A stretch of 64,000 nt of DNA from an uncultured Anaerolineae bacterium (lineage in GTDB: Bacteria; Chloroflexota; Anaerolineae; Anaerolineales; Villigracilaceae): contig CAIJPN010000017.1 in assembly GCA_903822545.1 (NCBI GenBank), forward strand, positions 62,001-126,000, read 5' to 3'. Positions 1 to 64,000 of this stretch are shown in pieces (position 1 is the stretch's first letter; each line of letters opens with the position of its first letter). Under the pieces are notes generated by a model. It saw nothing but the letters and a program-made list of their open reading frames with translations. It ran no database searches and had not been told where the DNA came from. A program made the translations under genes and the position numbers.

Positions 1-606
1 CTGTTTTTCCTGGCTCCGTATGGCGCGGCGAAGCTGATTCAGTGGCTGGCCGGGTCTATGCCTGTGATTGGTGCTGCCGGAGCGATGGAATCTGCCCAGC
101 CTGTGATAAATGTCTGGGTGGCAGCGGCAATTGAAGGTGTGGTGCGGCTTATGCTGATTATTGGTTACATGTGGGCAATTGGGAAAATGCCCGAGATTGC
201 GCGCGTATTCCAATATCACGGCGCGGAGCACAAGACGATCAATGCCTTTGAAGCCGGGGCCGAGTTAACGCCCGAAAACGTGAAGAAATTCCCGCTGGAG
301 CATCCCCGCTGTGGCACTTCTTTCCTGCTGACGCTGGTCATCCTGTCGATTTTGGCATTCAGCCTGCTGCATCCGCTGGCCTGGTTCTGGCAGGTGTTGG
401 GGCGCATCCTGCTGATCCCCGTCCTGGCCGGGATCGCGGTGGAATACATTCGCTGGACGGCCAATCATCTCAACTCGCCGTTTGTGCGCGCGATTGTGCG
501 TCCCAACCTGGCGCTGCAAGGGTTGACCACCCGCGAACCGGATCTGCAAATCCTGGAAGTGGCGATCCGCTCGTTTAATGAGATGCGTAAAGCAGAAGAG
601 CAGTAA
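1..606 (+). CDS. DUF1385 family integral membrane protein (5' end outside window)
   Basis: The reading frame is open from the first base, so the N-terminus lies upstream of the window. The visible part has a hydrophobic segment around an IIGYMWAIG stretch, the conserved EHKTINAFEAG block and an HPRCGTSF block, then two further membrane segments. The paired His/Glu block and the HPRCGTSF block are typical of DUF1385 (YqhQ-like) proteins, whose biochemical function is not established. It ends just before a strong hairpin terminator. The family assignment is firm from these motifs; the role is unknown. Confidence 0.85.
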   Translation: MFFLAPYGAAKLIQWLAGSMPVIGAAGAMESAQPVINVWVAAAIEGVVRLMLIIGYMWAIGKMPEIARVFQYHGAEHKTINAFEAGAELTPENVKKFPLEHPRCGTSFLLTLVILSILAFSLLHPLAWFWQVLGRILLIPVLAGIAVEYIRWTANHLNSPFVRAIVRPNLALQGLTTREPDLQILEVAIRSFNEMRKAEEQ

Positions 607-619
607 TTGGTCAATGCGG

Positions 620-660
620 AAAAAAAGACCGCAGGGTATCACACCCTGTGGTCTTTTTGT
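620..660. terminator. Bidirectional intrinsic terminator
   Basis: A 14-bp stem (624-637 with 643-656, one G-T pair) is flanked by A-runs on the left and T-runs on the right. It therefore works in both directions between the convergent DUF1385 gene and the Rieske oxygenase gene, whose stop codon it overlaps. Confidence 0.85.
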
Positions 661-1634
661 TATTGCATCAAAGCCTGGCGCCGTTTGCGGTACAGGATGA
701 TGGGCAGGTCGCCGGGAACGAGGATTTCATCCATTTTCAAGTCAGAGCGGATGGGGCGCTGGGTGATGACAACATCTTTATCCTGCCGCAAAATGATGAA
801 GGTGCTGAACAGTGAGAACAGATCGGCGACCTGGCGCAGGCCGGGGATGGTGAAGCTGTGGTACTGGCGGGCGTAAACGAGCGTGTTGGCATCGTCGACC
901 GGCGCGAAGGCCACAAAAACGCGCACATCATCGCCCAGCCAGAGCTGCCAAACATTGGGGTAGTGGAACTGGATTAGCGGCCGGCCGGTGGGTGCGGGCA
1001 TTTCGGAGGGCTTGCGCGCAACCTGGCCATGATCAAGCTCATTGTCGAGCCAGGCTTCGAGCAGCCAGCTGCCGGGGGCAAGTTCGCGCTCGCAGACAAC
1101 GGGGCCATGGACAACCGTCTGCCCGCCCGCGCCGATGGTGTTATGGTGCACGAAGGGCAGGTGCAGCACATCCAGCTGGTTTTCGATGGCGCGGCTGTAA
1201 TGCACCGGCCACGGGTCGCGGAAGGTTACGTAAGCCAGCCGGTCGGGCAGGTTATCGAAAAACGGCAGCGGCGGGTAGCTGGCGCGCGGTTCGCCCCACC
1301 AGATGTAAACCAGTCCGTGCGCCTCGCGCGTCTCGTAAGCCTGGGCGCGCATGGCCTTCGGCGGCGTAGCGGCGCGCCCGTTGGCCGGGATGAGCGTGCA
1401 GGCGCCGCGCGGGTCGAACTCGAAGCCGTGGAAGGGACATTGCACACATTCCCCGGTCAGTTTCCCGGCGCTGAAGGCCGCGCCGCGATGCGGGCAGCGA
1501 TCGCCCATGATGTGGGCTGTTCCGGCTCCGTCGCGCCAGGCCACCAGTTTTTCGCCCATGCGCGTCACGCCGGTCAGCCTGCCGCGCCGGATTTGGTCAG
1601 ATTCAAGGATGGCGTACCATTGGTTGGGGATCAT
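660..1634 (-). CDS. Rieske non-heme iron oxygenase (aromatic ring-hydroxylating type)
   Basis: A 324-residue protein. The N-terminal Rieske [2Fe-2S] domain has ligands Cys47, His49 (CPHRG) and Cys66, His69 (CPFHG). The C-terminal catalytic domain carries a D-x2-H-x4-H motif (Asp155, His158, His163) that binds mononuclear iron. This pattern is that of oxygenase alpha subunits which hydroxylate or demethylate aromatic, sterol or pigment-like substrates; the substrate cannot be read from the sequence. The start was placed at the ATG at 1634 because an AGGAG lies 8 nt upstream; a longer frame to 1703 exists but runs into a repeat. No ferredoxin or reductase gene is adjacent. Confidence 0.85.
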   Translation of the reverse strand: MIPNQWYAILESDQIRRGRLTGVTRMGEKLVAWRDGAGTAHIMGDRCPHRGAAFSAGKLTGECVQCPFHGFEFDPRGACTLIPANGRAATPPKAMRAQAYETREAHGLVYIWWGEPRASYPPLPFFDNLPDRLAYVTFRDPWPVHYSRAIENQLDVLHLPFVHHNTIGAGGQTVVHGPVVCERELAPGSWLLEAWLDNELDHGQVARKPSEMPAPTGRPLIQFHYPNVWQLWLGDDVRVFVAFAPVDDANTLVYARQYHSFTIPGLRQVADLFSLFSTFIILRQDKDVVITQRPIRSDLKMDEILVPGDLPIILYRKRRQALMQ

Positions 1635-1683
1635 TGTTGGCTCCTGTGGGCGGTGCGTAGCAGCCTGGCCGATGGAATTTTCA

Positions 1684-1747
1684 CCACGGAGACACAGAGA
1701 CACGGAGATTTTTAAAAGTTTTTCTCAGTGCCTCGGTGTCTCCGTGG
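1684..1747. repeat. Imperfect inverted repeat of the CCACGGAGACAC type
   Basis: Arms of 25 bp (1684-1708 and 1723-1747) begin with the same CCACGGAGACAC and are separated by 14 AT-rich bases. The left arm is itself a partial tandem of ACAGAGAC/ACGGAG units. It lies in the divergent gap between the Rieske gene and the glycosidase gene. It resembles dispersed intergenic repeats more than a protein-binding site, but it could also form a hairpin in either leader. Confidence 0.7.
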
Positions 1748-1824
1748 TTTTTTCGGTTTCTGCATATAGTTACGATACTTTTTCTCACTAATTATAGGTC
1801 GTTTCACGGGTGTAGAATGGGAAC

Positions 1825-2685
1825 ATGAAAAAAATCATTTTGTGGATGTCTTTACTGGGGATTTTGGCCGCCGCAGCGGCAGTTTTCTACCTTTGGGGTC
1901 GTCCCGCGCCGGTGGAGATGCGCGAAGAGCCTTACCCGTGTGTGGTCTACTACCGAAAGGTGCGCACATCGCCCCGCATCATGATCGCGCACATCGTCAC
2001 CGTCGATTTGTCGTGCAAAAACATCGAAACCTTCGTCACCCCGCCCGAAAAAGGGGATAAAGAAATGCCCCTACGTGGCCGCGCCACCCTCCAGTTTGCC
2101 AAAGAGTTTGGGGTGCAGGTGGCCGTCAACGGCGACGGATTCACGCCCTGGTGGTCGAAAACACTCTGGGATTTTTACCCGCGTGCCGGGGATGCTGTCA
2201 CACCGAACGGTTTTGCAGCATCCGTGCGCCGCGAATACGGCCCGCGCGATTCGGACGAGATCACGCTCTATATCAACGAAAAAGGCGAGGCCAGTTTTGG
2301 CGCACCGATTCGCAAGGTGTATAACGCCATTTCGGGCAGTCACTGGTTGGTGCGCGGCCGTGAAGTGGTTGAAAACCTGGCGGATACCGGCCCTGCCCCG
2401 CGCACCGCCCTCGGGCTGGATGGTTCTGGGCGCAAATTGATCATCGTCGTGGTAGATGGCCGCCAGCCCTTCTACAGCGAGGGCGCGACAATCGCCGAAA
2501 CCGCCGGGCTGATGCTGTTCTACGGCGGCGACAACGCCATCCTGCTGGATGGCGGCGGCTCCTCTACGCTGGTCATCGACTGGCCGGGCGAGGGGCTGAA
2601 GGTGATGAACTCACCGATTGATTTGTATATTCCGGGCAGGGAGCGGGTGGTGGGGAATCATTTGGGGGTTTTTGCAGAAAGATAA
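1825..2685 (+). CDS. Secreted phosphodiester glycosidase family protein (NAGPA/DUF2233-like)
   Basis: A 286-residue protein with an N-terminal hydrophobic segment (about residues 5-24) that acts as a signal or anchor, followed by an extracytoplasmic domain. Diagnostic blocks are NGDGF, PRTALGLD and DGGGSSTLV near the C-terminus, as in phosphodiester glycosidase domains related to the enzyme that uncovers mannose-6-phosphate. The bacterial substrates are largely unknown, probably envelope polysaccharides or phosphodiester-linked sugars. A TAGAAT box (1813-1818) ends only 6 nt before the ATG and no Shine-Dalgarno is visible, so the mRNA may be leaderless. Confidence 0.8.
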   Translation: MKKIILWMSLLGILAAAAAVFYLWGRPAPVEMREEPYPCVVYYRKVRTSPRIMIAHIVTVDLSCKNIETFVTPPEKGDKEMPLRGRATLQFAKEFGVQVAVNGDGFTPWWSKTLWDFYPRAGDAVTPNGFAASVRREYGPRDSDEITLYINEKGEASFGAPIRKVYNAISGSHWLVRGREVVENLADTGPAPRTALGLDGSGRKLIIVVVDGRQPFYSEGATIAETAGLMLFYGGDNAILLDGGGSSTLVIDWPGEGLKVMNSPIDLYIPGRERVVGNHLGVFAER

Positions 2686-2730
2686 AAGATGAAAGATGAA
2701 TTGCCCCGAAAATTTTCATCTTTCATCTTT
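2685..2730. terminator. Convergent hairpin, possible bidirectional terminator
   Basis: A perfect 16-bp inverted repeat built from AAAGATGA units (2685-2700 and 2715-2730) with a 14-nt loop sits between two convergent genes and overlaps the glycosidase stop codon. It lacks a long T-run, so it may be a repeat element that serves as a weak terminator. Confidence 0.55.
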
Positions 2731-2747
2731 CTTGTTTCATCTTTGGC

Positions 2748-4127
2748 TTACAACGGTTCAAACTTCGCGGTAAAGTGCCTCAGCAACTTGGGTGCGTACG
2801 TGAATTTGTAGCCTTTGAGCGTGCTGGCGCGCTGGGCGATGTCGGCGACTACGCGGGCGATGTAATCCATGTGACTCTGGGTGTAGGTGCGGCGCGGCAG
2901 TGCCAATCGGACAAGTTCAAGCTGCGGGTAGATCATCTCGCCGCTGTCAGGGTCGGGATAGGCGAACATAACGGTGCCAATCTCGCTGGCGCGGATTCCG
3001 CCGGTCAGGTAGAGTTCGGTTGCCAGGGCGATGCCGGGTAGTTCGGCGTGGGGAATGTGCGGGAGCATCCGGCCCGCATCCATGTAGATGGCGTGCCCGC
3101 CGGGCGGTTCGATGATGGGGATGCCGTATTCTTTCAGCTTGGCGGCCAGGTAGGAGGTTTGCCCGAGGCGGTAGGCCAGGTAACTTTCGTCCAGCCCTTC
3201 GTACAGGCCGGTCGCCATCGCATCCAGGTCGCGCCCGGCCAGGCCGCCGTAGGTGGGGAAGCCTTCGCGCAAGATTAATTCGTTGCGGATGGCCTGGGCC
3301 ACTTCATCGTTGTTGGTGGCCAGCAGGCCGCCGATGTTGACGATGGCATCTTTTTTGGCCGACATGCAGAAACCGTCGGCGTAGCTGAACATTTCGCGGG
3401 CGATCTCGATGGGGGCTTTGTGTTCGTAGCCGGGTTCGCGCAGTTTGATGAAGTAGCAGTTTTCAGCGTAGCGGGCGGCGTCGATGTAGAAGGGGATGCC
3501 GAAGCTGTGATAGGTTTCTGCCACAGCGCGGATATTTTCCATCGAAATCGGCTGGCCGCCTCCGGCGTTGTTGGTGACGGTGATCATGCCCAGGGGGATG
3601 TTGGCAACCCCGGTGCGTTCGATAAATGCCCGGAGTTTGGCAATATCCATATTCCCCTTGAAGGGGTGCTGGCTTTGGGGGTTGAAGGCTTCTTCGATGA
3701 CCAGGTTGGTCGGACGCCCACCGCGCGCGCGGATGTTGGCGTCGGTGGTGTCGAAGTGCATGTTGGAGGGGATGTAGTTGCCGGGTTTGACCAGCACGGC
3801 GCTGAGGATGTTTTCGGCGGCGCGGCCCTGGTGGGTGGGGACGAAGTGCTTGAAGCCGAAGATATCATCCACTGCTTCTTTCAGGCGGAAGAAGGAGCGC
3901 GCCCCGGCGTAGGATTCGTCGCCCTCCATGATGGCGGCCCACTGGTGCTGGCTCATGGCCCCGGTGCCTGAGTCGGTCAGCAGGTCGATGAAAATATCCT
4001 CCGCTTTGAGCGTGAAGACGTTATAGCCCACCGCGCGCAAGGCTTCGCGCCGCGCCTCGGGCGGGATGAGTTGGATGGGTTCTACTACTTTGATGCGAAA
4101 TGGTTCGGGTGGGTACAGGGCGGTCAT
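2748..4127 (-). CDS. tnaA: Tryptophanase (PLP-dependent L-tryptophan indole-lyase)
   Basis: A 459-residue beta-eliminating lyase, full length for the family, splitting tryptophan into indole, pyruvate and ammonia in the cytoplasm. The PLP lysine lies in MSAKKD (Lys259). Three positions that separate tryptophanase from tyrosine phenol-lyase are all tryptophanase-like: Asp126 in HFDTT (E. coli Asp137; Thr in the phenol-lyase), Ile383 in SEIG (Arg in the phenol-lyase) and His451 in LRHFTAKF (Phe in the phenol-lyase). The start at 4127 has an AAGGAG just upstream. No tnaB permease or tnaC leader peptide was found beside it. Confidence 0.92.
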   Translation of the reverse strand: MTALYPPEPFRIKVVEPIQLIPPEARREALRAVGYNVFTLKAEDIFIDLLTDSGTGAMSQHQWAAIMEGDESYAGARSFFRLKEAVDDIFGFKHFVPTHQGRAAENILSAVLVKPGNYIPSNMHFDTTDANIRARGGRPTNLVIEEAFNPQSQHPFKGNMDIAKLRAFIERTGVANIPLGMITVTNNAGGGQPISMENIRAVAETYHSFGIPFYIDAARYAENCYFIKLREPGYEHKAPIEIAREMFSYADGFCMSAKKDAIVNIGGLLATNNDEVAQAIRNELILREGFPTYGGLAGRDLDAMATGLYEGLDESYLAYRLGQTSYLAAKLKEYGIPIIEPPGGHAIYMDAGRMLPHIPHAELPGIALATELYLTGGIRASEIGTVMFAYPDPDSGEMIYPQLELVRLALPRRTYTQSHMDYIARVVADIAQRASTLKGYKFTYAPKLLRHFTAKFEPL

Positions 4128-4234
4128 TTGGTCTCCTTGAAATTTGAGTGTGCGTCAAATTTTGGGTAGCGAGCCTGGCATATACCCCTGTATAGCCATT
4201 CGGTCTCCAATGACAGGCGTATTTTACTTGAAAT

Positions 4235-4421
4235 TAGTGAATGCAGAATGCGGAATGATGAATTTTGGGCGCAAATCATGTCGCGCTCGTAGGGGCGACC
4301 CGCCTGGCGCGAAAAGTCACGCCTCCTGGCAGGAAACCCTGGCGAACCGGCTCTCTGGCAGGCCTGGACGGGTCGCCCTTACACTCAGCATTCACACCTG
4401 CACTTGCGTGCGGCGCAAGTG
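4235..4421. repeat. Composite intergenic palindromic repeats (GTAGGGGCGACCCG type)
   Basis: The gap between tryptophanase and the decayed DUF4062 gene holds nested inverted repeats. A 14-bp pair (4289-4302 and 4369-4382) reads GTAGGGGCGACCCG against CGGGTCGCCCTTAC. Outside it, AATGCAGAATGCGG-type sequence near 4240 pairs imperfectly with 4424-4441 at the end of the neighbouring pseudogene. No gene was seen in this stretch. Confidence 0.65.
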
Positions 4422-5037
4422 TCATTCTGCCTTCTGCATTGCCTTTTCGATTTCCGCCAGCGTTTCCTGTGCTGATTGCAAACGTGGCGAACGCAGGCGC
4501 GTGAAAATCTCAACGGCGCGGCGGGAGAGGGTGAGCGCCTCCTGTAGGGGCGACCCTTCACGGTCAGACAAAGCGGTTTTTTGCGCAGGGCGGGCCGCCC
4601 TTACGAGGGCTTTGGCGAGGTGGTGACAATCGCTGGCAATCAACTCCAGCCGCCCGACTTTTTCTGCTGGTCGGCGATCATTATCACCTGCCAGCAGGCG
4701 CGGCAGGGCGGCGGAGATGAAGTCCCAGGCGGCACCCAGCGTGCGGAAGCCTTCGTAGTTGGTCTCCCCCGTATTGCATGGCGAGAGCGTAGGCGCGGTT
4801 TGGCAGAAGCATGGATGTTCCCGCGCCTTCGGGGATAAATTCGTAGCGATAGGTGTAAATTCTCACCGCCAGTTCGCTTTTTTTCAACTTATCGAGCGCC
4901 ACCGTTCCGGCCTCTGTGGCCCGCGTCCCAAAAATGTCCATCCGCCCGACTTCCTGCCCGCTGCGCTCCAGCGCATCATGTGCCGCCTTGCGGTGTTCAA
5001 TCAAATCAACGTAAGTGGAACTGATGAACAACTTCAT
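4422..5037 (-). pseudogene. Decayed DUF4062-TPR protein, frameshifted and internally shortened
   Basis: The N-terminus (MKLFISSTYVDL, start 5037) is a DUF4062 domain of about 90 residues with the RYEFIPEG block. Near 4770 the frame shifts: the continuation NYEGFRTLGAAWDFIS through to SRRAVEIFTRLRS and the stop at 4422 is in another frame and looks like the C-terminal end of a tetratricopeptide-repeat protein. Intact DUF4062 proteins of this kind are usually much longer, with NTPase and TPR parts in between, so most of the middle is missing. The TPR remnant also carries a palindromic repeat (4544-4604) read through in frame. A real assembly frameshift cannot be excluded, but the missing middle argues for decay. 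Confidence 0.65.
4544..4604. repeat. GTAGGGGCGACCC palindromic element inside the decayed TPR gene
   Basis: Arms 4544-4556 (GTAGGGGCGACCC) and 4592-4604 (GGGCCGCCCTTAC) match the arms of the intergenic copy at 4289-4382. Translated on the minus strand, the element adds roughly 20 residues between two TPR-like helices without a stop codon. Confidence 0.65.
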
Positions 5038-5148
5038 AATCCGCGTTCGCCTTTGGTGCAACGAATGAGTTTTCTCTAGCAAAGTTTAGCCTGTTTTGCC
5101 ATCCGGCGCAGCGTTTTTCGTTTTGTGAAATAAATCTCGACTCACAGG

Positions 5149-5154
5149 TATAAT
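5149..5154 (+). promoter_or_regulatory. -10 box (TATAAT) 6 nt before an ATG
   Basis: A perfect TATAAT ends 6 nt before the ATG at 5161, which would place the transcription start on or next to the start codon. No good -35 at 17-nt spacing was found; TTGTGA at 5123 is 20 nt away. Confidence 0.5.
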
Positions 5155-5160
5155 TGAAAC

Positions 5161-5400
5161 ATGTCACACACGGTGCGCATTACACTGGCTCTCGCCACGC
5201 TGGCAATTTCCATCAGCCTGCTGATGTGGGGATTCTTGCCCGGAAAACGCCAGGTGCGCCGCCAGTTCATCCAGCCGGCCCAGATGCAGCTGCCCACGCC
5301 CGGAGCTTTTGTCCCGTACCGCGTCCAGCTTGCGCATGTCACATCGCTTGAAAAAACACAGACCACACATTTCGTGGCCTGTTTTGTCTTAATCTTGTGA
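5161..5400 (+). CDS. Small single-span membrane protein of unknown function
   Basis: A 79-residue frame with one hydrophobic helix (about residues 7-26) followed by a basic, glutamine- and proline-rich tail. It has no ribosome binding site, but a TATAAT box lies 6 nt upstream of its ATG, consistent with leaderless expression. The last 20 residues (from EKTQTTHF) are encoded by an imperfect hairpin with a T-rich 3' side (about 5350-5392), so the true C-terminus could be altered or truncated. I do not recognise the family. Confidence 0.5.
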   Translation: MSHTVRITLALATLAISISLLMWGFLPGKRQVRRQFIQPAQMQLPTPGAFVPYRVQLAHVTSLEKTQTTHFVACFVLIL

Positions 5401-5418
5401 GATAGGAGATCTTCCCAG

Positions 5419-6357
5419 GTGACCACGCTCTTTTTTGCTACAGACATTCATGGTTCGGATATTTGTTGGAATAAGTTCTTGAATGCGGGGAAATTCTACA
5501 GCGCAGACGTGCTCATCCTGGGCGGTGATATGACCGGCAAGGCGATTGTGCCATTTATCCACCAGGGTGGCGATAAATACCGGATGACCCTCCTCCAGCA
5601 GGATTTTGATATTTCCAGCCCCGAAGAATTGCAGGACATGATCAAACGTGTCCGCAGCCGGGGCTATTACCCCTACATGACCAACCCCGATGAGATCGCC
5701 GAACTTTCCAAAGACCCCGACCGCATCTACCAGCTTTTTATTTCCGAGGCGCTGAAAGTGGTCGGCCAGTGGATGGAGATCGCCGCCAAAAAACTGGATG
5801 GCACCGGCTTGAAAGTCTACGTCTGCCCCGGCAACGATGACCGCTTCGAGGTGGATGACATCCTGCGAGCCTCGAAACACGTCACCCTGGCGGAGGGGCA
5901 GGTGAACGACATCCAGGGGCATGAGATGATCGCTTCGGGTTGGGCCAACCCCACACCCTGGCACACCTACCGCGAGGAAGATGAGTCTGGGCTGGCTAAA
6001 CGCTACGAGGCGATGACATCCCAGTTGAAAAACCCGGCCACCGCCATCTTCAACATCCATGTGCCCCCGCACAAATCCAACCTGGATGAAGCCCCCGAAC
6101 TGGATGAAAACCTGCGCCCGAAATATGCCGGGCAGGCGCTCAAGGCGGTTGGCTCCACTGCGTTGCGCAAATCCATCGAGAAATTCCAACCGCTATTGGG
6201 GCTGCACGGCCACATTCACGAAGGGCGCGGTGTCAGCCGCATCGGCAAGACCCTGTGCATCAATCCCGGCTCGATGTATGAGCAGGGCGTGCTCCAGGGC
6301 GCGATTGTCAAACTCGGCAAGAATAAGGTCGAGAATTATGTTTTAACGCAGGGATGA
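5419..6357 (+). CDS. Metallophosphoesterase family protein
   Basis: A 312-residue calcineurin-like phosphoesterase. The two-metal site motifs occur in order: DIHGS (Asp9, His11), GGDMT, PGNDD and LHGHIHEG near the C-terminus. No signal peptide, so cytoplasmic. The start is a GTG at 5419 with AGGAGAT about 8 nt upstream. The substrate is not deducible; relatives include phosphodiesterases and YfcE-like enzymes. A palindromic repeat directly follows the stop. Confidence 0.85.
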   Translation: MTTLFFATDIHGSDICWNKFLNAGKFYSADVLILGGDMTGKAIVPFIHQGGDKYRMTLLQQDFDISSPEELQDMIKRVRSRGYYPYMTNPDEIAELSKDPDRIYQLFISEALKVVGQWMEIAAKKLDGTGLKVYVCPGNDDRFEVDDILRASKHVTLAEGQVNDIQGHEMIASGWANPTPWHTYREEDESGLAKRYEAMTSQLKNPATAIFNIHVPPHKSNLDEAPELDENLRPKYAGQALKAVGSTALRKSIEKFQPLLGLHGHIHEGRGVSRIGKTLCINPGSMYEQGVLQGAIVKLGKNKVENYVLTQG

Positions 6358-6359
6358 GC

Positions 6360-6432
6360 GTAGGTCAGGCTTGTAGCCTGACTTACCGACCATAAATGGT
6401 ATTTGAAATGGCAGGCTAAAAACCTGTCGTAC
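6360..6432. repeat. Two adjacent short palindromes in the gap after the phosphoesterase
   Basis: The first is GTAGGTCAGGCT / AGCCTGACTTAC around a 3-nt loop (6360-6386). The second (6411-6432) is a shorter GGCAGGCT / ACCTGTCGTAC pair. They share the GTAG...TTAC termini seen in other repeats of the window and may act as a weak terminator before the permease gene. Confidence 0.6.
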
Positions 6433-6464
6433 TCAGAAATAGCAACCCAAAGGAGACAGCACCC

Positions 6465-8102
6465 ATGACCGATTTGTTTGTCCGCAAGGCTACCGGCCTG
6501 GTACGTTCCTGGTCGGTATTTGACGCGTTTGTCTACGCGTTGTTTTCCATCAACCTGATTACGCTCGGGTTGTACAGCTTCAGCCAGATGTACTATTTTG
6601 GCGGCGGGCTGGTTCCAGCGTTGATCGTCAGCGCCATCTTCATCTTTTTTGAAGTGGTGGTTTATGCGGCACTGATCGCTGTTATGCCGCGTTCCGGTGG
6701 CGATTATGTCTGGCAAAGCCGCATCCTGGGAGGGGGCGTCGGTTTTGTGCTGGCAATCACCGGCTGGTGGTTCATCCTGTGGCTGTGGGTTCCGCTTTAC
6801 GGCGATATGTTCCGCCACATCGTCCTGGTTCCACTGCTCGCCATTCTCGGCCTGAAAGACTCAGCCTTGTGGTTCGCCGGCTCTGGCACACCGCTCTTTG
6901 TCAGCTCCATCATTACCCTGGCGATTGTCAGCATCTACATCGCGCTTGGGATGAAACGCTATGCCCAGATCCAGAAAATTTGCTTCTATGGCGGCATGTT
7001 GGGGCTTGCACTGGTCGTCGGTCTGCTGTTGACTGGCAGCCCGGCAGATTTCAAGGCTGGCCTCGAGGCCAATTCCACCGCCCTGTTTGGCACCGCCCCC
7101 GGCATTTATGATGCCACCGTCACGCTTGGCACCAATGCCGGGGCAGCCCTGCCGCTGGTTGGGATGGTTGACTTCAACGGCATCGGCCTGATCTTCCTGA
7201 CGCTGCCCTACCTCGTTTTCTTCAATCTGTGGCCCAACTGGGGCGCGACCCTCTATGGCGAAGTGCGCGGCGCGACCGATTTCAAACGCAACATCGCTGG
7301 CATGGGCTCTGCCCTGGGCGTTACCACCATCCTGGGCATCATCCTGCTCTATGCCATCAGCAAAACCATCGGCTGGGAATTCTACGTCCAGGCCGGCGGC
7401 GCCTGGTGGAACTATGTTTGGGGCTACACCACCGATGCCCCGGCCATGCCTTTCTGGCCCTACCCGGCCCTGCTGGCAGCCTTCCTGACCACCAACCGCA
7501 TCATCCAATTTGTGGTGGTTTTCCTGATGGGCTTGTGGTGGTTTGGCTGGAGCGGCACCGTTTTCCTGTCATCCACCCGTGTCATCTTCGCTGCCGCTTT
7601 TGACCGCCTGCTGCCCGAAAAAGTCGCCGAAGTTGACGAAAATACCGGCACCCCCATCTATGCCCTGCTGCTGATGCTGGTTCCGTCCATCATCGTTTCT
7701 TACCTGTTCGCCTACGATGTCTGGGGTTTCAAAGCCCTCACGCTTTGCTCCACCCTTGTCATAGCCGTGACCTATCTTGGCACAACCATTTCCGCCATCC
7801 TGCTGCCCTATCTCAAACCCGATCTGTACAAAGCCTCGCCGATTGCCAAATACAACATCCTGGGCGTACCACTCATCACAGTCGCGGGTCTCATCTTCGG
7901 TGGATTCCTGGTTTTCCTGCTCTACCAGTGGATTTTCGACCCGAACGTTCTGTATGGCATCGGATACACCAACACCAACTCCATGATTTACATGGGCGCC
8001 AACTACCTTCTCGCGCTGGCTATCTACCTCGGTTTCCGCTACTACCGCAAACAGGGCGGCATCGATGTAGACAAAGTCCACGCCGAAATCCCTTCGGAAT
8101 AG
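6465..8102 (+). CDS. APC-superfamily amino acid permease
   Basis: A 545-residue protein with about 12 predicted membrane helices. The N-terminal part fits the amino acid/polyamine/organocation superfamily: a glycine-rich first helix region, then MPRSGGDYVWQSR, the conserved loop of the family. It probably imports an amino acid or related organic cation into the cytoplasm by cation symport; specificity cannot be read. GGAGACAG precedes the ATG. It stands alone between repeats, with the nucleotidyltransferase-like gene 60 nt downstream. Confidence 0.8.
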   Translation: MTDLFVRKATGLVRSWSVFDAFVYALFSINLITLGLYSFSQMYYFGGGLVPALIVSAIFIFFEVVVYAALIAVMPRSGGDYVWQSRILGGGVGFVLAITGWWFILWLWVPLYGDMFRHIVLVPLLAILGLKDSALWFAGSGTPLFVSSIITLAIVSIYIALGMKRYAQIQKICFYGGMLGLALVVGLLLTGSPADFKAGLEANSTALFGTAPGIYDATVTLGTNAGAALPLVGMVDFNGIGLIFLTLPYLVFFNLWPNWGATLYGEVRGATDFKRNIAGMGSALGVTTILGIILLYAISKTIGWEFYVQAGGAWWNYVWGYTTDAPAMPFWPYPALLAAFLTTNRIIQFVVVFLMGLWWFGWSGTVFLSSTRVIFAAAFDRLLPEKVAEVDENTGTPIYALLLMLVPSIIVSYLFAYDVWGFKALTLCSTLVIAVTYLGTTISAILLPYLKPDLYKASPIAKYNILGVPLITVAGLIFGGFLVFLLYQWIFDPNVLYGIGYTNTNSMIYMGANYLLALAIYLGFRYYRKQGGIDVDKVHAEIPSE

Positions 8103-8113
8103 TGATCACCCAA

Positions 8114-8139
8114 CCCCCTTCCCTTAGCCGGGAAGGGGG
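8114..8139. repeat. CCCCCTTCCC / GGGAAGGGGG palindrome
   Basis: A perfect 10-bp inverted repeat with a 6-nt loop lies in the gap after the permease gene. Its arms belong to the same G/C-rich family found inside murE and the FAD/Fe-S dehydrogenase gene. Confidence 0.7.
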
Positions 8140-8163
8140 CCCGGTTCAAAAAGGAAGATGTCC

Positions 8164-8922
8164 ATGGCTACTCCTGCCCCTGAAATTCTCACCGAGATGC
8201 ACAGGCTGATCGAAGCCGCGCACGAAGAAAAGCTGCACTTGCGCCTGATTGGTGGCCTGGCCGTGCGTGTTCACAGCCCCAACGCTGAGCGCGAGCACTT
8301 CAAGCGCGACTATCCCGATATGGATTTTGTCATCTACAAAAAAGAACGTCGCCGCCTCGAACCCTTCTTTTCCAAAATGGGCTACTCTGGAGATCGCACC
8401 TTCAACCTGCTCAACGGCGACCGTCGCCAGATATTCTTTGACACCAACGGCCATCGCATCGATGTCTTTGTGGGCGATTTCGAGATGTGCCATAAACTGC
8501 CCATGCGCGACGACCGCCTTAAAACCCATCCCATCACCGTTCCGCTGGCCGAACTATTCCTTTCAAAAATCCAGATCGTCGAACTCAACCGCAAAGACGC
8601 CCTCGACCTGATCGCCCTGCTGCTTGATAACGAAGTCGGCTTCCGCGATGAAAACATCGTCAGCATCGAGCGTATCACCCGTCTGTGCATCAAAGATTGG
8701 GGTCTCTACAAAACCCTGACCATCAACATCAGCCGCCTCGAACACCTGCTGGTCAACGAAAACCCCGGCCTGAGCGAAGAAGAACGCCAGACCGTCCTGC
8801 GCCGCATCAACACCATTCGCCGCGCGCTCGATAAAGTTAACAAACCCATTTTGTGGAAGCTGCGCGACAAGGTTGGAACCCGTCTAAAGTGGTACACCGA
8901 AGTGGAAGAAGTCAACCGTTAA
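8164..8922 (+). CDS. Nucleotidyltransferase-fold protein of unknown role
   Basis: A 252-residue protein. A GGLAVRVH block near residues 28-35, an acidic pair in DMDFVIY and a later RIDVFVGDF strand match the minimal nucleotidyltransferase (MNT-like) fold, in which these Asp residues bind metal and NTP. The C-terminal half is mostly helical and basic. The ATG at 8164 was preferred over 8158 because AAGGAAG sits 6 nt before the former and directly abuts the latter. Adenylation of a small molecule or of a protein are both possible; no antitoxin-like partner gene is adjacent. Confidence 0.65.
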   Translation: MATPAPEILTEMHRLIEAAHEEKLHLRLIGGLAVRVHSPNAEREHFKRDYPDMDFVIYKKERRRLEPFFSKMGYSGDRTFNLLNGDRRQIFFDTNGHRIDVFVGDFEMCHKLPMRDDRLKTHPITVPLAELFLSKIQIVELNRKDALDLIALLLDNEVGFRDENIVSIERITRLCIKDWGLYKTLTINISRLEHLLVNENPGLSEEERQTVLRRINTIRRALDKVNKPILWKLRDKVGTRLKWYTEVEEVNR

Positions 8923-8986
8923 ACCGGCTGGATTTCGCCCGCCCTGCCGCCTGCCTCCAAAACCTGGAGCTTTTGGACTCCTGACT

Positions 8987-9637
8987 ATGGCCTCCAACAT
9001 CTCCTGGCGTTGGATTTCCCTCATGCCTATTCGCCACTGCCTTATCATCCTGCTCATCCCAACAATCCTCCTGGCCTGTAGCCCGGTTCCTGCACCTGTA
9101 GCTGCTCCCGCGCCGGGCCAGCGCCTCCTGAGCCTCGACTTTCCCACCACCATCCGCGCCGGTGATACGGACGTGGTTTACCTGACCCTCGAACTGGATA
9201 CCAGCGGCAATCTGACTGCCACCGCCCAAAGCACCGGGAACGCCGCGTCTGCCCAGACCATTCAAATCCCCAATGTGTACGACACACACAACATTTTGGC
9301 CGAATCGCGGCTTGAAATGGCCGGGGTGATCGTGCGCCCCGATGCTACCGTCAGCGAACCGCTGCTGCCGGGCCAAAAAGTGATTTTCTTTTGGAGTCTC
9401 CAGCCACTGGATGTGGGTACGTATCGAGGCCGGGTCTGGTTTTACTTGCGTTTTGTGCCCAAAAACGGCGGCGATGATACGCGTGTGGCGCTCTCAGCTA
9501 TGGAAATCGAGCTTGAATCCCGCTCGTTTTTTGGGTTAAGTGCCAGTGTGGTGCGCTGGCTGGGGCTGGGTGGTATTTTTATCAGTGTAATGCTCGGCCT
9601 GCCGCTGCTGGTGGATGCTCTGCGCAGGTCAAGATAA
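8987..9637 (+). CDS. Predicted lipoprotein with C-terminal membrane helix
   Basis: A 216-residue protein with a lipoprotein signal ending in ILLAC, so the cysteine should be lipidated at the outer face of the membrane. It is followed by a proline/alanine-rich linker, a beta-rich domain and a second hydrophobic helix near the C-terminus (about 193-210) with a basic end. The signal would be of more usual length if translation began at the ATG at 9023; neither start has a good ribosome binding site. Family not recognised. The next gene, nuoA, has its own upstream region. Confidence 0.6.
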   Translation: MASNISWRWISLMPIRHCLIILLIPTILLACSPVPAPVAAPAPGQRLLSLDFPTTIRAGDTDVVYLTLELDTSGNLTATAQSTGNAASAQTIQIPNVYDTHNILAESRLEMAGVIVRPDATVSEPLLPGQKVIFFWSLQPLDVGTYRGRVWFYLRFVPKNGGDDTRVALSAMEIELESRSFFGLSASVVRWLGLGGIFISVMLGLPLLVDALRRSR

Positions 9638-9907
9638 TACCTGCCTTGCGGCCGGGCAAAATCAGCGTTGGCGCATGTTCCTCGCAACGGCGAGAGCGGT
9701 TACGGGTTATTTGTTTGTGAAAAATCAGGCAAAATGTCTCTATAACGGGTTTTCTGGGTCGGTGGAATTCGCCCATTCCTGCCTTAAAAATATGACATAT
9801 ATCATGTGATTTCCTTACATGGGTAAGTTACGCTCTCCAAAACCCTTATGATACAATCTCCCTGACCCTGTTTGTGATAGAACGCATAATCTTCGCGAGG
9901 AGTAGCT
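9638..9907 (+). promoter_or_regulatory. Upstream region of the nuo operon
   Basis: A 270-nt gap without a gene. A likely -10 (TACAAT, 9852-9857) lies about 50 nt before nuoA, with only a weak -35 match (TACGCT, 9829-9834). Upstream, ATGACATATATCAT (9791-9804) is nearly palindromic and could be an operator; no regulator can be named. An SD-like GAGGAG precedes nuoA. Confidence 0.4.
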
Positions 9908-10264
9908 ATGCTCAATCCCTGGATGTTTGTTGGTCTCTTCCTGATTGTGGGGCTATTAATCCCGGTAGCAGCGATTGTTCTTTCGGCGCTGCTGGCTCCG
10001 CGCAAGCCGAATCCGATCAAGCTCAGCACGTATGAGTGCGGTATGGAGACGGTTGGCGATAGCTGGGTGCAATTTAAAGCGCAATATTACGTTTTTGCGC
10101 TGGTTTTCCTCATCTTTGATGTGGAAACTGTGTTTCTCTTCCCCTGGGCGCTGGCGCTAAATGCGCTGCCGTTTTTTGCCGTGGTGGAGGGGATTGTTTT
10201 CATTCTCATCCTGATTGCGGGGCTGTCATTTGCCTGGCGTAAAGGGATGCTTGAATGGGTGTAA
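9908..10264 (+). CDS. nuoA: NADH-quinone oxidoreductase subunit A
   Basis: A 118-residue membrane subunit of complex I with three helices and the conserved KLSTYECGMETVGDSW loop, which lies near the quinone channel. Length is normal. In most bacteria nuoB, C and D follow directly; here nuoH is next, after a 71-nt gap with a terminator-like hairpin. The hydrophilic-arm genes must therefore be elsewhere. Confidence 0.95.
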   Translation: MLNPWMFVGLFLIVGLLIPVAAIVLSALLAPRKPNPIKLSTYECGMETVGDSWVQFKAQYYVFALVFLIFDVETVFLFPWALALNALPFFAVVEGIVFILILIAGLSFAWRKGMLEWV

Positions 10265-10281
10265 TGTCCAAATAAGCATTG

Positions 10282-10320
10282 AAAGGCTGAAAGGCTCGTC
10301 CTTCCAGCCTTTTATTTGTT
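10282..10320 (+). terminator. Terminator-like hairpin between nuoA and nuoH
   Basis: AAAGGCTG (10282-10289) can pair with CAGCCTTT (10305-10312), or the shifted AAAGGCT (10290-10296) with AGCCTTT (10306-10312). Either is followed by TTTATTTGTT. It could cause partial termination or protect nuoA mRNA. Confidence 0.5.
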
Positions 10321-10335
10321 ACTAAGGAGCATTCC

Positions 10336-11541
10336 ATGAATTTTTGGACAGATCCAATTAAGTTGGCGTTCGACGGGTTGATGGGGCTGTTTAGCAGCTG
10401 GGGCATGGCTGCCGATGCGGCGGCAGTGGTCATCAACTTGCTCGGCATTGTGGGTTTGATCAGCGCCGTTATGGTGCTGGACATCCTGCTGGTGTGGGTG
10501 GAACGCAAAGTGGTGGCGCGTTTCCAGGATCGCCTTGGCCCGAACCGGGTCGGCCCCTGGGGCATTCTCCAGCCGTTCCCCGATATTATCAAGCTCATCT
10601 TGAAGGAAGACATCACCCCGGCTGGCGCGGATAAGGTGGCTTTTAACCTGGCCCCTATCCTTTCGCTCGGTTCTGTGCTCTTCCTGTGGGCGGTTGTGCC
10701 GTTGGCGGCCACCATCTACGGTGTGGACTTGAATGTTGGCCTGCTTTACCTGGTGGCAGCTGGCGCGGTTGGCACGCTTTCTATCATTATGGCGGGCTGG
10801 TCGTCGAACAACAAGTATGCGTTGGTGGGGGCTTACCGTATGGTAGCCAACATGATTTCTTACGAAATCCCGATGGTGGTGGCGCTGCTGATTCCGACCA
10901 TGCTGGCCGGGACGATGAGCATCAAGGGTATCTCCGATTTCCAGTTGGAGCACGGGCTGTTCTTCTTCTTGACCCCGCTGGGTGCGCTCTTGTTCCTGAT
11001 TTCGGCCATCGCCGAATTGGGACGCTCACCCTTTGACCTGAACGAAGGCGAATCGGAAATTGTGGCCGGCTTCCACATTGAGTATAGCGGTATGAAGTTT
11101 GGCCTGTTCTATGCGGGTGAACTGCTCCATGCTTTCACATTTGGCGCGTTTGTGGGTGTGTTGTTCTTTGGTGGATATGCCTTCCCGCTTCCCTGGGGCG
11201 CGACGAATGCCTTTGTGGCGGTTTTCAACGTCTTGTTTAAGGGCATGGTTTTCTACTGGGTTATCATGTGGGTGAAATACACGGTTCCACGTATTCGCAT
11301 TGACCACATGCTGGCTTTCAACTGGAAATTCCTGGTTCCGGTTTCTTTCACGTTGCTGATGGTGACAGCCATCTTCCACAGCCTGCTTAAGGATACCGGT
11401 TTCTGGCCTTACACCCTGGGCATGTTCCTGGTTAACCTTATCTTCGGGTGGCTCCTGCTTGAGATGCTGCGTTCACGCGGCAGGGCTGAGCGGGAACAGG
11501 CCGAAGCGCCGTCCACAGCCGCCCAAGCGGCGCATCATTAG
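10336..11541 (+). CDS. nuoH: NADH-quinone oxidoreductase subunit H
   Basis: A 401-residue, about eight-helix subunit that forms most of the quinone-binding chamber and links the peripheral and membrane arms of complex I. Recognisable blocks are VWVERKVVARFQDRLGPNRVG (first cytoplasmic loop) and SPFDLNEGESEIVAGFHIEY, the acidic loop facing the quinone site. The C-terminus carries an extra Ala/Glu-rich tail ending AAHH. AAGGAGC precedes the ATG. nuoI, often found after nuoH, is absent; nuoJ follows after 14 nt. Confidence 0.95.
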   Translation: MNFWTDPIKLAFDGLMGLFSSWGMAADAAAVVINLLGIVGLISAVMVLDILLVWVERKVVARFQDRLGPNRVGPWGILQPFPDIIKLILKEDITPAGADKVAFNLAPILSLGSVLFLWAVVPLAATIYGVDLNVGLLYLVAAGAVGTLSIIMAGWSSNNKYALVGAYRMVANMISYEIPMVVALLIPTMLAGTMSIKGISDFQLEHGLFFFLTPLGALLFLISAIAELGRSPFDLNEGESEIVAGFHIEYSGMKFGLFYAGELLHAFTFGAFVGVLFFGGYAFPLPWGATNAFVAVFNVLFKGMVFYWVIMWVKYTVPRIRIDHMLAFNWKFLVPVSFTLLMVTAIFHSLLKDTGFWPYTLGMFLVNLIFGWLLLEMLRSRGRAEREQAEAPSTAAQAAHH

Positions 11542-11555
11542 AGGAGCGAAACGTT

Positions 11556-12065
11556 ATGGGAGCTCAAATTCTTTTCTTCCTTTGCGCGGCGCTCATCCTC
11601 ATCTCTGCCATTATGGTGGTGACTGTCCGTAACCTGATCCACGCTGCCTTGTGGCTGATCGCAACCCTGTTTGGCGCAGCGCTGCTGTATGCCTCGCTGG
11701 ATGCCAGCTTCATCGCAGTGGTGCAGGTGGTGGTTTATATCGGCGCGATTGCGATTATGTTCATCTTCGCGGTCATGCTGACCCGTCGTGAACTGCTTAT
11801 CAAGACCGACCAGACCAACGCAAATTGGCCGCTGGCACTCGGATTGAGCGCAGTGATGCTGGTGGCGCTGGGATACGTCATCGGTGGTTTTGGCGTGACG
11901 CTTAACACCACTCCGGCAGCCATCCCCGCCGGGGTTGATCCGCTGACTTTGCTGGGCAAAGCCCTGCTTGCGCCTGAAGCCTACGTACTGCCGTTTGAAG
12001 TGGCCTCAGTGCTTTTGCTGGCGGCGATGGTTGGCGCGGTCTACGTTGCGATGAACAAAAAGTAG
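11556..12065 (+). CDS. nuoJ: NADH-quinone oxidoreductase subunit J
   Basis: A 169-residue, five-helix subunit with the VVYIGAIAIMFIFAVML segment. This corresponds to the TM3 region with the pi-bulge involved in conformational coupling of proton pumping. GAGGAGCG lies before the ATG. It is in tight tandem with nuoH and nuoK. Confidence 0.93.
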   Translation: MGAQILFFLCAALILISAIMVVTVRNLIHAALWLIATLFGAALLYASLDASFIAVVQVVVYIGAIAIMFIFAVMLTRRELLIKTDQTNANWPLALGLSAVMLVALGYVIGGFGVTLNTTPAAIPAGVDPLTLLGKALLAPEAYVLPFEVASVLLLAAMVGAVYVAMNKK

Positions 12066-12075
12066 GAGGATGCGC

Positions 12076-12384
12076 ATGATTCCGCTGTCCTGGTACCTTT
12101 TCCTTTCCGCAGCACTGTTCTGCATCGGCCTGTATGGTGTCCTGGCGCGTAAAAACGCCATCGCCATCTTGCTGGGTGTTGAATTGATGCTCAATGCGGT
12201 CAATATCAACCTTGTGGCCTTCTGGCGTTATCTTGACCCGACGCAGATGGGCGGCCAGGTGTTTGCGATCATCGTCTTCGCGGTAGCTGCTGCCGAAGTG
12301 GCTGTTGGCCTTTCCCTGGTCATCTCCATTTACCGCACGCGCGGAACGGTCGTCGCCGATGAACTCGACATGATGAAGTGGTAG
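12076..12384 (+). CDS. nuoK: NADH-quinone oxidoreductase subunit K
   Basis: A 102-residue, three-helix subunit. Conserved glutamates lie in GVELMLNAVNINL and in VAAAEVAVGL; both are part of the hydrophilic axis of the membrane arm. The ATG at 12076 was chosen over 12070 because the AGGAGGA runs into the first ATG and leaves normal spacing only for the second, which also gives the usual family length. Confidence 0.93.
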   Translation: MIPLSWYLFLSAALFCIGLYGVLARKNAIAILLGVELMLNAVNINLVAFWRYLDPTQMGGQVFAIIVFAVAAAEVAVGLSLVISIYRTRGTVVADELDMMKW

Positions 12385-12393
12385 GAGCACATT

Positions 12394-14571
12394 ATGGCGA
12401 CTGAAACGTTAATCTGGCTTGTGCCACTCCCGCCGCTACTGGCGTTTTTCCTGATCGTGCTTTTCACCAACAAGAGCAAGGCTCTCAGCCACAGCATCGC
12501 TGTTGGCGCCGCCTTCCTTTCCTGGCTTGCGGCTATGCTGATCTTTGCTGCCGCGCTGGGCCGGGAACACCTTGGCGAGGATCCTTTTACCTCGCAAATC
12601 AACTGGCTGCCGACTGGTGATACCTTCCTGAAAATCGGCGTGATGATTGATCCGCTCTCAGCGGTGGTGCTTTTCTTTGTTGGCTGGACTGTGCTGATGA
12701 TCTTCCTGTACAGTGTTGGCTATCACAATTTCGGCCAGCCCGCAGGCGATCATGACCACAAAGGCCTGCCGCCGCATGGCGCGACCGTCACAGATGAACA
12801 TGGACACAAACATACCGTCCTGTCAATCGAACCGATGTATAGCCGCTTCTTTGCTTTTATCGGCCTGTTTGCCTTCGGTATGTATACCCTGGTGGTTTCT
12901 GATAACTTGCTGACGCTCTTTGTTGGCTGGGAAATCATGGGGCTGTGCTCGTACCTGCTGATTGGCTTCTGGTTTGCCAAACCATCTGCCCGCGCTGCGG
13001 CCATCAAGGCCTTTATGACCACCCGTGTCGGTGATGTGTTTATGCTCATGGGTGTGGCCTATCTCTATTCGATGACCGGCACCCTTTCTTACCGTGCGAT
13101 TTTCTACAATGAAGAAGTGCTTCATCATCTGGCTACCACTGCCGCGCCGCTCTTTGGCATGTCGGCTGCCGGGCTGATCGGTCTGCTGCTCTTCATCGGC
13201 ACGGTGGGAAAATCAGCCCAGTGGCCCCTCCACATCTGGCTCCCAGACGCGATGGAAGGCCCGACCCCTGTCAGCGCTATGATCCATGCAGCCACGATGG
13301 TTTCAGCGGGCGTCTATATGGTCATCCGCATCTTCCCGCTCTTCACAGCTGATTGGGATCACCATTCGCTGACCACCACAATGAGCATCATCGCCTTCAT
13401 TGGTGCGTTCACCGCCATCTTTGCGGCTACCATTGCCGTAGCGCAGAACGACATCAAGAAAGTGTTGGCTTACTCTACTATCTCACAACTCGGCTTCATG
13501 ATTGCCGCACTCGGCATGGGCGCATATATCGCTGCCGCCTTCCATCTGGTTACTCACGCCTTCTTCAAGGCGCTTCTTTTCCTTGGTTCCGGCTCGGTCA
13601 TCCACGGTATGGAGCATGGTGTCATGCACACTGGCGACCATCACGTAGACCCGCAAGATATGTGGAATATGGGCGGCTTGCGCAAGAAAATGCCCATCAC
13701 TTTCTGGACTTTCCTCATTGGTGGCTTTGCCCTTTCGGGTTTCCCCCTCGTCACGGCTGGCTTCTGGTCGAAAGATGAAATCCTGGCCGATGCTTTTGCG
13801 CATGGACACTGGGCTATTCTCGCCACCCTGTCTATCGCTGCGCTGATGACAGCCTTCTACACCATGCGCCAGATCACCCTGACCTTCTTTGGTGAACCTC
13901 GCACCAAGGAAGCCGAACATGCCCATGAAACCCCTTGGACAATGACTACCCCGCTGGTGGTGCTCTCAGTCTTCGCGATAGGCTATGGCTGGCTCGGCAT
14001 CCCAGAACATTTCCCTGGCCTGGGTGGCATCGTTCCCAACTGGTTCCATGAATTTGTCGGCGGCACCCTTATTCATCACCCCGAAGCTGTGGCTTTTCAC
14101 TGGGAACCCCTTGCCATTTCCCTTGTCGTTGCTTTTGGCGGACTGGGCTTAGGCTGGGTGGTTTACAAAGATGTCAAAGCCGGTCAACCCGATCCGCTCG
14201 AAAAACCGCTTGGCCCGCTCTACCCCTTCCTGAAGAACAAGTGGTACTTCGACGAATTCTACACGTACTACGTGGTTGGCCCCATGACCTGGGTCTCAGA
14301 AGTTTTCACCTTCCAGTGGATGGATCGCGGTGTCATCGATGGCATTATCCACTCGGTGGCCCAACTTGCACCCGCTATCGGTTCATTCCTGCGCAACTGG
14401 TTCGATAAACCGGTTGTCAACGAACTAATTGGTGATGGCTCTGCAGCTGTTTTCCAGTGGCTTGGACACCAGTTGCGCTTTATCCAAACAGGCCGCCTCC
14501 AGGCCTATCTCATCAGCGCGGTTGCCACCTTCCTTGTGGTTGGCGCAGCGCTCTACTACTTCGGTTTCTAA
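12394..14571 (+). CDS. nuoL: NADH-quinone oxidoreductase subunit L, with extended C-terminal lateral-helix region
   Basis: A 725-residue distal antiporter-like pump subunit, about 110 residues longer than E. coli NuoL. Pump residues are present: the GWEIMGLCSYLLIGF glutamate and the VGKSAQWPLHIWLPDA lysine. Two additions stand out. Residues about 112-147 form a histidine-rich loop (HDHKG, HGHKH). Near the C-terminus, in the amphipathic lateral-helix region, a 27-residue segment starting WMDRGVID (about 642-668) is followed by a similar one starting WFDKPVVN (about 669-695) before the final anchor helix. An insertion at this place is the reported hallmark of complexes with a fourth pump subunit, which fits the two nuoM genes that follow. 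Confidence 0.93.
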   Translation: MATETLIWLVPLPPLLAFFLIVLFTNKSKALSHSIAVGAAFLSWLAAMLIFAAALGREHLGEDPFTSQINWLPTGDTFLKIGVMIDPLSAVVLFFVGWTVLMIFLYSVGYHNFGQPAGDHDHKGLPPHGATVTDEHGHKHTVLSIEPMYSRFFAFIGLFAFGMYTLVVSDNLLTLFVGWEIMGLCSYLLIGFWFAKPSARAAAIKAFMTTRVGDVFMLMGVAYLYSMTGTLSYRAIFYNEEVLHHLATTAAPLFGMSAAGLIGLLLFIGTVGKSAQWPLHIWLPDAMEGPTPVSAMIHAATMVSAGVYMVIRIFPLFTADWDHHSLTTTMSIIAFIGAFTAIFAATIAVAQNDIKKVLAYSTISQLGFMIAALGMGAYIAAAFHLVTHAFFKALLFLGSGSVIHGMEHGVMHTGDHHVDPQDMWNMGGLRKKMPITFWTFLIGGFALSGFPLVTAGFWSKDEILADAFAHGHWAILATLSIAALMTAFYTMRQITLTFFGEPRTKEAEHAHETPWTMTTPLVVLSVFAIGYGWLGIPEHFPGLGGIVPNWFHEFVGGTLIHHPEAVAFHWEPLAISLVVAFGGLGLGWVVYKDVKAGQPDPLEKPLGPLYPFLKNKWYFDEFYTYYVVGPMTWVSEVFTFQWMDRGVIDGIIHSVAQLAPAIGSFLRNWFDKPVVNELIGDGSAAVFQWLGHQLRFIQTGRLQAYLISAVATFLVVGAALYYFGF

Positions 14572-14586
14572 AAGGGGAGTGGACAA

Positions 14587-16155
14587 ATGGAATTCATGAG
14601 CACTCACCTGTTGACCAGCATCCTGTTTTTCCCGGTTGTCGTGGCGCTGGTTCTCCTGTTCCTGCCCAGTGATCAGCAAAAACTGATTCGTTGGACCGCT
14701 TTTATCGGCAGCCTGATCCCGCTCGGACTCACCATCTGGATGTGGACTCAGTTCAACTCAACCGCCGCCGGGTTCCAGTTCCAGGAACGCTATCCCTGGT
14801 ACGATGCCCTCGGCTCCAGCTTCCACATAGGCATCGATGGCATTTCCTTCAGCATGGTTTTCCTGACCACGCTGCTGACGCCCATCGTCATCCTGGCTTC
14901 TTTTGGGATCACGGATCGGGTCAAAGCCTACATGATGCTGTTCCTTTTCCTCGAAATGGGCATGCTCGGCGTCTTCATGGCGCTCGACCTGCTGATTTTC
15001 TTCGTCTTCTGGGAACTCGGTCTCGTCCCGATGTACTTCCTCATCAACCAGTGGGGCAGCCCCAAAGGTGAACGCGAAGTCAACAGCATTTTTGGCAAGT
15101 TCACCATGCCTTCGCGCAACTACGCCTCGTTCAAGTTCATGATTTACACGATGGCGGGTTCGCTCGGCCTGCTTCTGGCAATCCAGTTGATCGGTGTTCT
15201 CTTCGGCACCTATGACCTGCTGACCCTCTACGAGAAGTGGACCAGCCTGACAGACGGAACCCTGCTGGGGATGCCGGTTGCCCAGGTTAAGACGGTGGCC
15301 TTTTGGGCGTTTGCGGTTGCTTTCGCGCTGAAAGTGCCGGTTTGGCCCTTCCACACCTGGCTGCCCGACGCCCACACCGATGCCCCGACTGCTGGCTCGA
15401 TGATCCTGGCGGGCGTGCTGCTCAAACTGGGCGCGTATGGCTTCATCCGCCTGGTGCTGCCGCTCTACCCGGCTGAATCGGCCCAATATGCGGGCGCACT
15501 GGCTTTCCTGGCGATGATGGCAATCGTTTTTGGCGCTTTCGCATCATACGGCCAGACCGATTTCAAGCGGCTGGTGGCTTATTCATCGGTCAACCACATG
15601 GGTTTTGTGTTGCTCGGCATTGCTGCCGCAGCGGCCTCTGCCGGGACGATGGACGCCCACATCGCTATGAGCGGTGCTGTGCTCCAGATGTTCAACCACG
15701 GCCTGTCATCGGCTGGTATGTTCTTCCTGGTCGGTGTGATCTACGACCGAACCCACACCCGTAACCTGGACGATTTCGGCGGCCTGTTCCCGCTGGTTCC
15801 GGTCTATGGCACGATCATGATCTTCACCAGCATGGCTTCACTCGGTCTGCCAGGTTTGAACGGCTTCGTCTCCGAGTTCATGGTGGTGCGGGGTGCTTTC
15901 CCCGTCCTTACCGTTTACACTGCGCTCAGCATGATCGGCTTGCTGTTCACGGGCGCTTATATTCTCAAGGGAATCAAGAAGGTGCTGCATGGCCCGCTCA
16001 ATGAACATTGGGCGCACGGCGAGCATCGCCTGACTGAAATCAACACCCGCGAGATTCTTGTCATGGCTCCGCTCATGATCCTGATCCTCGTCACCGGTAT
16101 CTGGCCGATGTGGATCCTGGATGTGATCAACAAAGCCGTGACCATGTTGTTCTAA
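14587..16155 (+). CDS. nuoM: NADH-quinone oxidoreductase subunit M (first copy)
   Basis: A 522-residue antiporter-like pump subunit with about 14 helices. It keeps all key proton-path residues: Glu143 (FFVFWELG, TM5), Lys249 (FALKVPVWP, TM7), Lys280 (GVLLKLGAYG, TM8) and Glu430 (GFVSEF, TM12). GGGGAGT precedes the ATG at 14587. A second, distinct NuoM follows 13 nt downstream. Confidence 0.95.
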   Translation: MEFMSTHLLTSILFFPVVVALVLLFLPSDQQKLIRWTAFIGSLIPLGLTIWMWTQFNSTAAGFQFQERYPWYDALGSSFHIGIDGISFSMVFLTTLLTPIVILASFGITDRVKAYMMLFLFLEMGMLGVFMALDLLIFFVFWELGLVPMYFLINQWGSPKGEREVNSIFGKFTMPSRNYASFKFMIYTMAGSLGLLLAIQLIGVLFGTYDLLTLYEKWTSLTDGTLLGMPVAQVKTVAFWAFAVAFALKVPVWPFHTWLPDAHTDAPTAGSMILAGVLLKLGAYGFIRLVLPLYPAESAQYAGALAFLAMMAIVFGAFASYGQTDFKRLVAYSSVNHMGFVLLGIAAAAASAGTMDAHIAMSGAVLQMFNHGLSSAGMFFLVGVIYDRTHTRNLDDFGGLFPLVPVYGTIMIFTSMASLGLPGLNGFVSEFMVVRGAFPVLTVYTALSMIGLLFTGAYILKGIKKVLHGPLNEHWAHGEHRLTEINTREILVMAPLMILILVTGIWPMWILDVINKAVTMLF

Positions 16156-16168
16156 GGCGAGGTGCGCA

Positions 16169-17656
16169 ATGCAACTACCAATCCTGAGTGTGATTGTCTT
16201 CACCCCGCTGGTTGCCGCAGTCATCATGCTGATGATGAAGCCGACCATGAAGACCGAAGTGCGCGTCACCGCCCTGGCGGCTGCAACTTTCGATCTTTTC
16301 CTGTCTGGCTGGGTGTACTTTACTTACAACATGCAGGCCGCGGGCTACCAGTTCCTTGAAAAATATTCCTGGCTGCCGCAGTTGGGCATTTCCTACCACG
16401 TCGGCGTAGATGGCATGTCGGCCCCGCTCGTCCTGCTGACGGGCGTGGTCATGTTCACCGGCGTGCTGATTTCGTGGGGCATCGACGACCGTCCGCGCGA
16501 ATTCTTCGCCTTCCTGTTCCTGCTGGCGGGCGGTGTGTTCGGCGTTTTCGTCGCGCTCGATCTGTTCATGCTGTTCTTCTTCTACGAAATCGCCGTTTTC
16601 CCCATGTACCTGTTGATCGCCATCTGGGGCTGGAAAGTCACCCGCGAATACGCCGCGATGAAGCTGACCCTGTACCTGTTCCTCGGTTCAGTCTTTTCTC
16701 TGGTCGGCGCGCTCGCCATGTACTTTGCCAACTACCAGATGCACGGTGTCCTGACCTTCGACATGCTCGAACTGGAAAAAGCCGGTTTCCCGCTGCTCTT
16801 CCAGCAGATCTGGTTCCTGCCCACCTTCATGGGCTTCGCCATCCTGGGCGGTATCTTCCCCTTCCACAACTGGTCGCCTGATGGTCACGTTGCCGCCCCG
16901 ACTGCGGTTTCCATGTTCCACGCGGGCGTACTGATGAAGCTGGGCGCTTTCGCAGCCCTGCGCGTCGGCATTATGCTCCTGCCGCAAGGCGCGCTCGTCT
17001 GGAAAGACCTGATTTTCGGCCTCGCCACCGTCAACGTGATTTACGGCGCTTTCATCGCCATGATCCAGACCGATATGAAGTACGTTATCGGCTTCTCATC
17101 CGTCTCACACATGGGCCTGGTTGCGCTTGGCTTCTCCACCCTCACCCGTGAAGGCATGCTCGGCGCAGGCGTCCAAATGTTCTCCCACGGCGTTATGACG
17201 GCTCTCTTCTTCGCCGCCGTGGGCATGGTTTATGACCGTGCCCACACCCGTCAGATCCCGGAACTCGGCGGCATGATCAAACCACTGCCCTGGGTGGGGG
17301 TCGCCTTCATCATCGGCGGTCTCGTTTCGATGGGCATGCCTGGCTTCTCCGGTTTTGTGGCCGAATTCCCCATCTTCATGGGCGTCTGGAAAACCCAGTG
17401 GGTGGTTGCCATCGCGGCTTCCATCTCCATCGTTATAACCGCAGCCTACATCATCATGGTCATTCGCAAAGTCTTCTTTGGCGAAGTCCCGGCGCACTTT
17501 GAAGGTCACATCACCCCGATCTCGGCCCTCGACAAAGTCGCCATCGTGACCCTGTGCGGTTTCATGGTCGCCCTGGGTGTTTACCCCGCGCTGATGACCC
17601 CCATGGTTTCGCTTGGCGTGCAAAACATCCTGCGCCTGGTGTTTGGAGGTGCATAA
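16169..17656 (+). CDS. nuoM: NADH-quinone oxidoreductase subunit M (second, divergent copy)
   Basis: A 495-residue protein, clearly NuoM-type but not a recent duplicate of the first copy. Glu140 (FFFYEIAVFP), Lys257 (GVLMKLGAF) and Glu399 (GFVAEF) are kept. The TM7 lysine is replaced: the segment reads FAILGGIFPFHNWSPDGH where canonical NuoM has FALK/FAVK, so the lysine position is Leu226. It may be the extra pump subunit of a four-pump complex I, or the copy whose channel works by a different residue set. Overlaps by junction with nuoN, whose ATG follows the stop directly. Confidence 0.92.
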   Translation: MQLPILSVIVFTPLVAAVIMLMMKPTMKTEVRVTALAAATFDLFLSGWVYFTYNMQAAGYQFLEKYSWLPQLGISYHVGVDGMSAPLVLLTGVVMFTGVLISWGIDDRPREFFAFLFLLAGGVFGVFVALDLFMLFFFYEIAVFPMYLLIAIWGWKVTREYAAMKLTLYLFLGSVFSLVGALAMYFANYQMHGVLTFDMLELEKAGFPLLFQQIWFLPTFMGFAILGGIFPFHNWSPDGHVAAPTAVSMFHAGVLMKLGAFAALRVGIMLLPQGALVWKDLIFGLATVNVIYGAFIAMIQTDMKYVIGFSSVSHMGLVALGFSTLTREGMLGAGVQMFSHGVMTALFFAAVGMVYDRAHTRQIPELGGMIKPLPWVGVAFIIGGLVSMGMPGFSGFVAEFPIFMGVWKTQWVVAIAASISIVITAAYIIMVIRKVFFGEVPAHFEGHITPISALDKVAIVTLCGFMVALGVYPALMTPMVSLGVQNILRLVFGGA

Positions 17657-19090
17657 ATGAGCCTCAACTTAATGGCAATCCTTCCTGAAATTCTCGTCCT
17701 GCTGGTCGGCATCCTCGTGCTGGTCTGCGACCCGTTTTTCAAAGATGAAAACCGTCGCGTTGGCCTCGGCTGGTTGACCGCCGGTGGCCTTACCGCCACC
17801 CTGGCAATCAGCCTGTTGGCAGGCCAGCCTGGCCAGCCAGCTTCTGCCTGGGGTGGCATGGTGCGTTACGATTGGCTCTCCTTCGCCTTCAAGATGTTCT
17901 TCATCTTCGCGGCAGCCATCACCGCCCTGTTCTTCATGGATGTAGACAAACTTGGCCGCCGCGCCGAAGCCTACGTTCTGCTGACCGCATCCACCATCGG
18001 TATGAGCCTCATGGCCTCATCGTCCGATCTGGTTATGCTCTACCTGGCCATCGAAACCACCTCCATCCCGATGTATGTTCTCTCTGGCTTCATGCTGGAT
18101 GATCAGAAATCGACCGAGTCTGGTTTCAAATACCTGCTCTTTGGCGCCATGACCTCTGCGGTTTTCCTTTATGGACTTTCGCTGGTCTACGGTTTCGCAG
18201 GTTCTACCAGCTACGAAGTGGTCGCCCTGAAATTCACATCGCTGAACATTGTTTCCGTTGGTGTGCTTTTCCTCATCCTGGTTGGACTTGGCTTCAAAGT
18301 CTCCCTGGCCCCCTTCCATTTCTGGGCCCCCGACACCTACGAAGGCGCTCCATCCCCCGTCGCCGGGGTGTTATCCACCGCATCCAAAGCCGCTGGCTTT
18401 GCCGTGCTCATCCGACTGCTCCTGGTGGGTTTTCCCGCCATGGCTGAACAATGGCAGTTGACGTTAGCAATCATGGCCGCCATCACCATGACGATTGGTA
18501 ACCTGGTTGCCCTGGCGCAAAAGAACATCAAACGCCTGCTCGCCTACTCCTCGATTGCCCACGCCGGTTACGCCCTGATCGGCCTGGTCGCCAACAACGA
18601 ACTTGGCCACCTATCGGTTGTTTTCTATCTCCTGGCATACATCCTGACCAACCTGGCCGCCTTTGGCATAATCACCGCCTTTGGTCGTATTGCTGGCTCA
18701 GATGAAATCCGCGCCTATGATGGGATGAGCCGTCGTTCGCCCTACCTTGCGCTTGCCATGCTGATTGCCTTCCTCTCCCTGGCGGGGATGCCACCTTTTG
18801 GTGGTTTCATCGCCAAGGCCCTGGTTTTTGCCGCAGCAGTCCAGGCTGGCTGGTACTGGCTGGTCTTCGTAGGCATCATCAACTCCATCGTGGGTGTCTA
18901 CTACTACCTCACCACCATGAAGTATGTTTATCTCTACCGCATGGAAGGCGAGAACGAAGAATCCTTCCCAATCCCCATGTCGCGCCCGTACGTGATCGCC
19001 CTGGTTGTGCTCTGCCTGGGCATTATCATGGTTGGCTCCTTCTTCGCCCCCTGGTTTGACCTGGCTGGCAAAGCGGCCATGGGCCTCTAA
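17657..19090 (+). CDS. nuoN: NADH-quinone oxidoreductase subunit N
   Basis: A 477-residue antiporter-like pump subunit, the last gene of the membrane-arm operon. Seen motifs are the YLAIETTSIPMYVLSGF glutamate helix and the GLGFKVSLAPFHFWAPDTYEG lysine helix, plus a lysine in STASKAAGF. GGAGGT lies 7 nt before the ATG, inside the end of the preceding gene, so the two are translationally coupled. A new promoter for the ATP synthase genes follows. Confidence 0.95.
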   Translation: MSLNLMAILPEILVLLVGILVLVCDPFFKDENRRVGLGWLTAGGLTATLAISLLAGQPGQPASAWGGMVRYDWLSFAFKMFFIFAAAITALFFMDVDKLGRRAEAYVLLTASTIGMSLMASSSDLVMLYLAIETTSIPMYVLSGFMLDDQKSTESGFKYLLFGAMTSAVFLYGLSLVYGFAGSTSYEVVALKFTSLNIVSVGVLFLILVGLGFKVSLAPFHFWAPDTYEGAPSPVAGVLSTASKAAGFAVLIRLLLVGFPAMAEQWQLTLAIMAAITMTIGNLVALAQKNIKRLLAYSSIAHAGYALIGLVANNELGHLSVVFYLLAYILTNLAAFGIITAFGRIAGSDEIRAYDGMSRRSPYLALAMLIAFLSLAGMPPFGGFIAKALVFAAAVQAGWYWLVFVGIINSIVGVYYYLTTMKYVYLYRMEGENEESFPIPMSRPYVIALVVLCLGIIMVGSFFAPWFDLAGKAAMGL

Positions 19091-19147
19091 AAACAACCTC
19101 CAGGCGGTGGATAGAAAAATCTGCCGCCCGGACAACCTCTCTGCGCG

Positions 19148-19175
19148 TTGACGCAAAAAACCTTTGTGATATAAT
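19148..19175 (+). promoter_or_regulatory. Sigma70-type promoter for the Fo ATP synthase operon
   Basis: TTGACG (19148-19153) and TATAAT (19170-19175) are separated by 16 nt, close to consensus. The first ATG is at 19185, only 9 nt after the -10, so transcription should start at or a few nucleotides before the start codon. There is no room for a ribosome binding site. Confidence 0.8.
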
Positions 19176-19184
19176 CCGCAACCG

Positions 19185-19490
19185 ATGAATGACCCTGTAA
19201 CCCAAACCAGCCGCCAACAGTCCAATACTACGTTTAACATGACCCTGGCGGCAGTAATTGGCCAGGTGGGGTGTTTGACCCCGATCATCATCATTGGAGC
19301 ATTATTCACGGGGCTTTGGCTGGATCGGCAGTTTGAGACCAAGCCACTTTTCACAATCCTGTTCATTGTTGGCAGTGCGCCGGTAGCATTGTATGTACTG
19401 TTTGCAATTGTGCGCTCGGCAACGAAGCGCATTAAGCCACAAATTAACCCCAAATCTGAGAATTTGCCAGAAGGAGGTAGAGAATCGTGA
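19185..19490 (+). CDS. AtpZ/AtpI-family ATP synthase accessory membrane protein
   Basis: A 101-residue protein with two hydrophobic helices (about 19-46 and 58-82) separated by a short WLDRQFETKP loop. Position and topology fit the small AtpZ/AtpI proteins encoded first in ATP synthase operons, which help c-ring assembly or carry Mg/Ca in some species. It likely starts without a leader (see the promoter upstream). Its stop overlaps the GTG start of atpB in GTGA. Confidence 0.75.
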   Translation: MNDPVTQTSRQQSNTTFNMTLAAVIGQVGCLTPIIIIGALFTGLWLDRQFETKPLFTILFIVGSAPVALYVLFAIVRSATKRIKPQINPKSENLPEGGRES

Positions 19491-20461
19491 CTGAAAAACC
19501 TAAACAAAAAGTATGGGGCCGTTGGGTCGTGCTAGCTGCGGTTTTGGTTGGCATTTACTTGTTTTATGTTGCCAAGATCCCGGTAATCATGCCCGAAGTT
19601 TTGCTCCCCGCTGAAGAAGTATTTTCTATTGGCGGCTTTCCCATCACTAACACCCTGATTGCCCTCTTTTTCGTGGATGTGATTGTCTTCCTGATCGCCC
19701 TCAGCGTCAAAAACGCAGTGGCTAGCGGCAAGCAAATCCTGACCGGGATTGCGGGTGCAGTCGAAGCCCTGGTAGACATGCTCTACGGCATGACCGAAGG
19801 AACCGCCGGGAAGTGGGCCAAAGCTGTCTTCCCCTGGTTTGTGACCATCATGTTGCTGGTATTGGTCGCCAACTGGATGGAACTTCTCCCCGGTATTGAA
19901 ACCATCGGCCTGATTCATGAGTCCCCCGAACATGGTGAATATGCCCTCGGTCACTTTGGCCCATTCACTACCATTGAGAAGGTTGCAGAAGAAGGCGAAG
20001 GTCATGGCGGTGGCTATGCCCTCATCCCCTACGTTCGTGTTGTATCATCTGACCTGAACTTCACACTCGCCATAGCCTTGGTTGTCGTTGTGATGATCCA
20101 ATACTATGGTATCAAATCACAGGGGATGGCCTATTTCGGTAAATTCTGGAATACCGGCACAGTCTTCTCAAAGCCCATCTTTGGCGTGATCGATTTCGGC
20201 GTTGGCTTGCTTGAAGTTGTTTCTGAATTCTCGAAAGTGCTCTCGTTTGCCTTCCGTCTCTTCGGTAACATCTTCGCTGGTTCGGTGCTACTGTTCGTTA
20301 TCGGCTCGCTTGTGCCGGTGTTTGCTCAGTCTATCTTTTATCTGCTCGAATTCTTCGTTGGCGCGATCCAGGCTTTTGTGTTTGGCCTGCTCGCCACCAC
20401 CTTCATGGCCCAGGCAACCCAGGGACATGGTGGTGAACATCACGAAGAAGCGCACGCGTAA
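19487..20461 (+). CDS. atpB: ATP synthase Fo subunit a
   Basis: A 324-residue membrane subunit forming the proton half-channels. The essential arginine is in FRLFGNIFAG. It is longer than the usual 240-280 residues: there is an extra N-terminal helix (about 13-31), an acidic/Gly/His loop (about 145-175) and a His/Glu-rich tail (GHGGEHHEEAHA). The start is GTG at 19487 with AAGGAGGT 9 nt upstream, overlapping the previous gene. Confidence 0.93.
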   Translation: MTEKPKQKVWGRWVVLAAVLVGIYLFYVAKIPVIMPEVLLPAEEVFSIGGFPITNTLIALFFVDVIVFLIALSVKNAVASGKQILTGIAGAVEALVDMLYGMTEGTAGKWAKAVFPWFVTIMLLVLVANWMELLPGIETIGLIHESPEHGEYALGHFGPFTTIEKVAEEGEGHGGGYALIPYVRVVSSDLNFTLAIALVVVVMIQYYGIKSQGMAYFGKFWNTGTVFSKPIFGVIDFGVGLLEVVSEFSKVLSFAFRLFGNIFAGSVLLFVIGSLVPVFAQSIFYLLEFFVGAIQAFVFGLLATTFMAQATQGHGGEHHEEAHA

Positions 20462-20464
20462 ATC

Positions 20465-20521
20465 TTCGGGCGGCTTCGCCCGGGAAACACACCATTTCAA
20501 GTGGCGGTTCCCCCGCCCGAA
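20465..20521 (+). other. Alternative hairpins in the atpB-atpE gap
   Basis: TTCGGGCGG (20465-20473) can pair with CCGCCCGAA (20513-20521), enclosing 39 nt. Alternatively CGGGC (20467-20471) pairs with GCCCG (20478-20482). The two forms exclude each other, and the structure ends 25 nt before the atpE start, so it could protect the mRNA or tune the high c-subunit synthesis. Confidence 0.5.
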
Positions 20522-20545
20522 AATATCACTCGGAGGTTATTCAAA

Positions 20546-20773
20546 ATGGAAGCTGATGCTGCAAAATTGGTTGGCGCTGGTTTGGCAATGATTGGCGCAA
20601 TTGGCGCCGGTGCTGGTATTGGTATTGTTGCCAGCGGTGCGGTGCAGGCGATGGGCCGCAACCCGGATGCCACCGGCACGATCCAGACAAACATGATCCT
20701 CGGTATTGCGTTCGCTGAAGCCGTTGCGATTTACTGTCTGGTCGTCGCTCTCCTGATCCTGTTCGTCTTCTAA
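20546..20773 (+). CDS. atpE: ATP synthase Fo subunit c
   Basis: A 75-residue hairpin of two helices forming the c-ring. TM1 is glycine-rich (GAGAGIGIV), the loop has RNPDA, and the ion-binding glutamate is in IAFAEAVAIY. The residue after Glu is Ala and TM1 lacks the Gln of sodium-binding rings, so proton coupling is likely. The ATG at 20546 has CGGAGGT at good spacing; a GTG at 20501 in frame would add residues encoded by the upstream hairpin and is not used. Confidence 0.93.
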   Translation: MEADAAKLVGAGLAMIGAIGAGAGIGIVASGAVQAMGRNPDATGTIQTNMILGIAFAEAVAIYCLVVALLILFVF

Positions 20774-20791
20774 AGAAGACAGGAGGATACT

Positions 20792-21526
20792 TTGGAAGCT
20801 CTTGGTATCAACCCCGGCTTTTTGCTGGTTCAGATTGTTAATCTGATAATTGCATACGTCGTCATTGCAAAGTGGATCGTCGGCCCCATCATGGGCATGA
20901 TTGAATCCCGCCGCCAGACGATTTCCCAGGGCCTTGATGACGCTCGTATCGCGGCGGAAGCCCGCGCGAACGCTGAAAAAGAAGCCCAAAAGATCGTGGC
21001 CGAAGCCCAGGCGAAAGCCGGGCAGGTTGTCCGCGATTCCACCGAACGCGCTGAAGCCGCTGCCCGCGAAGTCAAAGCTGCTGCTGATGCTGAAGCCGCC
21101 AAGGCCGCCGAAAAGAAGCTGGCTGAAGTTGAAGAAGAACGCAGCCGCATTCTCGGTGACATCCGCGGACAGGTGGCTGCCCTCGCCATTGCTGCCACCC
21201 AAAAACTGGTTGGCGAAGCCCTTGATGAGAAGCGCCAGCACACCCTGCTCGATGAATTCTTCTCCGGCGTCAAGGCTGGCAAAGTTGTCGTGCTCGAAGG
21301 CACCTCCGCTTCCGGTCAGTCTGCTGAAGTCACCAGCGCCCTGCCGCTCACTTCTGAAGAGCAGGATTCTGTCAAGAAAGATGTTCTCGCCAAAGCTGGC
21401 GCTGCCGCTGTTTCCTTCCGCGTTGATCCCAGCATCCTTGGTGGCCTGGTCATCAAAGTTGGCGACAAAGTCCTCGATGGCTCTGTCTCCGGCAAACTTG
21501 AAGGCCTGCGCTCCAACTTGCGCTAG
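20792..21526 (+). CDS. atpF: ATP synthase subunit b fused to a delta-type C-terminal domain
   Basis: A 244-residue fusion. Residues about 8-27 are the membrane anchor, about 35-150 an Ala/Glu/Lys-rich coiled-coil stalk (subunit b), and about 175-244 match the C-terminal domain of subunit delta (TSALPLTSEEQ, then VDPSILGGLVIKVGDKVLDGSV and KLEGLRSNL). The delta N-terminal six-helix domain that binds F1 alpha is not visible. The start is TTG at 20792, 4-5 nt after AGGAGGA. A strong terminator follows, so F1 genes are not in this operon. Confidence 0.88.
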   Translation: MEALGINPGFLLVQIVNLIIAYVVIAKWIVGPIMGMIESRRQTISQGLDDARIAAEARANAEKEAQKIVAEAQAKAGQVVRDSTERAEAAAREVKAAADAEAAKAAEKKLAEVEEERSRILGDIRGQVAALAIAATQKLVGEALDEKRQHTLLDEFFSGVKAGKVVVLEGTSASGQSAEVTSALPLTSEEQDSVKKDVLAKAGAAAVSFRVDPSILGGLVIKVGDKVLDGSVSGKLEGLRSNLR

Positions 21527-21543
21527 TTTTTCTCGCTTGACGT

Positions 21544-21583
21544 AAAAAGGGTTTTGACTGAAAATCGTCAAAACCCTTTTTTG
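21544..21583 (+). terminator. Strong intrinsic terminator of the atp operon
   Basis: A perfect 15-bp stem (21544-21558 with 21567-21581) has an 8-nt loop and a T-run. It ends the Fo operon before any F1 gene and only 13 nt before the murE start codon. Confidence 0.92.
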
Positions 21584-21595
21584 TTCCCACTTGCC

Positions 21596-23233
21596 ATGAA
21601 AACACTCCCAGAACTGTTTGCAGAATTTCCCTACCCCTTTTCGGGTCAGCTGGCCCCAACCCCCATTGCAGATATTGCCATCGACAACCGCAAAATCCAG
21701 CCTGGCGGACTTTTTGTCGCGCTCAAAGGCGGCTCGGCAGATGGACACAATTTCATCCCCGATGCCATTCGCCGGGGGGCAGCCGCCATTGTCGGCCAGC
21801 GCGAAATCGACGGGTTGCCCGTTCCCTACATCCGCGTCGAAAACACCCGTCATGCCCTCACCCACCTCGCAGCCGCCTTCTACGGGTATCCAGGCCGCCG
21901 CCTGATCGTCATCGGCATCACCGGCACCGATGGCAAAACCACCACCAGCAACCTGCTTTACCACATCCTGCTGGCGGCGGGCATCAAAACCGGCATGATT
22001 TCCACCGTCAACGCCGTTATCGGCGACACCGTTCTCGATACCGGCTTCCACGTCACCACCCCCGACGCCCACGATGTCCAAAATTACCTGGCCCAGATGG
22101 TTGCCGCTGGCCTGACGCATGTCATCCTTGAAACCACCTCGCACGGCCTGGCCCAGCATCGCACCGACGCCGCGCTCTACGATATCGCCGTCGTCACCAA
22201 CGTCACCCATGAACACATGGACGAGCACGGCGATTATGAGCATTACCTGGCATCCAAGGGGCGACTCTTCGAATTGATCGCATCCACACCCCCAAAAGAT
22301 CCCCGAATACCGCCCCTCGGCGTGCTCAACCTCGACGACCAGAAATCCTACCCGTATCTCCGCGCCATCACCAAAACCGCCCAAACCAGCTACGGACTCA
22401 CCTCCCAACCAGATATCCACGCTGAAAATATCCACTACACCCCGCGCGGACTGACCTTCGACATCCTCGGCCCCAACTTCCGGGTGGATTCCGTTCACAG
22501 CAGCCTGGTCGGCGCCTACAATGTTTCCAACTGCCTGGCAGCCTTCTCCGCCGCCGTAGTTGGATTGGGAATTGATCCGCAAATCGCAGCCCATGGGCTT
22601 GCCGCCCTGCCTGGCGTTCCTGGCCGCATGGAACGCATCAACCTCGGCCAACCCTTCACCGCCATCGTCGATTTTGCCCACACCCCCAACGCCCTCAAAG
22701 TCACCCTTGAAACCGCCCGCCAAATGCTCGCATCCATCCCGGCTGGAGATGGGCCTGGGGTGAAACAAACTTTCTCCCCTCCCCCTATGGGGGAGGGGCC
22801 GGGGGTGAGGGAGATCGCTCGCGTCATCGTCGTCTTCGGTTCCGCCGGTTTGCGCGACCGTGCCAAACGCCGCATGATGGCCGAAACCGCCGCCGAACTT
22901 GCCGATATTTCCATCCTGACCGCCGAAGACCCGCGCACCGAATCGCTTGATTCTATCCTGCAAGAAATGGCCGATGGCGCGGTTTCGCGTGGCGGCATCG
23001 AAGGTGAAACTTTCCACCGCGTGCGTGATCGTGGCGAAGCCATCAAACTAGCCCTGCGCCTGGCCCGCCCTGGCGATATTGTCCTTTCCTGCGGCAAAGG
23101 CCACGAACAATCCATGTGCTTCGGTACCACCGAATACCTGTGGGATGACCGTATCGCCATGCGCGCCGCCCTCGCCCAATTCCTCGGCGTTGATGGCCCT
23201 AAAATGCCCTACCTGCCCACGCAAGAATCTTAA
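21596..23233 (+). CDS. murE: UDP-N-acetylmuramyl-tripeptide synthetase (MurE family)
   Basis: A 545-residue Mur ligase that adds the third amino acid (diamino acid) to UDP-MurNAc-dipeptide. Blocks: N-terminal UDP-binding domain, GITGTDGKTTTSN ATP loop (about 108-120), the VTNVTHEHMDEHG catalytic region, and a C-terminal domain with EDPRTES where mDAP-adding enzymes have DNPR. Residues about 382-405 (GDGPGVK ... MGEGPGVRE) are an in-frame insertion made by a palindromic repeat, placed just before the conserved VIVVFGSAG strand. No ribosome binding site is seen before the ATG, which lies right after the atp terminator. Confidence 0.9.
   Translation: MKTLPELFAEFPYPFSGQLAPTPIADIAIDNRKIQPGGLFVALKGGSADGHNFIPDAIRRGAAAIVGQREIDGLPVPYIRVENTRHALTHLAAAFYGYPGRRLIVIGITGTDGKTTTSNLLYHILLAAGIKTGMISTVNAVIGDTVLDTGFHVTTPDAHDVQNYLAQMVAAGLTHVILETTSHGLAQHRTDAALYDIAVVTNVTHEHMDEHGDYEHYLASKGRLFELIASTPPKDPRIPPLGVLNLDDQKSYPYLRAITKTAQTSYGLTSQPDIHAENIHYTPRGLTFDILGPNFRVDSVHSSLVGAYNVSNCLAAFSAAVVGLGIDPQIAAHGLAALPGVPGRMERINLGQPFTAIVDFAHTPNALKVTLETARQMLASIPAGDGPGVKQTFSPPPMGEGPGVREIARVIVVFGSAGLRDRAKRRMMAETAAELADISILTAEDPRTESLDSILQEMADGAVSRGGIEGETFHRVRDRGEAIKLALRLARPGDIVLSCGKGHEQSMCFGTTEYLWDDRIAMRAALAQFLGVDGPKMPYLPTQES
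22741..22812. repeat. G/C-rich palindromic element inserted in murE
   Basis: A perfect 10-bp palindrome CCCCTCCCCC / GGGGGAGGGG around TAT (22776-22798) is flanked by two imperfect direct copies of a GGGCC(T/G)GGGGTGA motif (about 22750 and 22796). The inserted stretch is a multiple of three and lacks stops. Confidence 0.75.
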
Positions 23234-23305
23234 TGTTCAAAAGCTGAAGCTGCTACTGCCTTTTCGTAGAATCGATAAACAATCCACTTCCTACCTGCCA
23301 CGCAA

Positions 23306-23779
23306 ATGCTCCACTACCTCCACCGCACCCAACTCATCCCCGCCAGCCTGGACAAAGTCTGGGACTATTTCTCTGACCCGCGCAACCTGGATGAAATGAC
23401 TCCACCTGATATGCGTTTTCACATCCTGACAGACCCCCTGCCGCGCATGTATCCCGGGCAGCTCATCGAATATCGCGTGGAATTCATCAGAGGCCTGCCA
23501 TCTCCCTGGCTGACAGAAATAGCCCACGTTCGCAAACCGGAATATTTTGTGGATGAACAGCGCCTCGGCCCGTACCAGTTCTGGTATCACGAACACAACT
23601 TCCAGCCGGTGGATGGCGGTGTTTTGATGATTGATAAAGTCACCTACTCGATTGGCTTTGGCTTGCTCGGCGATTTCCTGAACGCCATCTGGATTTCGCG
23701 CCGATTGAAGGACATTTTTGATTTCCGCACCCAAAAGATGAACGAGATTTTCCCCGTTGGAGGGAAAGATGCGCGTTGA
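23306..23779 (+). CDS. SRPBCC-fold (START-like) ligand-binding protein
   Basis: A 157-residue protein. The N-terminal HRTQLIPASLDKVWDYFSDPRNL pattern is characteristic of the SRPBCC (Bet v1/START-like) superfamily, with a hydrophobic cavity. The TPPDMRFHILTD and GGVLMIDKVTY segments resemble the coenzyme-Q/cyclase-like branch often annotated as cell-division inhibitor or polyketide cyclase. The ligand is unknown. A TAGAAT box lies upstream at about 23267. It overlaps the following GNAT gene by 11 nt. Confidence 0.75.
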   Translation: MLHYLHRTQLIPASLDKVWDYFSDPRNLDEMTPPDMRFHILTDPLPRMYPGQLIEYRVEFIRGLPSPWLTEIAHVRKPEYFVDEQRLGPYQFWYHEHNFQPVDGGVLMIDKVTYSIGFGLLGDFLNAIWISRRLKDIFDFRTQKMNEIFPVGGKDAR

Positions 23780-24356
23780 ACCTGTAACCCTGACCGGTAA
23801 AACCGTCCGCTTGGAGCCGCTTTCAGAATCTCACGTCCCCGGGCTTTTCCAGGTTTGCCAGAATTCCGATATTTGGAAATATATGTTATACGGCAACGTG
23901 ACCAGCCAGGAGAAAATGTCAGAGTGGGTCAAAGATATGTTGGCCAGGCAAGCGCAGGGAACAGATTTGCCCTTCGCTGTGATCCACCTGCCAAGCGGGC
24001 AGATTGCCGGGGCCACCCGCTATCTCGATATCCGCCCATCGCACCGCGGCCTGGAGATTGGCGGCACCTGGTATGGCACCGCTTTCCAGCGCACCGGGGT
24101 TAATACTGAGTGTAAATACCTGCTGCTCAGGCATGCCTTCGAAACGCTCGGCTGCATCCGCGTCCAAATAAAGACCGATTTGCGCAACCAGCGTTCGATT
24201 ACCGCCATCGAGCGCATCGGCGCCACCCGCGAGGGCGTGCTGCGCAACCACATGGTTCTGGAAGATGGCACATTCCGCCACTCGGTCTATTTCAGCGTTA
24301 TTGACAGCGAATGGCCTGCCATAAAAGCCAAATTGGAGGAGATGATGTCAAGATGA
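23769..24356 (+). CDS. GNAT-family N-acetyltransferase (RimJ/RimL type)
   Basis: A 195-residue acetyltransferase. It begins with VRLEPLSESHVPGL, has the strand-beta4 pair GLEIGGTWYGTAFQRTGVN, where the acetyl-CoA loop lies, and ends with NQRSITAIERIGATREGVLRNHM, the usual C-terminal signature of the RimJ/RimL-like group. The substrate may be a protein N-terminus or a small molecule. The start at 23769 was chosen because GGAGGG ends 5 nt before it. Its stop overlaps the next ATG (ATGA). Confidence 0.85.
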   Translation: MRVEPVTLTGKTVRLEPLSESHVPGLFQVCQNSDIWKYMLYGNVTSQEKMSEWVKDMLARQAQGTDLPFAVIHLPSGQIAGATRYLDIRPSHRGLEIGGTWYGTAFQRTGVNTECKYLLLRHAFETLGCIRVQIKTDLRNQRSITAIERIGATREGVLRNHMVLEDGTFRHSVYFSVIDSEWPAIKAKLEEMMSR

Positions 24357-25459
24357 GTATCCCCATCGAAACTTCTTACAAAATGTTTCACACGCCCATC
24401 AGCCGCATCTTCAAAGGCGATCCCCTGGCACATTTTTTGTGGAAAAAGAATATTACACCGGTGCGCTTTGGGCTGCTGACTTTTGCCTACAGCCTGCTCT
24501 ACGCCTTTGTGCTTCCCACCCTCTTTGGCATTTTGCCCCAGGCCCTGGCCGATTGGCCCACGCTGGTGATTGTGTGCGTGATTGCCCCGATCTTGTACGG
24601 CTATTACGTTTGGGAACCGTTCACCATCCAGGCCCTTTTTGATGGCGTTTCAGCCCGGGTTAAAACCGCCAGTTACAAACAAGAGCAGGTTTCGCGGCTC
24701 ACCCGCCCACTTGGGATGCGCACCTGGTTGTTTTTGGCGGTATTTCTTGGGATTTTGCAGTGCGTCACGTTTATCTACAATCTCCTCTCCCAGCCAGCCT
24801 CCTGGCAGGCCCACAATTGGGTCATGATCGCCGCCCTGATGCCTTTGCGCTTCCTGGCCTTCTATGTCATCGTTTTTATCGTTATCCGTCAACTCGGCAC
24901 CATTTTGGGTATTAACCGCTTCATGCAGATTTTGCCGGTTGAAGTTGCACCACTGCATCCCGACAAAGCCGGTGGATTGCGCTGCCTCGGCTATTATGTA
25001 CTGACCACCGCCGTCATGCTCGGAGCCGTTGGTTTGCTCTTTGGAATGCGGATTTTTCGCTACCAGCTTGGGCTGGAGAGCATTTCTTTCGAGTCTTCTT
25101 TTGAACTGGCGCTGTATGTGATGGTTCTGCCCTTATTCCTGTTCACCCCCATCTGGCGCGCACACCAGCTGATGGTGGCCGAGCGCGAAAAAATCATGAT
25201 GGAAGTTGCCTCCCGGTTCGAGCAGCAATACAACACATCGGTTGCCAACATCCGCGCTGGCGCGCTCGCCCAGGAGCAGGTTGACGAAATCTCAGCCCTG
25301 CAAAAGCTCTACGAAATTGCCGAAAAAGCCCCCACCTGGCCGCTCAACACCGAGATTCTTTCCCAGTTTAGCGCTGCCGTCATCCTGCCGGTCATCATGC
25401 CGCTCATCCTCGATCTTGTTGGCGGTATCCTGCGTTTTGCGCTGGCTTTTGGTCAATAA
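24353..25459 (+). CDS. Multi-span membrane protein of unknown function
   Basis: A 368-residue protein with about six or seven predicted helices (around 39-60, 68-88, 120-145, 160-185, 220-245, 258-280, 340-365). A cytoplasmic-looking helical stretch between the last two (REKIMMEVASRFEQQYNTSV) could form a coiled coil. It is translationally coupled to the GNAT gene (ATGA overlap), with GGAGGAG upstream. I do not recognise the family. Confidence 0.7.
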   Translation: MSIPIETSYKMFHTPISRIFKGDPLAHFLWKKNITPVRFGLLTFAYSLLYAFVLPTLFGILPQALADWPTLVIVCVIAPILYGYYVWEPFTIQALFDGVSARVKTASYKQEQVSRLTRPLGMRTWLFLAVFLGILQCVTFIYNLLSQPASWQAHNWVMIAALMPLRFLAFYVIVFIVIRQLGTILGINRFMQILPVEVAPLHPDKAGGLRCLGYYVLTTAVMLGAVGLLFGMRIFRYQLGLESISFESSFELALYVMVLPLFLFTPIWRAHQLMVAEREKIMMEVASRFEQQYNTSVANIRAGALAQEQVDEISALQKLYEIAEKAPTWPLNTEILSQFSAAVILPVIMPLILDLVGGILRFALAFGQ

Positions 25460-25474
25460 CGCTAATTCCAGCCC

Positions 25475-26686
25475 CTACACCGTCTCCCGCGAAAACTTCT
25501 GGCGCGAGAGTATAAACAAGATTGCCGCGCTCAACAGCCCGATGCTCATACTCCCGATCCAGATCGAGCGCGGGCCAAAATTATCGTTCAGCAGGCCGCC
25601 CATGAGCGGGCCAAAGGCCGCGCCGAAAGACCACGTCAGGCCGTAAATGCTCATATAACGGCCACGCATGTCTGGCGGGGCAATGTTGGCGGTGTAAGTG
25701 CTCGAGGTGGGCACAATCACCAGTTCGCCGATACTCATCAGCACCATACACATCCAAAATCCCCAAAAATTGCTCGATAGCGCAACCCCGCCGTTCGCGA
25801 GCGCATACAAAAGCATCCCGAACGACATCATCGTCAGCGGCGAATGCTTTTTGGTCATCGCTGTGACCGCCACCTGCAAAAATACCACCATCAACGCGTT
25901 GGTGGTGGGGATGAACCCGTACATGTTTTCGGGCACGCCAAAATTCTGCTTGGCGTACAACGGCATGATGATCCACATCAACGAGGCTGTCACCCAGCCA
26001 AAAGCCATGGTGCCGATGGCAGAAATAAAGGGGATGTCGCGCACGACTTGCAGGTAGCCACCCCAGGCTTTTTCGGTTTTATTGGCATTTTGCGCGGCTG
26101 TGTCGTGAAGCGTTTCGCGCCCGAAGGCTGCCAGCAAAAGCCCATAAATTCCCAGCCCCGCGGCAGCGCCCGCAAAGGCGTAGTTGTACGATGTGGCCGC
26201 CAGGAAACCGCCCGCCGCCGGGCCGATGGCGATACCGGCGTTGTTGACCATGCGCATGATGCTGTAAGCTTCCACGCGGTCTTCCCTGGGGATCAGGTCG
26301 GCCAGCATGGCATCGGCGCCCACGCGATAGAGCGGGTTAGAGAAGCCGCGCAGCGCCATGAGCACCGCGAAAGCGGTGTAAGTGTTGGCCTGGGTCATCA
26401 GCAGGAACAGCAGGCCATCTGCCAGCAGAGAGGCGACCATCACGCCTTTGCGCCCGACTTTGTCGACAATTGAACCGGCGATGAACGATGCGATTACGCT
26501 CGAAACGGCGTTGATGGTGGTCAGCGTGGCAATGGTGGTCAGCGGCAGTTGCAGTTTGCCGCTGGCGTAAATCAGCAGGTAAGGCCAGATCATGCTGGCC
26601 CCGCTGGAGCTGAATAACATGCCGGTGAACATTAGCCAGAACTGGCGCGGGAATTTGTGATAGGTTTCTTCCAGGTTGGTCAGCAT
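25475..26686 (-). CDS. MFS transporter (tandem copy 2)
   Basis: A 403-residue, 12-helix major facilitator. The loop after TM2 has SIVDKVGRKGVMV, the family's D-x3-G-R-R/K motif. The substrate is unknown; drug or metabolite efflux is common in this group. It is about 40 % or more similar by eye to the gene directly upstream (26697-27920), for instance PRQFWLM versus PPQFWLM and LTTINA versus LITINA at matching places, so the pair arose by tandem duplication. Confidence 0.85.
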   Translation of the reverse strand: MLTNLEETYHKFPRQFWLMFTGMLFSSSGASMIWPYLLIYASGKLQLPLTTIATLTTINAVSSVIASFIAGSIVDKVGRKGVMVASLLADGLLFLLMTQANTYTAFAVLMALRGFSNPLYRVGADAMLADLIPREDRVEAYSIMRMVNNAGIAIGPAAGGFLAATSYNYAFAGAAAGLGIYGLLLAAFGRETLHDTAAQNANKTEKAWGGYLQVVRDIPFISAIGTMAFGWVTASLMWIIMPLYAKQNFGVPENMYGFIPTTNALMVVFLQVAVTAMTKKHSPLTMMSFGMLLYALANGGVALSSNFWGFWMCMVLMSIGELVIVPTSSTYTANIAPPDMRGRYMSIYGLTWSFGAAFGPLMGGLLNDNFGPRSIWIGSMSIGLLSAAILFILSRQKFSRETV

Positions 26687-26696
26687 TTGTATTTTC

Positions 26697-27920
26697 TCAT
26701 GATGAAATCGTATCGATCTCTGCTTGTTGTTTTTGCTTGAGCCAGTAGATGGACATCAGCCCGATGGCGCTTACCAACCCGATTGTGAATCCGCCATACC
26801 AGATGGCGTGGGGCGAGATGTTGTCGTTCAGCCAGCCGCCAATCAGCGGTGCGCCGGCGCGCGAGATGCCCCATGCCAGCCAGTAAACGCTCATATAACG
26901 GCCACGCAGATCTGCGGGTGAGATGTTTGCCACGTAGGTGGAAGCGGTTGGGACGACGATCAACTCCCCAAAGGTCAAGATCACCATCGAGAGCCAGAAT
27001 CCCCAGAAACCGCTCATCAACGCCACACTGCCCACGCCCAGCCCGTACACCAGCATTCCAACCGAAACGATGAACAGCGCTGGGTGGCGGCGGGTGATGC
27101 GGGTGATGAAATATTGCACGAAAACACACATCAACGCGTTGGTGGTGGGAATCCAGCCGAACTGGTTTTCTGGTAGCCCGTAGTTGGTCTTTGCGTAAAC
27201 TGCCAGAAGTACCCATAGCATGCCGGGTGCGATCAACCCCAGGCCGGTGGTCAGCACAAAAGCGATGTATTCACGATCCCTGAAAACCTGCGCGTAACCA
27301 CTATCTATTTTTGCCGAATTGGTTTTTGACAGGTTTTTTACCAGAGTCTCGCGCGCAAAAAAGAATAGTAGCGCACTGTAGGTGGCCATGCCGGCGGCGG
27401 CAGCGTAAAAGGCCAGGTCGTAGGATTGCGACGCTACAAATCCGCCCACGCTGGGGCCGATGGCGAACCCGGCATTGTTGAGCACGCGGTTGATGGCGTA
27501 AGCGTCGGTGCGTTTTTCTGCGGGGATCAGGTCGGCCAGCATGGCATCTGCGCCCACCTGGTAGAGTGGGTTGGCCAGGCCGGTCAGGAACATCAGGAAG
27601 GCGAAGGCTGCGTAGGTTTCGGCGCGCATCATGAACAGGTAGATGATGCCGTTGGTCAGCAGGCTGATCACCATGATGGATTTGCGGCCGACTTTATCTG
27701 CCAGCGACCCGGCCAGGAAGGAGGAGATCAGCCCCGTCCCGGCATTGATTGTGATGAGCGTGGCGACTGTGCTGAGTGGTAGTCCGAGCTTCTGGCTGGC
27801 GTAGATCATCAAAAAAGGGCCGATCATGCTGCCCCCGGCGGTGCTGATGAAAATCCCGCTGACCATCAGCCAGAATTGGGGTGGGTATTCGTGGTAAATT
27901 GTGCGAAATCGTTGGAGCAT
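26697..27920 (-). CDS. MFS transporter (tandem copy 1)
   Basis: A 407-residue, 12-helix major facilitator and paralogue of the following gene, 10 nt apart, so probably co-transcribed. It carries SLADKVGRKSIMV after TM2 and DAMLADLIPAEKRTDAYAINR in the cytoplasmic loop after TM4, a block shared with the second copy. The membrane pair could work as separate transporters or as a heterodimer; only the former is common for MFS. Confidence 0.85.
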   Translation of the reverse strand: MLQRFRTIYHEYPPQFWLMVSGIFISTAGGSMIGPFLMIYASQKLGLPLSTVATLITINAGTGLISSFLAGSLADKVGRKSIMVISLLTNGIIYLFMMRAETYAAFAFLMFLTGLANPLYQVGADAMLADLIPAEKRTDAYAINRVLNNAGFAIGPSVGGFVASQSYDLAFYAAAAGMATYSALLFFFARETLVKNLSKTNSAKIDSGYAQVFRDREYIAFVLTTGLGLIAPGMLWVLLAVYAKTNYGLPENQFGWIPTTNALMCVFVQYFITRITRRHPALFIVSVGMLVYGLGVGSVALMSGFWGFWLSMVILTFGELIVVPTASTYVANISPADLRGRYMSVYWLAWGISRAGAPLIGGWLNDNISPHAIWYGGFTIGLVSAIGLMSIYWLKQKQQAEIDTISS

Positions 27921-27944
27921 GGGTGTATTTTATCAATGAAAATA

Positions 27945-27974
27945 GTAGGGGCGCAGCCACTGCTGCGCCCCTAC
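27945..27974. repeat. Perfect palindrome GTAGGGGCGCAGC / GCTGCGCCCCTAC
   Basis: A 13-bp perfect inverted repeat around CACT lies between the first MFS gene and the 3' end of pnp. Its GTAGGGGCG start is shared with the elements near 4.3 kb and 4.5 kb, and a mutated form is at 34609-34636. Confidence 0.8.
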
Positions 27975-27999
27975 GGATTTGTGTATTACTGTTTGCGGC

Positions 28000-30249
28000 T
28001 TAGCGCCTGCGGTCGAAACCGCCGCCGCGATTGCCGCCCCGGTCGCCGCCGCGGTTTCCGCCCCGATCATTGCCGCCGGGACGACCACCACGATCTCCGC
28101 CCGGGCGCGGGCCGCCGCGCGGCTTGTCGCGTTCGCGAGCTTCTTCGGCGGTCCAGCCTTCGAGCACAGCCTGGCGCGAAAGACGGATCTTGCCAGCCGG
28201 GTCGATGTCGGTGACCATAACGGTCAGTTCGTCGCCGATGCCGCAGATGTCTTCGACCTTGTTGATGCGCTCAGAGTCGAGTTGGGAGATGTGTACCAGG
28301 CCATCCATGCCGGGCAGGATCTGCACAAAAGCGCCAAATGTTTCGATGCGCACAACTTTGCCGGTGTAGATGCGCCCGATTTCAGCGGTTTCACCGAGCG
28401 ATTCAACCCGGATGCGGGCTGTTTCGCCGCCTACGCCATCGGTCGAGGCGATATATACTGTGCCATCTTCCTGGATGTCGATTTTGGTGCCGGTTTCTTC
28501 TTGCAAAGCGCGGATGTTTTTGCCGCCAGGGCCGATCAGTGCGCCGATTTTGTCCACCGGGATTTTGACGGTGATGATGCGTGGAGCATGTGGCTTGAGT
28601 TCGGCGCGCGGCGTCTGGATCGTTTCCAGCATTTTGTTGAGGATGAACAGGCGGGCAGTTTGGGCCTGTTCGAGGGCTTCGGTCATCATTTTGGCGCTCA
28701 GGCCGCTGATTTTGATGTCCATTTGCAGGGCGGTGATGCCCTGAGTGGTGCCTGCAACCTTGAAGTCCATATCGCCGAGGTGGTCTTCGGTGCCCTGGAT
28801 ATCGGTCAAGATCTTGTAGCGGCCGGTTTCATCGGTGACGAGACCCATGGCCACGCCCGCAACGGGGGCCTTGATCGGCACACCGGCATCCATCAGCGCC
28901 AGGGTGGAGCCGCAGACCGATGCCATCGATGATGATCCGTTTGATGCGAGCACTTCGGAAACCAGGCGCAGGGTGTAGGGGAAGGTTTCTTCGGTTGGAA
29001 TGACTGGTTCGAGGGCGCGTTCTGCCAGGGCACCATGACCAACCTCGCGGCGGGACTGCCCGCGCAGCGGTTTTACTTCGCCAGTGGAGAAGGGCGGGAA
29101 GTTGTAGTGGTGCAGGTAGCGCTTGGTATCGATGGGAGAGAGATTGTCGAGTTCCTGGGCTTCACCCAGGGTGCCGAGGGTGGCCAGGGTGAGTACCTGG
29201 GTTTCGCCGCGGGTGAACAGGCCAGATCCATGCGCGCGCGGTGACAAATCAACTTCGCACCAGATCGGGCGGATTTCGGTGGGGGTGCGGCCATCGGGGC
29301 GTTTGCCCATGCTGAGGATGCGTTCGCGCACCACAGCGCCTTCGGCTTCGCTGAACGCAGCCTTGACATCTTTTTCGGAAGGGGCATCTTCGGTGCCGTT
29401 GCAGAATTCGGCCACGAGTTCTTTCAAGATTGCATCCATGCCGCCGTAGAATTCGGCTTTAGCCAGCGGCTTGTCGAGCAGTTCGTTCATCTGGCCGCTG
29501 ACGCGCTTGAGAACACGCTGGTTGAGTTCATCGGTGGCGTTGGCGAAGCTGGCTTCGCGTTTGGCTTTGCCCACTTCCGCGGCCATTTTGAGTTGCAGGT
29601 CGATGATCGGCTGGATGGATTTGTGACCCAATTCCAGTGCAGCAACCATGACATCTTCGGGGATTTCATCGGCGCCGCATTCAACCATCAGGATGGCATC
29701 TTTGGTTCCAGCCAGGCGCAGGTCGAGATCGGACTGGGACATTTCATCAAAGGTTGGATTTAAAACGAACTGGCCGTTGATGCGTCCTACGCGGATAGCT
29801 CCCACCGGCCCGCCCCATGGAATATCGGAAATCATAATGGCCGCAGAAGCAGCGTTGATGGCCAGGATATCGAGCGGGTTAATGCCATCAGATGAGAGCG
29901 AGAACATCATCACCTGAACTTCGTTCCGCATTCCGTGCGCGAAAAGTGGGCGCAGCGGGCGGTCGGTGAGCCGGGCAGTGAGAATTGATTCTGTGCTGGG
30001 GCGTCCTTCTCGACGGAAGAACGATCCGGGGATCTTGCCGCCAGCGTACAGGCGTTCTTCGTATTCCACAGAAAGTGGGAAGAAGTCGATGCCTTCACGA
30101 ACGCCGCCCATGGTGGCGGCTGCAAAAATAATGGCTTCATCGATGCCAACTGTAACCGCGCCACCAGCCTGGTGGGCCAGTTTGCCGGTTTCAAACGTAA
30201 TGGTGCGCGTACCGACAAGTGTCGAGTAGCGTTTTGCTTCGGGTTTCAT
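28000..30249 (-). CDS. pnp: Polynucleotide phosphorylase
   Basis: A 749-residue 3'-5' exoribonuclease using phosphate, part of RNA turnover. Order of domains: RNase PH 1 (about 10-145), helical linker, RNase PH 2 (about 315-540, with MGLVTDETGRYKILTDIQGTEDH), KH (IGALIGPGGKNIRALQEETG, about 560-620) and S1 (IYTGKVVRIETFGAFVQILPGMDGLVH, about 630-700). The last 40 residues form an Arg/Gly-rich tail with repeated RGG units. The ATG at 30249 has AGGAGAA upstream; the open frame extends further but without support. It lies downstream of rpsO, the usual order. Confidence 0.95.
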   Translation of the reverse strand: MKPEAKRYSTLVGTRTITFETGKLAHQAGGAVTVGIDEAIIFAAATMGGVREGIDFFPLSVEYEERLYAGGKIPGSFFRREGRPSTESILTARLTDRPLRPLFAHGMRNEVQVMMFSLSSDGINPLDILAINAASAAIMISDIPWGGPVGAIRVGRINGQFVLNPTFDEMSQSDLDLRLAGTKDAILMVECGADEIPEDVMVAALELGHKSIQPIIDLQLKMAAEVGKAKREASFANATDELNQRVLKRVSGQMNELLDKPLAKAEFYGGMDAILKELVAEFCNGTEDAPSEKDVKAAFSEAEGAVVRERILSMGKRPDGRTPTEIRPIWCEVDLSPRAHGSGLFTRGETQVLTLATLGTLGEAQELDNLSPIDTKRYLHHYNFPPFSTGEVKPLRGQSRREVGHGALAERALEPVIPTEETFPYTLRLVSEVLASNGSSSMASVCGSTLALMDAGVPIKAPVAGVAMGLVTDETGRYKILTDIQGTEDHLGDMDFKVAGTTQGITALQMDIKISGLSAKMMTEALEQAQTARLFILNKMLETIQTPRAELKPHAPRIITVKIPVDKIGALIGPGGKNIRALQEETGTKIDIQEDGTVYIASTDGVGGETARIRVESLGETAEIGRIYTGKVVRIETFGAFVQILPGMDGLVHISQLDSERINKVEDICGIGDELTVMVTDIDPAGKIRLSRQAVLEGWTAEEARERDKPRGGPRPGGDRGGRPGGNDRGGNRGGDRGGNRGGGFDRRR

Positions 30250-30278
30250 ATTGAGTTTCTCCTGTTTGTGTGGAGTCC

Positions 30279-30441
30279 GATGACTCCAGTCATCGGCGCA
30301 GAGCCGGGAGGCTTTGCAGTCCGGTAGTTTTCCCGCTAGGTCAGGAACTGAAGAGCGAGGGCAACCTTGTTGCCAGCACTGTTCAATGCCTGACGCCTGG
30401 CGGTAGCTGTTATGGGGGCGTAGCATTGCTACGCCCCCATA
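30279..30441 (-). other. Structured rpsO-pnp intercistronic region
   Basis: The 196-nt gap between rpsO and pnp contains a perfect 9-bp hairpin CCGATGACT / AGTCATCGG (30279-30298), a GGCAA/TTGCC hairpin near 30360, and a perfect 14-bp palindrome of the TATGGGGGCGTAGC type (30411-30441). The last belongs to the dispersed repeats. Such gaps are often processed by RNases to control pnp, but no specific site can be assigned. Confidence 0.55.
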
Positions 30442-30445
30442 AAAT

Positions 30446-30721
30446 TTACTTGGTGCGGCGCAGGCTGAGCTTTTCGGTGACTGCGAGGTAGCGAGGATAA
30501 TCGCTTTTTCGCAGGTAGGCCAACATGCGGCGACGCTGACCAACGAGGCGCAGGAGGCCGCGGCGGCAAGATTGGTCGTGCTTGTTGCTGCGCAGGTGTT
30601 CGGTCAACTGCTGAATGCGGCGGGTCATGATGGCGATCTGGACATCGGCAGAACCGGTATCCCCATCATGGCGCGAGAAATCAGTTATTGCCTGGGTTTT
30701 AACTTCCTTTGCGAGTGGCAT
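30446..30721 (-). CDS. rpsO: 30S ribosomal protein S15
   Basis: A 91-residue ribosomal protein, normal length, that binds the central domain of 16S rRNA. The signature HDGDTGSADVQIAIMTRRIQQLTEHL and the end RGLLRLVGQRRRMLAYLRK are clear. The ATG at 30721 has AAGGAG 10 nt upstream; the frame extends to 30763 but lacks signals. A TATAAT with extended -10 lies about 90 nt upstream. Confidence 0.96.
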   Translation of the reverse strand: MPLAKEVKTQAITDFSRHDGDTGSADVQIAIMTRRIQQLTEHLRSNKHDQSCRRGLLRLVGQRRRMLAYLRKSDYPRYLAVTEKLSLRRTK

Positions 30722-30806
30722 GACGTGTGCTTCTCCTTTCTTAAAGATGGTGCAGGTCTCCATGTCCGCAGCGTAAACCGCAGGGCAGGACCAGTCACGG
30801 GCAGTA

Positions 30807-30815
30807 ATTATACCA
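30807..30815 (-). promoter_or_regulatory. Extended -10 promoter of rpsO-pnp
   Basis: On the minus strand TGGTATAAT (TG-n plus perfect -10, 30815-30807) lies just after the stop codon of the upstream gene. The -35 match is poor. The resulting leader would be about 80 nt, long enough for S15 feedback structures. Confidence 0.65.
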
Positions 30816-30819
30816 CGAC

Positions 30820-31629
30820 TTAAATGCCGGATTTTGCTGTGCGGATAACTTCGCGCAGGGCGGGTTGCAGACCGCCGGGCAACGAATCGATGATGCGCCG
30901 GATGGCGGTGACAGTATGGTTGCTGGACGACCCAATGATGGCTTGTTTCAGGAAGAAAGTGGTTTCGGTGGGGGATGCCGTATACAAGGCGGAAATCAGG
31001 TCGATCAGTTCGTTTTGAAGTTTGTTGGGTGCAGCAATGATCATGGGTTTGGTAATATCAAAAACGGGCGGTAAATTGTCAAAGCCAGGATCTTTTATTA
31101 GCGGGATTAGAGCATCGATAGCATTGCCCCACATCCCGGGGTTTTCCATCGAAAACCAGCCCTGGATCAGATCCAAAAACCGATCAGGAGATTCGCGCCT
31201 GAGACGCGCCAGGCTGGCAGTTAACAGGGCGGTGCGCAGCTGGCGGTCGCGGGTTTGATCCACCCAATCGCTGATGCGCTCCAGCAGGTGGGTTGTGCCG
31301 GGATGGATACGCCCAAGCAGTGCGGCGGCCAGCAGGCGGGTTTCCAGGTAGCCATCTTTCCAAAGCGCATCGGTCAGCGCCATGGACTGTTCGGGGAAGG
31401 CGGCTGCCAGCGGGATGAGTTCCGTCTCGATCTGGCGCAAAACTGCCGGGGGGTTGCGGTATGATGGCAGCACCGAGATTGGGGCGGCAACCACGCCCAC
31501 GCGCAGAGTCCGATCAGCGTAAGTATCCAGAATCTCATGCAGGCCTTTGAGAAAAGCCGCAGGCTGGTCGAATTTCTCGACCAGCACTGCGGCCTGGATT
31601 TTGAGTCGGGCAATGTCGATTGCGGGCAT
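30820..31629 (-). CDS. Alpha-helical (HEAT/ARM-like) repeat protein
   Basis: A 269-residue, almost wholly helical soluble protein. Helix pairs such as LETRLLAAALLGRIHP, DRQLRTALLTASLARLR and MWGNAIDALIPLIKDP repeat at about 35-40 residues, as in HEAT-like folds and in the AlkD-type DNA alkylation repair proteins. I cannot see the catalytic Trp/Asp set needed to call it AlkD, so the function stays open. It follows proS after 31 nt that hold a palindrome. Confidence 0.6.
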   Translation of the reverse strand: MPAIDIARLKIQAAVLVEKFDQPAAFLKGLHEILDTYADRTLRVGVVAAPISVLPSYRNPPAVLRQIETELIPLAAAFPEQSMALTDALWKDGYLETRLLAAALLGRIHPGTTHLLERISDWVDQTRDRQLRTALLTASLARLRRESPDRFLDLIQGWFSMENPGMWGNAIDALIPLIKDPGFDNLPPVFDITKPMIIAAPNKLQNELIDLISALYTASPTETTFFLKQAIIGSSSNHTVTAIRRIIDSLPGGLQPALREVIRTAKSGI

Positions 31630-31634
31630 GGGCG

Positions 31635-31657
31635 TGGCGCGGGATTAATCCCGCGTT
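31635..31657. repeat. Perfect palindrome CGCGGGATT / AATCCCGCG with GTGG...TTAC ends
   Basis: An 18-bp perfect palindrome (31638-31655) flanked by GTGG and TTAC lies between proS and the HEAT-like gene. The same flanks and core occur inside the U32 gene at 41377-41404. Confidence 0.75.
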
Positions 31658-31660
31658 ACA

Positions 31661-33100
31661 CTAATAGGATTTGGCGAAATACACTTTGCGTTTGGCGGGC
31701 GCGCCGCAGACGATGCAGGTGCCGGAATGTTCGGGCTGGTTGAAGGGGATGTTGCGGGTGGTGGCCCTGGTATCGTCTTTGACTTTGGTTTCGCACGCTT
31801 TGGATTCGCACCAGTAGGAGAGCGCCCAGCCATCCTGCACGACCTGTTTCAGTTCTTCGTAGTCTTTGGGGTCGTGGATGTTGGCATCGCGGAAGGCCAG
31901 GGCTTTTTCGAGCAGGGCGGCCTGGATGGTGTCGAGCATGGCCGAGACGGTGGCGGCGATGTTGGTCTGGGGGACGAAGGTTTTGCCTTCGCGCCCGGGT
32001 TTGTCGCGGCGGGCCAGGGCAACCGAGCCTTTTTCCACATCTTTGGGGCCGATTTCGATGCGCAGGGGCACGCCGCGCATTTCCCAGTCGTTGTACTTGA
32101 AGCCGGGGGTGACTTCTTCGCGGTCGTCCATTTTCAGGCGGATGCCGGCGGCTTTTAGTTCACTAAAGGTGCGGTCGGCAACTTCCATAACGGCGGCTTT
32201 TTCGGCTTCGTTTTTGTAGATGGGCACGATCACGACCTGGATGGGGGCGATGCGGGGGGGCAGCACCAATCCCTGGTCATCGCTGTGCACCATGATGATG
32301 GCGCCGATGATGCGGGATGAGATGGCCCAGGAGGTGGTTTCGCAGAACTGGAGGGTGTTGCTTTTGTCGAGATATTGAATCTCGAATGCCTTGGCGAAGT
32401 TGGTGCCGAAGTAGTGGGATGTGCCGGATTGCAGGGCGCGTTTGTCCCACATCATGGCTTCGATGGATGTGGTGATCTGTGCGCCCGCGAAGCGTTCGGT
32501 TTCGCTTTTTGTGCCTTTGAAAACGGGTACGGCGGCCTGTTCGAAACAGAAGCGCTCGTAAATATCAAGGATGCGGTACATCTCTTCTTTGGCTTCTTCA
32601 GATGTGGCGTGGGCGGTGTGGCCTTCGTGCCAGTAGAATTCGGCGGTGCGCAGGAAGAGCTTGGTGCGCAGTTCCCAGCGCAGCACAGAACCCCACTGCA
32701 CGATCAAGATGGGCAGGTCGCGCCAGGATTTGACCCATTTGCTGTACATGTAGCCGATGATGGTTTCGGATGTGGGCCGCACGACCAGGGGTTCTTCCAG
32801 TTCTTCGCCGCCGCCGTGGGTGACGACTGCCAGTTCGGGCGAGAAGCCTTCCACATGCTCTTTTTCTTTTTCGAAAAACGACATGGGAATCAGCGTGGGG
32901 AAGGTGGCGTTGACGTGCCCGGTGGCTTTGAATTCTTTATCCAGCCAGGCGGTGATGTTTTCCCAGAGCGCCCAGCCGTAGGGGCGCACAACCATGCAGC
33001 CGCGCACGGGGGCGTAATCGGCCAGTTCGGCCTTGAGTACCAGTTGGTTGTACCATTCCGCGAAGTTTTCAGCGCGGGTGGGGAGTTTTTCTTCAGCCAT
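31661..33100 (-). CDS. proS: Prolyl-tRNA synthetase, type 3 (archaeal/eukaryal-like)
   Basis: A 479-residue class II aminoacyl-tRNA synthetase charging tRNA-Pro. Seen are motif 2 and flanking GSVLRWELRTKLFLRTAEFYWHEGHTAHAT, motif 3 region with HSDDQGLVLPPRIAP, the anticodon-binding domain starting VVIVPIY, and a C-terminal domain with CIVCGAPAKRKVYFAKSY, as in the type without the YbaK-like editing insert. The type 3 form is common in some bacterial phyla and lacks internal editing. The start at 33100 has GGAGG 5 nt upstream. Confidence 0.94.
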   Translation of the reverse strand: MAEEKLPTRAENFAEWYNQLVLKAELADYAPVRGCMVVRPYGWALWENITAWLDKEFKATGHVNATFPTLIPMSFFEKEKEHVEGFSPELAVVTHGGGEELEEPLVVRPTSETIIGYMYSKWVKSWRDLPILIVQWGSVLRWELRTKLFLRTAEFYWHEGHTAHATSEEAKEEMYRILDIYERFCFEQAAVPVFKGTKSETERFAGAQITTSIEAMMWDKRALQSGTSHYFGTNFAKAFEIQYLDKSNTLQFCETTSWAISSRIIGAIIMVHSDDQGLVLPPRIAPIQVVIVPIYKNEAEKAAVMEVADRTFSELKAAGIRLKMDDREEVTPGFKYNDWEMRGVPLRIEIGPKDVEKGSVALARRDKPGREGKTFVPQTNIAATVSAMLDTIQAALLEKALAFRDANIHDPKDYEELKQVVQDGWALSYWCESKACETKVKDDTRATTRNIPFNQPEHSGTCIVCGAPAKRKVYFAKSY

Positions 33101-33171
33101 TTTGTCCTCCAAAAAATAATGATGAGTGATGAGATACGGAGATTATGAGAGAGAAGGCACTTCTCTTTATC

Positions 33172-33708
33172 TCATCTCTCCTTGTTTAGCATTTTTACCG
33201 CAGTTTCAATATCTGGCGCGAATTGTAACAGGTCGCGCTGGTGCTGGGGCGTGTAGCTGCCCTGCTGGTTGAAAACCTGGTCAAGAACGGACTGCCAGCC
33301 GCTCCCAACCAGGATAAGCGGCCTCCGGTGGATGCTCTCCACGATCATCAGGTTCCACATCAGCGAGATTTCGGCCAGGGTGCCGGGGCCGCCGGGCAGG
33401 GCAATGGCGGCGTCGCAGCCGTTAATTAGGGCGCCCAACCTGTCAAAAAGAGTCTTCTTTCGTCTTTCCTCTTTCACCCAGGGGTTGGCTCCTACTTTGC
33501 GCCAGTTTTCGATATCTTCGCACGTCACGCCGATGACGTGACCGCCCGCTTCATGCGCTCCCCGGCTGACGGCTTCCATCGTCCCCATGTAGCCTCCCGT
33601 TAAAACGGCGTGGCCCGCCCCGGCAAGCAGTTTGCCGAGCTGCATGGCTTCCGCGTAAGCGGGTGAGCCTTCTTTGGGTTGGGAGCCGCCGAAAATTGTT
33701 ACATTCAT
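33172..33708 (-). CDS. LOG-family protein (TIGR00725/00730-like)
   Basis: A 178-residue Rossmann-fold protein. It has TIFGGSQP at the N-terminus, LTGGYMGTMEAVSRGA and the signature ALPGGPGTLAE. Family members release free cytokinin or other bases from nucleoside monophosphates (phosphoribohydrolase) and were often misnamed lysine decarboxylases. The physiological substrate here is unknown. A hairpin of GAGA/TCTC units separates it from proS. Confidence 0.85.
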   Translation of the reverse strand: MNVTIFGGSQPKEGSPAYAEAMQLGKLLAGAGHAVLTGGYMGTMEAVSRGAHEAGGHVIGVTCEDIENWRKVGANPWVKEERRKKTLFDRLGALINGCDAAIALPGGPGTLAEISLMWNLMIVESIHRRPLILVGSGWQSVLDQVFNQQGSYTPQHQRDLLQFAPDIETAVKMLNKER

Positions 33709-33760
33709 GATAATTTCACCGGGTTACAGGTTTTAGCTCGCAAATCGTTTGACCTTTGGC

Positions 33761-34069
33761 TTATGATTCTTTATCCCATTCACGGGATGAGTTGACTTTT
33801 AGCTTCTCTAAAACTGCCTGTTCGAGATCGATGCCGGAGACGGAGGCAAGCTGGAGCAGGTACAGGGTCACATCGGCCAGTTCGCTGGCAAGTTCGGTTT
33901 TGTCTTTGGCATCTTCTTGCCACTGGAAGTGCTCGAGGATTTCGGCAGCTTCCAGCGAAAGGGAAATGGCCAGGTTGCGGGGAGTTTGCGGGCGTTTGGA
34001 TTCTTTTTCGTACCAGCCTTTCGAGCGGACGAAACGGTGCATTTCTTCGGTGAGTTGTTTGATATCCAT
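33761..34069 (-). CDS. MazG-like nucleotide pyrophosphohydrolase
   Basis: A 102-residue all-alpha NTP pyrophosphatase. The metal-binding acidic helices are SLEAAEILEHFQW (about 41-53) and ELASELADVTLYLLQLA (about 64-80), the E-x-x-E plus E-x-x-D pattern of the MazG/dUTPase superfamily. It likely hydrolyses non-canonical or excess dNTPs. Upstream, on the same strand, lie a -10 box, a tiny ORF and a terminator hairpin (34111-34233), so expression may be attenuated. Confidence 0.85.
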   Translation of the reverse strand: MDIKQLTEEMHRFVRSKGWYEKESKRPQTPRNLAISLSLEAAEILEHFQWQEDAKDKTELASELADVTLYLLQLASVSGIDLEQAVLEKLKVNSSREWDKES

Positions 34070-34110
34070 AACGGAAGCCTGCGTCAGGGCGGTGGGTGTG
34101 GCTTTTTCCC

Positions 34111-34233
34111 ATAAAAAAACGGCTCGCCGCGTCTGGGAGCCGTTTATATACGTCGAAACGAACCTATCCAGACCGGGAGGTTTGTGTTTTTGGGGATGGG
34201 GACGGGTTCCAAGTTTGCATGGCGGCTATTATA
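34111..34233 (-). ncRNA. Candidate short transcript or attenuator upstream of the MazG-like gene
   Basis: On the minus strand a TATAAT (34233-34228) is followed 7 nt later by an ATG (34220) opening an 18-codon frame (MQTWNPSPSPKTQTSRSG, stop at 34164). Then comes a perfect 9-bp hairpin AAACGGCTC / GAGCCGTTT (34117-34145) with a run of seven T. This looks like a transcript of about 110 nt that ends before the MazG-like gene, either a small RNA or a leader with attenuator. The -35 is weak. Confidence 0.5.
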
Positions 34234-34256
34234 CCTGAAAATGTGACATTTGTTCC

Positions 34257-34285
34257 TTGACAGGGGTGTGGATGTGTTTTATTAT
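34257..34285 (+). promoter_or_regulatory. Promoter of the copper operon
   Basis: TTGACA (34257-34262) and TATTAT (34280-34285) with a 17-nt spacer form a near-consensus sigma70 promoter for csoR. It lies back to back with the minus-strand -10 at 34228-34233. Confidence 0.85.
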
Positions 34286-34286
34286 T

Positions 34287-34318
34287 TTGATACCCCACCC
34301 CCCTGGGGGGGGTATCAA
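34287..34318. promoter_or_regulatory. CsoR operator
   Basis: A 32-bp palindrome with ends TTGATACCCC and GGGGTATCAA around a C-run/G-run core starts right after the -10 box, so bound CsoR would block RNA polymerase. This layout (TA + C-run / G-run + TA) is the known form of CsoR sites. Copper binding should release the repressor. Confidence 0.85.
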
Positions 34319-34335
34319 AGAGAAAGAATAAACCA

Positions 34336-34605
34336 ATGAATGAATCGACCACACTCCGAAGATTGAAAACGATTGAAGGCCACCTGAAAGGCGTTATCCG
34401 CATGGTGGAGGAAGATGCTTATTGCATCGATGTTATCCGCCAGATCCAGGCGGTGGAGTCGGCTCTGAACAAGGTCAGCGCCGGGATTTTGGATGAGCAC
34501 TTGAATTCGTGCGTTATCACGGCCATCCAGGGCGATGACCCCAAGGAGCGCGAGCGTGTGCTGAAGGAAATCTCGGAAGTGTTCGAGATGGCGAATAAAG
34601 TTTAA
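34336..34605 (+). CDS. csoR: Copper-sensing repressor of the CsoR family
   Basis: An 89-residue all-helical repressor. The Cu(I) ligand set Cys30, His55, Cys59 has the same 25- and 4-residue spacing as known CsoR proteins (C-H-C), not the set of nickel-sensing RcnR. It lies directly behind its operator and in front of copper genes, so it is autoregulated and controls copZ-copA and probably the rest of the cluster. Confidence 0.92.
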   Translation: MNESTTLRRLKTIEGHLKGVIRMVEEDAYCIDVIRQIQAVESALNKVSAGILDEHLNSCVITAIQGDDPKERERVLKEISEVFEMANKV

Positions 34606-34608
34606 CCT

Positions 34609-34636
34609 GTAGGATCGCAACGTGTTGCGCCCCTAC
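34609..34636. repeat. Degenerate GTAGG...CGCAAC palindrome
   Basis: GTAGGatCGCAAC (34609-34621) pairs with GTTGCGccCCTAC (34624-34636) except for two positions. It is a diverged member of the GTAGGGGCGCAGC family, placed between csoR and copZ. Confidence 0.6.
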
Positions 34637-34662
34637 CTAACCAACCCAAAGGAGAAAATCTC

Positions 34663-34878
34663 ATGACCACCGTAAAGTATTCCGTTCCCAATATTTCTTG
34701 CATGCACTGTGTCCACACCATCCAGACCGAAGTTGCAGATGTGGCTGGCGTTAAGGCCGTCAAAGCCGATGCCCCGACCAAGGCTGTCGAAATCACCTTC
34801 GATGCCCCCGCGACAGAAGACAAAATCAAAGCCCTGCTGGCTGAAATCAATTACCCCGTTGCCGGTCTGGCGCTCTAA
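34663..34878 (+). CDS. copZ: Copper chaperone (heavy-metal-associated domain)
   Basis: A 71-residue HMA domain with Cys13 and Cys16 in ISCMHCVH and the usual beta-alpha-beta pattern. It carries Cu(I) in the cytoplasm to the ATPase encoded next. AAAGGAG lies before the ATG. Placement between csoR and copA supports the call. Confidence 0.9.
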   Translation: MTTVKYSVPNISCMHCVHTIQTEVADVAGVKAVKADAPTKAVEITFDAPATEDKIKALLAEINYPVAGLAL

Positions 34879-34888
34879 TCCTGTTTAC

Positions 34889-34931
34889 CAGTTGCCCGGT
34901 TCCTTCGTTTCCAGTTGAAACCGGGCAACTG
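34889..34931 (+). other. Hairpin between copZ and copA
   Basis: CAGTTGCCCGGTT (34889-34901) and AACCGGGCAACTG (34919-34931) form a perfect 13-bp stem with a 17-nt loop. No T-run follows, so it more likely stabilises copZ mRNA than ends it. Confidence 0.65.
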
Positions 34932-34959
34932 AATAACTGTACAACTGGATAACCCAAAA

Positions 34960-37900
34960 ATGACAGATACCAAACAACTCACCCTGCCCGTTACCGGGAT
35001 GACCTGTGCCAATTGTGTGGCTACGGTCGAGCGGAATTTGAAAAGACTCGATGGCGTTTCCACCGCTGTCGTTAATCTCTCCTCCGAACGTGCCACAGTC
35101 GAGTTTGACTCGGCCAAACTGGGGCTGACGGAACTGATCGCGCGCGTTGAGCGCGCCGGGTATGGGATTGCCACCGGCGAAGCAGACCTGATCATCAAAC
35201 GCCTGTCGGATGCCAACGATGCCAACCGCCTGGAGAAAGCCATTGCCAAATTGGATGGCGTGCTCGAAGCGCAGGTGACCTTTACCACTGAAAAAGCGCG
35301 CGTCAAATACGTGCCGACCATCATCTCGCAGGCCGAACTGCGCCGCGCGGTCAGTGCCGCCGGGTTCGAGGCGCTGGAACTGGGCGGCCAGGCTGAAGAT
35401 GCCGAAGCCAAAGCCCGCGAGCACGAAATCAGCGAACAACGCCGCCTGCTGATCATCGGCACGATTTTTGCCCTGCCGCTCTTCCTGCTTTCGATGGGCA
35501 AGGATTTCAACCTGCTGCCAGAGTTTTTCTACCTGCCCGGGCATGTGGAAATGGCCGCCAGAATGGGTGGGATGCACCCCGGCCAACCCTGGCTGAACTG
35601 GTTGATGCTGGTGTTGGCGACCCCTGTGCAGTTTTACGTGGGCTGGCAATATTATGTGGGCGCGTATAAATCACTGCGCAATGGCTCGGCCAATATGGAT
35701 GTGCTCATCGCGATGGGTTCATCGGTGGCCTATCTGTACTCGCTGCCGGTCACTTTTGGCTGGCTGGATGGACATGTCTACTTTGAAACGGCTGCCGTTA
35801 TCATCACTTTGATCCGGCTGGGAAAGTTCCTCGAAGCCCGCGCCAAAGGCCGTACCTCCGAAGCAATCAAAAAGCTGATGGGGCTGCGCGCCAAAACCGC
35901 CCGCATCGTGCGCGATGGGCAGGAACTGGAAGTGCCAGTTGACGAAGTCAAAGTGGGGGATGTGGTACTGGTGCGCCCCGGCGAGAAAATCCCGGTGGAT
36001 GGTGTTGTCGTGGAAGGCCGCTCAACCATCGACGAATCGATGCTAACTGGCGAATCTCTGCCGGTGGAGAAGAAACCTGGTGACCCGGTCATCGGCGCCA
36101 CGCTGAACAAGGTTGGAATGCTGCGTTTTGAAGCCACCAAAGTAGGCAAAGAAACCGCCCTGGCGCAGATCATCCGCCTGGTGGAAGATGCCCAGGGCAG
36201 CAAAGCGCCCATCCAGGCGATGGCAGATCAAGTTTCAGGGATTTTCGTCCCGGCTGTGATTGCCATCGCCGCCCTGACGTTTGCTGGCTGGTATTTCTTC
36301 GGCCCGGCGCTGGCTGCCAATGCTGGCGTGACCGTTTTCACCCGCGCACTGATCAACATGGTGGCCGTGCTGGTGATCGCCTGTCCGTGCGCCATGGGGC
36401 TTGCCACGCCTACGGCGGTTATGGTTGGCACCGGCAAAGGCGCAGAGATGGGCATCCTGTTCAAGAGCAGCGAAGCCTTGGAGCGCGCCGGGAATGTCTC
36501 GGTGGTGGTGCTCGATAAAACCGGCACGATTACTAAAGGCCAGCCGGCCGTGACCGATGTTGTGGTAAATGGCAAATGGTCAGCAGAAGAAATCCTGCGG
36601 CTGGCTGCCTCGGTTGAAAAAGGCAGTGAGCACCCGCTTGGGGAGGCGATCTGGGCCGAGGCCACAAGTAAAGGCCTGAGCCTGTCGGAACTCGCCGGGT
36701 TCCAGGCCGAGGCCGGGCACGGTGTTGAAGCCGAAGTGGACGGTCACAGCGTGGCGGTTGGCAACCTCCGCATGATGGAAAAACGCAGTTATTCGCTCGA
36801 AAGCCTGCGTCCTGAAGTGGAACGCCTGCAAGGTGAAGCCAAAACTGCCATGCTGGTGGCGGTGGACGGTGTGGTCGGTGGCATTATCGCCGTGGCTGAC
36901 ACGCTGAAGGATGGCTCGACCGAAGCGATTGCCGAACTGCATTACATGGGCCTGAAAGTGGCCATGATCACTGGCGATAACCGCAAAACTGCCGAGGCGA
37001 TCGCAAAGCAGGTTGGCATCGATATTGTGCTGGCCGAAGTGCTGCCCGAAGGCAAATCTTCCGAAGTAAAACGGCTGCAACAGGCTGACAAAGCTACCGG
37101 TAAACCCGGCAATGTGGTCGCGATGGTCGGCGATGGCGTCAACGATGCGCCTGCGCTGGCCCAGGCGGATGTCGGCATTGCCATTGGCACCGGCACCGAT
37201 GTGGCCATGGCCGCCGCCCCGGTGACGCTCATCAGCGGTGACCTGCGCGGTGTGGCGCGTTCGATTGCGCTTTCGCGCCAGACTCTCACCACCATCAAGC
37301 AAAACCTGTTCTGGGCGTTTTTCTACAACATCATCCTCATCCCATCTGCTGCGCTTGGCTACCTGAACCCCATGTTGGCGGCCCTGGCGATGGCGTTTAG
37401 CTCGGTTTTTGTGGTCAGCAACAGCCTGCGCCTGCGCAGCTACAAGGTTGAGTCGGCCAATGCTCCCAAGACGCTCTCGGCGCGGCTCTCCCAGTTTGCT
37501 TTCCGCGCAGTGACAGCCGTGTTGATCGTCGGTGGGCTGACGCTGTTCCTGTTCAACGGCCCGCTGAAGATGGTCGGTATGCGCCTGGCGGCCACCCCGC
37601 AGACGGCTGTTGTTGCCGGAACGCCCAGCACACTCAATCTCAACCTGGTCAACCTGATCGGCAGCAACATCAACAGCCTGCAAGCCGCTAATTTCAAGTT
37701 TGACAACAAAATTTCTTACAATTTCTACGTGGCCGTCATTGCGCGCGACCTGTCATTCATCCAGGCCCAGCCGGTGCTGCCGCCCGATGTGAAGGTGGAG
37801 ATCAGCATGAGCGATGGCATGGACAACATGCTCAGCTCGGGCCAGGCCACGATGATTAGCCCGGTCTCGCCGGTCAGCACCAACCTGCAAACCGCCATCA

Positions 37901-38355
37901 CCTTCCCGGCGGATGGGCAATATATGGTTTTTGTCGATTTCATCCAGGATGGGACGCAACCGATCACACTGTCCACCCCGCTCAATATCGGCACCGCTGC
38001 CATGCCCCTTGCCAGCCTCCAGGCAGAGTCTCCCCTGACACAAACCGTCGCCGACCTGACCGTCACCATGAAACGCGATGAAGTCATTACTGCCGGACAA
38101 GACAGCCTGCTCAGTTTTTCAATCATAGACGCCAAGGGCTTCAACCGCACCCCCGAGTTTGGCATGGCTGCCCATCACACATCCCTCTACATCGTCGATG
38201 AATCCGTCAGCATGTTTATTCGCCCCACCCTTTCCGAGCGTCAGACAGTAGGCTACTGGGTCAACTTCCCGAAACCGGGGCGTTACAAAGCCTGGGTCGA
38301 GTTCGTCCACAATGACAAATTCCAGCAGGTTTCTTTTGTGCTGGAAGTAAAATAG
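34960..38355 (+). CDS. copA: Copper P1B-type ATPase with fused extracytoplasmic C-terminal domain
   Basis: A 1131-residue protein, 300 or so longer than usual CopA. N-terminal HMA1 has Cys16 and Cys19 (GMTCANC). A second HMA-like domain (about 75-142) has lost both cysteines (SDANDAN at that place). The pump core has TGESLPV, ACPCAMG (about 474-480), DKTGTITKG (phosphorylated Asp near 518), SEHPLGE and [14 protein letters not shown]. After the last core helices an additional helix (about 852-868) leads to about 260 residues rich in beta strands, probably two Ig-like sandwiches; the second ends [16 protein letters not shown], like secreted domains of metal-resistance proteins. Confidence 0.92.
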
Positions 38356-38365
38356 CCAAATTTAC

Positions 38366-39418
38366 ATGGAACAATACCTGATCGCATTTTTCACGGGCCT
38401 TACCACCGGCGGACTTTCCTGCCTGGCGGTGCAAGGCGGCTTACTCGCCACCGCCATCGAACAAACGCTGGAACAGGGCATCATCAACCAGCCTCCCGTT
38501 CGCAAAGGCAAAAAAAAGGCATTCAAAGCCCCCCAGCCCAACCCGGCCCTGCCCATCTTGCTCTTCCTGGGCGCAAAAGTCTTCATGTATACCTTGTTGG
38601 GTTTCTTGCTGGGCGCGCTTGGCTCGATTTTCCAACTCAGCACCCTCATGCGCGCCATTTTGCTCGTTGCTATCGGCATCTTCATGATCGGCAACGCCCT
38701 GCGCATGCTCAACATCCACCCCATTTTTCGCTACTTTGCCATCGAGCCGCCTAAATTCATCACCCGCGCCATCCGGCGCACAGCCCGCAGCGGCGATGCC
38801 ATTGCCCCGCTCTTCCTTGGCGCACTCACAGTCCTGATCCCGTGCGGCGTCACCCAGGCCATGATGGCCGTAGCCATCGCCAGCGGCAGCCCAACCGAGG
38901 GCGCCATGCTCATGCTGGCCTTTACCCTCGGCACCACCCCGGTGTTTTTCCTTGTCTCCTACCTTGCCACCAGCCTGGGGCAGCGCACCGAAGGCCTGTT
39001 CATGCGCCTGGTGGCCGTGGTCATCTTGATTTTGGGATTTATATCGATAGACTCTGGCGCCACGTTAATGGGATTCCGCTACTCTGTAACCAATCTCGTT
39101 TCCGATAGCTTCCAGACCGCCCCTCAGCCTGTCTCATCGTTAAACCAGCTTCCCGGCACGCTGACACTCCAGGCTGAAAATGATGGCTACTTCCCGCGCA
39201 AACTGGCCGCCCCGGCAGGGGTTCCGGTCACACTCAATGTTGTCACCGACAAAACCTATTCATGCGCCCGCGCCTTCGTCATCCCCGACCTGGGCGTGGA
39301 AACTTTGCTGCCCGAAAGCGGCACCGTTCCCATCCAGATCCCGCCCCAAAAACCCGGCTACCAGATGTTCTTCACCTGTTCGATGGGCATGTATACTGGT
39401 GTGATTGTTTTTCAATGA
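38366..39418 (+). CDS. TauE/SafE-family (COG2836) membrane protein with cupredoxin-like tail
   Basis: A 350-residue protein. Residues 1-235 hold about six helices in two halves, including LIPCGVTQAMMAVAIASGSPTEGAMLMLAFTLGTTP, typical of the CcdA/SafE-like COG2836 proteins found with copper and oxidase genes. Residues about 255-350 form a beta-rich extracytoplasmic domain with YSCARAFVIPDLG and FFTCSMGMYTG, where the Cys/Met residues could bind copper as in cupredoxins. It probably handles Cu or thiol redox at the membrane. It follows copA after 10 nt. Confidence 0.8.
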   Translation: MEQYLIAFFTGLTTGGLSCLAVQGGLLATAIEQTLEQGIINQPPVRKGKKKAFKAPQPNPALPILLFLGAKVFMYTLLGFLLGALGSIFQLSTLMRAILLVAIGIFMIGNALRMLNIHPIFRYFAIEPPKFITRAIRRTARSGDAIAPLFLGALTVLIPCGVTQAMMAVAIASGSPTEGAMLMLAFTLGTTPVFFLVSYLATSLGQRTEGLFMRLVAVVILILGFISIDSGATLMGFRYSVTNLVSDSFQTAPQPVSSLNQLPGTLTLQAENDGYFPRKLAAPAGVPVTLNVVTDKTYSCARAFVIPDLGVETLLPESGTVPIQIPPQKPGYQMFFTCSMGMYTGVIVFQ

Positions 39419-39466
39419 GTTTTTCTTTCTTGAGTTGACGAAAGAGAAAGAAGAAAGAATAAAATT

Positions 39467-39676
39467 GTGGTCAAAAAAACGTTCAAAATCACCGACATGC
39501 ACTGCGCCAACTGCGCCATGGCGCTTGAGTCGATTGAAGACAAACTGCCCGGCATTAGGGAAATCAACGCCAGCTATAAAAAAGCCGAGATGGTGGTTGA
39601 ATTTGACGAAAAAATCGTAACCGAAGCCCAAATTCTGGCGGCGGTTGAGAAAAAAGGGTATCATGTTGGGTCATGA
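39467..39676 (+). CDS. Small heavy-metal-associated domain protein
   Basis: A 69-residue HMA domain starting at GTG (39467), with Cys13 and Cys16 in MHCANCAM. A second cytoplasmic metallochaperone of the copper cluster, different in sequence from CopZ. Its stop overlaps the ATG of the next gene (ATGA), so translation is coupled although the next gene is unrelated to copper. Confidence 0.85.
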   Translation: MVKKTFKITDMHCANCAMALESIEDKLPGIREINASYKKAEMVVEFDEKIVTEAQILAAVEKKGYHVGS

Positions 39677-41505
39677 CATCTATCGAACTCCTTTCCCCGG
39701 CCAAAGATCTTGAAACCGGCCTCGCTGCCATCAACTGCGGGGCCGATGCCGTTTATATCGGCGCATCCAAATTTGGGGCGCGTGAAGCGGCTGGAAATTC
39801 GCTCGGCGATGTCGAGCAGCTGATCCAGTATGCGCACCGTTACTGGGCCAAAATCTACGTGGTGGTCAATACCCTGCTGCGCGATGACGAAATCGACGAG
39901 GCCGTCAAACTCATCCACCAGGTTTACAACGCCGGGGCAGACGCGCTCATCATCCAGGATGTGGGCCTGCTGGAGTGCGACCTGCCGCCCCTGCCGCTCT
40001 TCGCCAGCACCCAGATGCACAACCACACCCCCGAGCGGGTGGCTTTCCTTGAAAAGGTGGGTTTCAAGCGCGCAATCCTGGCGCGCGAACTTAGCCTGGA
40101 GCAAATTCGCGCCATTCGGGCGCAAACCACGTTGGAGCTGGAGAGTTTCATCCACGGGGCGTTGTGTGTGTGCTACAGCGGGCAGTGCTACCTGAGCTAC
40201 GCCAACGGTGGCCGCAGCGGCAATCGCGGGCAGTGCGCCCAGCCCTGCCGCCATTCGTATTCCCTGCTGGATGCGACCGGCAAAACCCTGGTAAAAGACC
40301 GCCACCTGCTCTCCATCCGCGACTTGAACCTGACTGCCAGCCTGGGCGAGATGCTCGAAGCGGGGGTGACTTCGTTCAAAATCGAAGGGCGACTCAAAGA
40401 TGCTAATTACGTAAAGAATGTGGTCGGCCACTACCGCCGCGCGCTGGATGTGATTTTGAACGAAACAGGTCGCGAAAAAGCATCTTCTGGTGAAGTGCGG
40501 CTGGATTTTGTGCCGGATGTGAATAAAACCTTCAATCGGGGCTATACCACCTATTACCTGCATGGACGCGGTGACCGGGTGGAATCGAACGCTACCCCAA
40601 AAATGAGCGGGGAATCGCTTGGGAAAATATCCGCCCTGGGGCGTGCTTCCTTTACCCTGGCATCTGCCGCCCTGCTGCATAATGGCGATGGGTTGACGTT
40701 TTTTAATCGCGCGGGTGAGCTGCAAGGGACGAGTGTTAACCGCGTGGAGGGGAAAACTGTCTACCCGGCGAAGATGGACGGGTTGGAACCCGGCCTGGAG
40801 CTTTTCCGCAACCACGATCACGCTTTTTTGAATCAGCTGGAAAAAAGCCAGGATGAACGGCGGGTCGGCGTCAGGGCGGTGTTTTCCGAAACGGAATCAG
40901 GTTACAGCCTGTCATTGCGCGATGATAACGGGATCCAGGCCGAGGCTGAGATCCAAATCCAAAAGATTGAAGCCCAAAAGCCGGATGTGGCCCGGGCGAC
41001 GATTGAAAAACAAGTTGGCAAGCTGGGTGAGACGGAGTTTGCGCTTTTGTTGCTGCGTTTGGATGCTGTGGTAATGCCGTTCCTGCCGGTTTCGGTGTTG
41101 AATGAGCTGCGCCGCCTGGCGGTGGAGGCTTTGCGCGCGGCGCGTTTAACGGCGCGGCCGGTGGTACGCTGCGAAACTATGCCAAATGCCGCGCCATACC
41201 CTGAAAAGGAGCTTTCTTACCTGGGTAATGTGCTCAACCAACGCGCGATGGCTTTTTATCGGCGGCATGGTGTGACCAGGATTGAACCGGCGGCGGAAAG
41301 CGGGCTGGATATGCACGGGCGTAAGGTAATGACGACCAGGTATTGCGTCAAGTACCAGCTTGGGGATTGCCCGAGGGTGGCGCGGAATGTTATTCCGCGT
41401 TACGAAGAGCCGCTTTTCTTGCTGGATGAGAGCGGGCAGCACCTGCGCTTGAAATTTAATTGCAAAGAGTGTGTGATGGAAGTGATCTATACCCAAAGGG
41501 CATGA
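39673..41505 (+). CDS. U32 peptidase family protein (RlhA/TrhP-like)
   Basis: A 610-residue protein. The U32 signature ELESFIHGALCVCYSGQCYLSY and the cysteine set GNRGQCAQPCRHSY are present, with LSIRDLNLTASL and SFKIEGRLKDANYV downstream. A C-terminal cysteine pair is in FNCKECVMEV. Known relatives take part in hydroxylation of 23S rRNA C2501 or of tRNA wobble uridine rather than in proteolysis. A short palindrome encodes VARNVIPRY (41377-41404) between two conserved blocks near the end. Confidence 0.88.
   Translation: MTSIELLSPAKDLETGLAAINCGADAVYIGASKFGAREAAGNSLGDVEQLIQYAHRYWAKIYVVVNTLLRDDEIDEAVKLIHQVYNAGADALIIQDVGLLECDLPPLPLFASTQMHNHTPERVAFLEKVGFKRAILARELSLEQIRAIRAQTTLELESFIHGALCVCYSGQCYLSYANGGRSGNRGQCAQPCRHSYSLLDATGKTLVKDRHLLSIRDLNLTASLGEMLEAGVTSFKIEGRLKDANYVKNVVGHYRRALDVILNETGREKASSGEVRLDFVPDVNKTFNRGYTTYYLHGRGDRVESNATPKMSGESLGKISALGRASFTLASAALLHNGDGLTFFNRAGELQGTSVNRVEGKTVYPAKMDGLEPGLELFRNHDHAFLNQLEKSQDERRVGVRAVFSETESGYSLSLRDDNGIQAEAEIQIQKIEAQKPDVARATIEKQVGKLGETEFALLLLRLDAVVMPFLPVSVLNELRRLAVEALRAARLTARPVVRCETMPNAAPYPEKELSYLGNVLNQRAMAFYRRHGVTRIEPAAESGLDMHGRKVMTTRYCVKYQLGDCPRVARNVIPRYEEPLFLLDESGQHLRLKFNCKECVMEVIYTQRA
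41377..41404. repeat. GTGG-CGCGGAAT palindrome inside the U32 gene
   Basis: CGCGGAAT (41381-41388) pairs with ATTCCGCG (41392-41399); the ends are GTGG and TTAC, as in the intergenic copy at 31635-31657. It is read in frame and lies at a place where relatives have a short variable loop. Confidence 0.7.
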
Positions 41506-41506
41506 T

Positions 41507-41890
41507 ATGAGTAGGTATTTCAGCGTTGACGAGGCGAACGATGCGCTGCTCACTATCAGCCCGCTGATGGATGCCATCCAGGCCATTCGGCGCGATATCC
41601 TGGCGCGCCGGCCCGAGGTCTGGCCGGTGATCGAAAAAGCCGCCGGGAACGGTGGCAGCAAGGCGGCCAGCCGAATGGCGGTCAATTTTGAGCAGTTGGA
41701 TAAGCTGGTGCATCAGATCCAGGATATGGGTGTGATTTTGAAGGATATCAACACCGGGCTGCTGGATTTCCCGGCCCTGCGTGATGGGACTGAAGTGTAT
41801 TTGTGCTGGCGCTTTGGGGAAGGTTATATTGCTTTCTGGCACGAAATCGATGCCGGGTTCTCTGGCCGGCAGCCGATTGATACGTTTTAA
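41507..41890 (+). CDS. DUF2203 family protein
   Basis: A 127-residue soluble protein beginning RYFSVDEANDALLTISPLM, with a helical middle (about 12-85) and the conserved end LCWRFGEGYIAFWHEIDAGFSGRQPI. These are the hallmarks of DUF2203, whose function is unknown. The gene begins right after the U32 stop and overlaps by 4 nt, tail to tail, with the small minus-strand gene. Confidence 0.85.
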   Translation: MSRYFSVDEANDALLTISPLMDAIQAIRRDILARRPEVWPVIEKAAGNGGSKAASRMAVNFEQLDKLVHQIQDMGVILKDINTGLLDFPALRDGTEVYLCWRFGEGYIAFWHEIDAGFSGRQPIDTF

Positions 41891-42138
41891 GTGTAATTTT
41901 TGCTTTTGACACTCAGGTAAACGGTCTGGCTGCGCGTGCTGTAACCGGCCCAGACCGTTTTCCCTTCGATATTGTATTCGTTCAGCATGATGGAGCGCCC
42001 ATCTACACCGGTTTGTTCAACGTAACTGGTTTTGTTGTCTGGCAAGCTGGTGACTTTCACCTGTTCGTCTGTGGCGCTGCCGGTGCGGATAAAGTGTTCG
42101 ATTACCCTGAGTAAGATTTGCTTTTCTTCTGATGGCAT
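41887..42138 (-). CDS. Small protein of unknown function
   Basis: An 83-residue, probably soluble protein with a helical N-terminus (SEEKQILLRVIEHFIRTG) and a beta-rich rest. AGGAGAC precedes the ATG. It lies 14 nt behind the CarD-type gene and is probably co-transcribed. Family not recognised. Confidence 0.65.
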   Translation of the reverse strand: MPSEEKQILLRVIEHFIRTGSATDEQVKVTSLPDNKTSYVEQTGVDGRSIMLNEYNIEGKTVWAGYSTRSQTVYLSVKSKNYT

Positions 42139-42152
42139 TTTTTGTCTCCTGG

Positions 42153-42629
42153 TTAAGCGGTCAGTGCATTGTGCATATCATATTCAGCCTGGGCGTGAGG
42201 GATTGCCAGCGCATAGCTCCATTCCCCGGCAAAAATCCTTTCCAGCCTTCTCAGGAGCGCCCGGTCGTTTTCGTTGAGGGAATGCGCGCGCTGGTGTGCG
42301 CAAAGGTCGCGTATCACCTGGCAGAGCGATTCGGCGCGTCCATCGCGCAGGGTTTCGAGCAGTTTTTTCATGCGCTCGTAGCTGTTTTCGGGCAGCGGAT
42401 TGCTCGGATCGGATAAGATGGAAATCAGGGACTCAAAACCGGCTTTTGACGTGGGGAAACGCAGCCGGTTTGTGGTGTGTTTATCTGCCGGAACCCAAAT
42501 GGTCATGTCGCTGACCTGGATCATGTAGTATTGAACATTTCTGTTAAATAGGGTTCGCTCTTCAATCTTCTTGACTTGTCCCAGGCCGTATGTCCAGTGC
42601 ATTACTGTGTCACCAATATTTAGTTCGAT
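42153..42629 (-). CDS. CarD/CdnL-type RNA polymerase-binding regulator, possible ATC start
   Basis: About 158 residues. The N-terminal part (ELNIGDTVMHWTYGLGQVKKIEERT, a Tudor-like RNA-polymerase interaction domain) is followed by a helical C-terminal part, as in CarD/CdnL proteins that stabilise open promoter complexes. Homologues begin with Met where this frame has Ile encoded by ATC (42629-42627), preceded by TAAGG at normal spacing. The only in-frame ATG upstream (42686) lies inside a terminator-like hairpin, and the next one (42602) would cut off the first strand. I therefore mark the ATC, while the start remains unproven. Confidence 0.75.
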   Translation of the reverse strand: MELNIGDTVMHWTYGLGQVKKIEERTLFNRNVQYYMIQVSDMTIWVPADKHTTNRLRFPTSKAGFESLISILSDPSNPLPENSYERMKKLLETLRDGRAESLCQVIRDLCAHQRAHSLNENDRALLRRLERIFAGEWSYALAIPHAQAEYDMHNALTA

Positions 42630-42647
42630 TTGGGCCTTACCTTTCCT

Positions 42648-42684
42648 GCAAAATAAAAATGCCAGTCCTGGCAAAGAGACTGGC
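42648..42684 (-). promoter_or_regulatory. Terminator-like hairpin in the CarD gene leader
   Basis: GCCAGTC / GACTGGC (42684-42678 and 42667-42661) form a stem, with an alternative TGCCAG/CTGGCA stem. They are followed on the minus strand by ATTTTTATTTT. It lies between the promoter and the gene, as an attenuator would. Confidence 0.6.
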
Positions 42685-42715
42685 AAACGGAACCTGTCGA
42701 TTGTGGGATGAAATG

Positions 42716-42724
42716 ATTATATCA
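42716..42724 (-). promoter_or_regulatory. Extended -10 promoter of the CarD-type gene
   Basis: TGATATAAT on the minus strand (TG-n and perfect TATAAT at 42721-42716) has no good -35. The transcript would carry a leader of about 80 nt with the hairpin at 42661-42684. Confidence 0.6.
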
Positions 42725-42867
42725 TCGAACCTATTGCCGCCCAGAGAGTGTTGGGTCGGACATCTGGCGCCCAGGATCATCCGTTTCAAAGTGATGACGA
42801 ATTTTCCGGTGTTCCGTAATTTTTGTTTGGTGTTATATACTACAACATTCGCAAAGGAGATTTCAAC

Positions 42868-43770
42868 GTGAAAAATAATGGTTTAGCCTATGCCTTCGGC
42901 GCTTACATTGCCTGGGGACTTTTTCCCATTTACTGGAAGTGGCTGCACACTATCGATGCTGTTCAGCTTATCGGCCACCGCATCGGCTGGTCGTTTGTGA
43001 TGTTGTTCGCCTTCATCCTGGTCACGCGACAGTGGCAGGATTTTAAGGCGGTGCTCACCTGGAAAATCCTGCCGATTTACATCGTCGCCGCGATTTTGAT
43101 CGGCTGTAACTGGCTGCTCTACGTTTGGGCGGTCAACTCGAACTATATAGTTGAAACCAGCCTGGGCTACTTCATCAACCCGTTGATCAGCGTGCTGCTG
43201 GGGGTGATTTTCCTGCGCGAAAAATTGCGCCCGTTCCAATGGATTCCGGTGGGCCTGGCGGCACTGGGCGTGGGCTACCTGACCTTTACCTACGGCCGCC
43301 TGCCCTGGATTGCGCTCGGGCTGGCATTTTCATTCGGCACCTATGGGTTGGTCAAAAAACTCTCGCCGCTGGGCTCGCTCTACGGGTTAACGCTCGAAAC
43401 CGGGATTTTATTCCTCCCCGCGGTGATATATCTCATTTTTGCTGACATGAGCGGGACGGGGGCTTTCTTGCGCAGCGGGGCACTCACTGATTTGCTGCTG
43501 ATCGGCGCCGGGGCGGTGACCACCATCCCGCTGCTGATGTTTGCCTCCGCCGCGCAGCGCATCCCGCTTTCGATGGTTGGGATCATGCAATATATAGCGC
43601 CCACCATCCAATTCATGCTTGGCGTTTTGGTTTATCATGAACCTTTTGACCATACCCGCCTGATCGGATTCAGCATCATCTGGGCTGCGTTGATCCTGTT
43701 TGGCGTGGAAGGCTTGCGCGCCCGCCGCGTTGTTGGGCCAGAACCTGTGCCTGAGCTTGGGGAGGGGTAA
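42868..43770 (+). CDS. rarD: EamA-family transporter RarD
   Basis: A 300-residue, ten-helix drug/metabolite superfamily protein. GAYIAWGLFPIYWKWL at the N-terminus and LLYVWAVNSNYIVETSLGYFINPLISVLLGVIFLREKL are RarD hallmarks. The substrate is unknown (RarD was linked to chloramphenicol sensitivity). The start is GTG at 42868 with AAAGGAGA 7 nt upstream. A weak TATACT lies at 42836. Confidence 0.88.
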   Translation: MKNNGLAYAFGAYIAWGLFPIYWKWLHTIDAVQLIGHRIGWSFVMLFAFILVTRQWQDFKAVLTWKILPIYIVAAILIGCNWLLYVWAVNSNYIVETSLGYFINPLISVLLGVIFLREKLRPFQWIPVGLAALGVGYLTFTYGRLPWIALGLAFSFGTYGLVKKLSPLGSLYGLTLETGILFLPAVIYLIFADMSGTGAFLRSGALTDLLLIGAGAVTTIPLLMFASAAQRIPLSMVGIMQYIAPTIQFMLGVLVYHEPFDHTRLIGFSIIWAALILFGVEGLRARRVVGPEPVPELGEG

Positions 43771-43779
43771 AATTAGCCC

Positions 43780-44487
43780 ATGCCAACGATCCTTGTCGTC
43801 GAAGACGAACTTTCCTTGCAAGAAACACTTGCCTACAACTTGACCCGCCAGGGCTATACCGCTGAAATCTGCGGTGATGGCCGCGCCGCGCTGGAAAAAG
43901 CCCGCACACTCCAGCCCGACTTATTGATTCTCGATATTATGCTGCCCGGCCTGGATGGCATCGAAATTTGCAAAATCTTGCGCCGCGAGAACTTCAACGC
44001 ACCCATCATCATGCTCACCGCCCGCGATAGTGAAATTGACCGCGTGGTTGGGCTGGAAGTAGGCGCGGATGATTATCTCTCGAAACCTTTTTCCATGCAC
44101 GAACTGATGGCACGCGTCAAGGCCCAACTGCGCCGCACCCAGTCTATCCGTGACGCGCTTGAAAAGCTCAAAAACGCGGCTCATTCAGATACGCACACCT
44201 TTGGCAGCCTGGTCATCAACGTCACTCGCCGCGAAGCCAGCCTGGCCGGCCTGCCCCTGGCGCTCAAACCGCAGGAATATGAACTGCTGCTTTTTTTTGC
44301 CGAACATCGCGGGCAGACGCTCTCGCGCGAGTTTATCCTTGAGCGTGTTTGGGGTTGGGATTACGTTGGTGACAGCCGCACGGTAGATGTCCACGTTAGC
44401 TGGCTGCGTCAAAAGCTGGAGACAGACCCCGCGCGCCCGTCTCGCATCGTCACCGTGCGCGGGGGTGGATACCGTTTCGATGGTTGA
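43780..44487 (+). CDS. OmpR/PhoB-type response regulator
   Basis: A 235-residue two-component regulator. The receiver domain has the acidic pair Glu8/Asp9, the phosphorylated Asp52 ([12 protein letters not shown]), Thr80 and Lys102 (LSKPFS). The C-terminal winged helix ends [15 protein letters not shown]. No histidine kinase lies in the same direction; the large kinase at 45726-49787, on the other strand beyond the FIST gene, is a possible partner. It follows rarD after 9 nt. Confidence 0.92.
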
Positions 44488-44488
44488 A

Positions 44489-44532
44489 TCAAAAAACAGG
44501 GCGCGAATCATTCCCGCCCTGTTTTTTGATTC
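44489..44532. terminator. Bidirectional terminator
   Basis: A perfect 15-bp stem TCAAAAAACAGGGCG (44489-44503) / CGCCCTGTTTTTTGA (44515-44529) between convergent genes has A-runs and T-runs on the proper sides for both directions. Confidence 0.92.
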
Positions 44533-44544
44533 CGTTATCCAGGT

Positions 44545-45714
44545 TTAGTTTTTCTCACCGAACAGTGCAATAACGATATGCTGGTTCAAGAACTGAGGGT
44601 GTTCTTGCTCCTTCGAGTTTGCCGGGACAATTTGCCCGAGTGTATAGCCTCCCACCACTGGCACATCTGCCCCCAGCAAAGATTGGATGATCTGGATTTC
44701 AATTCCTGGCCAGGCTTGCATTAATAGCTGCCAGGCCATATCCACCAGCACCAGGGCCATTACCGGGCGGGCATGGCCCAGGCTGGCACGCGCTGTGGCA
44801 AGAGCATTTTGCACAGCATCCTTGCATTTATCGGGGCTGCCTACCATCAGGTAAGCATCGCTGCCATCGCGCAGGGGGGCATTCATGCGAAAACTGCCAT
44901 CTGCTTCCACCCGCATGGGTGCGCGGATCACTAAGTCTGGGCGGCCAGATTGTTCGAAACCAAGCGGGTAAATGCGAACCATGTGGTTAAGCGGGGAGAG
45001 CGACCATTCGCGGGCAGGGTGTCGAAAGAGCTGGGCATAACTTTCAGATGCCGGGTGCCCATCCAGCGTGCGCAGCCAGTTCCCGCGTGAGCGTGTCACT
45101 CGAAAGTGGTTGCCTACCGGGCTCCAGCCGTGGCCGTATCCCCAGCCCACCTTCAAATTGCCGCGCAAAAATGCAGCCGACATTCCCCCGGTGCTGTGCT
45201 GCGTGCCTGCAAATTGGTATGTGCTGTTATTCAGGTTGTCACCGGTGGATAGCCCGCCCAATATGGGCATGTGGGCAGCAACTGCCTGGCAGAATTCTTC
45301 GGCATTCCCATTCAAGCCATCACCGAAAACCAGCACACTTTCAACCGGGCGCTGCTCATAACCCATCAGCTGCATGATGCGTGTGCCAATTTCACCGCTG
45401 CCCTGGCTGTACGATGAAAACCAGTGCGTTTCTGCCTGGATATCCCCGCCCAACAGGGCCACCGTTACCACATGGGTGCGTGGGCCATCTACGCTCATGC
45501 AGGCCGAGCTACTCATCCCGATCATTGGAACGTTTGAGAGCAGGCTGGCAACGCCGCTGATGATGCTGGGCGCGTCGAAGCGGTACGGGCTGATGATGAT
45601 TGCCAGTACCGGCTGGGTATTCCCCAGGCTGTTCAAGGCGATATTTGTAGCCTGCATACCCGCTTCGCGCGGGTCAAGCGCATAAGCCTGTCCAACTCCA
45701 GCGACAAGAGACAT
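44545..45714 (-). CDS. FIST-domain sensory protein
   Basis: A 389-residue cytoplasmic protein with FIST_N (about 25-215: PYRFDAPSIISGV, VPMIGMSSSACMSVDG, LGGLSTGDN) and FIST_C (about 235-375, ending VPVVGGYTLGQIVPA). FIST domains are thought to bind small ligands, perhaps amino acids, and are usually linked to signalling proteins. Here the gene lies 11 nt behind a multi-GAF histidine kinase, so it probably provides ligand input to it. AAGGAG precedes the ATG. Confidence 0.88.
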   Translation of the reverse strand: MSLVAGVGQAYALDPREAGMQATNIALNSLGNTQPVLAIIISPYRFDAPSIISGVASLLSNVPMIGMSSSACMSVDGPRTHVVTVALLGGDIQAETHWFSSYSQGSGEIGTRIMQLMGYEQRPVESVLVFGDGLNGNAEEFCQAVAAHMPILGGLSTGDNLNNSTYQFAGTQHSTGGMSAAFLRGNLKVGWGYGHGWSPVGNHFRVTRSRGNWLRTLDGHPASESYAQLFRHPAREWSLSPLNHMVRIYPLGFEQSGRPDLVIRAPMRVEADGSFRMNAPLRDGSDAYLMVGSPDKCKDAVQNALATARASLGHARPVMALVLVDMAWQLLMQAWPGIEIQIIQSLLGADVPVVGGYTLGQIVPANSKEQEHPQFLNQHIVIALFGEKN

Positions 45715-45725
45715 TTCACAGCTCC

Positions 45726-48700
45726 TTAATTCTCAGAGATGGGAACAGTGATGTGGAAGATGGTTCCCTTGCGGAATTCACTCTCGAACCAGATTTTGCC
45801 GCCCTGCATCTCCACCAGGCTGCGGGTGATGTTTAACCCTAAACCGGTGCCGGGCGATTTGCGCGCCTGCTCATCTTCTGAGCGGAAGAACTTCCCAAAG
45901 ATTTTGCGCTGATCTTCAGGGCTGATGCCGATGCCGTTATCTTTGACCCACACATGCACCACTTCTTTGGCGCCGTCCGGGTCCCAGTTGTTGGCCGATT
46001 TTTCTGCCTGGACGATGATATGACCGCCTTCCTGGGTGTATTTGTGGGCATTGCTGACCAGGTTGACCAGAATCTGGCTGATGCGTGTTTTGTCTGCCCA
46101 CACTTTTGGCAGTCCCTCAGGAACCACAATCTCAATGCTTTGTTTCTTATCGTCAATCTGGCGTTTGGTAGAGCGTACCACTTCTTCGACAATATCGGGT
46201 ACTTCAATCGCCTTGAAGTCCAGCCGCAGTCGTCCGGCTTCAATCTTTGAGTTGTCGTTCAGGTCTTCCACGATGGTTTTCATACGCTCGATATTCGAGC
46301 GGATGGTTGTCAGGAAGTTGGTCTGCATTTCGGTAATCGGCCCCACCGCTCCGGCGGCCAGCAATTCGGCATAACCTTTAATCGATGTCATCGGGTTTTT
46401 GAGTTCGTGCGCCACCAGCGAGACAAATTCACTCTTGGCAACGCTGGCCTGTTGGACTTCGGCATATAGCTGGGCATTGGCAATGGCGATGGCCGCGTGA
46501 TCTGCCAGGCGGTTCAAGAAATTCAACTCATCCTGTTGGAAGCGTTCTGCATTGGTGCTTTCAAGCAAAACCAGGCCGATAACGTGTGCCTCGCGGCGAA
46601 TTGGGATGGATAGCTGGCTGCGTGTGCTCTTCAGGAACCCATGCACCTCGCCTTCAGTTGTAGATGTGCGGTGCGGTGCGCCGCTTTCCAGCGCTGATTT
46701 CAAGCCCGGATGGCTGGTGGGCATATATTCATCTTTGTAGGCTTCCAGTTCGCCTGAGTAGCCCTGGCTGGCCACCAGGTACAGGCCCTTTTCCTGGGCA
46801 AAACCGATCAGCCCGGCTTCCGCTTTGGACTGGCGCATGGCCCATTCCAGGGTGATGCGCATGGCGCGTTCCACTTCCAGGCTGGCATTCAGCTCACGGT
46901 CGATGCGCTGCATTACCGAAAGTTCTTCTACGCGTGCGTTGAGTTCCTGGTCAGTCAGGGTATACAGGCGGGCATTTTCAATGGCGACTGCCGCTTGTCC
47001 ACCAAAAGCCGAAATAAGTGTCTCATCATCATTGGTGAAGGGCAGTCCGTCTTTCTTGTTGATGATTTCGATGACACCGATGACCTTGTCTTTTACTTCC
47101 ATTGGCACGGCCAGGATGGCTTTGGTAATAAACCCGGTTTGTTTATCTGTCACCGAATTCCAGGTGCTGGATGATGCTACATCACTGTGATTGACTGGCT
47201 GGCGGCTTGTGACCGCTTTCCCAACTACCCCGGTACCCGGAGGCAGGCGCTGCCCGACCAGGTTTTGCGCTACCGGGCCAACCGTTACCTGGAAGATTAA
47301 CTCATCTGTCTGGGAATCAACCAGGAAAAGTGACCCGGCTTCGGCGCTGAGCAGGTTGACTGCACTTTCCAGGATACTTTTCAGCAACGGTTGCAACTCC
47401 AGTGTAGAAGCAAGCTGGCGGGCCACCTGGTTCAGGATATCCAGTTGTTGGGCGCGATGCTCGGTTTCCTGCAACAATCGTGACTTGATAATAGCGCCAG
47501 CGGCCTGGTCGGCGATGGACTGGAACAGATCCAACTGACCCTCGGTATAAGCGACACTGGCGTCGTGTGAGGCAATACTCAGCGCGCCAATGGTTTCTGC
47601 CCCGGTGTTCAGGGGCACACCTAACCATGCGTAAATATTTTTGGCAGCCGGATTGATGCCCAACGCCTGGCACTGGCTGACAAAATCTTGTGTCAGGATG
47701 GCGCGGCGGGTAGTGATGACTTCCTGCTCCAGTGTTGATTTGGTGGGCAGGGGCATGTTTTCTTTGTTCAGGAACCGCTCATCGTTTTCCAGGCAGAATG
47801 CGTAATAAAAATTTCGCGCGACTTTGTTGTATAGCGTCAGGTGGAAATCGCTGCCTGGGATGATTTGGGTGGATTGGGCGTAGATGAGTTCCAGGATGTC
47901 ATCGAAATTCAGGGTGATATTGATACCCTGGGCTACGCGCGCCAGCACATTCATCTCGTGCACGCGTCGTTCCATGTTTTTGACCACCTGGGCCCGCTCT
48001 AATGCCACTGCAGACTGACTGCACAGGTCTTCCAGGAAGGAAATATCGTGGCTGGCATAGTTTTCGCCTGAAAGACGCTCACCCAGCGCCACCCAGCCCA
48101 CCAGCCGGTCGCGGCCTGGCAGCGGGATGAACAATTGCACATTTAAGATTGCCAGCCTGCCGCGCTCGGCCTGGATGGAAGATGGCAGCCGCAGTTCATC
48201 GATATAGATGGGCAATTTATCACGTCCAAGTGTTGCTGGAAGCGGGCTGTTGGATGAAAAGTGAACATCTGTGGTGGGTCGCCCGCTTTCATCTGGGGTT
48301 GAAATAAAATACCCGCTCATCGGGTCAAAAATGAAGATGTGCAGCTGGCTCGGCAGCAGGCTCATCGAAATTTGCTCACGCAGCGTTTTGAGCACATCGC
48401 CGATATCAACTACGTTGGTCATTTCGCGTGTGAAGATTTTCAGTCTTTCCTGGTGGGCCTTTTCGCCCCGGAAGAAGATCGAGTCGATCATTTCTTGAAG
48501 GCGGGTGCGCACCGGGTTGAGCAGCAGCACCCACAGGAAGACTGCCAGCGAAATCACGATCGGGTTTCCAGGTGTCATCATCGCCCCGGTGAGCAGGCTC
48601 AGGCTGACACTCAAAAGCACATACCCACCTATTGCCAGGATGGAGAGCAAAAAATAAAGTACGCCGCGCCCAAGCAGGTAATCGGTACGCAGCAGACGGT

Positions 48701-49787
48701 AGCGCAGCACGGTGTAACCCGTGGTGGCCGGGAAAACGATCAGCCAGACGAAGAAAAAGATTGGGTTGAAGTTTGTGAAGCTGAATGGATTGCCTAGCAC
48801 CATCGAGACAAGCGGCGATGACAGGAACAGCCAGGAGGTGATCGGCAGGAATCCCACCAGGGCACCCACTAAGATCGTGCGGGCTTGCTGGCGTGCTACC
48901 GGTGAAGGGGACTGATATCGCCGGTAAAATGTGCTGGCAATGAAAAACAAGATGCCTAGCCCGGTAAAAACGTAACTATATTGCCAGATACTGGCGTAAA
49001 ATCGTGGCGCATCAAACCGGAAAATGGTTGTCAGGTTTAAGCTGCCGAGCAGGAGCGATGGGATGTAAACAGCCCAGCGTAAAAACGGATAGCGCAGCAT
49101 AATGCGCGCTTCCTGTGGAAAAACCAATCCCAGGTGGAATAGCGCCCCACCAACCATCGGCACAGAGAATACCCACAATGCAGTCAGCGAATGGGTGGTG
49201 TAAAGATCTAGCAGGCCGCCTACTACCAGTGCAACCGCTGCCGATAGTATGGAAAAAGCCCGTCCAGCGGTTTCGGTGCGTCGCAGGCCAAAAATCCACA
49301 GGCCGATTGATAGATATACCAGCCCGATCACGTATGGGATTACAAAATACTCAAACTGCGAAGTCCAGTTGAAGGATGACAGGCTGGTATCAAACGTTTT
49401 TTCCTGCCCATCCATCATTTGGAAGGTGGCACGGATAGTAGCGGCGCTCTCATGAGCTTTTAACCAGGTTTGTATTTCTTTGTATGAGTGTACTGGGGTG
49501 ACTGCATCCAATGAATTATCTGGCAGCACAACCGCCAAAGAAAGAAGCTGGTTGCCATACTCGTTCAACCCTGCATTAAAAAGCCCCCAGGATGGATCGC
49601 CCTGTTTGCCAACCCCGTTGGTCATCATGGTATGTTCAATGAATACGCCTAAGAACGGCGTGTTGAAAAATCCCAGCGCTTGTATCAAAAAGACCACATA
49701 CGCCAGCACTGCCAGCCCCTGGTATAAGAAAATCAGGAGTTGTGTTGGGTTTTTCTTCACCATTTCCAACCAGGATGAAGGTTTCAT
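45726..49787 (-). CDS. Very large membrane histidine kinase with multiple GAF domains
   Basis: A 1353-residue sensor kinase. Residues about 15-40 are a membrane helix, about 45-145 an extracytoplasmic part, about 150-430 some nine further helices, about 450-1105 a series of four GAF-like domains, then HisKA with the phosphorylated His near 1127 (LVAHELKNPMTSIKGY) and HATPase_c with NLVSNAHKY, DNGIGI and GTGLGLNI. No receiver is attached. Multiple GAF domains suggest several cytoplasmic small-molecule inputs. It sits 21 nt behind gyrB and 11 nt before the FIST gene. The start region has only a weak AGGGAA. Confidence 0.9.
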   Translation of the reverse strand: MKPSSWLEMVKKNPTQLLIFLYQGLAVLAYVVFLIQALGFFNTPFLGVFIEHTMMTNGVGKQGDPSWGLFNAGLNEYGNQLLSLAVVLPDNSLDAVTPVHSYKEIQTWLKAHESAATIRATFQMMDGQEKTFDTSLSSFNWTSQFEYFVIPYVIGLVYLSIGLWIFGLRRTETAGRAFSILSAAVALVVGGLLDLYTTHSLTALWVFSVPMVGGALFHLGLVFPQEARIMLRYPFLRWAVYIPSLLLGSLNLTTIFRFDAPRFYASIWQYSYVFTGLGILFFIASTFYRRYQSPSPVARQQARTILVGALVGFLPITSWLFLSSPLVSMVLGNPFSFTNFNPIFFFVWLIVFPATTGYTVLRYRLLRTDYLLGRGVLYFLLSILAIGGYVLLSVSLSLLTGAMMTPGNPIVISLAVFLWVLLLNPVRTRLQEMIDSIFFRGEKAHQERLKIFTREMTNVVDIGDVLKTLREQISMSLLPSQLHIFIFDPMSGYFISTPDESGRPTTDVHFSSNSPLPATLGRDKLPIYIDELRLPSSIQAERGRLAILNVQLFIPLPGRDRLVGWVALGERLSGENYASHDISFLEDLCSQSAVALERAQVVKNMERRVHEMNVLARVAQGINITLNFDDILELIYAQSTQIIPGSDFHLTLYNKVARNFYYAFCLENDERFLNKENMPLPTKSTLEQEVITTRRAILTQDFVSQCQALGINPAAKNIYAWLGVPLNTGAETIGALSIASHDASVAYTEGQLDLFQSIADQAAGAIIKSRLLQETEHRAQQLDILNQVARQLASTLELQPLLKSILESAVNLLSAEAGSLFLVDSQTDELIFQVTVGPVAQNLVGQRLPPGTGVVGKAVTSRQPVNHSDVASSSTWNSVTDKQTGFITKAILAVPMEVKDKVIGVIEIINKKDGLPFTNDDETLISAFGGQAAVAIENARLYTLTDQELNARVEELSVMQRIDRELNASLEVERAMRITLEWAMRQSKAEAGLIGFAQEKGLYLVASQGYSGELEAYKDEYMPTSHPGLKSALESGAPHRTSTTEGEVHGFLKSTRSQLSIPIRREAHVIGLVLLESTNAERFQQDELNFLNRLADHAAIAIANAQLYAEVQQASVAKSEFVSLVAHELKNPMTSIKGYAELLAAGAVGPITEMQTNFLTTIRSNIERMKTIVEDLNDNSKIEAGRLRLDFKAIEVPDIVEEVVRSTKRQIDDKKQSIEIVVPEGLPKVWADKTRISQILVNLVSNAHKYTQEGGHIIVQAEKSANNWDPDGAKEVVHVWVKDNGIGISPEDQRKIFGKFFRSEDEQARKSPGTGLGLNITRSLVEMQGGKIWFESEFRKGTIFHITVPISEN

Positions 49788-49808
49788 AGGCAGATTCCCT
49801 GTGAAAAG

Positions 49809-51746
<1,938 letters not shown>

Positions 51747-52712
51747 TCAGGCTCGAACCGAGAATGTTTTTTGAGATTTAAGCCATTCCAGGGCGCTATC
51801 GACCCAGGCGCTTAAATTGCGAAAGTAGATAAAACTGGCTGCCAGCAGGCTGGTGGAGATGAAGGCATGTCCAAAAATGCCTACCAGCGTCATCCATGAT
51901 TCGGCGGGGGGAACGCGCCAGAGCAAATCCATACCCTGGCTGATGAGCAGCGCCGCCAGGGCAAACCATCCCAGCGAGGGCATGGCAAACCGCACAACCC
52001 TGAAGCTGTGCTGTATGGATGCAAATGCATTGCGGCCATCCAAGAAAATGGCGTGACTGGAGAAAAATATGGGCATGCCAATCCAGAAGATTAGCAGCAC
52101 CGTGAAAAAGTTGGCAAGGAAGCTCATCGAGCCAATCACGGTCAGCATGCCCAGCGGCAGGCTCAAAAGGGTCAGCAGGAATGACAACATCAGTGAGAGC
52201 AAAACAGCCTGTAACAGGCTGCGCTGGGGCGATGGGGCCTGCGAGTCTTTTAACGCTGCCCGCGAGGTAAGATAGAAATACAGGCTTCCACCAACCCAGC
52301 CAGCTATTGTCAGCAAGACGGTCCACGCAAAAAGGTTAAACAGGCTGTCAATCTCCAGGTCGATGCGCGCGCCGAGTGGGTTTTTGCCAGAAAGGTTAAC
52401 CGTCATCAGGCTGAAAATCCCCAGGGGGAAAGTGCGCATTGTGGCAAAATAATTCATGCCTTCGATAATATCCTGGAGGATTTTCATCCCCATCTGGCTG
52501 GCTTCGCTGGGCGGCTGGAGTGCGGCAAGTTTTGCCAAAATTGGGCTTATCAGCGCCGAAACTTTCAACCTGGGCCCCATCCACAGGAATACATCGAAGC
52601 TGATTGGGATGATGATGAGTGCAACCTGGTTGGCGACCGCATTAAAACCGCCTGTCAGTGCCTGGATTACCCCTGGCGGGGGAGGGGGAATGTTGGGTTT
52701 TTGTTCTTCCAT
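51747..52712 (-). CDS. Multi-span membrane protein upstream of gyrB
   Basis: A 321-residue protein with a proline-rich start (NIPPPPPG) and about six hydrophobic helices (around 28-52, 125-150, 165-195, 198-222, 245-265, 272-295). A long extracytoplasmic or cytoplasmic loop lies between the first two. Family not recognised. A TGGTAGAAT extended -10 lies 10 nt before the ATG with no ribosome binding site, so the mRNA may have almost no leader. Confidence 0.7.
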   Translation of the reverse strand: MEEQKPNIPPPPPGVIQALTGGFNAVANQVALIIIPISFDVFLWMGPRLKVSALISPILAKLAALQPPSEASQMGMKILQDIIEGMNYFATMRTFPLGIFSLMTVNLSGKNPLGARIDLEIDSLFNLFAWTVLLTIAGWVGGSLYFYLTSRAALKDSQAPSPQRSLLQAVLLSLMLSFLLTLLSLPLGMLTVIGSMSFLANFFTVLLIFWIGMPIFFSSHAIFLDGRNAFASIQHSFRVVRFAMPSLGWFALAALLISQGMDLLWRVPPAESWMTLVGIFGHAFISTSLLAASFIYFRNLSAWVDSALEWLKSQKTFSVRA

Positions 52713-52722
52713 ACTTCAATTT

Positions 52723-52731
52723 ATTCTACCA
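52723..52731 (-). promoter_or_regulatory. Extended -10 promoter next to a start codon
   Basis: TGGTAGAAT on the minus strand (52731-52723) precedes the ATG at 52712 by 10 nt. It would start a gyrB-containing transcript with a leader of only a few nucleotides. Confidence 0.5.
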
Positions 52732-52739
52732 CAGCCAAG

Positions 52740-52930
52740 ATTTTGAGCCTGATAACTAAGTCATAACAATCTACACCACCAGGCGAATGTGCGCTGCCTC
52801 CTGACCGGGGCTGGAAAACCCGGTATATCGTGGGCACAGTATACGGGTAGAGATCGACGACAGGTTGGGATGGGGGCCGATGCGTTCGCAAGAGCATCCT
52901 GAGAAGGCCTGCTGGAACCCTGGTGTGCTC
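52740..52930. other. Structured intergenic stretch, possible non-coding RNA
   Basis: The divergent gap of 253 nt has no convincing gene but several hairpins: ACCGGG/CCCGGT (52804-52824), GTATA/TATAC nearby, GATGC/GCATC (about 52878-52898), and AGGCCTGC pairing with GCAGGGCCT (about 52905-52942, partly overlapping the next promoter). I could not match it to SRP RNA, 6S, tmRNA or RNase P. Confidence 0.35.
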
Positions 52931-52959
52931 TTGGCAGGGCCTGTGGGGGAAGGTACAAT
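52931..52959 (+). promoter_or_regulatory. Promoter for a leaderless transcript
   Basis: TTGGCA (52931-52936), a 17-nt spacer and TACAAT (52954-52959) precede the ATG at 52966 by 6 nt. The expected start point coincides with the A of the ATG. Confidence 0.75.
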
Positions 52960-52965
52960 CCAAAC

Positions 52966-53790
52966 ATGCCCCAACCACACCTGATCAACCAGCATGTGCC
53001 CAACCAAAATCGCTTGAGCGTACTCACTGCCATCGTTCTATTGGCATACGCCCTGGCCCAACTAATCGAATCACAGCCGGGCAGTGCAGAATATACCCTT
53101 TTTGGGGTTGTCATCCCGCTGCCTTTCAATCTGACAGCCGCAGTGACCTTCCTGTCCGTTGGGCTGACCGCCACCGGGATGGACTGGCTGCTGCGTTCTC
53201 ACCCGGAATTTGAGCATACCAACACCTTTGAGCACATCATGCTCCCGGCGCTGACCTCCTTCCTGGTGGGGGTGTTGCTCTATAACCTGCCGCATGGCAT
53301 GTTCTGGTGGGCCGGGTTTGGAGTGGGCGGCGTCATCCTGCTGCTGGTTTTCATCGCCGAATACATTGTGGTGGATGTGTCTGACGCGCGCTACCCGGCG
53401 GCTTCTGCCGGGCTGGCGGCCTTATCCTTCATTCTCTTCCTGGTGCTGATAACGGCCTTGAACATCGTTGACGCGCGATTTTTGTTAAAGGTGCTGATTG
53501 TCTTCCCGGCAGCGGCCCTGGTTAGCTCACGTACCATACACCTGCGCCTGCAAAGCTGGAGCATCCCCTGGGCCCTGGGCACCGGTTTTGTCACCATCCA
53601 GGTGGCGGCTGCCTTACATTACTGGCCGGTGCTGCCCATCCAGGCCGGGTTGGCCACGCTCGGGCCGCTCTACGCGGTCACTGGGCTGGCTGTCAACATG
53701 CAGGAAAATCCAGATTTTCGCCGCGCCGCGAGCGAATTTGCCCTGGTGCTGGCATTTTTCTGGCTGCTGGCAGTTTTTGTCCAGGCCTGA
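52966..53790 (+). CDS. Multi-span membrane protein of unknown function
   Basis: A 274-residue protein with about seven or eight helices covering most of its length (from about 16 to 272) and very short loops. One loop holds the acidic/histidine stretch HPEFEHTNTFEH. Not a recognised transporter or enzyme. It has a near-consensus promoter but no ribosome binding site (leaderless start), which supports a real gene. The 98-nt gap to plsY holds no other feature. Confidence 0.7.
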   Translation: MPQPHLINQHVPNQNRLSVLTAIVLLAYALAQLIESQPGSAEYTLFGVVIPLPFNLTAAVTFLSVGLTATGMDWLLRSHPEFEHTNTFEHIMLPALTSFLVGVLLYNLPHGMFWWAGFGVGGVILLLVFIAEYIVVDVSDARYPAASAGLAALSFILFLVLITALNIVDARFLLKVLIVFPAAALVSSRTIHLRLQSWSIPWALGTGFVTIQVAAALHYWPVLPIQAGLATLGPLYAVTGLAVNMQENPDFRRAASEFALVLAFFWLLAVFVQA

Positions 53791-53888
53791 GCTTGATTCC
53801 GTTTTCGGGGGCTATTCTTACCGGCGCCGGGTGTAACTTCACGACAGATTTTGTGTTTTCAAGATAGACTAATTTTGGAGGCACCAGG

Positions 53889-54593
53889 ATGCAATTTCTT
53901 GTGGATTCAGTATTGATTCTAGCTGGCTATATTTTGGGTTCGATCCCATCTGGGTTGATCATCGTAAAACTAAAGACCGGGAAAGATATTCGCACCGTGG
54001 AAAGCGGCCGCACTGGCGGCACCAACGCCATGCGCGCAGCCGGCTTTTTTGCCGGCCTTGGCACCGCGCTTGCCGATATTTTCAAGGCCGCGCTGGCGGT
54101 TTGGGTAGCGCAGGCCTTATCTCCCAACGAATGGGTACATATACTGGCTCCCATCGCGGCGATTTTAGGACACAACTATTCCATTTTCCTGCCAGAGCGG
54201 GATGAGAATGGCAAAATCAAGCGTTTGCGCGGCGGCGCGGGCGGCGCGCCAGCCCTGGGTGGCGCAGTGGGATTGTGGCCGGTTTCGTTCTTTATCATTT
54301 TTTCGATGGGCGCACTGGTTTTTTTTACCCTTGGTTATGCTTCAGTGACCACCATGTCGGTGGCGCTGGTAGCCATCATCATCTTCACAGTAAGGGCCGC
54401 GCTGGGGCTTTCGCCCTGGTCTTACGTTGTCTATGGCATCATCGCCGAGGTACTTTTGGTTTGGGCACTACGCCCCAACATCCAGAAGCTGCTCCATGGC
54501 GCCGAGCGGGTGGTTGGGATCAGCCTGCACGGGCTCATAAAGGCCCAAAAGGAGAACCAGACTGCCAGCGAGGCCATCCAGGAAGTGGATTGA
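53889..54593 (+). CDS. plsY: Acyl-phosphate:glycerol-3-phosphate acyltransferase
   Basis: A 234-residue membrane acyltransferase making lysophosphatidic acid from acyl-phosphate. The three conserved loops are GYILGSIPSGLI, SGRTGGTNAMRAAG and GHNYSIFLPERD...LRGGAGGAPALGG. The third differs from the usual FKGGKGVAT by a longer insertion (DENGKIKRL) and GGAGGAP in place of GGKGVA. GGAGG precedes the ATG. The C-terminal tail (about 200-234) is hydrophilic and longer than usual. Confidence 0.88.
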   Translation: MQFLVDSVLILAGYILGSIPSGLIIVKLKTGKDIRTVESGRTGGTNAMRAAGFFAGLGTALADIFKAALAVWVAQALSPNEWVHILAPIAAILGHNYSIFLPERDENGKIKRLRGGAGGAPALGGAVGLWPVSFFIIFSMGALVFFTLGYASVTTMSVALVAIIIFTVRAALGLSPWSYVVYGIIAEVLLVWALRPNIQKLLHGAERVVGISLHGLIKAQKENQTASEAIQEVD

Positions 54594-54605
54594 GGCCCTG
54601 TTTTT

Positions 54606-54654
54606 CACAATAAGCCAACGTCCCCGACAAAATCGGGGACGTTGGCTTATTGTG
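54606..54654. terminator. 22-bp perfect hairpin between convergent genes
   Basis: Arms 54606-54627 and 54633-54654 are exact inverse complements with a CAAAA loop. The position between plsY and the MBL gene suits a bidirectional terminator, though no long T-run follows the stem. Confidence 0.75.
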
Positions 54655-54663
54655 TGGCTGATG

Positions 54664-55521
54664 TTATTCGTCCGCTTCTACGTTATTATCAGTATTTTCG
54701 CTCAGGTGCTTGTAGAGCGCCCGCAGGTTGCGCCGGTGCAGCGATTCGGCCAGCCCGCCCAGGTGAACGCGGCTTTTGCCGCACTCTTCAATGCCGATCT
54801 CATCGATATATTCCAGCGAGTTCTTGCGCTTCATGGCGGTGCGCACCGCTTTGCGGATAGCTGAGAGATATGCCAGGTTTTCTTTCACTGCCGCTTCAAT
54901 TTCACCACGCAGGATGATATCTCCGTGGCCCTGGATGATGTTTTCCAGACCCATCTTGCCGATTTTCTTGATCGAACTGGCAAGGTGATCCACATTGCCA
55001 TCCACCAGGTAGGGCAGTGGCATAAAAGCATCCCCCGCGAAGAGTACTCGGTCTTCTTCCACCAGCACCGATATTCCATCCTGGCTGTGCCCGGTGGCTG
55101 GGCTTAGAATCAGATTCTTTTTGCCCACTCGCAGGTTTAACTCACCATCGTCAAAGGTCAGGTGTGGCAAAACAATCTTGACCTGTCGCAGGGCATTATT
55201 ACTTTTGCGGGCAGCTTCCAGCGAGACGCTACCTTTTTCAGCCAGCAATTTGCGACAGAGGGAGTGCGCAATCACGGTTGCCCCAGGGAAGAAGCAATTG
55301 CCCCAGCTGTGATCGGCATGGTAGTGCGTATTAATCACATAGCGCACTTGTAGGCCCAACTCATGCTCAATAAATTCGCGCATGGCCAGGGTTTCTTCAG
55401 GCGTGGCAAGGGTATCAATAATCACTGCCCATTGTGGCCCTGCAATCGCTCCGGCAGTGACCTGGGCATATAACTCACTTTGAAACCAAAAAACATTTTC
55501 TGAAACGCGCTCTCGATGCAT
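54664..55521 (-). CDS. MBL-fold metallo-hydrolase
   Basis: A 285-residue metallo-beta-lactamase-fold protein. The metal motif is NTHYHADHSWGN (H-x-H-x-D-H); further ligands lie in ATGHSQDG, LFAGDAF and IQGHGD. The C-terminal third is helical and charged. Substrate unknown; glyoxalase-, quinoprotein relay- or lactonase-like activities are possible. The start at 55521 was chosen because GAGGAAA lies 5 nt upstream and the longer frame runs into AT-rich sequence. Confidence 0.85.
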   Translation of the reverse strand: MHRERVSENVFWFQSELYAQVTAGAIAGPQWAVIIDTLATPEETLAMREFIEHELGLQVRYVINTHYHADHSWGNCFFPGATVIAHSLCRKLLAEKGSVSLEAARKSNNALRQVKIVLPHLTFDDGELNLRVGKKNLILSPATGHSQDGISVLVEEDRVLFAGDAFMPLPYLVDGNVDHLASSIKKIGKMGLENIIQGHGDIILRGEIEAAVKENLAYLSAIRKAVRTAMKRKNSLEYIDEIGIEECGKSRVHLGGLAESLHRRNLRALYKHLSENTDNNVEADE

Positions 55522-55634
55522 ACATTTCCTCAGTGAAAAGATAACCCTAACATAGCATAAATGAGAGTCAAAATCAAGTTTAATTTCACCAAAGAATGCA
55601 ATCATTTTTTAAGATTAATCACCCGCCCGTACTC

Positions 55635-55663
55635 TTGTGTGTGCTTTGCATATATGTTAAAAT
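55635..55663 (+). promoter_or_regulatory. Promoter of nrdR
   Basis: TTGTGT (55635-55640), 17 nt, TAAAAT (55658-55663). The leader of about 80 nt contains a CGCCA/TGGCG hairpin (55705-55718). Confidence 0.55.
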
Positions 55664-55748
55664 CCCGAAAGTTACCCCACAGGTAGGGGGTTTTGGATAA
55701 GAGCCGCCATATGTGGCGCTAACAAATGTTCTAATTCTGGAGCTGTTC

Positions 55749-56198
55749 ATGCGTTGTCCATATTGCCAGCATAACGATTCTAAGGTTATAGATACCACCC
55801 ATGATATTCATGGTGGTATCAGGCGCCGGCGGGAGTGTTTGGGCTGTGGGCAGCGTTTTAGTTCGTACGAGCGACCTATTTTATCCACCCCCCTGATTGT
55901 TAAACAGGATGGCGCACGCGAAGAATTTGACCGCGAAAAGCTGGCGCGCGGCATTCGCATCTCATGTGCCAAACGCCCCGTTTCTGCTGCTGATATTGAG
56001 CGACTGGTGGGGCAGGTGGAGTCGGAGCTGCAAAGAATGGGGAAAGCTGAAGTTTCTTCGCGTGTGGTGGGTGATATGGTCATTGATGGCTTGAAAGAAC
56101 TTGACCAGATCGCCTACATCCGCTATGCAATTGTTTACCTGCGGCTGGCCGACCTCCGCGCCCTTCGTCACGAAATCGATCGACTGCTTGAAGGTTAG
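55749..56198 (+). CDS. nrdR: Transcriptional repressor NrdR
   Basis: A 149-residue repressor of ribonucleotide reductase genes. The zinc ribbon has Cys3, Cys6, Cys30 and Cys33 ([20 protein letters not shown]); the ATP-cone domain spans about 49-139 ([19 protein letters not shown]). It senses dATP/ATP. The ATG at 55749 is preceded by GGAG; the frame upstream to 55713 is not supported. It is followed by a terminator and nrdJ, its expected target. I did not find a clear NrdR box before nrdJ. Confidence 0.94.
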
Positions 56199-56202
56199 CG
56201 AA

Positions 56203-56265
56203 AAACGTAAAACGTAACGCGCATGTTGTTTTTGCAACATGCGTGGTTGCTGCTTACGTTTTTTT
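56203..56265 (+). terminator. Terminator between nrdR and nrdJ
   Basis: A two-part stem: GCATGTTG/CAACATGC (56221-56242) inside AAACGTAA/TTACGTTT (56210-56261), with a T-run. Because it separates nrdR from its neighbour, read-through or a promoter downstream must supply nrdJ. Confidence 0.75.
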
Positions 56266-56308
56266 GTCCCTTATCTGTATTGCAATCCTTTTTTCTAGGA
56301 GATATCTT

Positions 56309-58918
56309 ATGGTAGCAAAAGAATCAACCCCAAAAGCCGGAATTCTGCCCACACCGTCGCTGCCGGATGACTTGCCACAGGTTAATCTGACGGATAATGC
56401 CCGCCAGGTGCTGATCCGTCGTTATGTGCGTCGCGGTGACGATGGCAAGCCGGTTGAAAGCGTGGAAGAGATGTTCTGGCGGGTGGCTTACCATGTTGCA
56501 AAAGTGGAAGAAACCTGGGGCGGGGATGTTACATCTCGGGCACGCGAGTTTTATGTTTTACTTAGCAGTAAAAAGTTTTTCCCCAATTCTCCAACATTTA
56601 CCGGGGCTGGCACTCCGCTGGGGCAGCTGGCGGCTTGCTTTGTCTTGCCAATTTCAGATGATATGGGCCGCGATTCAGCCGGGATCTTCCAATCGCTGCG
56701 TGATGCCGCGCTCATCCAGCAGACCGGCGGCGGGAATGGTTTCTCGTTTTCGCGGCTGCGCCCCAAGGGCGGGCTGGTGAAATCTTCCGCCGGGCAGGCT
56801 ACCGGGCCTGTGGGTTTCCTGCGCGTTTACGATCACGCTTTTGGCGAGATCGCCCAGGGCGGCACCCGGCGCGGCGCCAACATGGGTGTGCTGCGCGTTG
56901 ATCACCCGGATGTGGAAGAATTCATCAGTTCCAAGACATCTGAAAACGCCATCACCAACTTTAATATCAGCGTTGGGATCACCGACGCCTTTATGCAGGC
57001 TGTCAAAGACGATGCGGATTGGGACCTGGTCTTCCCCGACATCGCATCGCCGGAATATCGAAAGTTTACCGGCACGTTGGAGCAAGCCCGCGAACGCGGA
57101 ATTCCACTTAAAGTCTACAAGACAGTCCGTGCCCGGGCTTTGTTTGAGATGATCGTTAAACAGGCTCACCATAATGGCGAACCCGGCGTTCTGTTCCTGG
57201 ATGCCGCTAACCGGCAAAACCCCGTCCCGCACCTGTACCCGCTCGAATCGACCAATCCCTGCGGCGAACAGTGGCTTGGCCCGTACGAAAACTGCTGCCT
57301 CGGCTCGGTCAACCTGGCCCAGCATTTTGGCGCAGATGGAACTGTGAATTGGGAAATGCTGCGCCAGAGCGTGACGCTCTCCACCTTGTTCCTGGATGAT
57401 GTGGTGGAAGCCAACGCTTACGTTCCGGCTGTGCCGCAGTTGAAAGAGGCAGCCCATCGCGCCCGGCGCATTGGGCTGGGCATCATGGGCCTGGGCGACC
57501 TGATGTACCATGTGGGAGTGCGCTATGGCTCTCCCGAAGGCCAGGAATTCGCCGCACAGGTGATGGAATTTGTGCGCTACCATGCCATGAAGACTTCGAT
57601 TGAGATGGCTGAAGCGCGTGGGCCTTTCCCGGCCATCGAAGGTTCGATTTATGATCGCAAGAACCTGCTCTGGCAGGCTCCCAGCTCAATCGTGCCGTAT
57701 ACCCGCAGTTGGGGCCGCCCGGCCATTGACTGGGAAAAAATTACCAGCGAAATCCAAATGCATGGCATCCGCAATGCTGCCCAAACCACAGTCGCTCCCA
57801 CCGGGACGATCGCAACCGTGGCGGGCTGCGAAGGCTACGGGTGTGAACCGGTCTTCGCGCTGGCTTATATCCGCCATGTGAACGACAATGGCAAGGATTT
57901 GAAGCTGACCTATGGGTCGCCATCCTTTGAATTGGCGCTCGAACAGGCCGGGATCCCTGCCGGGAAACGCCAGGAGATTTTCGAGGAAGTGATGAAGCAT
58001 GGCACCTGCCAGGATGTGGAAGCTGTCCCGGCGGAGATCCGCAGGGTGTTTGCCACTGCCGGAGATGTTACAGCTGAAGAACACGTGCGCATGCAGGGTG
58101 CGCTCCAGGCATTTGTAGATAATTCGATCTCCAAAACGGTCAATTTCCCTGAAGGCGCAACCGAACAGGATGTGGCCACAGCCTATATGCTGGCCTGGGA
58201 GTTGGGCGCGAAGGGTATCACCGTCTATGTGACTGGCAGCCGCGATAAAGTGGTGCTGGAAACGCACGCCACCGCCGAAAGGAAACAGGCCGAGCCTGCC
58301 CCGGCGATTGCCGTGCCGGAAATGCCTGGCCAGATTTCTCCAGAGCAGAAAGTTATCTGGCATGAAACCAAAAAGCCGCGTCCGCGCGCCTTGAAAGGCA
58401 ACACTTACAGCGTGGAAACGCCGCTGGGAAAAGCCTTTGTCACCATTAACCGCAATGGCGGCAGTCAGCCTTTTGAGGTGTTCATTAACACATCCAAGGC
58501 CGGTTCCGAGACAGCCGCTGTCTCGGAGGCGATTGGGCGGCTGGTTTCGTACACGCTGCGGCTGGCCTCGCCGATTGCGCCGCGCAACCGCCTGGAAGAG
58601 ATTGTGCGTCAGTTGATCGGTATTGGCGGCGGGCGCTCTCTGGGCTTTGGCCCCAACCGCGTGCGCTCCCTGCCCGATGGCGTGGGGCAGGTGCTGGCCG
58701 AATACCTGCGCGACGATGAAGAAGATGATCCCGAACGCCCCGGCTTTGGCAACGGGAATGGCAACGGCCACCACGAGAGCGTCCAGCTTCAGATGCCTGT
58801 TGTGCACCACGCGCCGATGATGAAAATCGGTGATCTGTGCCCGGAATGCGGCGAAGCCGCGGTGGTCAACGAGGAAGGCTGCCGCAAGTGTTATGCTTGC
58901 GGGTTTAGTGAATGTTGA
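56309..58918 (+). CDS. nrdJ: Adenosylcobalamin-dependent ribonucleotide reductase (class II)
   Basis: An 869-residue enzyme reducing ribonucleotides with vitamin B12, independent of oxygen. Blocks: [25 protein letters not shown] with the first active cysteine, [16 protein letters not shown], the N-x-C-x-E centre in [33 protein letters not shown], a TSCPD-type domain (about 690-770) and a C-terminal zinc-ribbon-like end ([21 protein letters not shown]) that supplies reducing cysteines. The start at 56309 has AGGAGAT at good spacing. A cobalamin riboswitch was not seen upstream. Confidence 0.95.
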
Positions 58919-58959
58919 TTCGGTTGGAAAGTTGCAAGTTATAAGGTTATAAGATAAAG

Positions 58960-58988
58960 GTGACAGTCATCTTTAGGATGATTGTCAC
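58960..58988. repeat. GTGACAGTCATC palindrome
   Basis: GTGACAGTCATC (58960-58971) pairs with GATGATTGTCAC (58977-58988), one G-T mismatch, in the gap after nrdJ. It is probably another dispersed palindrome and could add to termination. Confidence 0.6.
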
Positions 58989-59006
58989 ACATCTCCGCAG
59001 GATGAG

Positions 59007-59043
59007 AAGGGATGCTGGTTTTGGCCAGTATCCCTTTTTGTTT
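59007..59043 (+). terminator. Terminator of nrdJ
   Basis: A 12-bp stem AAGGGATGCTGG / CCAGTATCCCTT (59007-59018, 59025-59036) is followed by a T-run. Confidence 0.85.
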
Positions 59044-59113
59044 ACAGATACATCATGCCAGTCCACCCAATTTTTGCTATACTGAATTTATCTTTTCCTC
59101 AGGGACGCACATC

Positions 59114-59575
59114 ATGTCGTTTAACTTCTTCTTCGCTGCCGTTGGGCTAATTTTCCTGATTATTGGCTACTATTTCATCATGCAGGCCAGGCGAGACTGG
59201 CTTTTATACATCCAGAGCCAGGCCTGGAGCAGCGCAGCCGGGCAGGTGAACAAATCGCAGGTTGTCAGCATCGGGCTTACCCATCGCACGCACGAGGTGG
59301 CAATCACCTATCGCTACGAAGTCGGCGGGCGGCAATATAATGGCAAGCGCCTGTGCTTTGGCGCAGAGAAAGCCATCTACTGGACGCCACAGCAGGCCGA
59401 AAAAGTCATTGCTCGCTACCCCAAAGACAGCCGCGTGACCATCCACTATGAACCCGGCAACCCATCCAACGCCGTGCTCGAACGGAAATATGATAGAAGC
59501 GGCGCAATTCTGGGCCTGGTTTCAGTTGTGATTGGATTGATTTTCTCTGTTCCCTTGTCATTCCTCGTTCAATGA
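59114..59575 (+). CDS. DUF3592 family membrane protein
   Basis: A 153-residue protein with membrane helices at both ends (about 6-24 and 130-150) and a beta-rich domain between: VAITYRYEVGGRQYNGKRL and RVTIHYEPGNPSNAVLE. This fits DUF3592, of unknown function. An extended -10 (TGCTATACT, 59075-59083) lies about 30 nt upstream. The longer frame to 59012 would start within the nrdJ terminator and is rejected. Confidence 0.8.
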   Translation: MSFNFFFAAVGLIFLIIGYYFIMQARRDWLLYIQSQAWSSAAGQVNKSQVVSIGLTHRTHEVAITYRYEVGGRQYNGKRLCFGAEKAIYWTPQQAEKVIARYPKDSRVTIHYEPGNPSNAVLERKYDRSGAILGLVSVVIGLIFSVPLSFLVQ

Positions 59576-59590
59576 TCATGGACTCCCAAA

Positions 59591-62515
59591 ATGGACACTC
59601 TCACCTCCCAACTTTCCGCCCTGATGCCTGTCTCCCGCATCAAATCACGCCCGATCGACCGCATTGCTTACGCCAACGACGCCTCGTACTTTCGGCTCGT
59701 GCCCCAGGTGGTCGTCCAGCCTGATTCGGTCTCCGAAATCCAGGCCTTGTTCCGTTTCAGCGGGCAGAGTCACATTCCGCTGACTTTTCGCGCCGCCGGG
59801 ACGAGTCTCTCGGGACAGGCGGTTACGGATGGGATTCTGGTGGACATCTCCAAACACTGGGGCGGCTACAGCGTGGAAAATGCAGGGGAACTGCTGCGTG
59901 CCCAGCCGGGGATTGTGGGTGGATTCTTGAACAATGTGCTCAAACCCTACAAGCGGCGCATCGGCCCCGATCCGGCCTCCATTGACGCCTGTATGCTGGG
60001 CGGGATTCTCGCCAACAATTCCAGCGGCATGTGCTGCGGCGTAACCGAGAACTCCTACCAGACCATCCACAGCCTGACGATTATCCTGCCGAACGGATTT
60101 GTGCTGGATACCTCCGCGCCGGATGCCGCCGCCCAGCTCCACGAGGGTGCACCGGAGATTGAACGCGGGCTGGTGGAGCTAAAACAGCGGCTTTTGGCCG
60201 CAACTGGCTCTCACCCCAACCCATTTCCTGGCGGGAGAGGGGCTTTGCTCCCTTCCCCCACTGGGGGAAGGGCCGGGGATGAGGGCGAGTCGCTCGCCGA
60301 ACGTGTCCGCCGCCGCTACAAAATGAAAAACACCAACGGCTATGCCCTGAACGCTTTCGTGGATTTTGACACCCCGCTCGACATCCTGACCCACCTGATG
60401 ATTGGCTCCGAAGGCACGCTGGGTTTCATCGCTGAGGCCGTGCTGCATACCCTGCCTGATCTCGCGCGGCGCTACACGGGCATGTTGTACTTTAACAGCG
60501 TGGTCGATGCGGCCAGCGCGATTGCCCCGTTGCGCGATTCAGGCGCGCGGGCCGCAGAAATTATGGATCGGGCTTCGCTGCGTTCGGTGGAGAACAATGC
60601 CGGGGTTCCGGCGGTTTTGAAGCAGCTGCCCGAAGGCGCGGCGGCGATTCTCGTCGAGTACCAGGCCGCAGATACGGAATCCATCCACAATTTCCAGCGG
60701 GAAGCTGGAAAGGTAGTGAAAACCTTCCGCATGGCGCACGACCCGGAGTTTACAGATGACCCCATCCGCCAGGCGGCCTTGTGGAAGCCGCGCAAGGGCA
60801 TTATCGCCTCGGTAGGGGCCATGCGCCCGCCCGGAACCACCTCTGTCAACGAGGATGTGGCCTTTCCGTTCCAATACCTGGCCGAGGCAGTGGCTGACTT
60901 GCGCATCTTGTTTGACGATCATGGCTACCGCGAGGGTGTAATTTTCGGTCACGCCAAAGACGGTAACCTGCATTTTCTTGTCAACCAGGCTTTTGACACG
61001 CCCGAACAAATTCGCCACTTTGACGGGTTCATCCGCAAAATGGTTGAAATCGTCAGTGGCAAATATGATGGCGCGCTCAAGGCCGAACACGGCACAGGCC
61101 GCAACATGGCCGCCTTTGTCGAGACCGAGTGGGGACCCGAGGGTTACACCATCATGCGCGACCTGAAAGCGCTTTTCGACCCGAATGGCATTCTCAGCCC
61201 GGGTGTGATAATCAACAACAATCCGCAGTCGCACGTTACGCATCTCAAGGGCCTATCGGCGGTTGATCCGCAGGTGGACAAGTGTATCGAGTGTGGCTTT
61301 TGCGAGCCGAAATGCCCCTCGCGGCGGTTGACGCTGACTCCGCGCCAGCGAATTGTGGTGCTGCGAGAGATGGCCCGGCTGCGAGAGTTGGAGAAAACAG
61401 AGAAAGAGAGAGGAGAAACCCCTGAACTCATCTCTGCTCTCTCATCATCTTTTGATTATGACGGCCTGGACACCTGCGCGGTGGATGGCCTGTGCGCCAC
61501 CGCCTGCCCGGTGGGCATTAACACCGGTGATTTGACCAAAAAACTACGCGCGGAGAAAGTGAAAAGCGGAAGGATGGCAGGCTGGGCGGCGAATAATTTT
61601 GCGATCGTCGAAAAAGCGTTGGGGTTGGGGGTCAGCGCCGGTCACCTGGCTGAAAATCTTATCGGGGTGCATGGCGTTCAATCCATTTCAACAGTCACAG
61701 AGAAAATCACCAGGTTGACCTTGCCCAAGTGGAACAATTCCATTCCCAACCCGAGTTCCAAGTTGCCAAAAGGTCGCGGCGAAAAAGATTTTGTCTACTT
61801 CCCATCTTGCATCTCGCGCCAGCTTGGCACACCGCGCACGCCGCAGCTTGCAACCCTGGCCGAAACCCTCATCACCGTTGCCAGGCGCGCCAATCTTGCC
61901 CTCACCATCCCCGCCGATGTGGAAGGAACCTGCTGCGGTATGCCGTTTGGTTCAAAAGGCTATATTGACGCCTACAGGGCCACCCTGCATAAAACCATTG
62001 CCAGGTTCTGGGATTGGAGCGAACACGGAAAATATCCCATCGTTATCGATACCACCTCCTGCGCCCAAACACTGCGCACCTGTGTGGAATATTTGGATGC
62101 TGACGACCTGGCTTTGTACCGCCAAATGAGCATTCTCGACAGCCTGGAGTTTATCCACGATACGCTGCTGCCGAAGCTGGAACTGCATCCCGTTGACGAG
62201 GCTGTGGTGCTGCACCCCAACTGCTCTGCCCGCAGGCTGGGGCTAGATGGCAAAATGCTGGCCATTGCCCAAAAATGTGCCAAATCTGCCAGTGTGCCGC
62301 TTAACCTGGGCTGCTGCGCCTTTGCCGGGGATCGCGGTTTGCTCTTCCCCGAGTTAACGGCATCGGCCACAGAGAAGGAAGCTGCTGAGCTAGCGGAAGG
62401 CAGCTACGGGGGGTATTATTCCAGCAATATCACCTGCGAGATGGGCATGTCGGAAGCCACAGGCAGAAATTACATCGGCATTGTCTACCTGGTTGAAAAG
62501 GCAAGCCGCCCATAA
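59591..62515 (+). CDS. FAD-binding and Fe-S dehydrogenase (D-lactate/2-hydroxyacid type, YdiJ-like)
   Basis: A 974-residue fusion. Residues about 30-540 form the FAD-linked oxidase part (FRAAGTSLSGQAVTDGI, NNSSGMCCG, IGSEGTLGFI, KAEHGTGRNMA). Next are two 4Fe-4S clusters (CIECGFCEPKCP near 565 and CAVDGLCATACP near 630), then a GlpC-like part with two CCG motifs (GTCCGMPFG, LGCCAFAGD). It oxidises D-lactate or another 2-hydroxyacid and passes electrons to the quinone pool, tying it to the respiratory chain. Residues about 208-233 (GGRGALLPSPTGGRAGDEG) are an in-frame palindromic-repeat insertion. Weak ribosome binding site. Confidence 0.9.
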   Translation: MDTLTSQLSALMPVSRIKSRPIDRIAYANDASYFRLVPQVVVQPDSVSEIQALFRFSGQSHIPLTFRAAGTSLSGQAVTDGILVDISKHWGGYSVENAGELLRAQPGIVGGFLNNVLKPYKRRIGPDPASIDACMLGGILANNSSGMCCGVTENSYQTIHSLTIILPNGFVLDTSAPDAAAQLHEGAPEIERGLVELKQRLLAATGSHPNPFPGGRGALLPSPTGGRAGDEGESLAERVRRRYKMKNTNGYALNAFVDFDTPLDILTHLMIGSEGTLGFIAEAVLHTLPDLARRYTGMLYFNSVVDAASAIAPLRDSGARAAEIMDRASLRSVENNAGVPAVLKQLPEGAAAILVEYQAADTESIHNFQREAGKVVKTFRMAHDPEFTDDPIRQAALWKPRKGIIASVGAMRPPGTTSVNEDVAFPFQYLAEAVADLRILFDDHGYREGVIFGHAKDGNLHFLVNQAFDTPEQIRHFDGFIRKMVEIVSGKYDGALKAEHGTGRNMAAFVETEWGPEGYTIMRDLKALFDPNGILSPGVIINNNPQSHVTHLKGLSAVDPQVDKCIECGFCEPKCPSRRLTLTPRQRIVVLREMARLRELEKTEKERGETPELISALSSSFDYDGLDTCAVDGLCATACPVGINTGDLTKKLRAEKVKSGRMAGWAANNFAIVEKALGLGVSAGHLAENLIGVHGVQSISTVTEKITRLTLPKWNNSIPNPSSKLPKGRGEKDFVYFPSCISRQLGTPRTPQLATLAETLITVARRANLALTIPADVEGTCCGMPFGSKGYIDAYRATLHKTIARFWDWSEHGKYPIVIDTTSCAQTLRTCVEYLDADDLALYRQMSILDSLEFIHDTLLPKLELHPVDEAVVLHPNCSARRLGLDGKMLAIAQKCAKSASVPLNLGCCAFAGDRGLLFPELTASATEKEAAELAEGSYGGYYSSNITCEMGMSEATGRNYIGIVYLVEKASRP
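60216..60285. repeat. G/C-rich palindromic element inserted in the FAD/Fe-S dehydrogenase
   Basis: A perfect CCCTTCCCCC / GGGGGAAGGG around ACT (60250-60272) is followed by CCGGGGATGAGGG, the same right flank as the murE copy (CCGGGGGTGAGGG). It is read in frame. Confidence 0.75.
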
Positions 62516-62533
62516 TCTGAATCAGACAGGATA

Positions 62534-62570
62534 AAAAATCCCCGCCAGTTTGCTGGTGGGGATTTTTGCT
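62534..62570. terminator. Bidirectional terminator
   Basis: AAAAATCCCCGCCAG (62534-62548) pairs with CTGGTGGGGATTTTT (62553-62567) with one G-T pair; A-runs and T-runs on both sides serve the two convergent genes. Confidence 0.88.
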
Positions 62571-62574
62571 ATTT

Positions 62575-64000
62575 TCAGGGCGTTTTGGGCAGTGGACGCC
62601 AGACCGGGTCAAAATCGTCACCGGGGTCAGTGGTCAGGCGCTGGCGGTTGGCTCCGGTGATGGTAGCGATGTAAATATCCTGGTTATAGGAGTCATCTGG
62701 CCAGGATTCAAACACCAACCAGAAGCCATCTGATGAAAAACTGGCATCTTTAACTGGCGGCGGCTCGATGGGTACGCGTACGGCCTGTTTGGTGTTGCGG
62801 TCTTCGTAGCGAATACGCATGAGCCAGGCCGGGGCGGAACCATCGCTATTGGTTTCGTTGAAGATCACATAGACACCATCTGGTGACCAGGTGGGCAGGT
62901 AATCGGCCATTGAACTGCTGGGTTGTACCACCAACAGGTCATTTGGCTTGCTGACGTTGGTGCTTGCGTTGGTTGTTACCCAAAGCTGGGTGGTGGAACC
63001 GCGTTTGAATGTGTACGCTAGCTGGCGTCCAAACGGGTCCCAGGCTGGGTAGCGGGCATAAAAACCGGCGGAGATGGCGCGCGCATCGGTGATCTGGGTT
63101 ACCTGGTTGTTTTCCAGGTTAATAACGTAAATATCCATTGCGCCGTTGCGCAGGGATGTGAAGGCGATTTGTTTGCCGTCTGGGCTCCAGGCAGGGTCAA
63201 AATCGCCGCCGATGGCAACTGGCAGGGCTGTGCGGCCTGTTCCGTCTACGTTGATGATATACAGGCTGGAGTTTTCGTACACATCACCTTTGGTCTTTGC
63301 GCGGCAGGGCACGATGTAGACGAGTTTCATGCCATCTGGCGACCAATCAGGCTGGCAGGCGCCATCTTGTTCGTTGGTGATAGGCCGCAGGCCGGAACTG
63401 TCGGCATACATCAGGTAGATTTGTGGTATGCCTGTGCGTTCAGAAACGAATGCGATTTGCCCGGTACCGCCACCCATGGGGGTGGGTTCAGGGGATGGGG
63501 TTGGGGATGGGGCGATTGTCGCAGTGGGTGGGACAGGTGTGGTGGTGGCGGCTGGCTGGGTGGGTATTGCGGTCTGCTCTGGGGGGCGTGTAGCAGTTTG
63601 GGTCGGTTGTGGCAGGTAGGTTTGGGCGATGCTGGGGGGCAAGATGCTAGCCAGGGCGGTTGGGAGTGAGTTGTTTTGCCATAAAAGCCAGGCAATCAGC
63701 ACCAGCAGGGCTACGCCGATCCAGACGCCAAGTGGGGTGGATGATTGGCGCGAACGACGGCGCATTTTGCCTGTGACAGCAGTGAGAGAATCGGCGATTT
63801 CTTGCAGTGGGCTATTTTTGTTGTTTTTGGGTGGTTCTTTTGTGGCAAGTTCTTCATCGGTGGGCGGCGGGGAAACGCTTAGGCCAGGGTCGATGTTGAG
63901 CAGGCGCTGCGTTTTGGAGCTGGATGTGAGCAGGGAGCGCCGGAATTCTTCGGCGTTTTGGTAGCGGTCATCGGGGTAGGCTTCCATGGCTTTTTCGATG
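62575..64000 (-). CDS. PknB-like Ser/Thr kinase, C-terminal part with TolB/PD40-type propeller (N-terminus outside window)
   Basis: The frame is open to the window edge. The first visible residues (IEKAMEAYPDDRYQNAEEFRRSL) are the end of a bacterial Ser/Thr kinase domain. A basic stretch and one membrane helix follow (VWIGVALLVLIAWLLW), then a long Pro/Thr linker, then about 300 residues with repeated WSPDG blocks (QPDWSPDGMKL, DPAWSPDGKQI, LPTWSPDGVYV) forming a PD40/TolB-like beta-propeller outside the cell. The propeller probably senses or binds something at the cell surface and signals through the kinase. Confidence 0.85.
   Translation of the reverse strand, partial: IEKAMEAYPDDRYQNAEEFRRSLLTSSSKTQRLLNIDPGLSVSPPPTDEELATKEPPKNNKNSPLQEIADSLTAVTGKMRRRSRQSSTPLGVWIGVALLVLIAWLLWQNNSLPTALASILPPSIAQTYLPQPTQTATRPPEQTAIPTQPAATTTPVPPTATIAPSPTPSPEPTPMGGGTGQIAFVSERTGIPQIYLMYADSSGLRPITNEQDGACQPDWSPDGMKLVYIVPCRAKTKGDVYENSSLYIINVDGTGRTALPVAIGGDFDPAWSPDGKQIAFTSLRNGAMDIYVINLENNQVTQITDARAISAGFYARYPAWDPFGRQLAYTFKRGSTTQLWVTTNASTNVSKPNDLLVVQPSSSMADYLPTWSPDGVYVIFNETNSDGSAPAWLMRIRYEDRNTKQAVRVPIEPPPVKDASFSSDGFWLVFESWPDDSYNQDIYIATITGANRQRLTTDPGDDFDPVWRPLPKTP

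Follow-up and report, generated by a model that had tools for sequence, protein, structure and literature searches.

The question raised by this locus is whether the length of the lateral helix of NuoL tells how many pump subunits a complex I contains. In the window, that is, the whole stretch of 64,000 nucleotides that was analysed, a lengthened NuoL is accompanied by two NuoM genes, and the original prediction read this pair of traits as a four-pump enzyme of the 2M type whose helix length matched its subunit number. The 2M complex I was reportedly described by Chadwick et al. (2018, ISME J 12:2668). At stake are the role of the lateral helix, as a passive clamp or as the setter of pump number, and the proton count of unusual complexes I.

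Gene organization and affiliation of the cluster

The cluster lies on the forward strand and begins with nuoA (9908..10264; top NCBIfam match NuoA, 136.9 bits, under the model cut-off of 163), nuoH (10336..11541; NCBIfam NuoH, 301.9 bits, cut-off 305, and tblastn with E. coli NuoH), nuoJ (11556..12065; top NCBIfam match NuoJ, 100.5 bits, cut-off 154, and tblastn with E. coli NuoJ) and nuoK (12070..12384; NCBIfam NuoK, 134.8 bits, cut-off 128). These are followed by nuoL (12394..14571), which encodes a protein of 725 aa with a two-unit lateral helix (NCBIfam NuoL, 626.8 bits, cut-off 556), by nuoM1 on the L side (14587..16155, 522 aa) and nuoM2 on the N side (16169..17656, 495 aa), both assigned from NCBIfam TIGR01972, the NuoM tree and a residue check, and by nuoN (17657..19090; NCBIfam TIGR01770, 393.5 bits, cut-off 332.6). 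The genes from nuoL to nuoN share one strand with intergenic gaps of 15, 13 and 0 bases, and NCBIfam names them, in order, NuoL, NuoM, NuoM and NuoN, with both NuoM proteins passing the TIGR01972 cut-off of 263.8 (518.4 and 448.9 bits). Thus, gene order and family names agree that two different nuoM genes stand in tandem between nuoL and nuoN. A recent tandem duplication was ruled out because M1 and M2 are only 34% identical and belong to two old NuoM clades, and an origin of the cluster by chance or artefact was ruled out by the open frames and the conserved gene order.

In the NuoL tree (136 of 166 rows, after thinning of 28 close kin and removal of the duplicates L079 and L183; 'quick' support), the NuoL of the window falls inside a marked set of 26 rows, 25 of which are L-M-M-N. 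NuoL and both NuoM proteins are placed with their counterparts from other L-M-M-N clusters, including the Leptolinea tardivitalis and Thermoflexus rows, so that both NuoM copies fall with known 2M subunits, and M2 belongs to a NuoM subfamily separate from M1 (FastTree, 181 rows, E. coli NuoM entered twice, long branches flagged). A fused nuoCD (612-aa frame), nuoB (named from its translation) and nuoI lie apart from the window cluster, at locus L310 on contig C8, and such a separate placement of fused nuoCD with nuoB and nuoI is given, in the available part of PMC7117926, as the arrangement of Chloroflexi 2M complexes. As to a possible electron donor other than NADH, E. coli NuoE, NuoF and NuoG had no match in positions 8001-24000 of the window or at L310; the same contig does carry NuoE/F/G-like genes, at L311, and other contigs carry NuoF-like ones. 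With gene order, lengthened helix, the separate nuoCD-nuoB-nuoI and the trees in agreement, the 2M assignment of the original prediction stands: judged from its sequence, the window holds the predicted genes for the membrane arm of a 2M complex I of the Chloroflexota type, a published kind. As far as the available text of PMC7117926, PMC8004040, PMC6606698 and PMC9040806 goes, nuoL and nuoN of that type are separated by two nuoM genes and NuoL is lengthened, as in the window, where we found nothing that sets the cluster apart. The canonical nuo genes of E. coli share the subunit families, the helix-NuoM contact motif and the key residues seen in M1, but have one helix unit (linker 47) and one NuoM, compared with two and two in the window. 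A NiFe-hydrogenase-like cluster of the same order (L090) resembles the window cluster in having a NuoL-type and one other antiporter-like subunit; it differs in that no NuoM stands between the two and its linker, of 23 residues, holds no helix unit.

The lateral helix of NuoL

By DSSP of the AlphaFold2 model, the lateral helix comprises residues 616-699 (14239..14490, + strand) and is one predicted helix of 84 residues, about 126 Å long if straight, which bears out the proposed lengthening. The NuoL model has a mean pLDDT of 90.1, and along the lateral helix the block means drop from 92 to 55, with values of 55-79 across residues 631-700. The linker, measured on MAFFT columns with the D of 'NKWYFDEFY' and the G of 'QTG' as its ends, has 80 residues, whereas that of E. 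coli has 47 and those of other one-step NuoL proteins have 50-52, in keeping with the claim that the usual NuoL has a single segment of this kind. The two 27-residue units lie exactly where they had been placed, at residues 642-668 (WMDRGVID..., 14317..14397, + strand) and 669-695 (WFDKPVVN..., 14398..14478, + strand). Unit 2 aligns with P564-N566 of E. coli NuoL; P564-L565-N566 is reported to be the contact of NuoL with NuoM (PMC3274701) and coincides, in a sequence alignment, with the V-I-D/N core of the unit.

The position and length of the segments are thus as described, but their similarity within this NuoL is weak (4 of 27 residues identical, a score reached in 0.46% of 20,000 shuffles), and the window helix taken alone was rejected as a clear internal repeat. 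The repeat nature is plainer in a four-unit relative (L183), with pairwise identities of 14, 11, 10, 8, 8 and 5 per 26-27 residues. The model of a four-unit helix is of low confidence and contains a break, with pLDDT below 50 at residues 658-682, 692-700 and 716-719.

Number of helix units and number of nuoM genes

The survey comprised 166 complete clusters, two of them counted twice. One part was picked by likeness to both NuoL proteins of the window genome and the named-organism part was the best 80 of the matches listed, and therefore the proportions are not population frequencies. Incomplete clusters were excluded from the counts (18 from the likeness-picked and 12 from the named-organism sample), and L091, L093, L094, L095, L265, L288 and L296 were unmeasured or unusable. 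Over the complete clusters, the linker grows in steps of about 27 residues, and in-between lengths are few, both in 235 pooled sequences and in the 30 nearest relatives of a four-unit NuoL. Two steps were found in all 65 complete two-NuoM clusters (one genome counted twice) and in an additional two-NuoM cluster (L379), and also in about 60 one-NuoM clusters of several phyla; three steps occur at nine one-NuoM loci and four at one. Among complete one-NuoM clusters, at least two units were present in 48 of 54 in the likeness-picked and 18 of 44 in the named-organism sample. Units are absent from three clusters, L090 among them, in which no NuoM separates L from the other antiporter-like subunit; their linkers are 23, 23 and 17 residues long (the last, L089, uncertain because a base close to its end is masked). 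In every complete cluster counted the units are at least as many as the NuoM genes. Non-repeat insertions occur in the linkers of L194, L208, L202 and L380: L194 and L208 (linker 99) were rejected as three-unit cases, their sequence showing two units and, in addition, about 22 residues outside the repeat, and L380 (linker 119) is three units plus a loop by sequence.

The proposed match between helix length and NuoM number is contradicted within the window genome itself, whose second complex I (L008) has one NuoM and a linker of 81 residues. As the original prediction had itself named for its refutation, the same extra residues are present in single-NuoM clusters of close relatives, namely in 21 of the 23 complete one-NuoM clusters of this second complex I type of the order (own genome and relatives) and in 26 one-NuoM clusters with a window-type NuoL across the class, whose linkers are all at least 76 residues, as well as in other phyla. 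Near kin may differ in state, because within one genus (g51) G051 (L178) has two NuoM genes and two units, and G212 (L367; contamination 8%) has one NuoM gene and three units. Therefore, an insertion present with a second nuoM and absent with one fails as a diagnostic; the window cluster, having both traits, stays 2M.

Second nuoM genes were sought in the window's own genome and 30 others, in 19 named genomes (one of them G057 again) and in a set of 16 (three of them repeats). In many surveyed genomes, including that of the window, a second complex I brings a nuoM of its own, and in a chosen subset every second copy examined (20 of 20) belonged to a separate L-M-N cluster whose NuoL has one unit; an orphan nuoM elsewhere was accordingly rejected. 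No second nuoM match was obtained in ten genomes with two to four units (82-95% complete; the four-unit G057, 92%), and the Caldithrix and Vicinamibacteraceae genomes, whose completeness is not given, had a single nuoM match each.

Key residues of the two NuoM proteins

M1 of the window keeps the TM5 Glu, TM7 Lys, TM8 Lys and TM12 Glu, and equivalents of E144, K234, K265 and E407 were found in M1 of 47 of 47 two-NuoM complexes. In M2 of the window the TM7 lysine is replaced by leucine, with the TM5 Glu, TM8 Lys and TM12 Glu retained, and the N-side NuoM is without this lysine in 46 of the 47. K234 is reported to be essential in E. coli NuoM (PMC5061711). The expectation that both NuoM proteins keep the Lys and Glu residues essential in E. 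coli, which is our own and not a published criterion for a fourth pump, thus holds for M1 but not for M2, and four pumps, as originally predicted, are unproven because the N-side NuoM so consistently lacks the TM7 lysine.

Models for the lengthened helix

With a probability of roughly 0.7, we consider this enzyme to be a 2M complex I in which NuoL forms a clamp of 27-residue NuoM-docking units that are at least as many as the NuoM subunits. Going by gene order and family, M1 and M2 would belong to one complex in the membrane order L-M1-M2-N, and the lateral helix would run along it as the clamp, each unit of about 40 Å being predicted to carry one FDxxVIDG-like NuoM-docking motif, so that two units would take the clamp past two NuoM-type subunits. 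Since such a clamp must pass every NuoM, the units should be at least as many as the NuoM subunits, and an extra NuoM would therefore require a long helix, whereas a long helix does not prove an extra NuoM. M1 bears the key pump residues; since the M2 subfamily is without the TM7 lysine, M2 may use an altered pumping route or may serve mainly as a charge relay between M1 and N, and a fifth proton might be pumped per cycle. The lower conservation of the lateral helix than of the remainder of NuoL, and the model confidence of 55-79 along most of that helix, count against this reading. A strict rule of one unit per NuoM rests on the agreeing cases 0/0, 1/1 and 2/2 (NuoM genes/units) and is broken by about 60 other clusters, if one gene means one copy. 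For growth by a fixed step of about 27 residues, often without an extra pump gene, we found no explanation.

Where a cluster has one NuoM gene and two to four units, its single NuoM might be installed two, three or four times, as L-M(n)-N, with the helix as a ruler that sets n and the two different nuoM genes of the window as a specialised form. We regard this as tentative, with the odds somewhat against it. It would account for the stepwise linkers with few in-between lengths, for unit numbers that never fall below the nuoM gene count in complete clusters, for the alignment of the unit motif with the NuoM contact, for extra units conserved about like the neighbouring unit in one-NuoM groups, and for at least 14 changes in unit number across the NuoL tree; the ten genomes with two to four units and a single nuoM match, and the placement of second nuoM genes beside one-unit NuoL genes in all 20 chosen genomes, also favour it. 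Nevertheless, we know of no complex I that holds two copies of one antiporter-like subunit, every added pump would cost driving force, such that five or more protons would be hard to afford with menaquinone and NADH, the four-unit model is broken and of low confidence, and near kin differ within g51. Marginally more doubtful is the general form of this proposal, in which complex I of many bacteria would be a variable-length machine built on a ruler of 27-residue units, with a single nuoM product in two to four copies and arms of four to six antiporter-like subunits.

Alternatively, helix length may be unlinked to pump number, the long helix anchoring further along the arm, towards NuoJ/A/H, or bulging. 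The frequency of one-NuoM two-unit complexes in our samples, across several phyla, the four non-repeat linker insertions, the break in the four-unit model and the reported tolerance of E. coli for inserts of 6-7 residues at some helix positions (PMC3274701) are in line with this, but one-unit steps each with a motif aligned to the NuoM contact would not be expected if the linker were free, three or four units (80-120 Å above the usual) would overshoot the heel of a normal arm, and 6-7 residues inserted between L and M are reported to reduce pumping efficiency in E. coli to a fifth or a quarter (PMC3274701), making the explanation unlikely. It is still less likely that the one-NuoM two-unit complexes have dropped a second nuoM and that their long helix is a leftover being lost. 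Window-type single-NuoM clusters do interleave with two-NuoM clusters in the NuoL tree, L226 shares the window's neighbours (nuoA-H-J-K-L-M-N, then ATP synthase genes), and L076 (G035), deep in the two-NuoM clade, is without M2 yet has a linker of 79 residues; a frameshifted M2 was ruled out there, as no separate M2 fragment lies between M1 and N. An evolutionary transition is also named as a possibility for insertion-bearing complexes in the available text of PMC9040806. However, conservation of the extra unit is about that of the other one, the extra unit persists across many families, and three or four units are found in lineages whose cluster lacks a second nuoM. Finally, the extra NuoM could be supplied by the cell's other complex I, and many such genomes, that of the window included, do encode a second complex I with a nuoM of its own; the single nuoM match in ten genomes with two to four units, and likewise in Caldithrix and Vicinamibacteraceae, makes such sharing highly improbable.

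Implications

To the 2M descriptions compared, the survey adds the lengthened helix without a second nuoM, in two to four units, and an M2 without the TM7 lysine. In the part of PMC9040806 (2022) available, complexes I_1 and I_2 of 'Candidatus Manganitrophaceae' have a lateral-helix insertion in NuoL despite canonical gene content, presented as a curiosity of one family, whereas our survey covers several phyla, three and four units and nuoM counts per genome. Since clusters that pair one nuoM with two to four helix units span several phyla, the helix insertion alone is unsafe for calling a 2M complex, and the second NuoM of most 2M complexes surveyed lacks a lysine reported to be essential in E. 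coli. If a single NuoM is indeed installed in several copies, nuoM gene counts would have masked widespread shifts in proton stoichiometry.

Results

The window's cluster (nuoA, H, J, K, L, M1, M2 and N, 9908-19090, followed by ATP synthase genes) lies in a genome of 5.5 Mb that is Anaerolineae-like, judging from named relatives, and its two NuoM, M1 on the L side and M2 on the N side, are 34% identical. The original prediction, whose coordinates and residue numbers were exact when checked against the window's sequence, had assigned it to a putative four-pump (2M) complex I, and the 2M assignment was borne out by the nuoLMMN order, by a fused nuoCD found together with nuoI and a nuoB named from its translation on contig C8 of the same genome, and by a NuoL tree (136 rows, lateral helix excluded), in which the window NuoL falls inside a set of 26 rows, 25 of them L-M-M-N. 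Passages of several papers following Chadwick et al. 2018 describe 2M complexes with this gene order in Chloroflexi (PMC7117926, PMC8004040, PMC6606698, PMC9040806), and one places a fused nuoCD away from the cluster (PMC7117926). Because these descriptions, the C8 genes and the tree placement agree, the window system is of an already known 2M kind. The genes after nuoN (19185-21526) are atpI and atpE, both named from their translations, atpB, and a single 244-aa frame in which subunits b and delta are fused (Pfam ATP-synt_B and OSCP); the next gene resembles a murE-type ligase (read from translation), so F1 genes do not adjoin them.

Judged in the window NuoL alone, the two 27-residue segments of its lateral helix have a modest mutual likeness, with 4 identities and 0.46% of shuffles scoring as high. 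Since the AlphaFold2 model (alignment of 50 NuoL as input, mean pLDDT 90.1, pTM 0.86) gives a single lateral helix at 616-699, before an anchor helix at 702-724, the lengthening that had been proposed for this helix was retained in the model, with block means of confidence falling from 92 to 55 along it. All 50 Foldseek matches listed for this model against the PDB were complex I or NDH-1 entries.

When the linker was measured from the D of NKWYFDEFY to the G of QTG in 235 distinct pooled NuoL sequences, its length fell at 17-23 (3 sequences), 47-52 (63), 76-84 (156) and 103-104 (8), the other values being 99 (twice) and 119, 131 and 0 (once each, the last from a frame cut at a contig end). 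The 131-residue linker, in the NuoL of genome G057 (locus L183 = L226, 5807-8038 in L226), reads as four tandem units. Linkers of three units were read from sequence at L174 and L188, and a wider search gave three-unit NuoL in families f20, f26, f41 and f68 and a further one, bearing a loop, in f67. Every locus with three units (L174, L188, L362-L367 and L380, nine in total) has the order L-M-N with one NuoM, as does the locus with four. At L194, L208 and L380, an insertion of about 16-22 non-repeat residues, unlike the 27-residue units, is found early in the lateral helix. Locus L226, which is of the window's NuoL type, has an aldehyde ferredoxin oxidoreductase gene just upstream of its cluster and, as at the window, adjoining ATP synthase genes.

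The original prediction had also held that helix length matches the number of NuoM. This match fails, however, as long linkers are common in the one-NuoM clusters sampled, including one in the same genome: its second complex I (L008, contig C13, 76000-95999; nuoG-H-I-J-K-L-M-N) has one NuoM and an NuoL linker of 81 residues, against 80 in the window by the same sequence measure. For this second type, in the same genome and relatives, the linker was 80-81 residues in 21 of 23 complete clusters and 50-51 in the other 2. In the relatives sample (clusters picked by likeness to the genome's two NuoL), 26 complete clusters whose NuoL is of the same type as the window's have one NuoM, with linkers of 76-84, 99, 103 or 131. 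Among the 100 complete clusters of this sample, units/NuoM were 0/0 in 3, 1/1 in 6, 2/1 in 44, 2/2 in 43, 3/1 in 3 (one of which, L208, has two units plus the non-repeat insertion) and 4/1 in 1. Among 66 complete clusters of named records, drawn from the best 80 among the matches listed in a scan and including E. coli, they were 1/1 in 26, 2/1 in 17, 2/2 in 22 and 4/1 in 1; two loci (L079 = L229, L183 = L226) are present in both samples. One-NuoM records with two units came from Ignavibacteriota, Bacteroidota, Calditrichota, KSB1, Zixibacteria, Acidobacteriota, Poribacteria, Bacillota and Chloroflexota. On the NuoL tree, counting either direction, unit number changes at least 14 times and NuoM gene number at least 8 times.

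Several single loci may be mentioned. Within the two-NuoM clade, L076 (G035) has no M2 between M1 and nuoN and still has a linker of 79 residues, which looks like a natural loss of M2. Genus g51 holds both L178 (G051), with two NuoM and two units, and L367, with one NuoM and three units, in a genome (G212; completeness 88%, contamination 8%) that may be mixed. In L089, L090 and L092, an NuoL-type subunit that lacks any lateral-helix unit is accompanied by one more antiporter-like subunit, the L090 cluster being NiFe-hydrogenase-like by Pfam. The NuoL of L261, from a record titled as a Klebsiella pneumoniae MAG, groups with Acidobacteriota two-NuoM clusters, and the bin is perhaps mislabelled.

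A NuoM query (E <= 1e-40) was run in sets of 31 and 16 genomes. Single matches were obtained in the first for G001, G047, G064 and G078 (two units), G045 (three) and G057 (four), and in the second for G045 and G057 again, G281 and G327 (three units) and G210 and G092 (two); thus, no second nuoM was found at this threshold in ten multi-unit genomes, which are 82-95% complete. At E <= 1e-30 in 19 named genomes, one match was found in the record of G057, in Caldithrix and in Vicinamibacteraceae, and two to five in the others, NuoL being in part among them. Each of the 20 second nuoM copies inspected belongs to an L-M-N cluster of its own, whose NuoL has one unit (linker 50-52). Sharing of NuoM between complexes is therefore possible in many genomes, and would be limited to those with a second nuoM, because the ten multi-unit genomes gave one match each and offer no partner if they lack nothing.

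Discussion

Part of PMC3274701 reports that the E. coli NuoL residues closest to NuoM are L565 and N566, which follow P564, and that the lateral helix resembles a clamp more than a piston. According to the same source, pumping fell strongly when 6-7 residues were added between L and M, whereas most of the remaining insertions were tolerated. In our alignment, P564-L565-N566 coincide with the V-I-D/N core of the motif found in each unit (FDxxVIDG); this motif therefore recurs n times in an NuoL of n units, at a spacing of about 27 residues (40 A of helix). For the window, the most likely arrangement would be L-M1-M2-N clamped by the two-unit helix.

For complexes with one nuoM and several units, we tentatively favor, a little above the two other readings, a single NuoM installed in several copies. 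On energetic grounds, a large number of active pumps would be unfavorable if NADH and menaquinone are used; the extra NuoM of such complexes might instead serve as relays, or electrons might come from ferredoxin or the complex work in reverse, ideas already proposed for 2M complexes in a passage of PMC6606698. It is rather unlikely that helix length is unrelated to pump number, and more doubtful still that the long helix is a relic. In four one-NuoM groups, the mean pairwise identities of the two units were 0.57/0.47 (13 NuoL), 0.47/0.41 (16), 0.31/0.44 (9) and 0.51/0.44 (8); since those of both units are comparable, neither is plainly decaying, and the preceding part of NuoL reached 0.59-0.72, so the whole lateral helix is less conserved. 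In titles and the beginnings of abstracts, no report was found of a lateral helix that grows in steps or of a complex with one NuoM in several copies, and Chadwick et al. 2018 may hold more; a passage of PMC9040806 remarks on lateral-helix insertions in complexes of canonical content. The several nuoM copies per genome noted for Cyanobacteria in part of PMC8235220 are a separate matter from multi-copy NuoM in one complex.

The two NuoM of most 2M complexes in this survey also differ at a residue of TM7. Of E144, K234 and K265, given as essential in E. coli NuoM in a passage of PMC5061711, equivalents were all present in M1 of 47/47 two-NuoM clusters of the NuoM tree, whereas in M2 E144 was found in 47/47, K265 in 45/47 and K234 in only 1/47, the exception (L257, a Myxococcota record) having two K-type NuoM. 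The TM12 Glu is present in all, and E. coli HycC, like M2 without the lysine, has Leu at the K234 position. In a FastTree NuoM tree, a single branch parts the sequences without the TM7 lysine (52 rows) from the other 129; the 52 include six sole NuoM of one-unit complexes from Bacillota, Verrucomicrobiota, Gemmatimonadota and Dehalococcoidia records. The window's M2 (16169-17656) is of this subfamily. Because M2 without K234 is on this separate side, most 2M complexes in this survey are, judging from the tree, combinations of two NuoM subfamilies of old origin, in which the NuoM on the N side may not pump as NuoM usually do.
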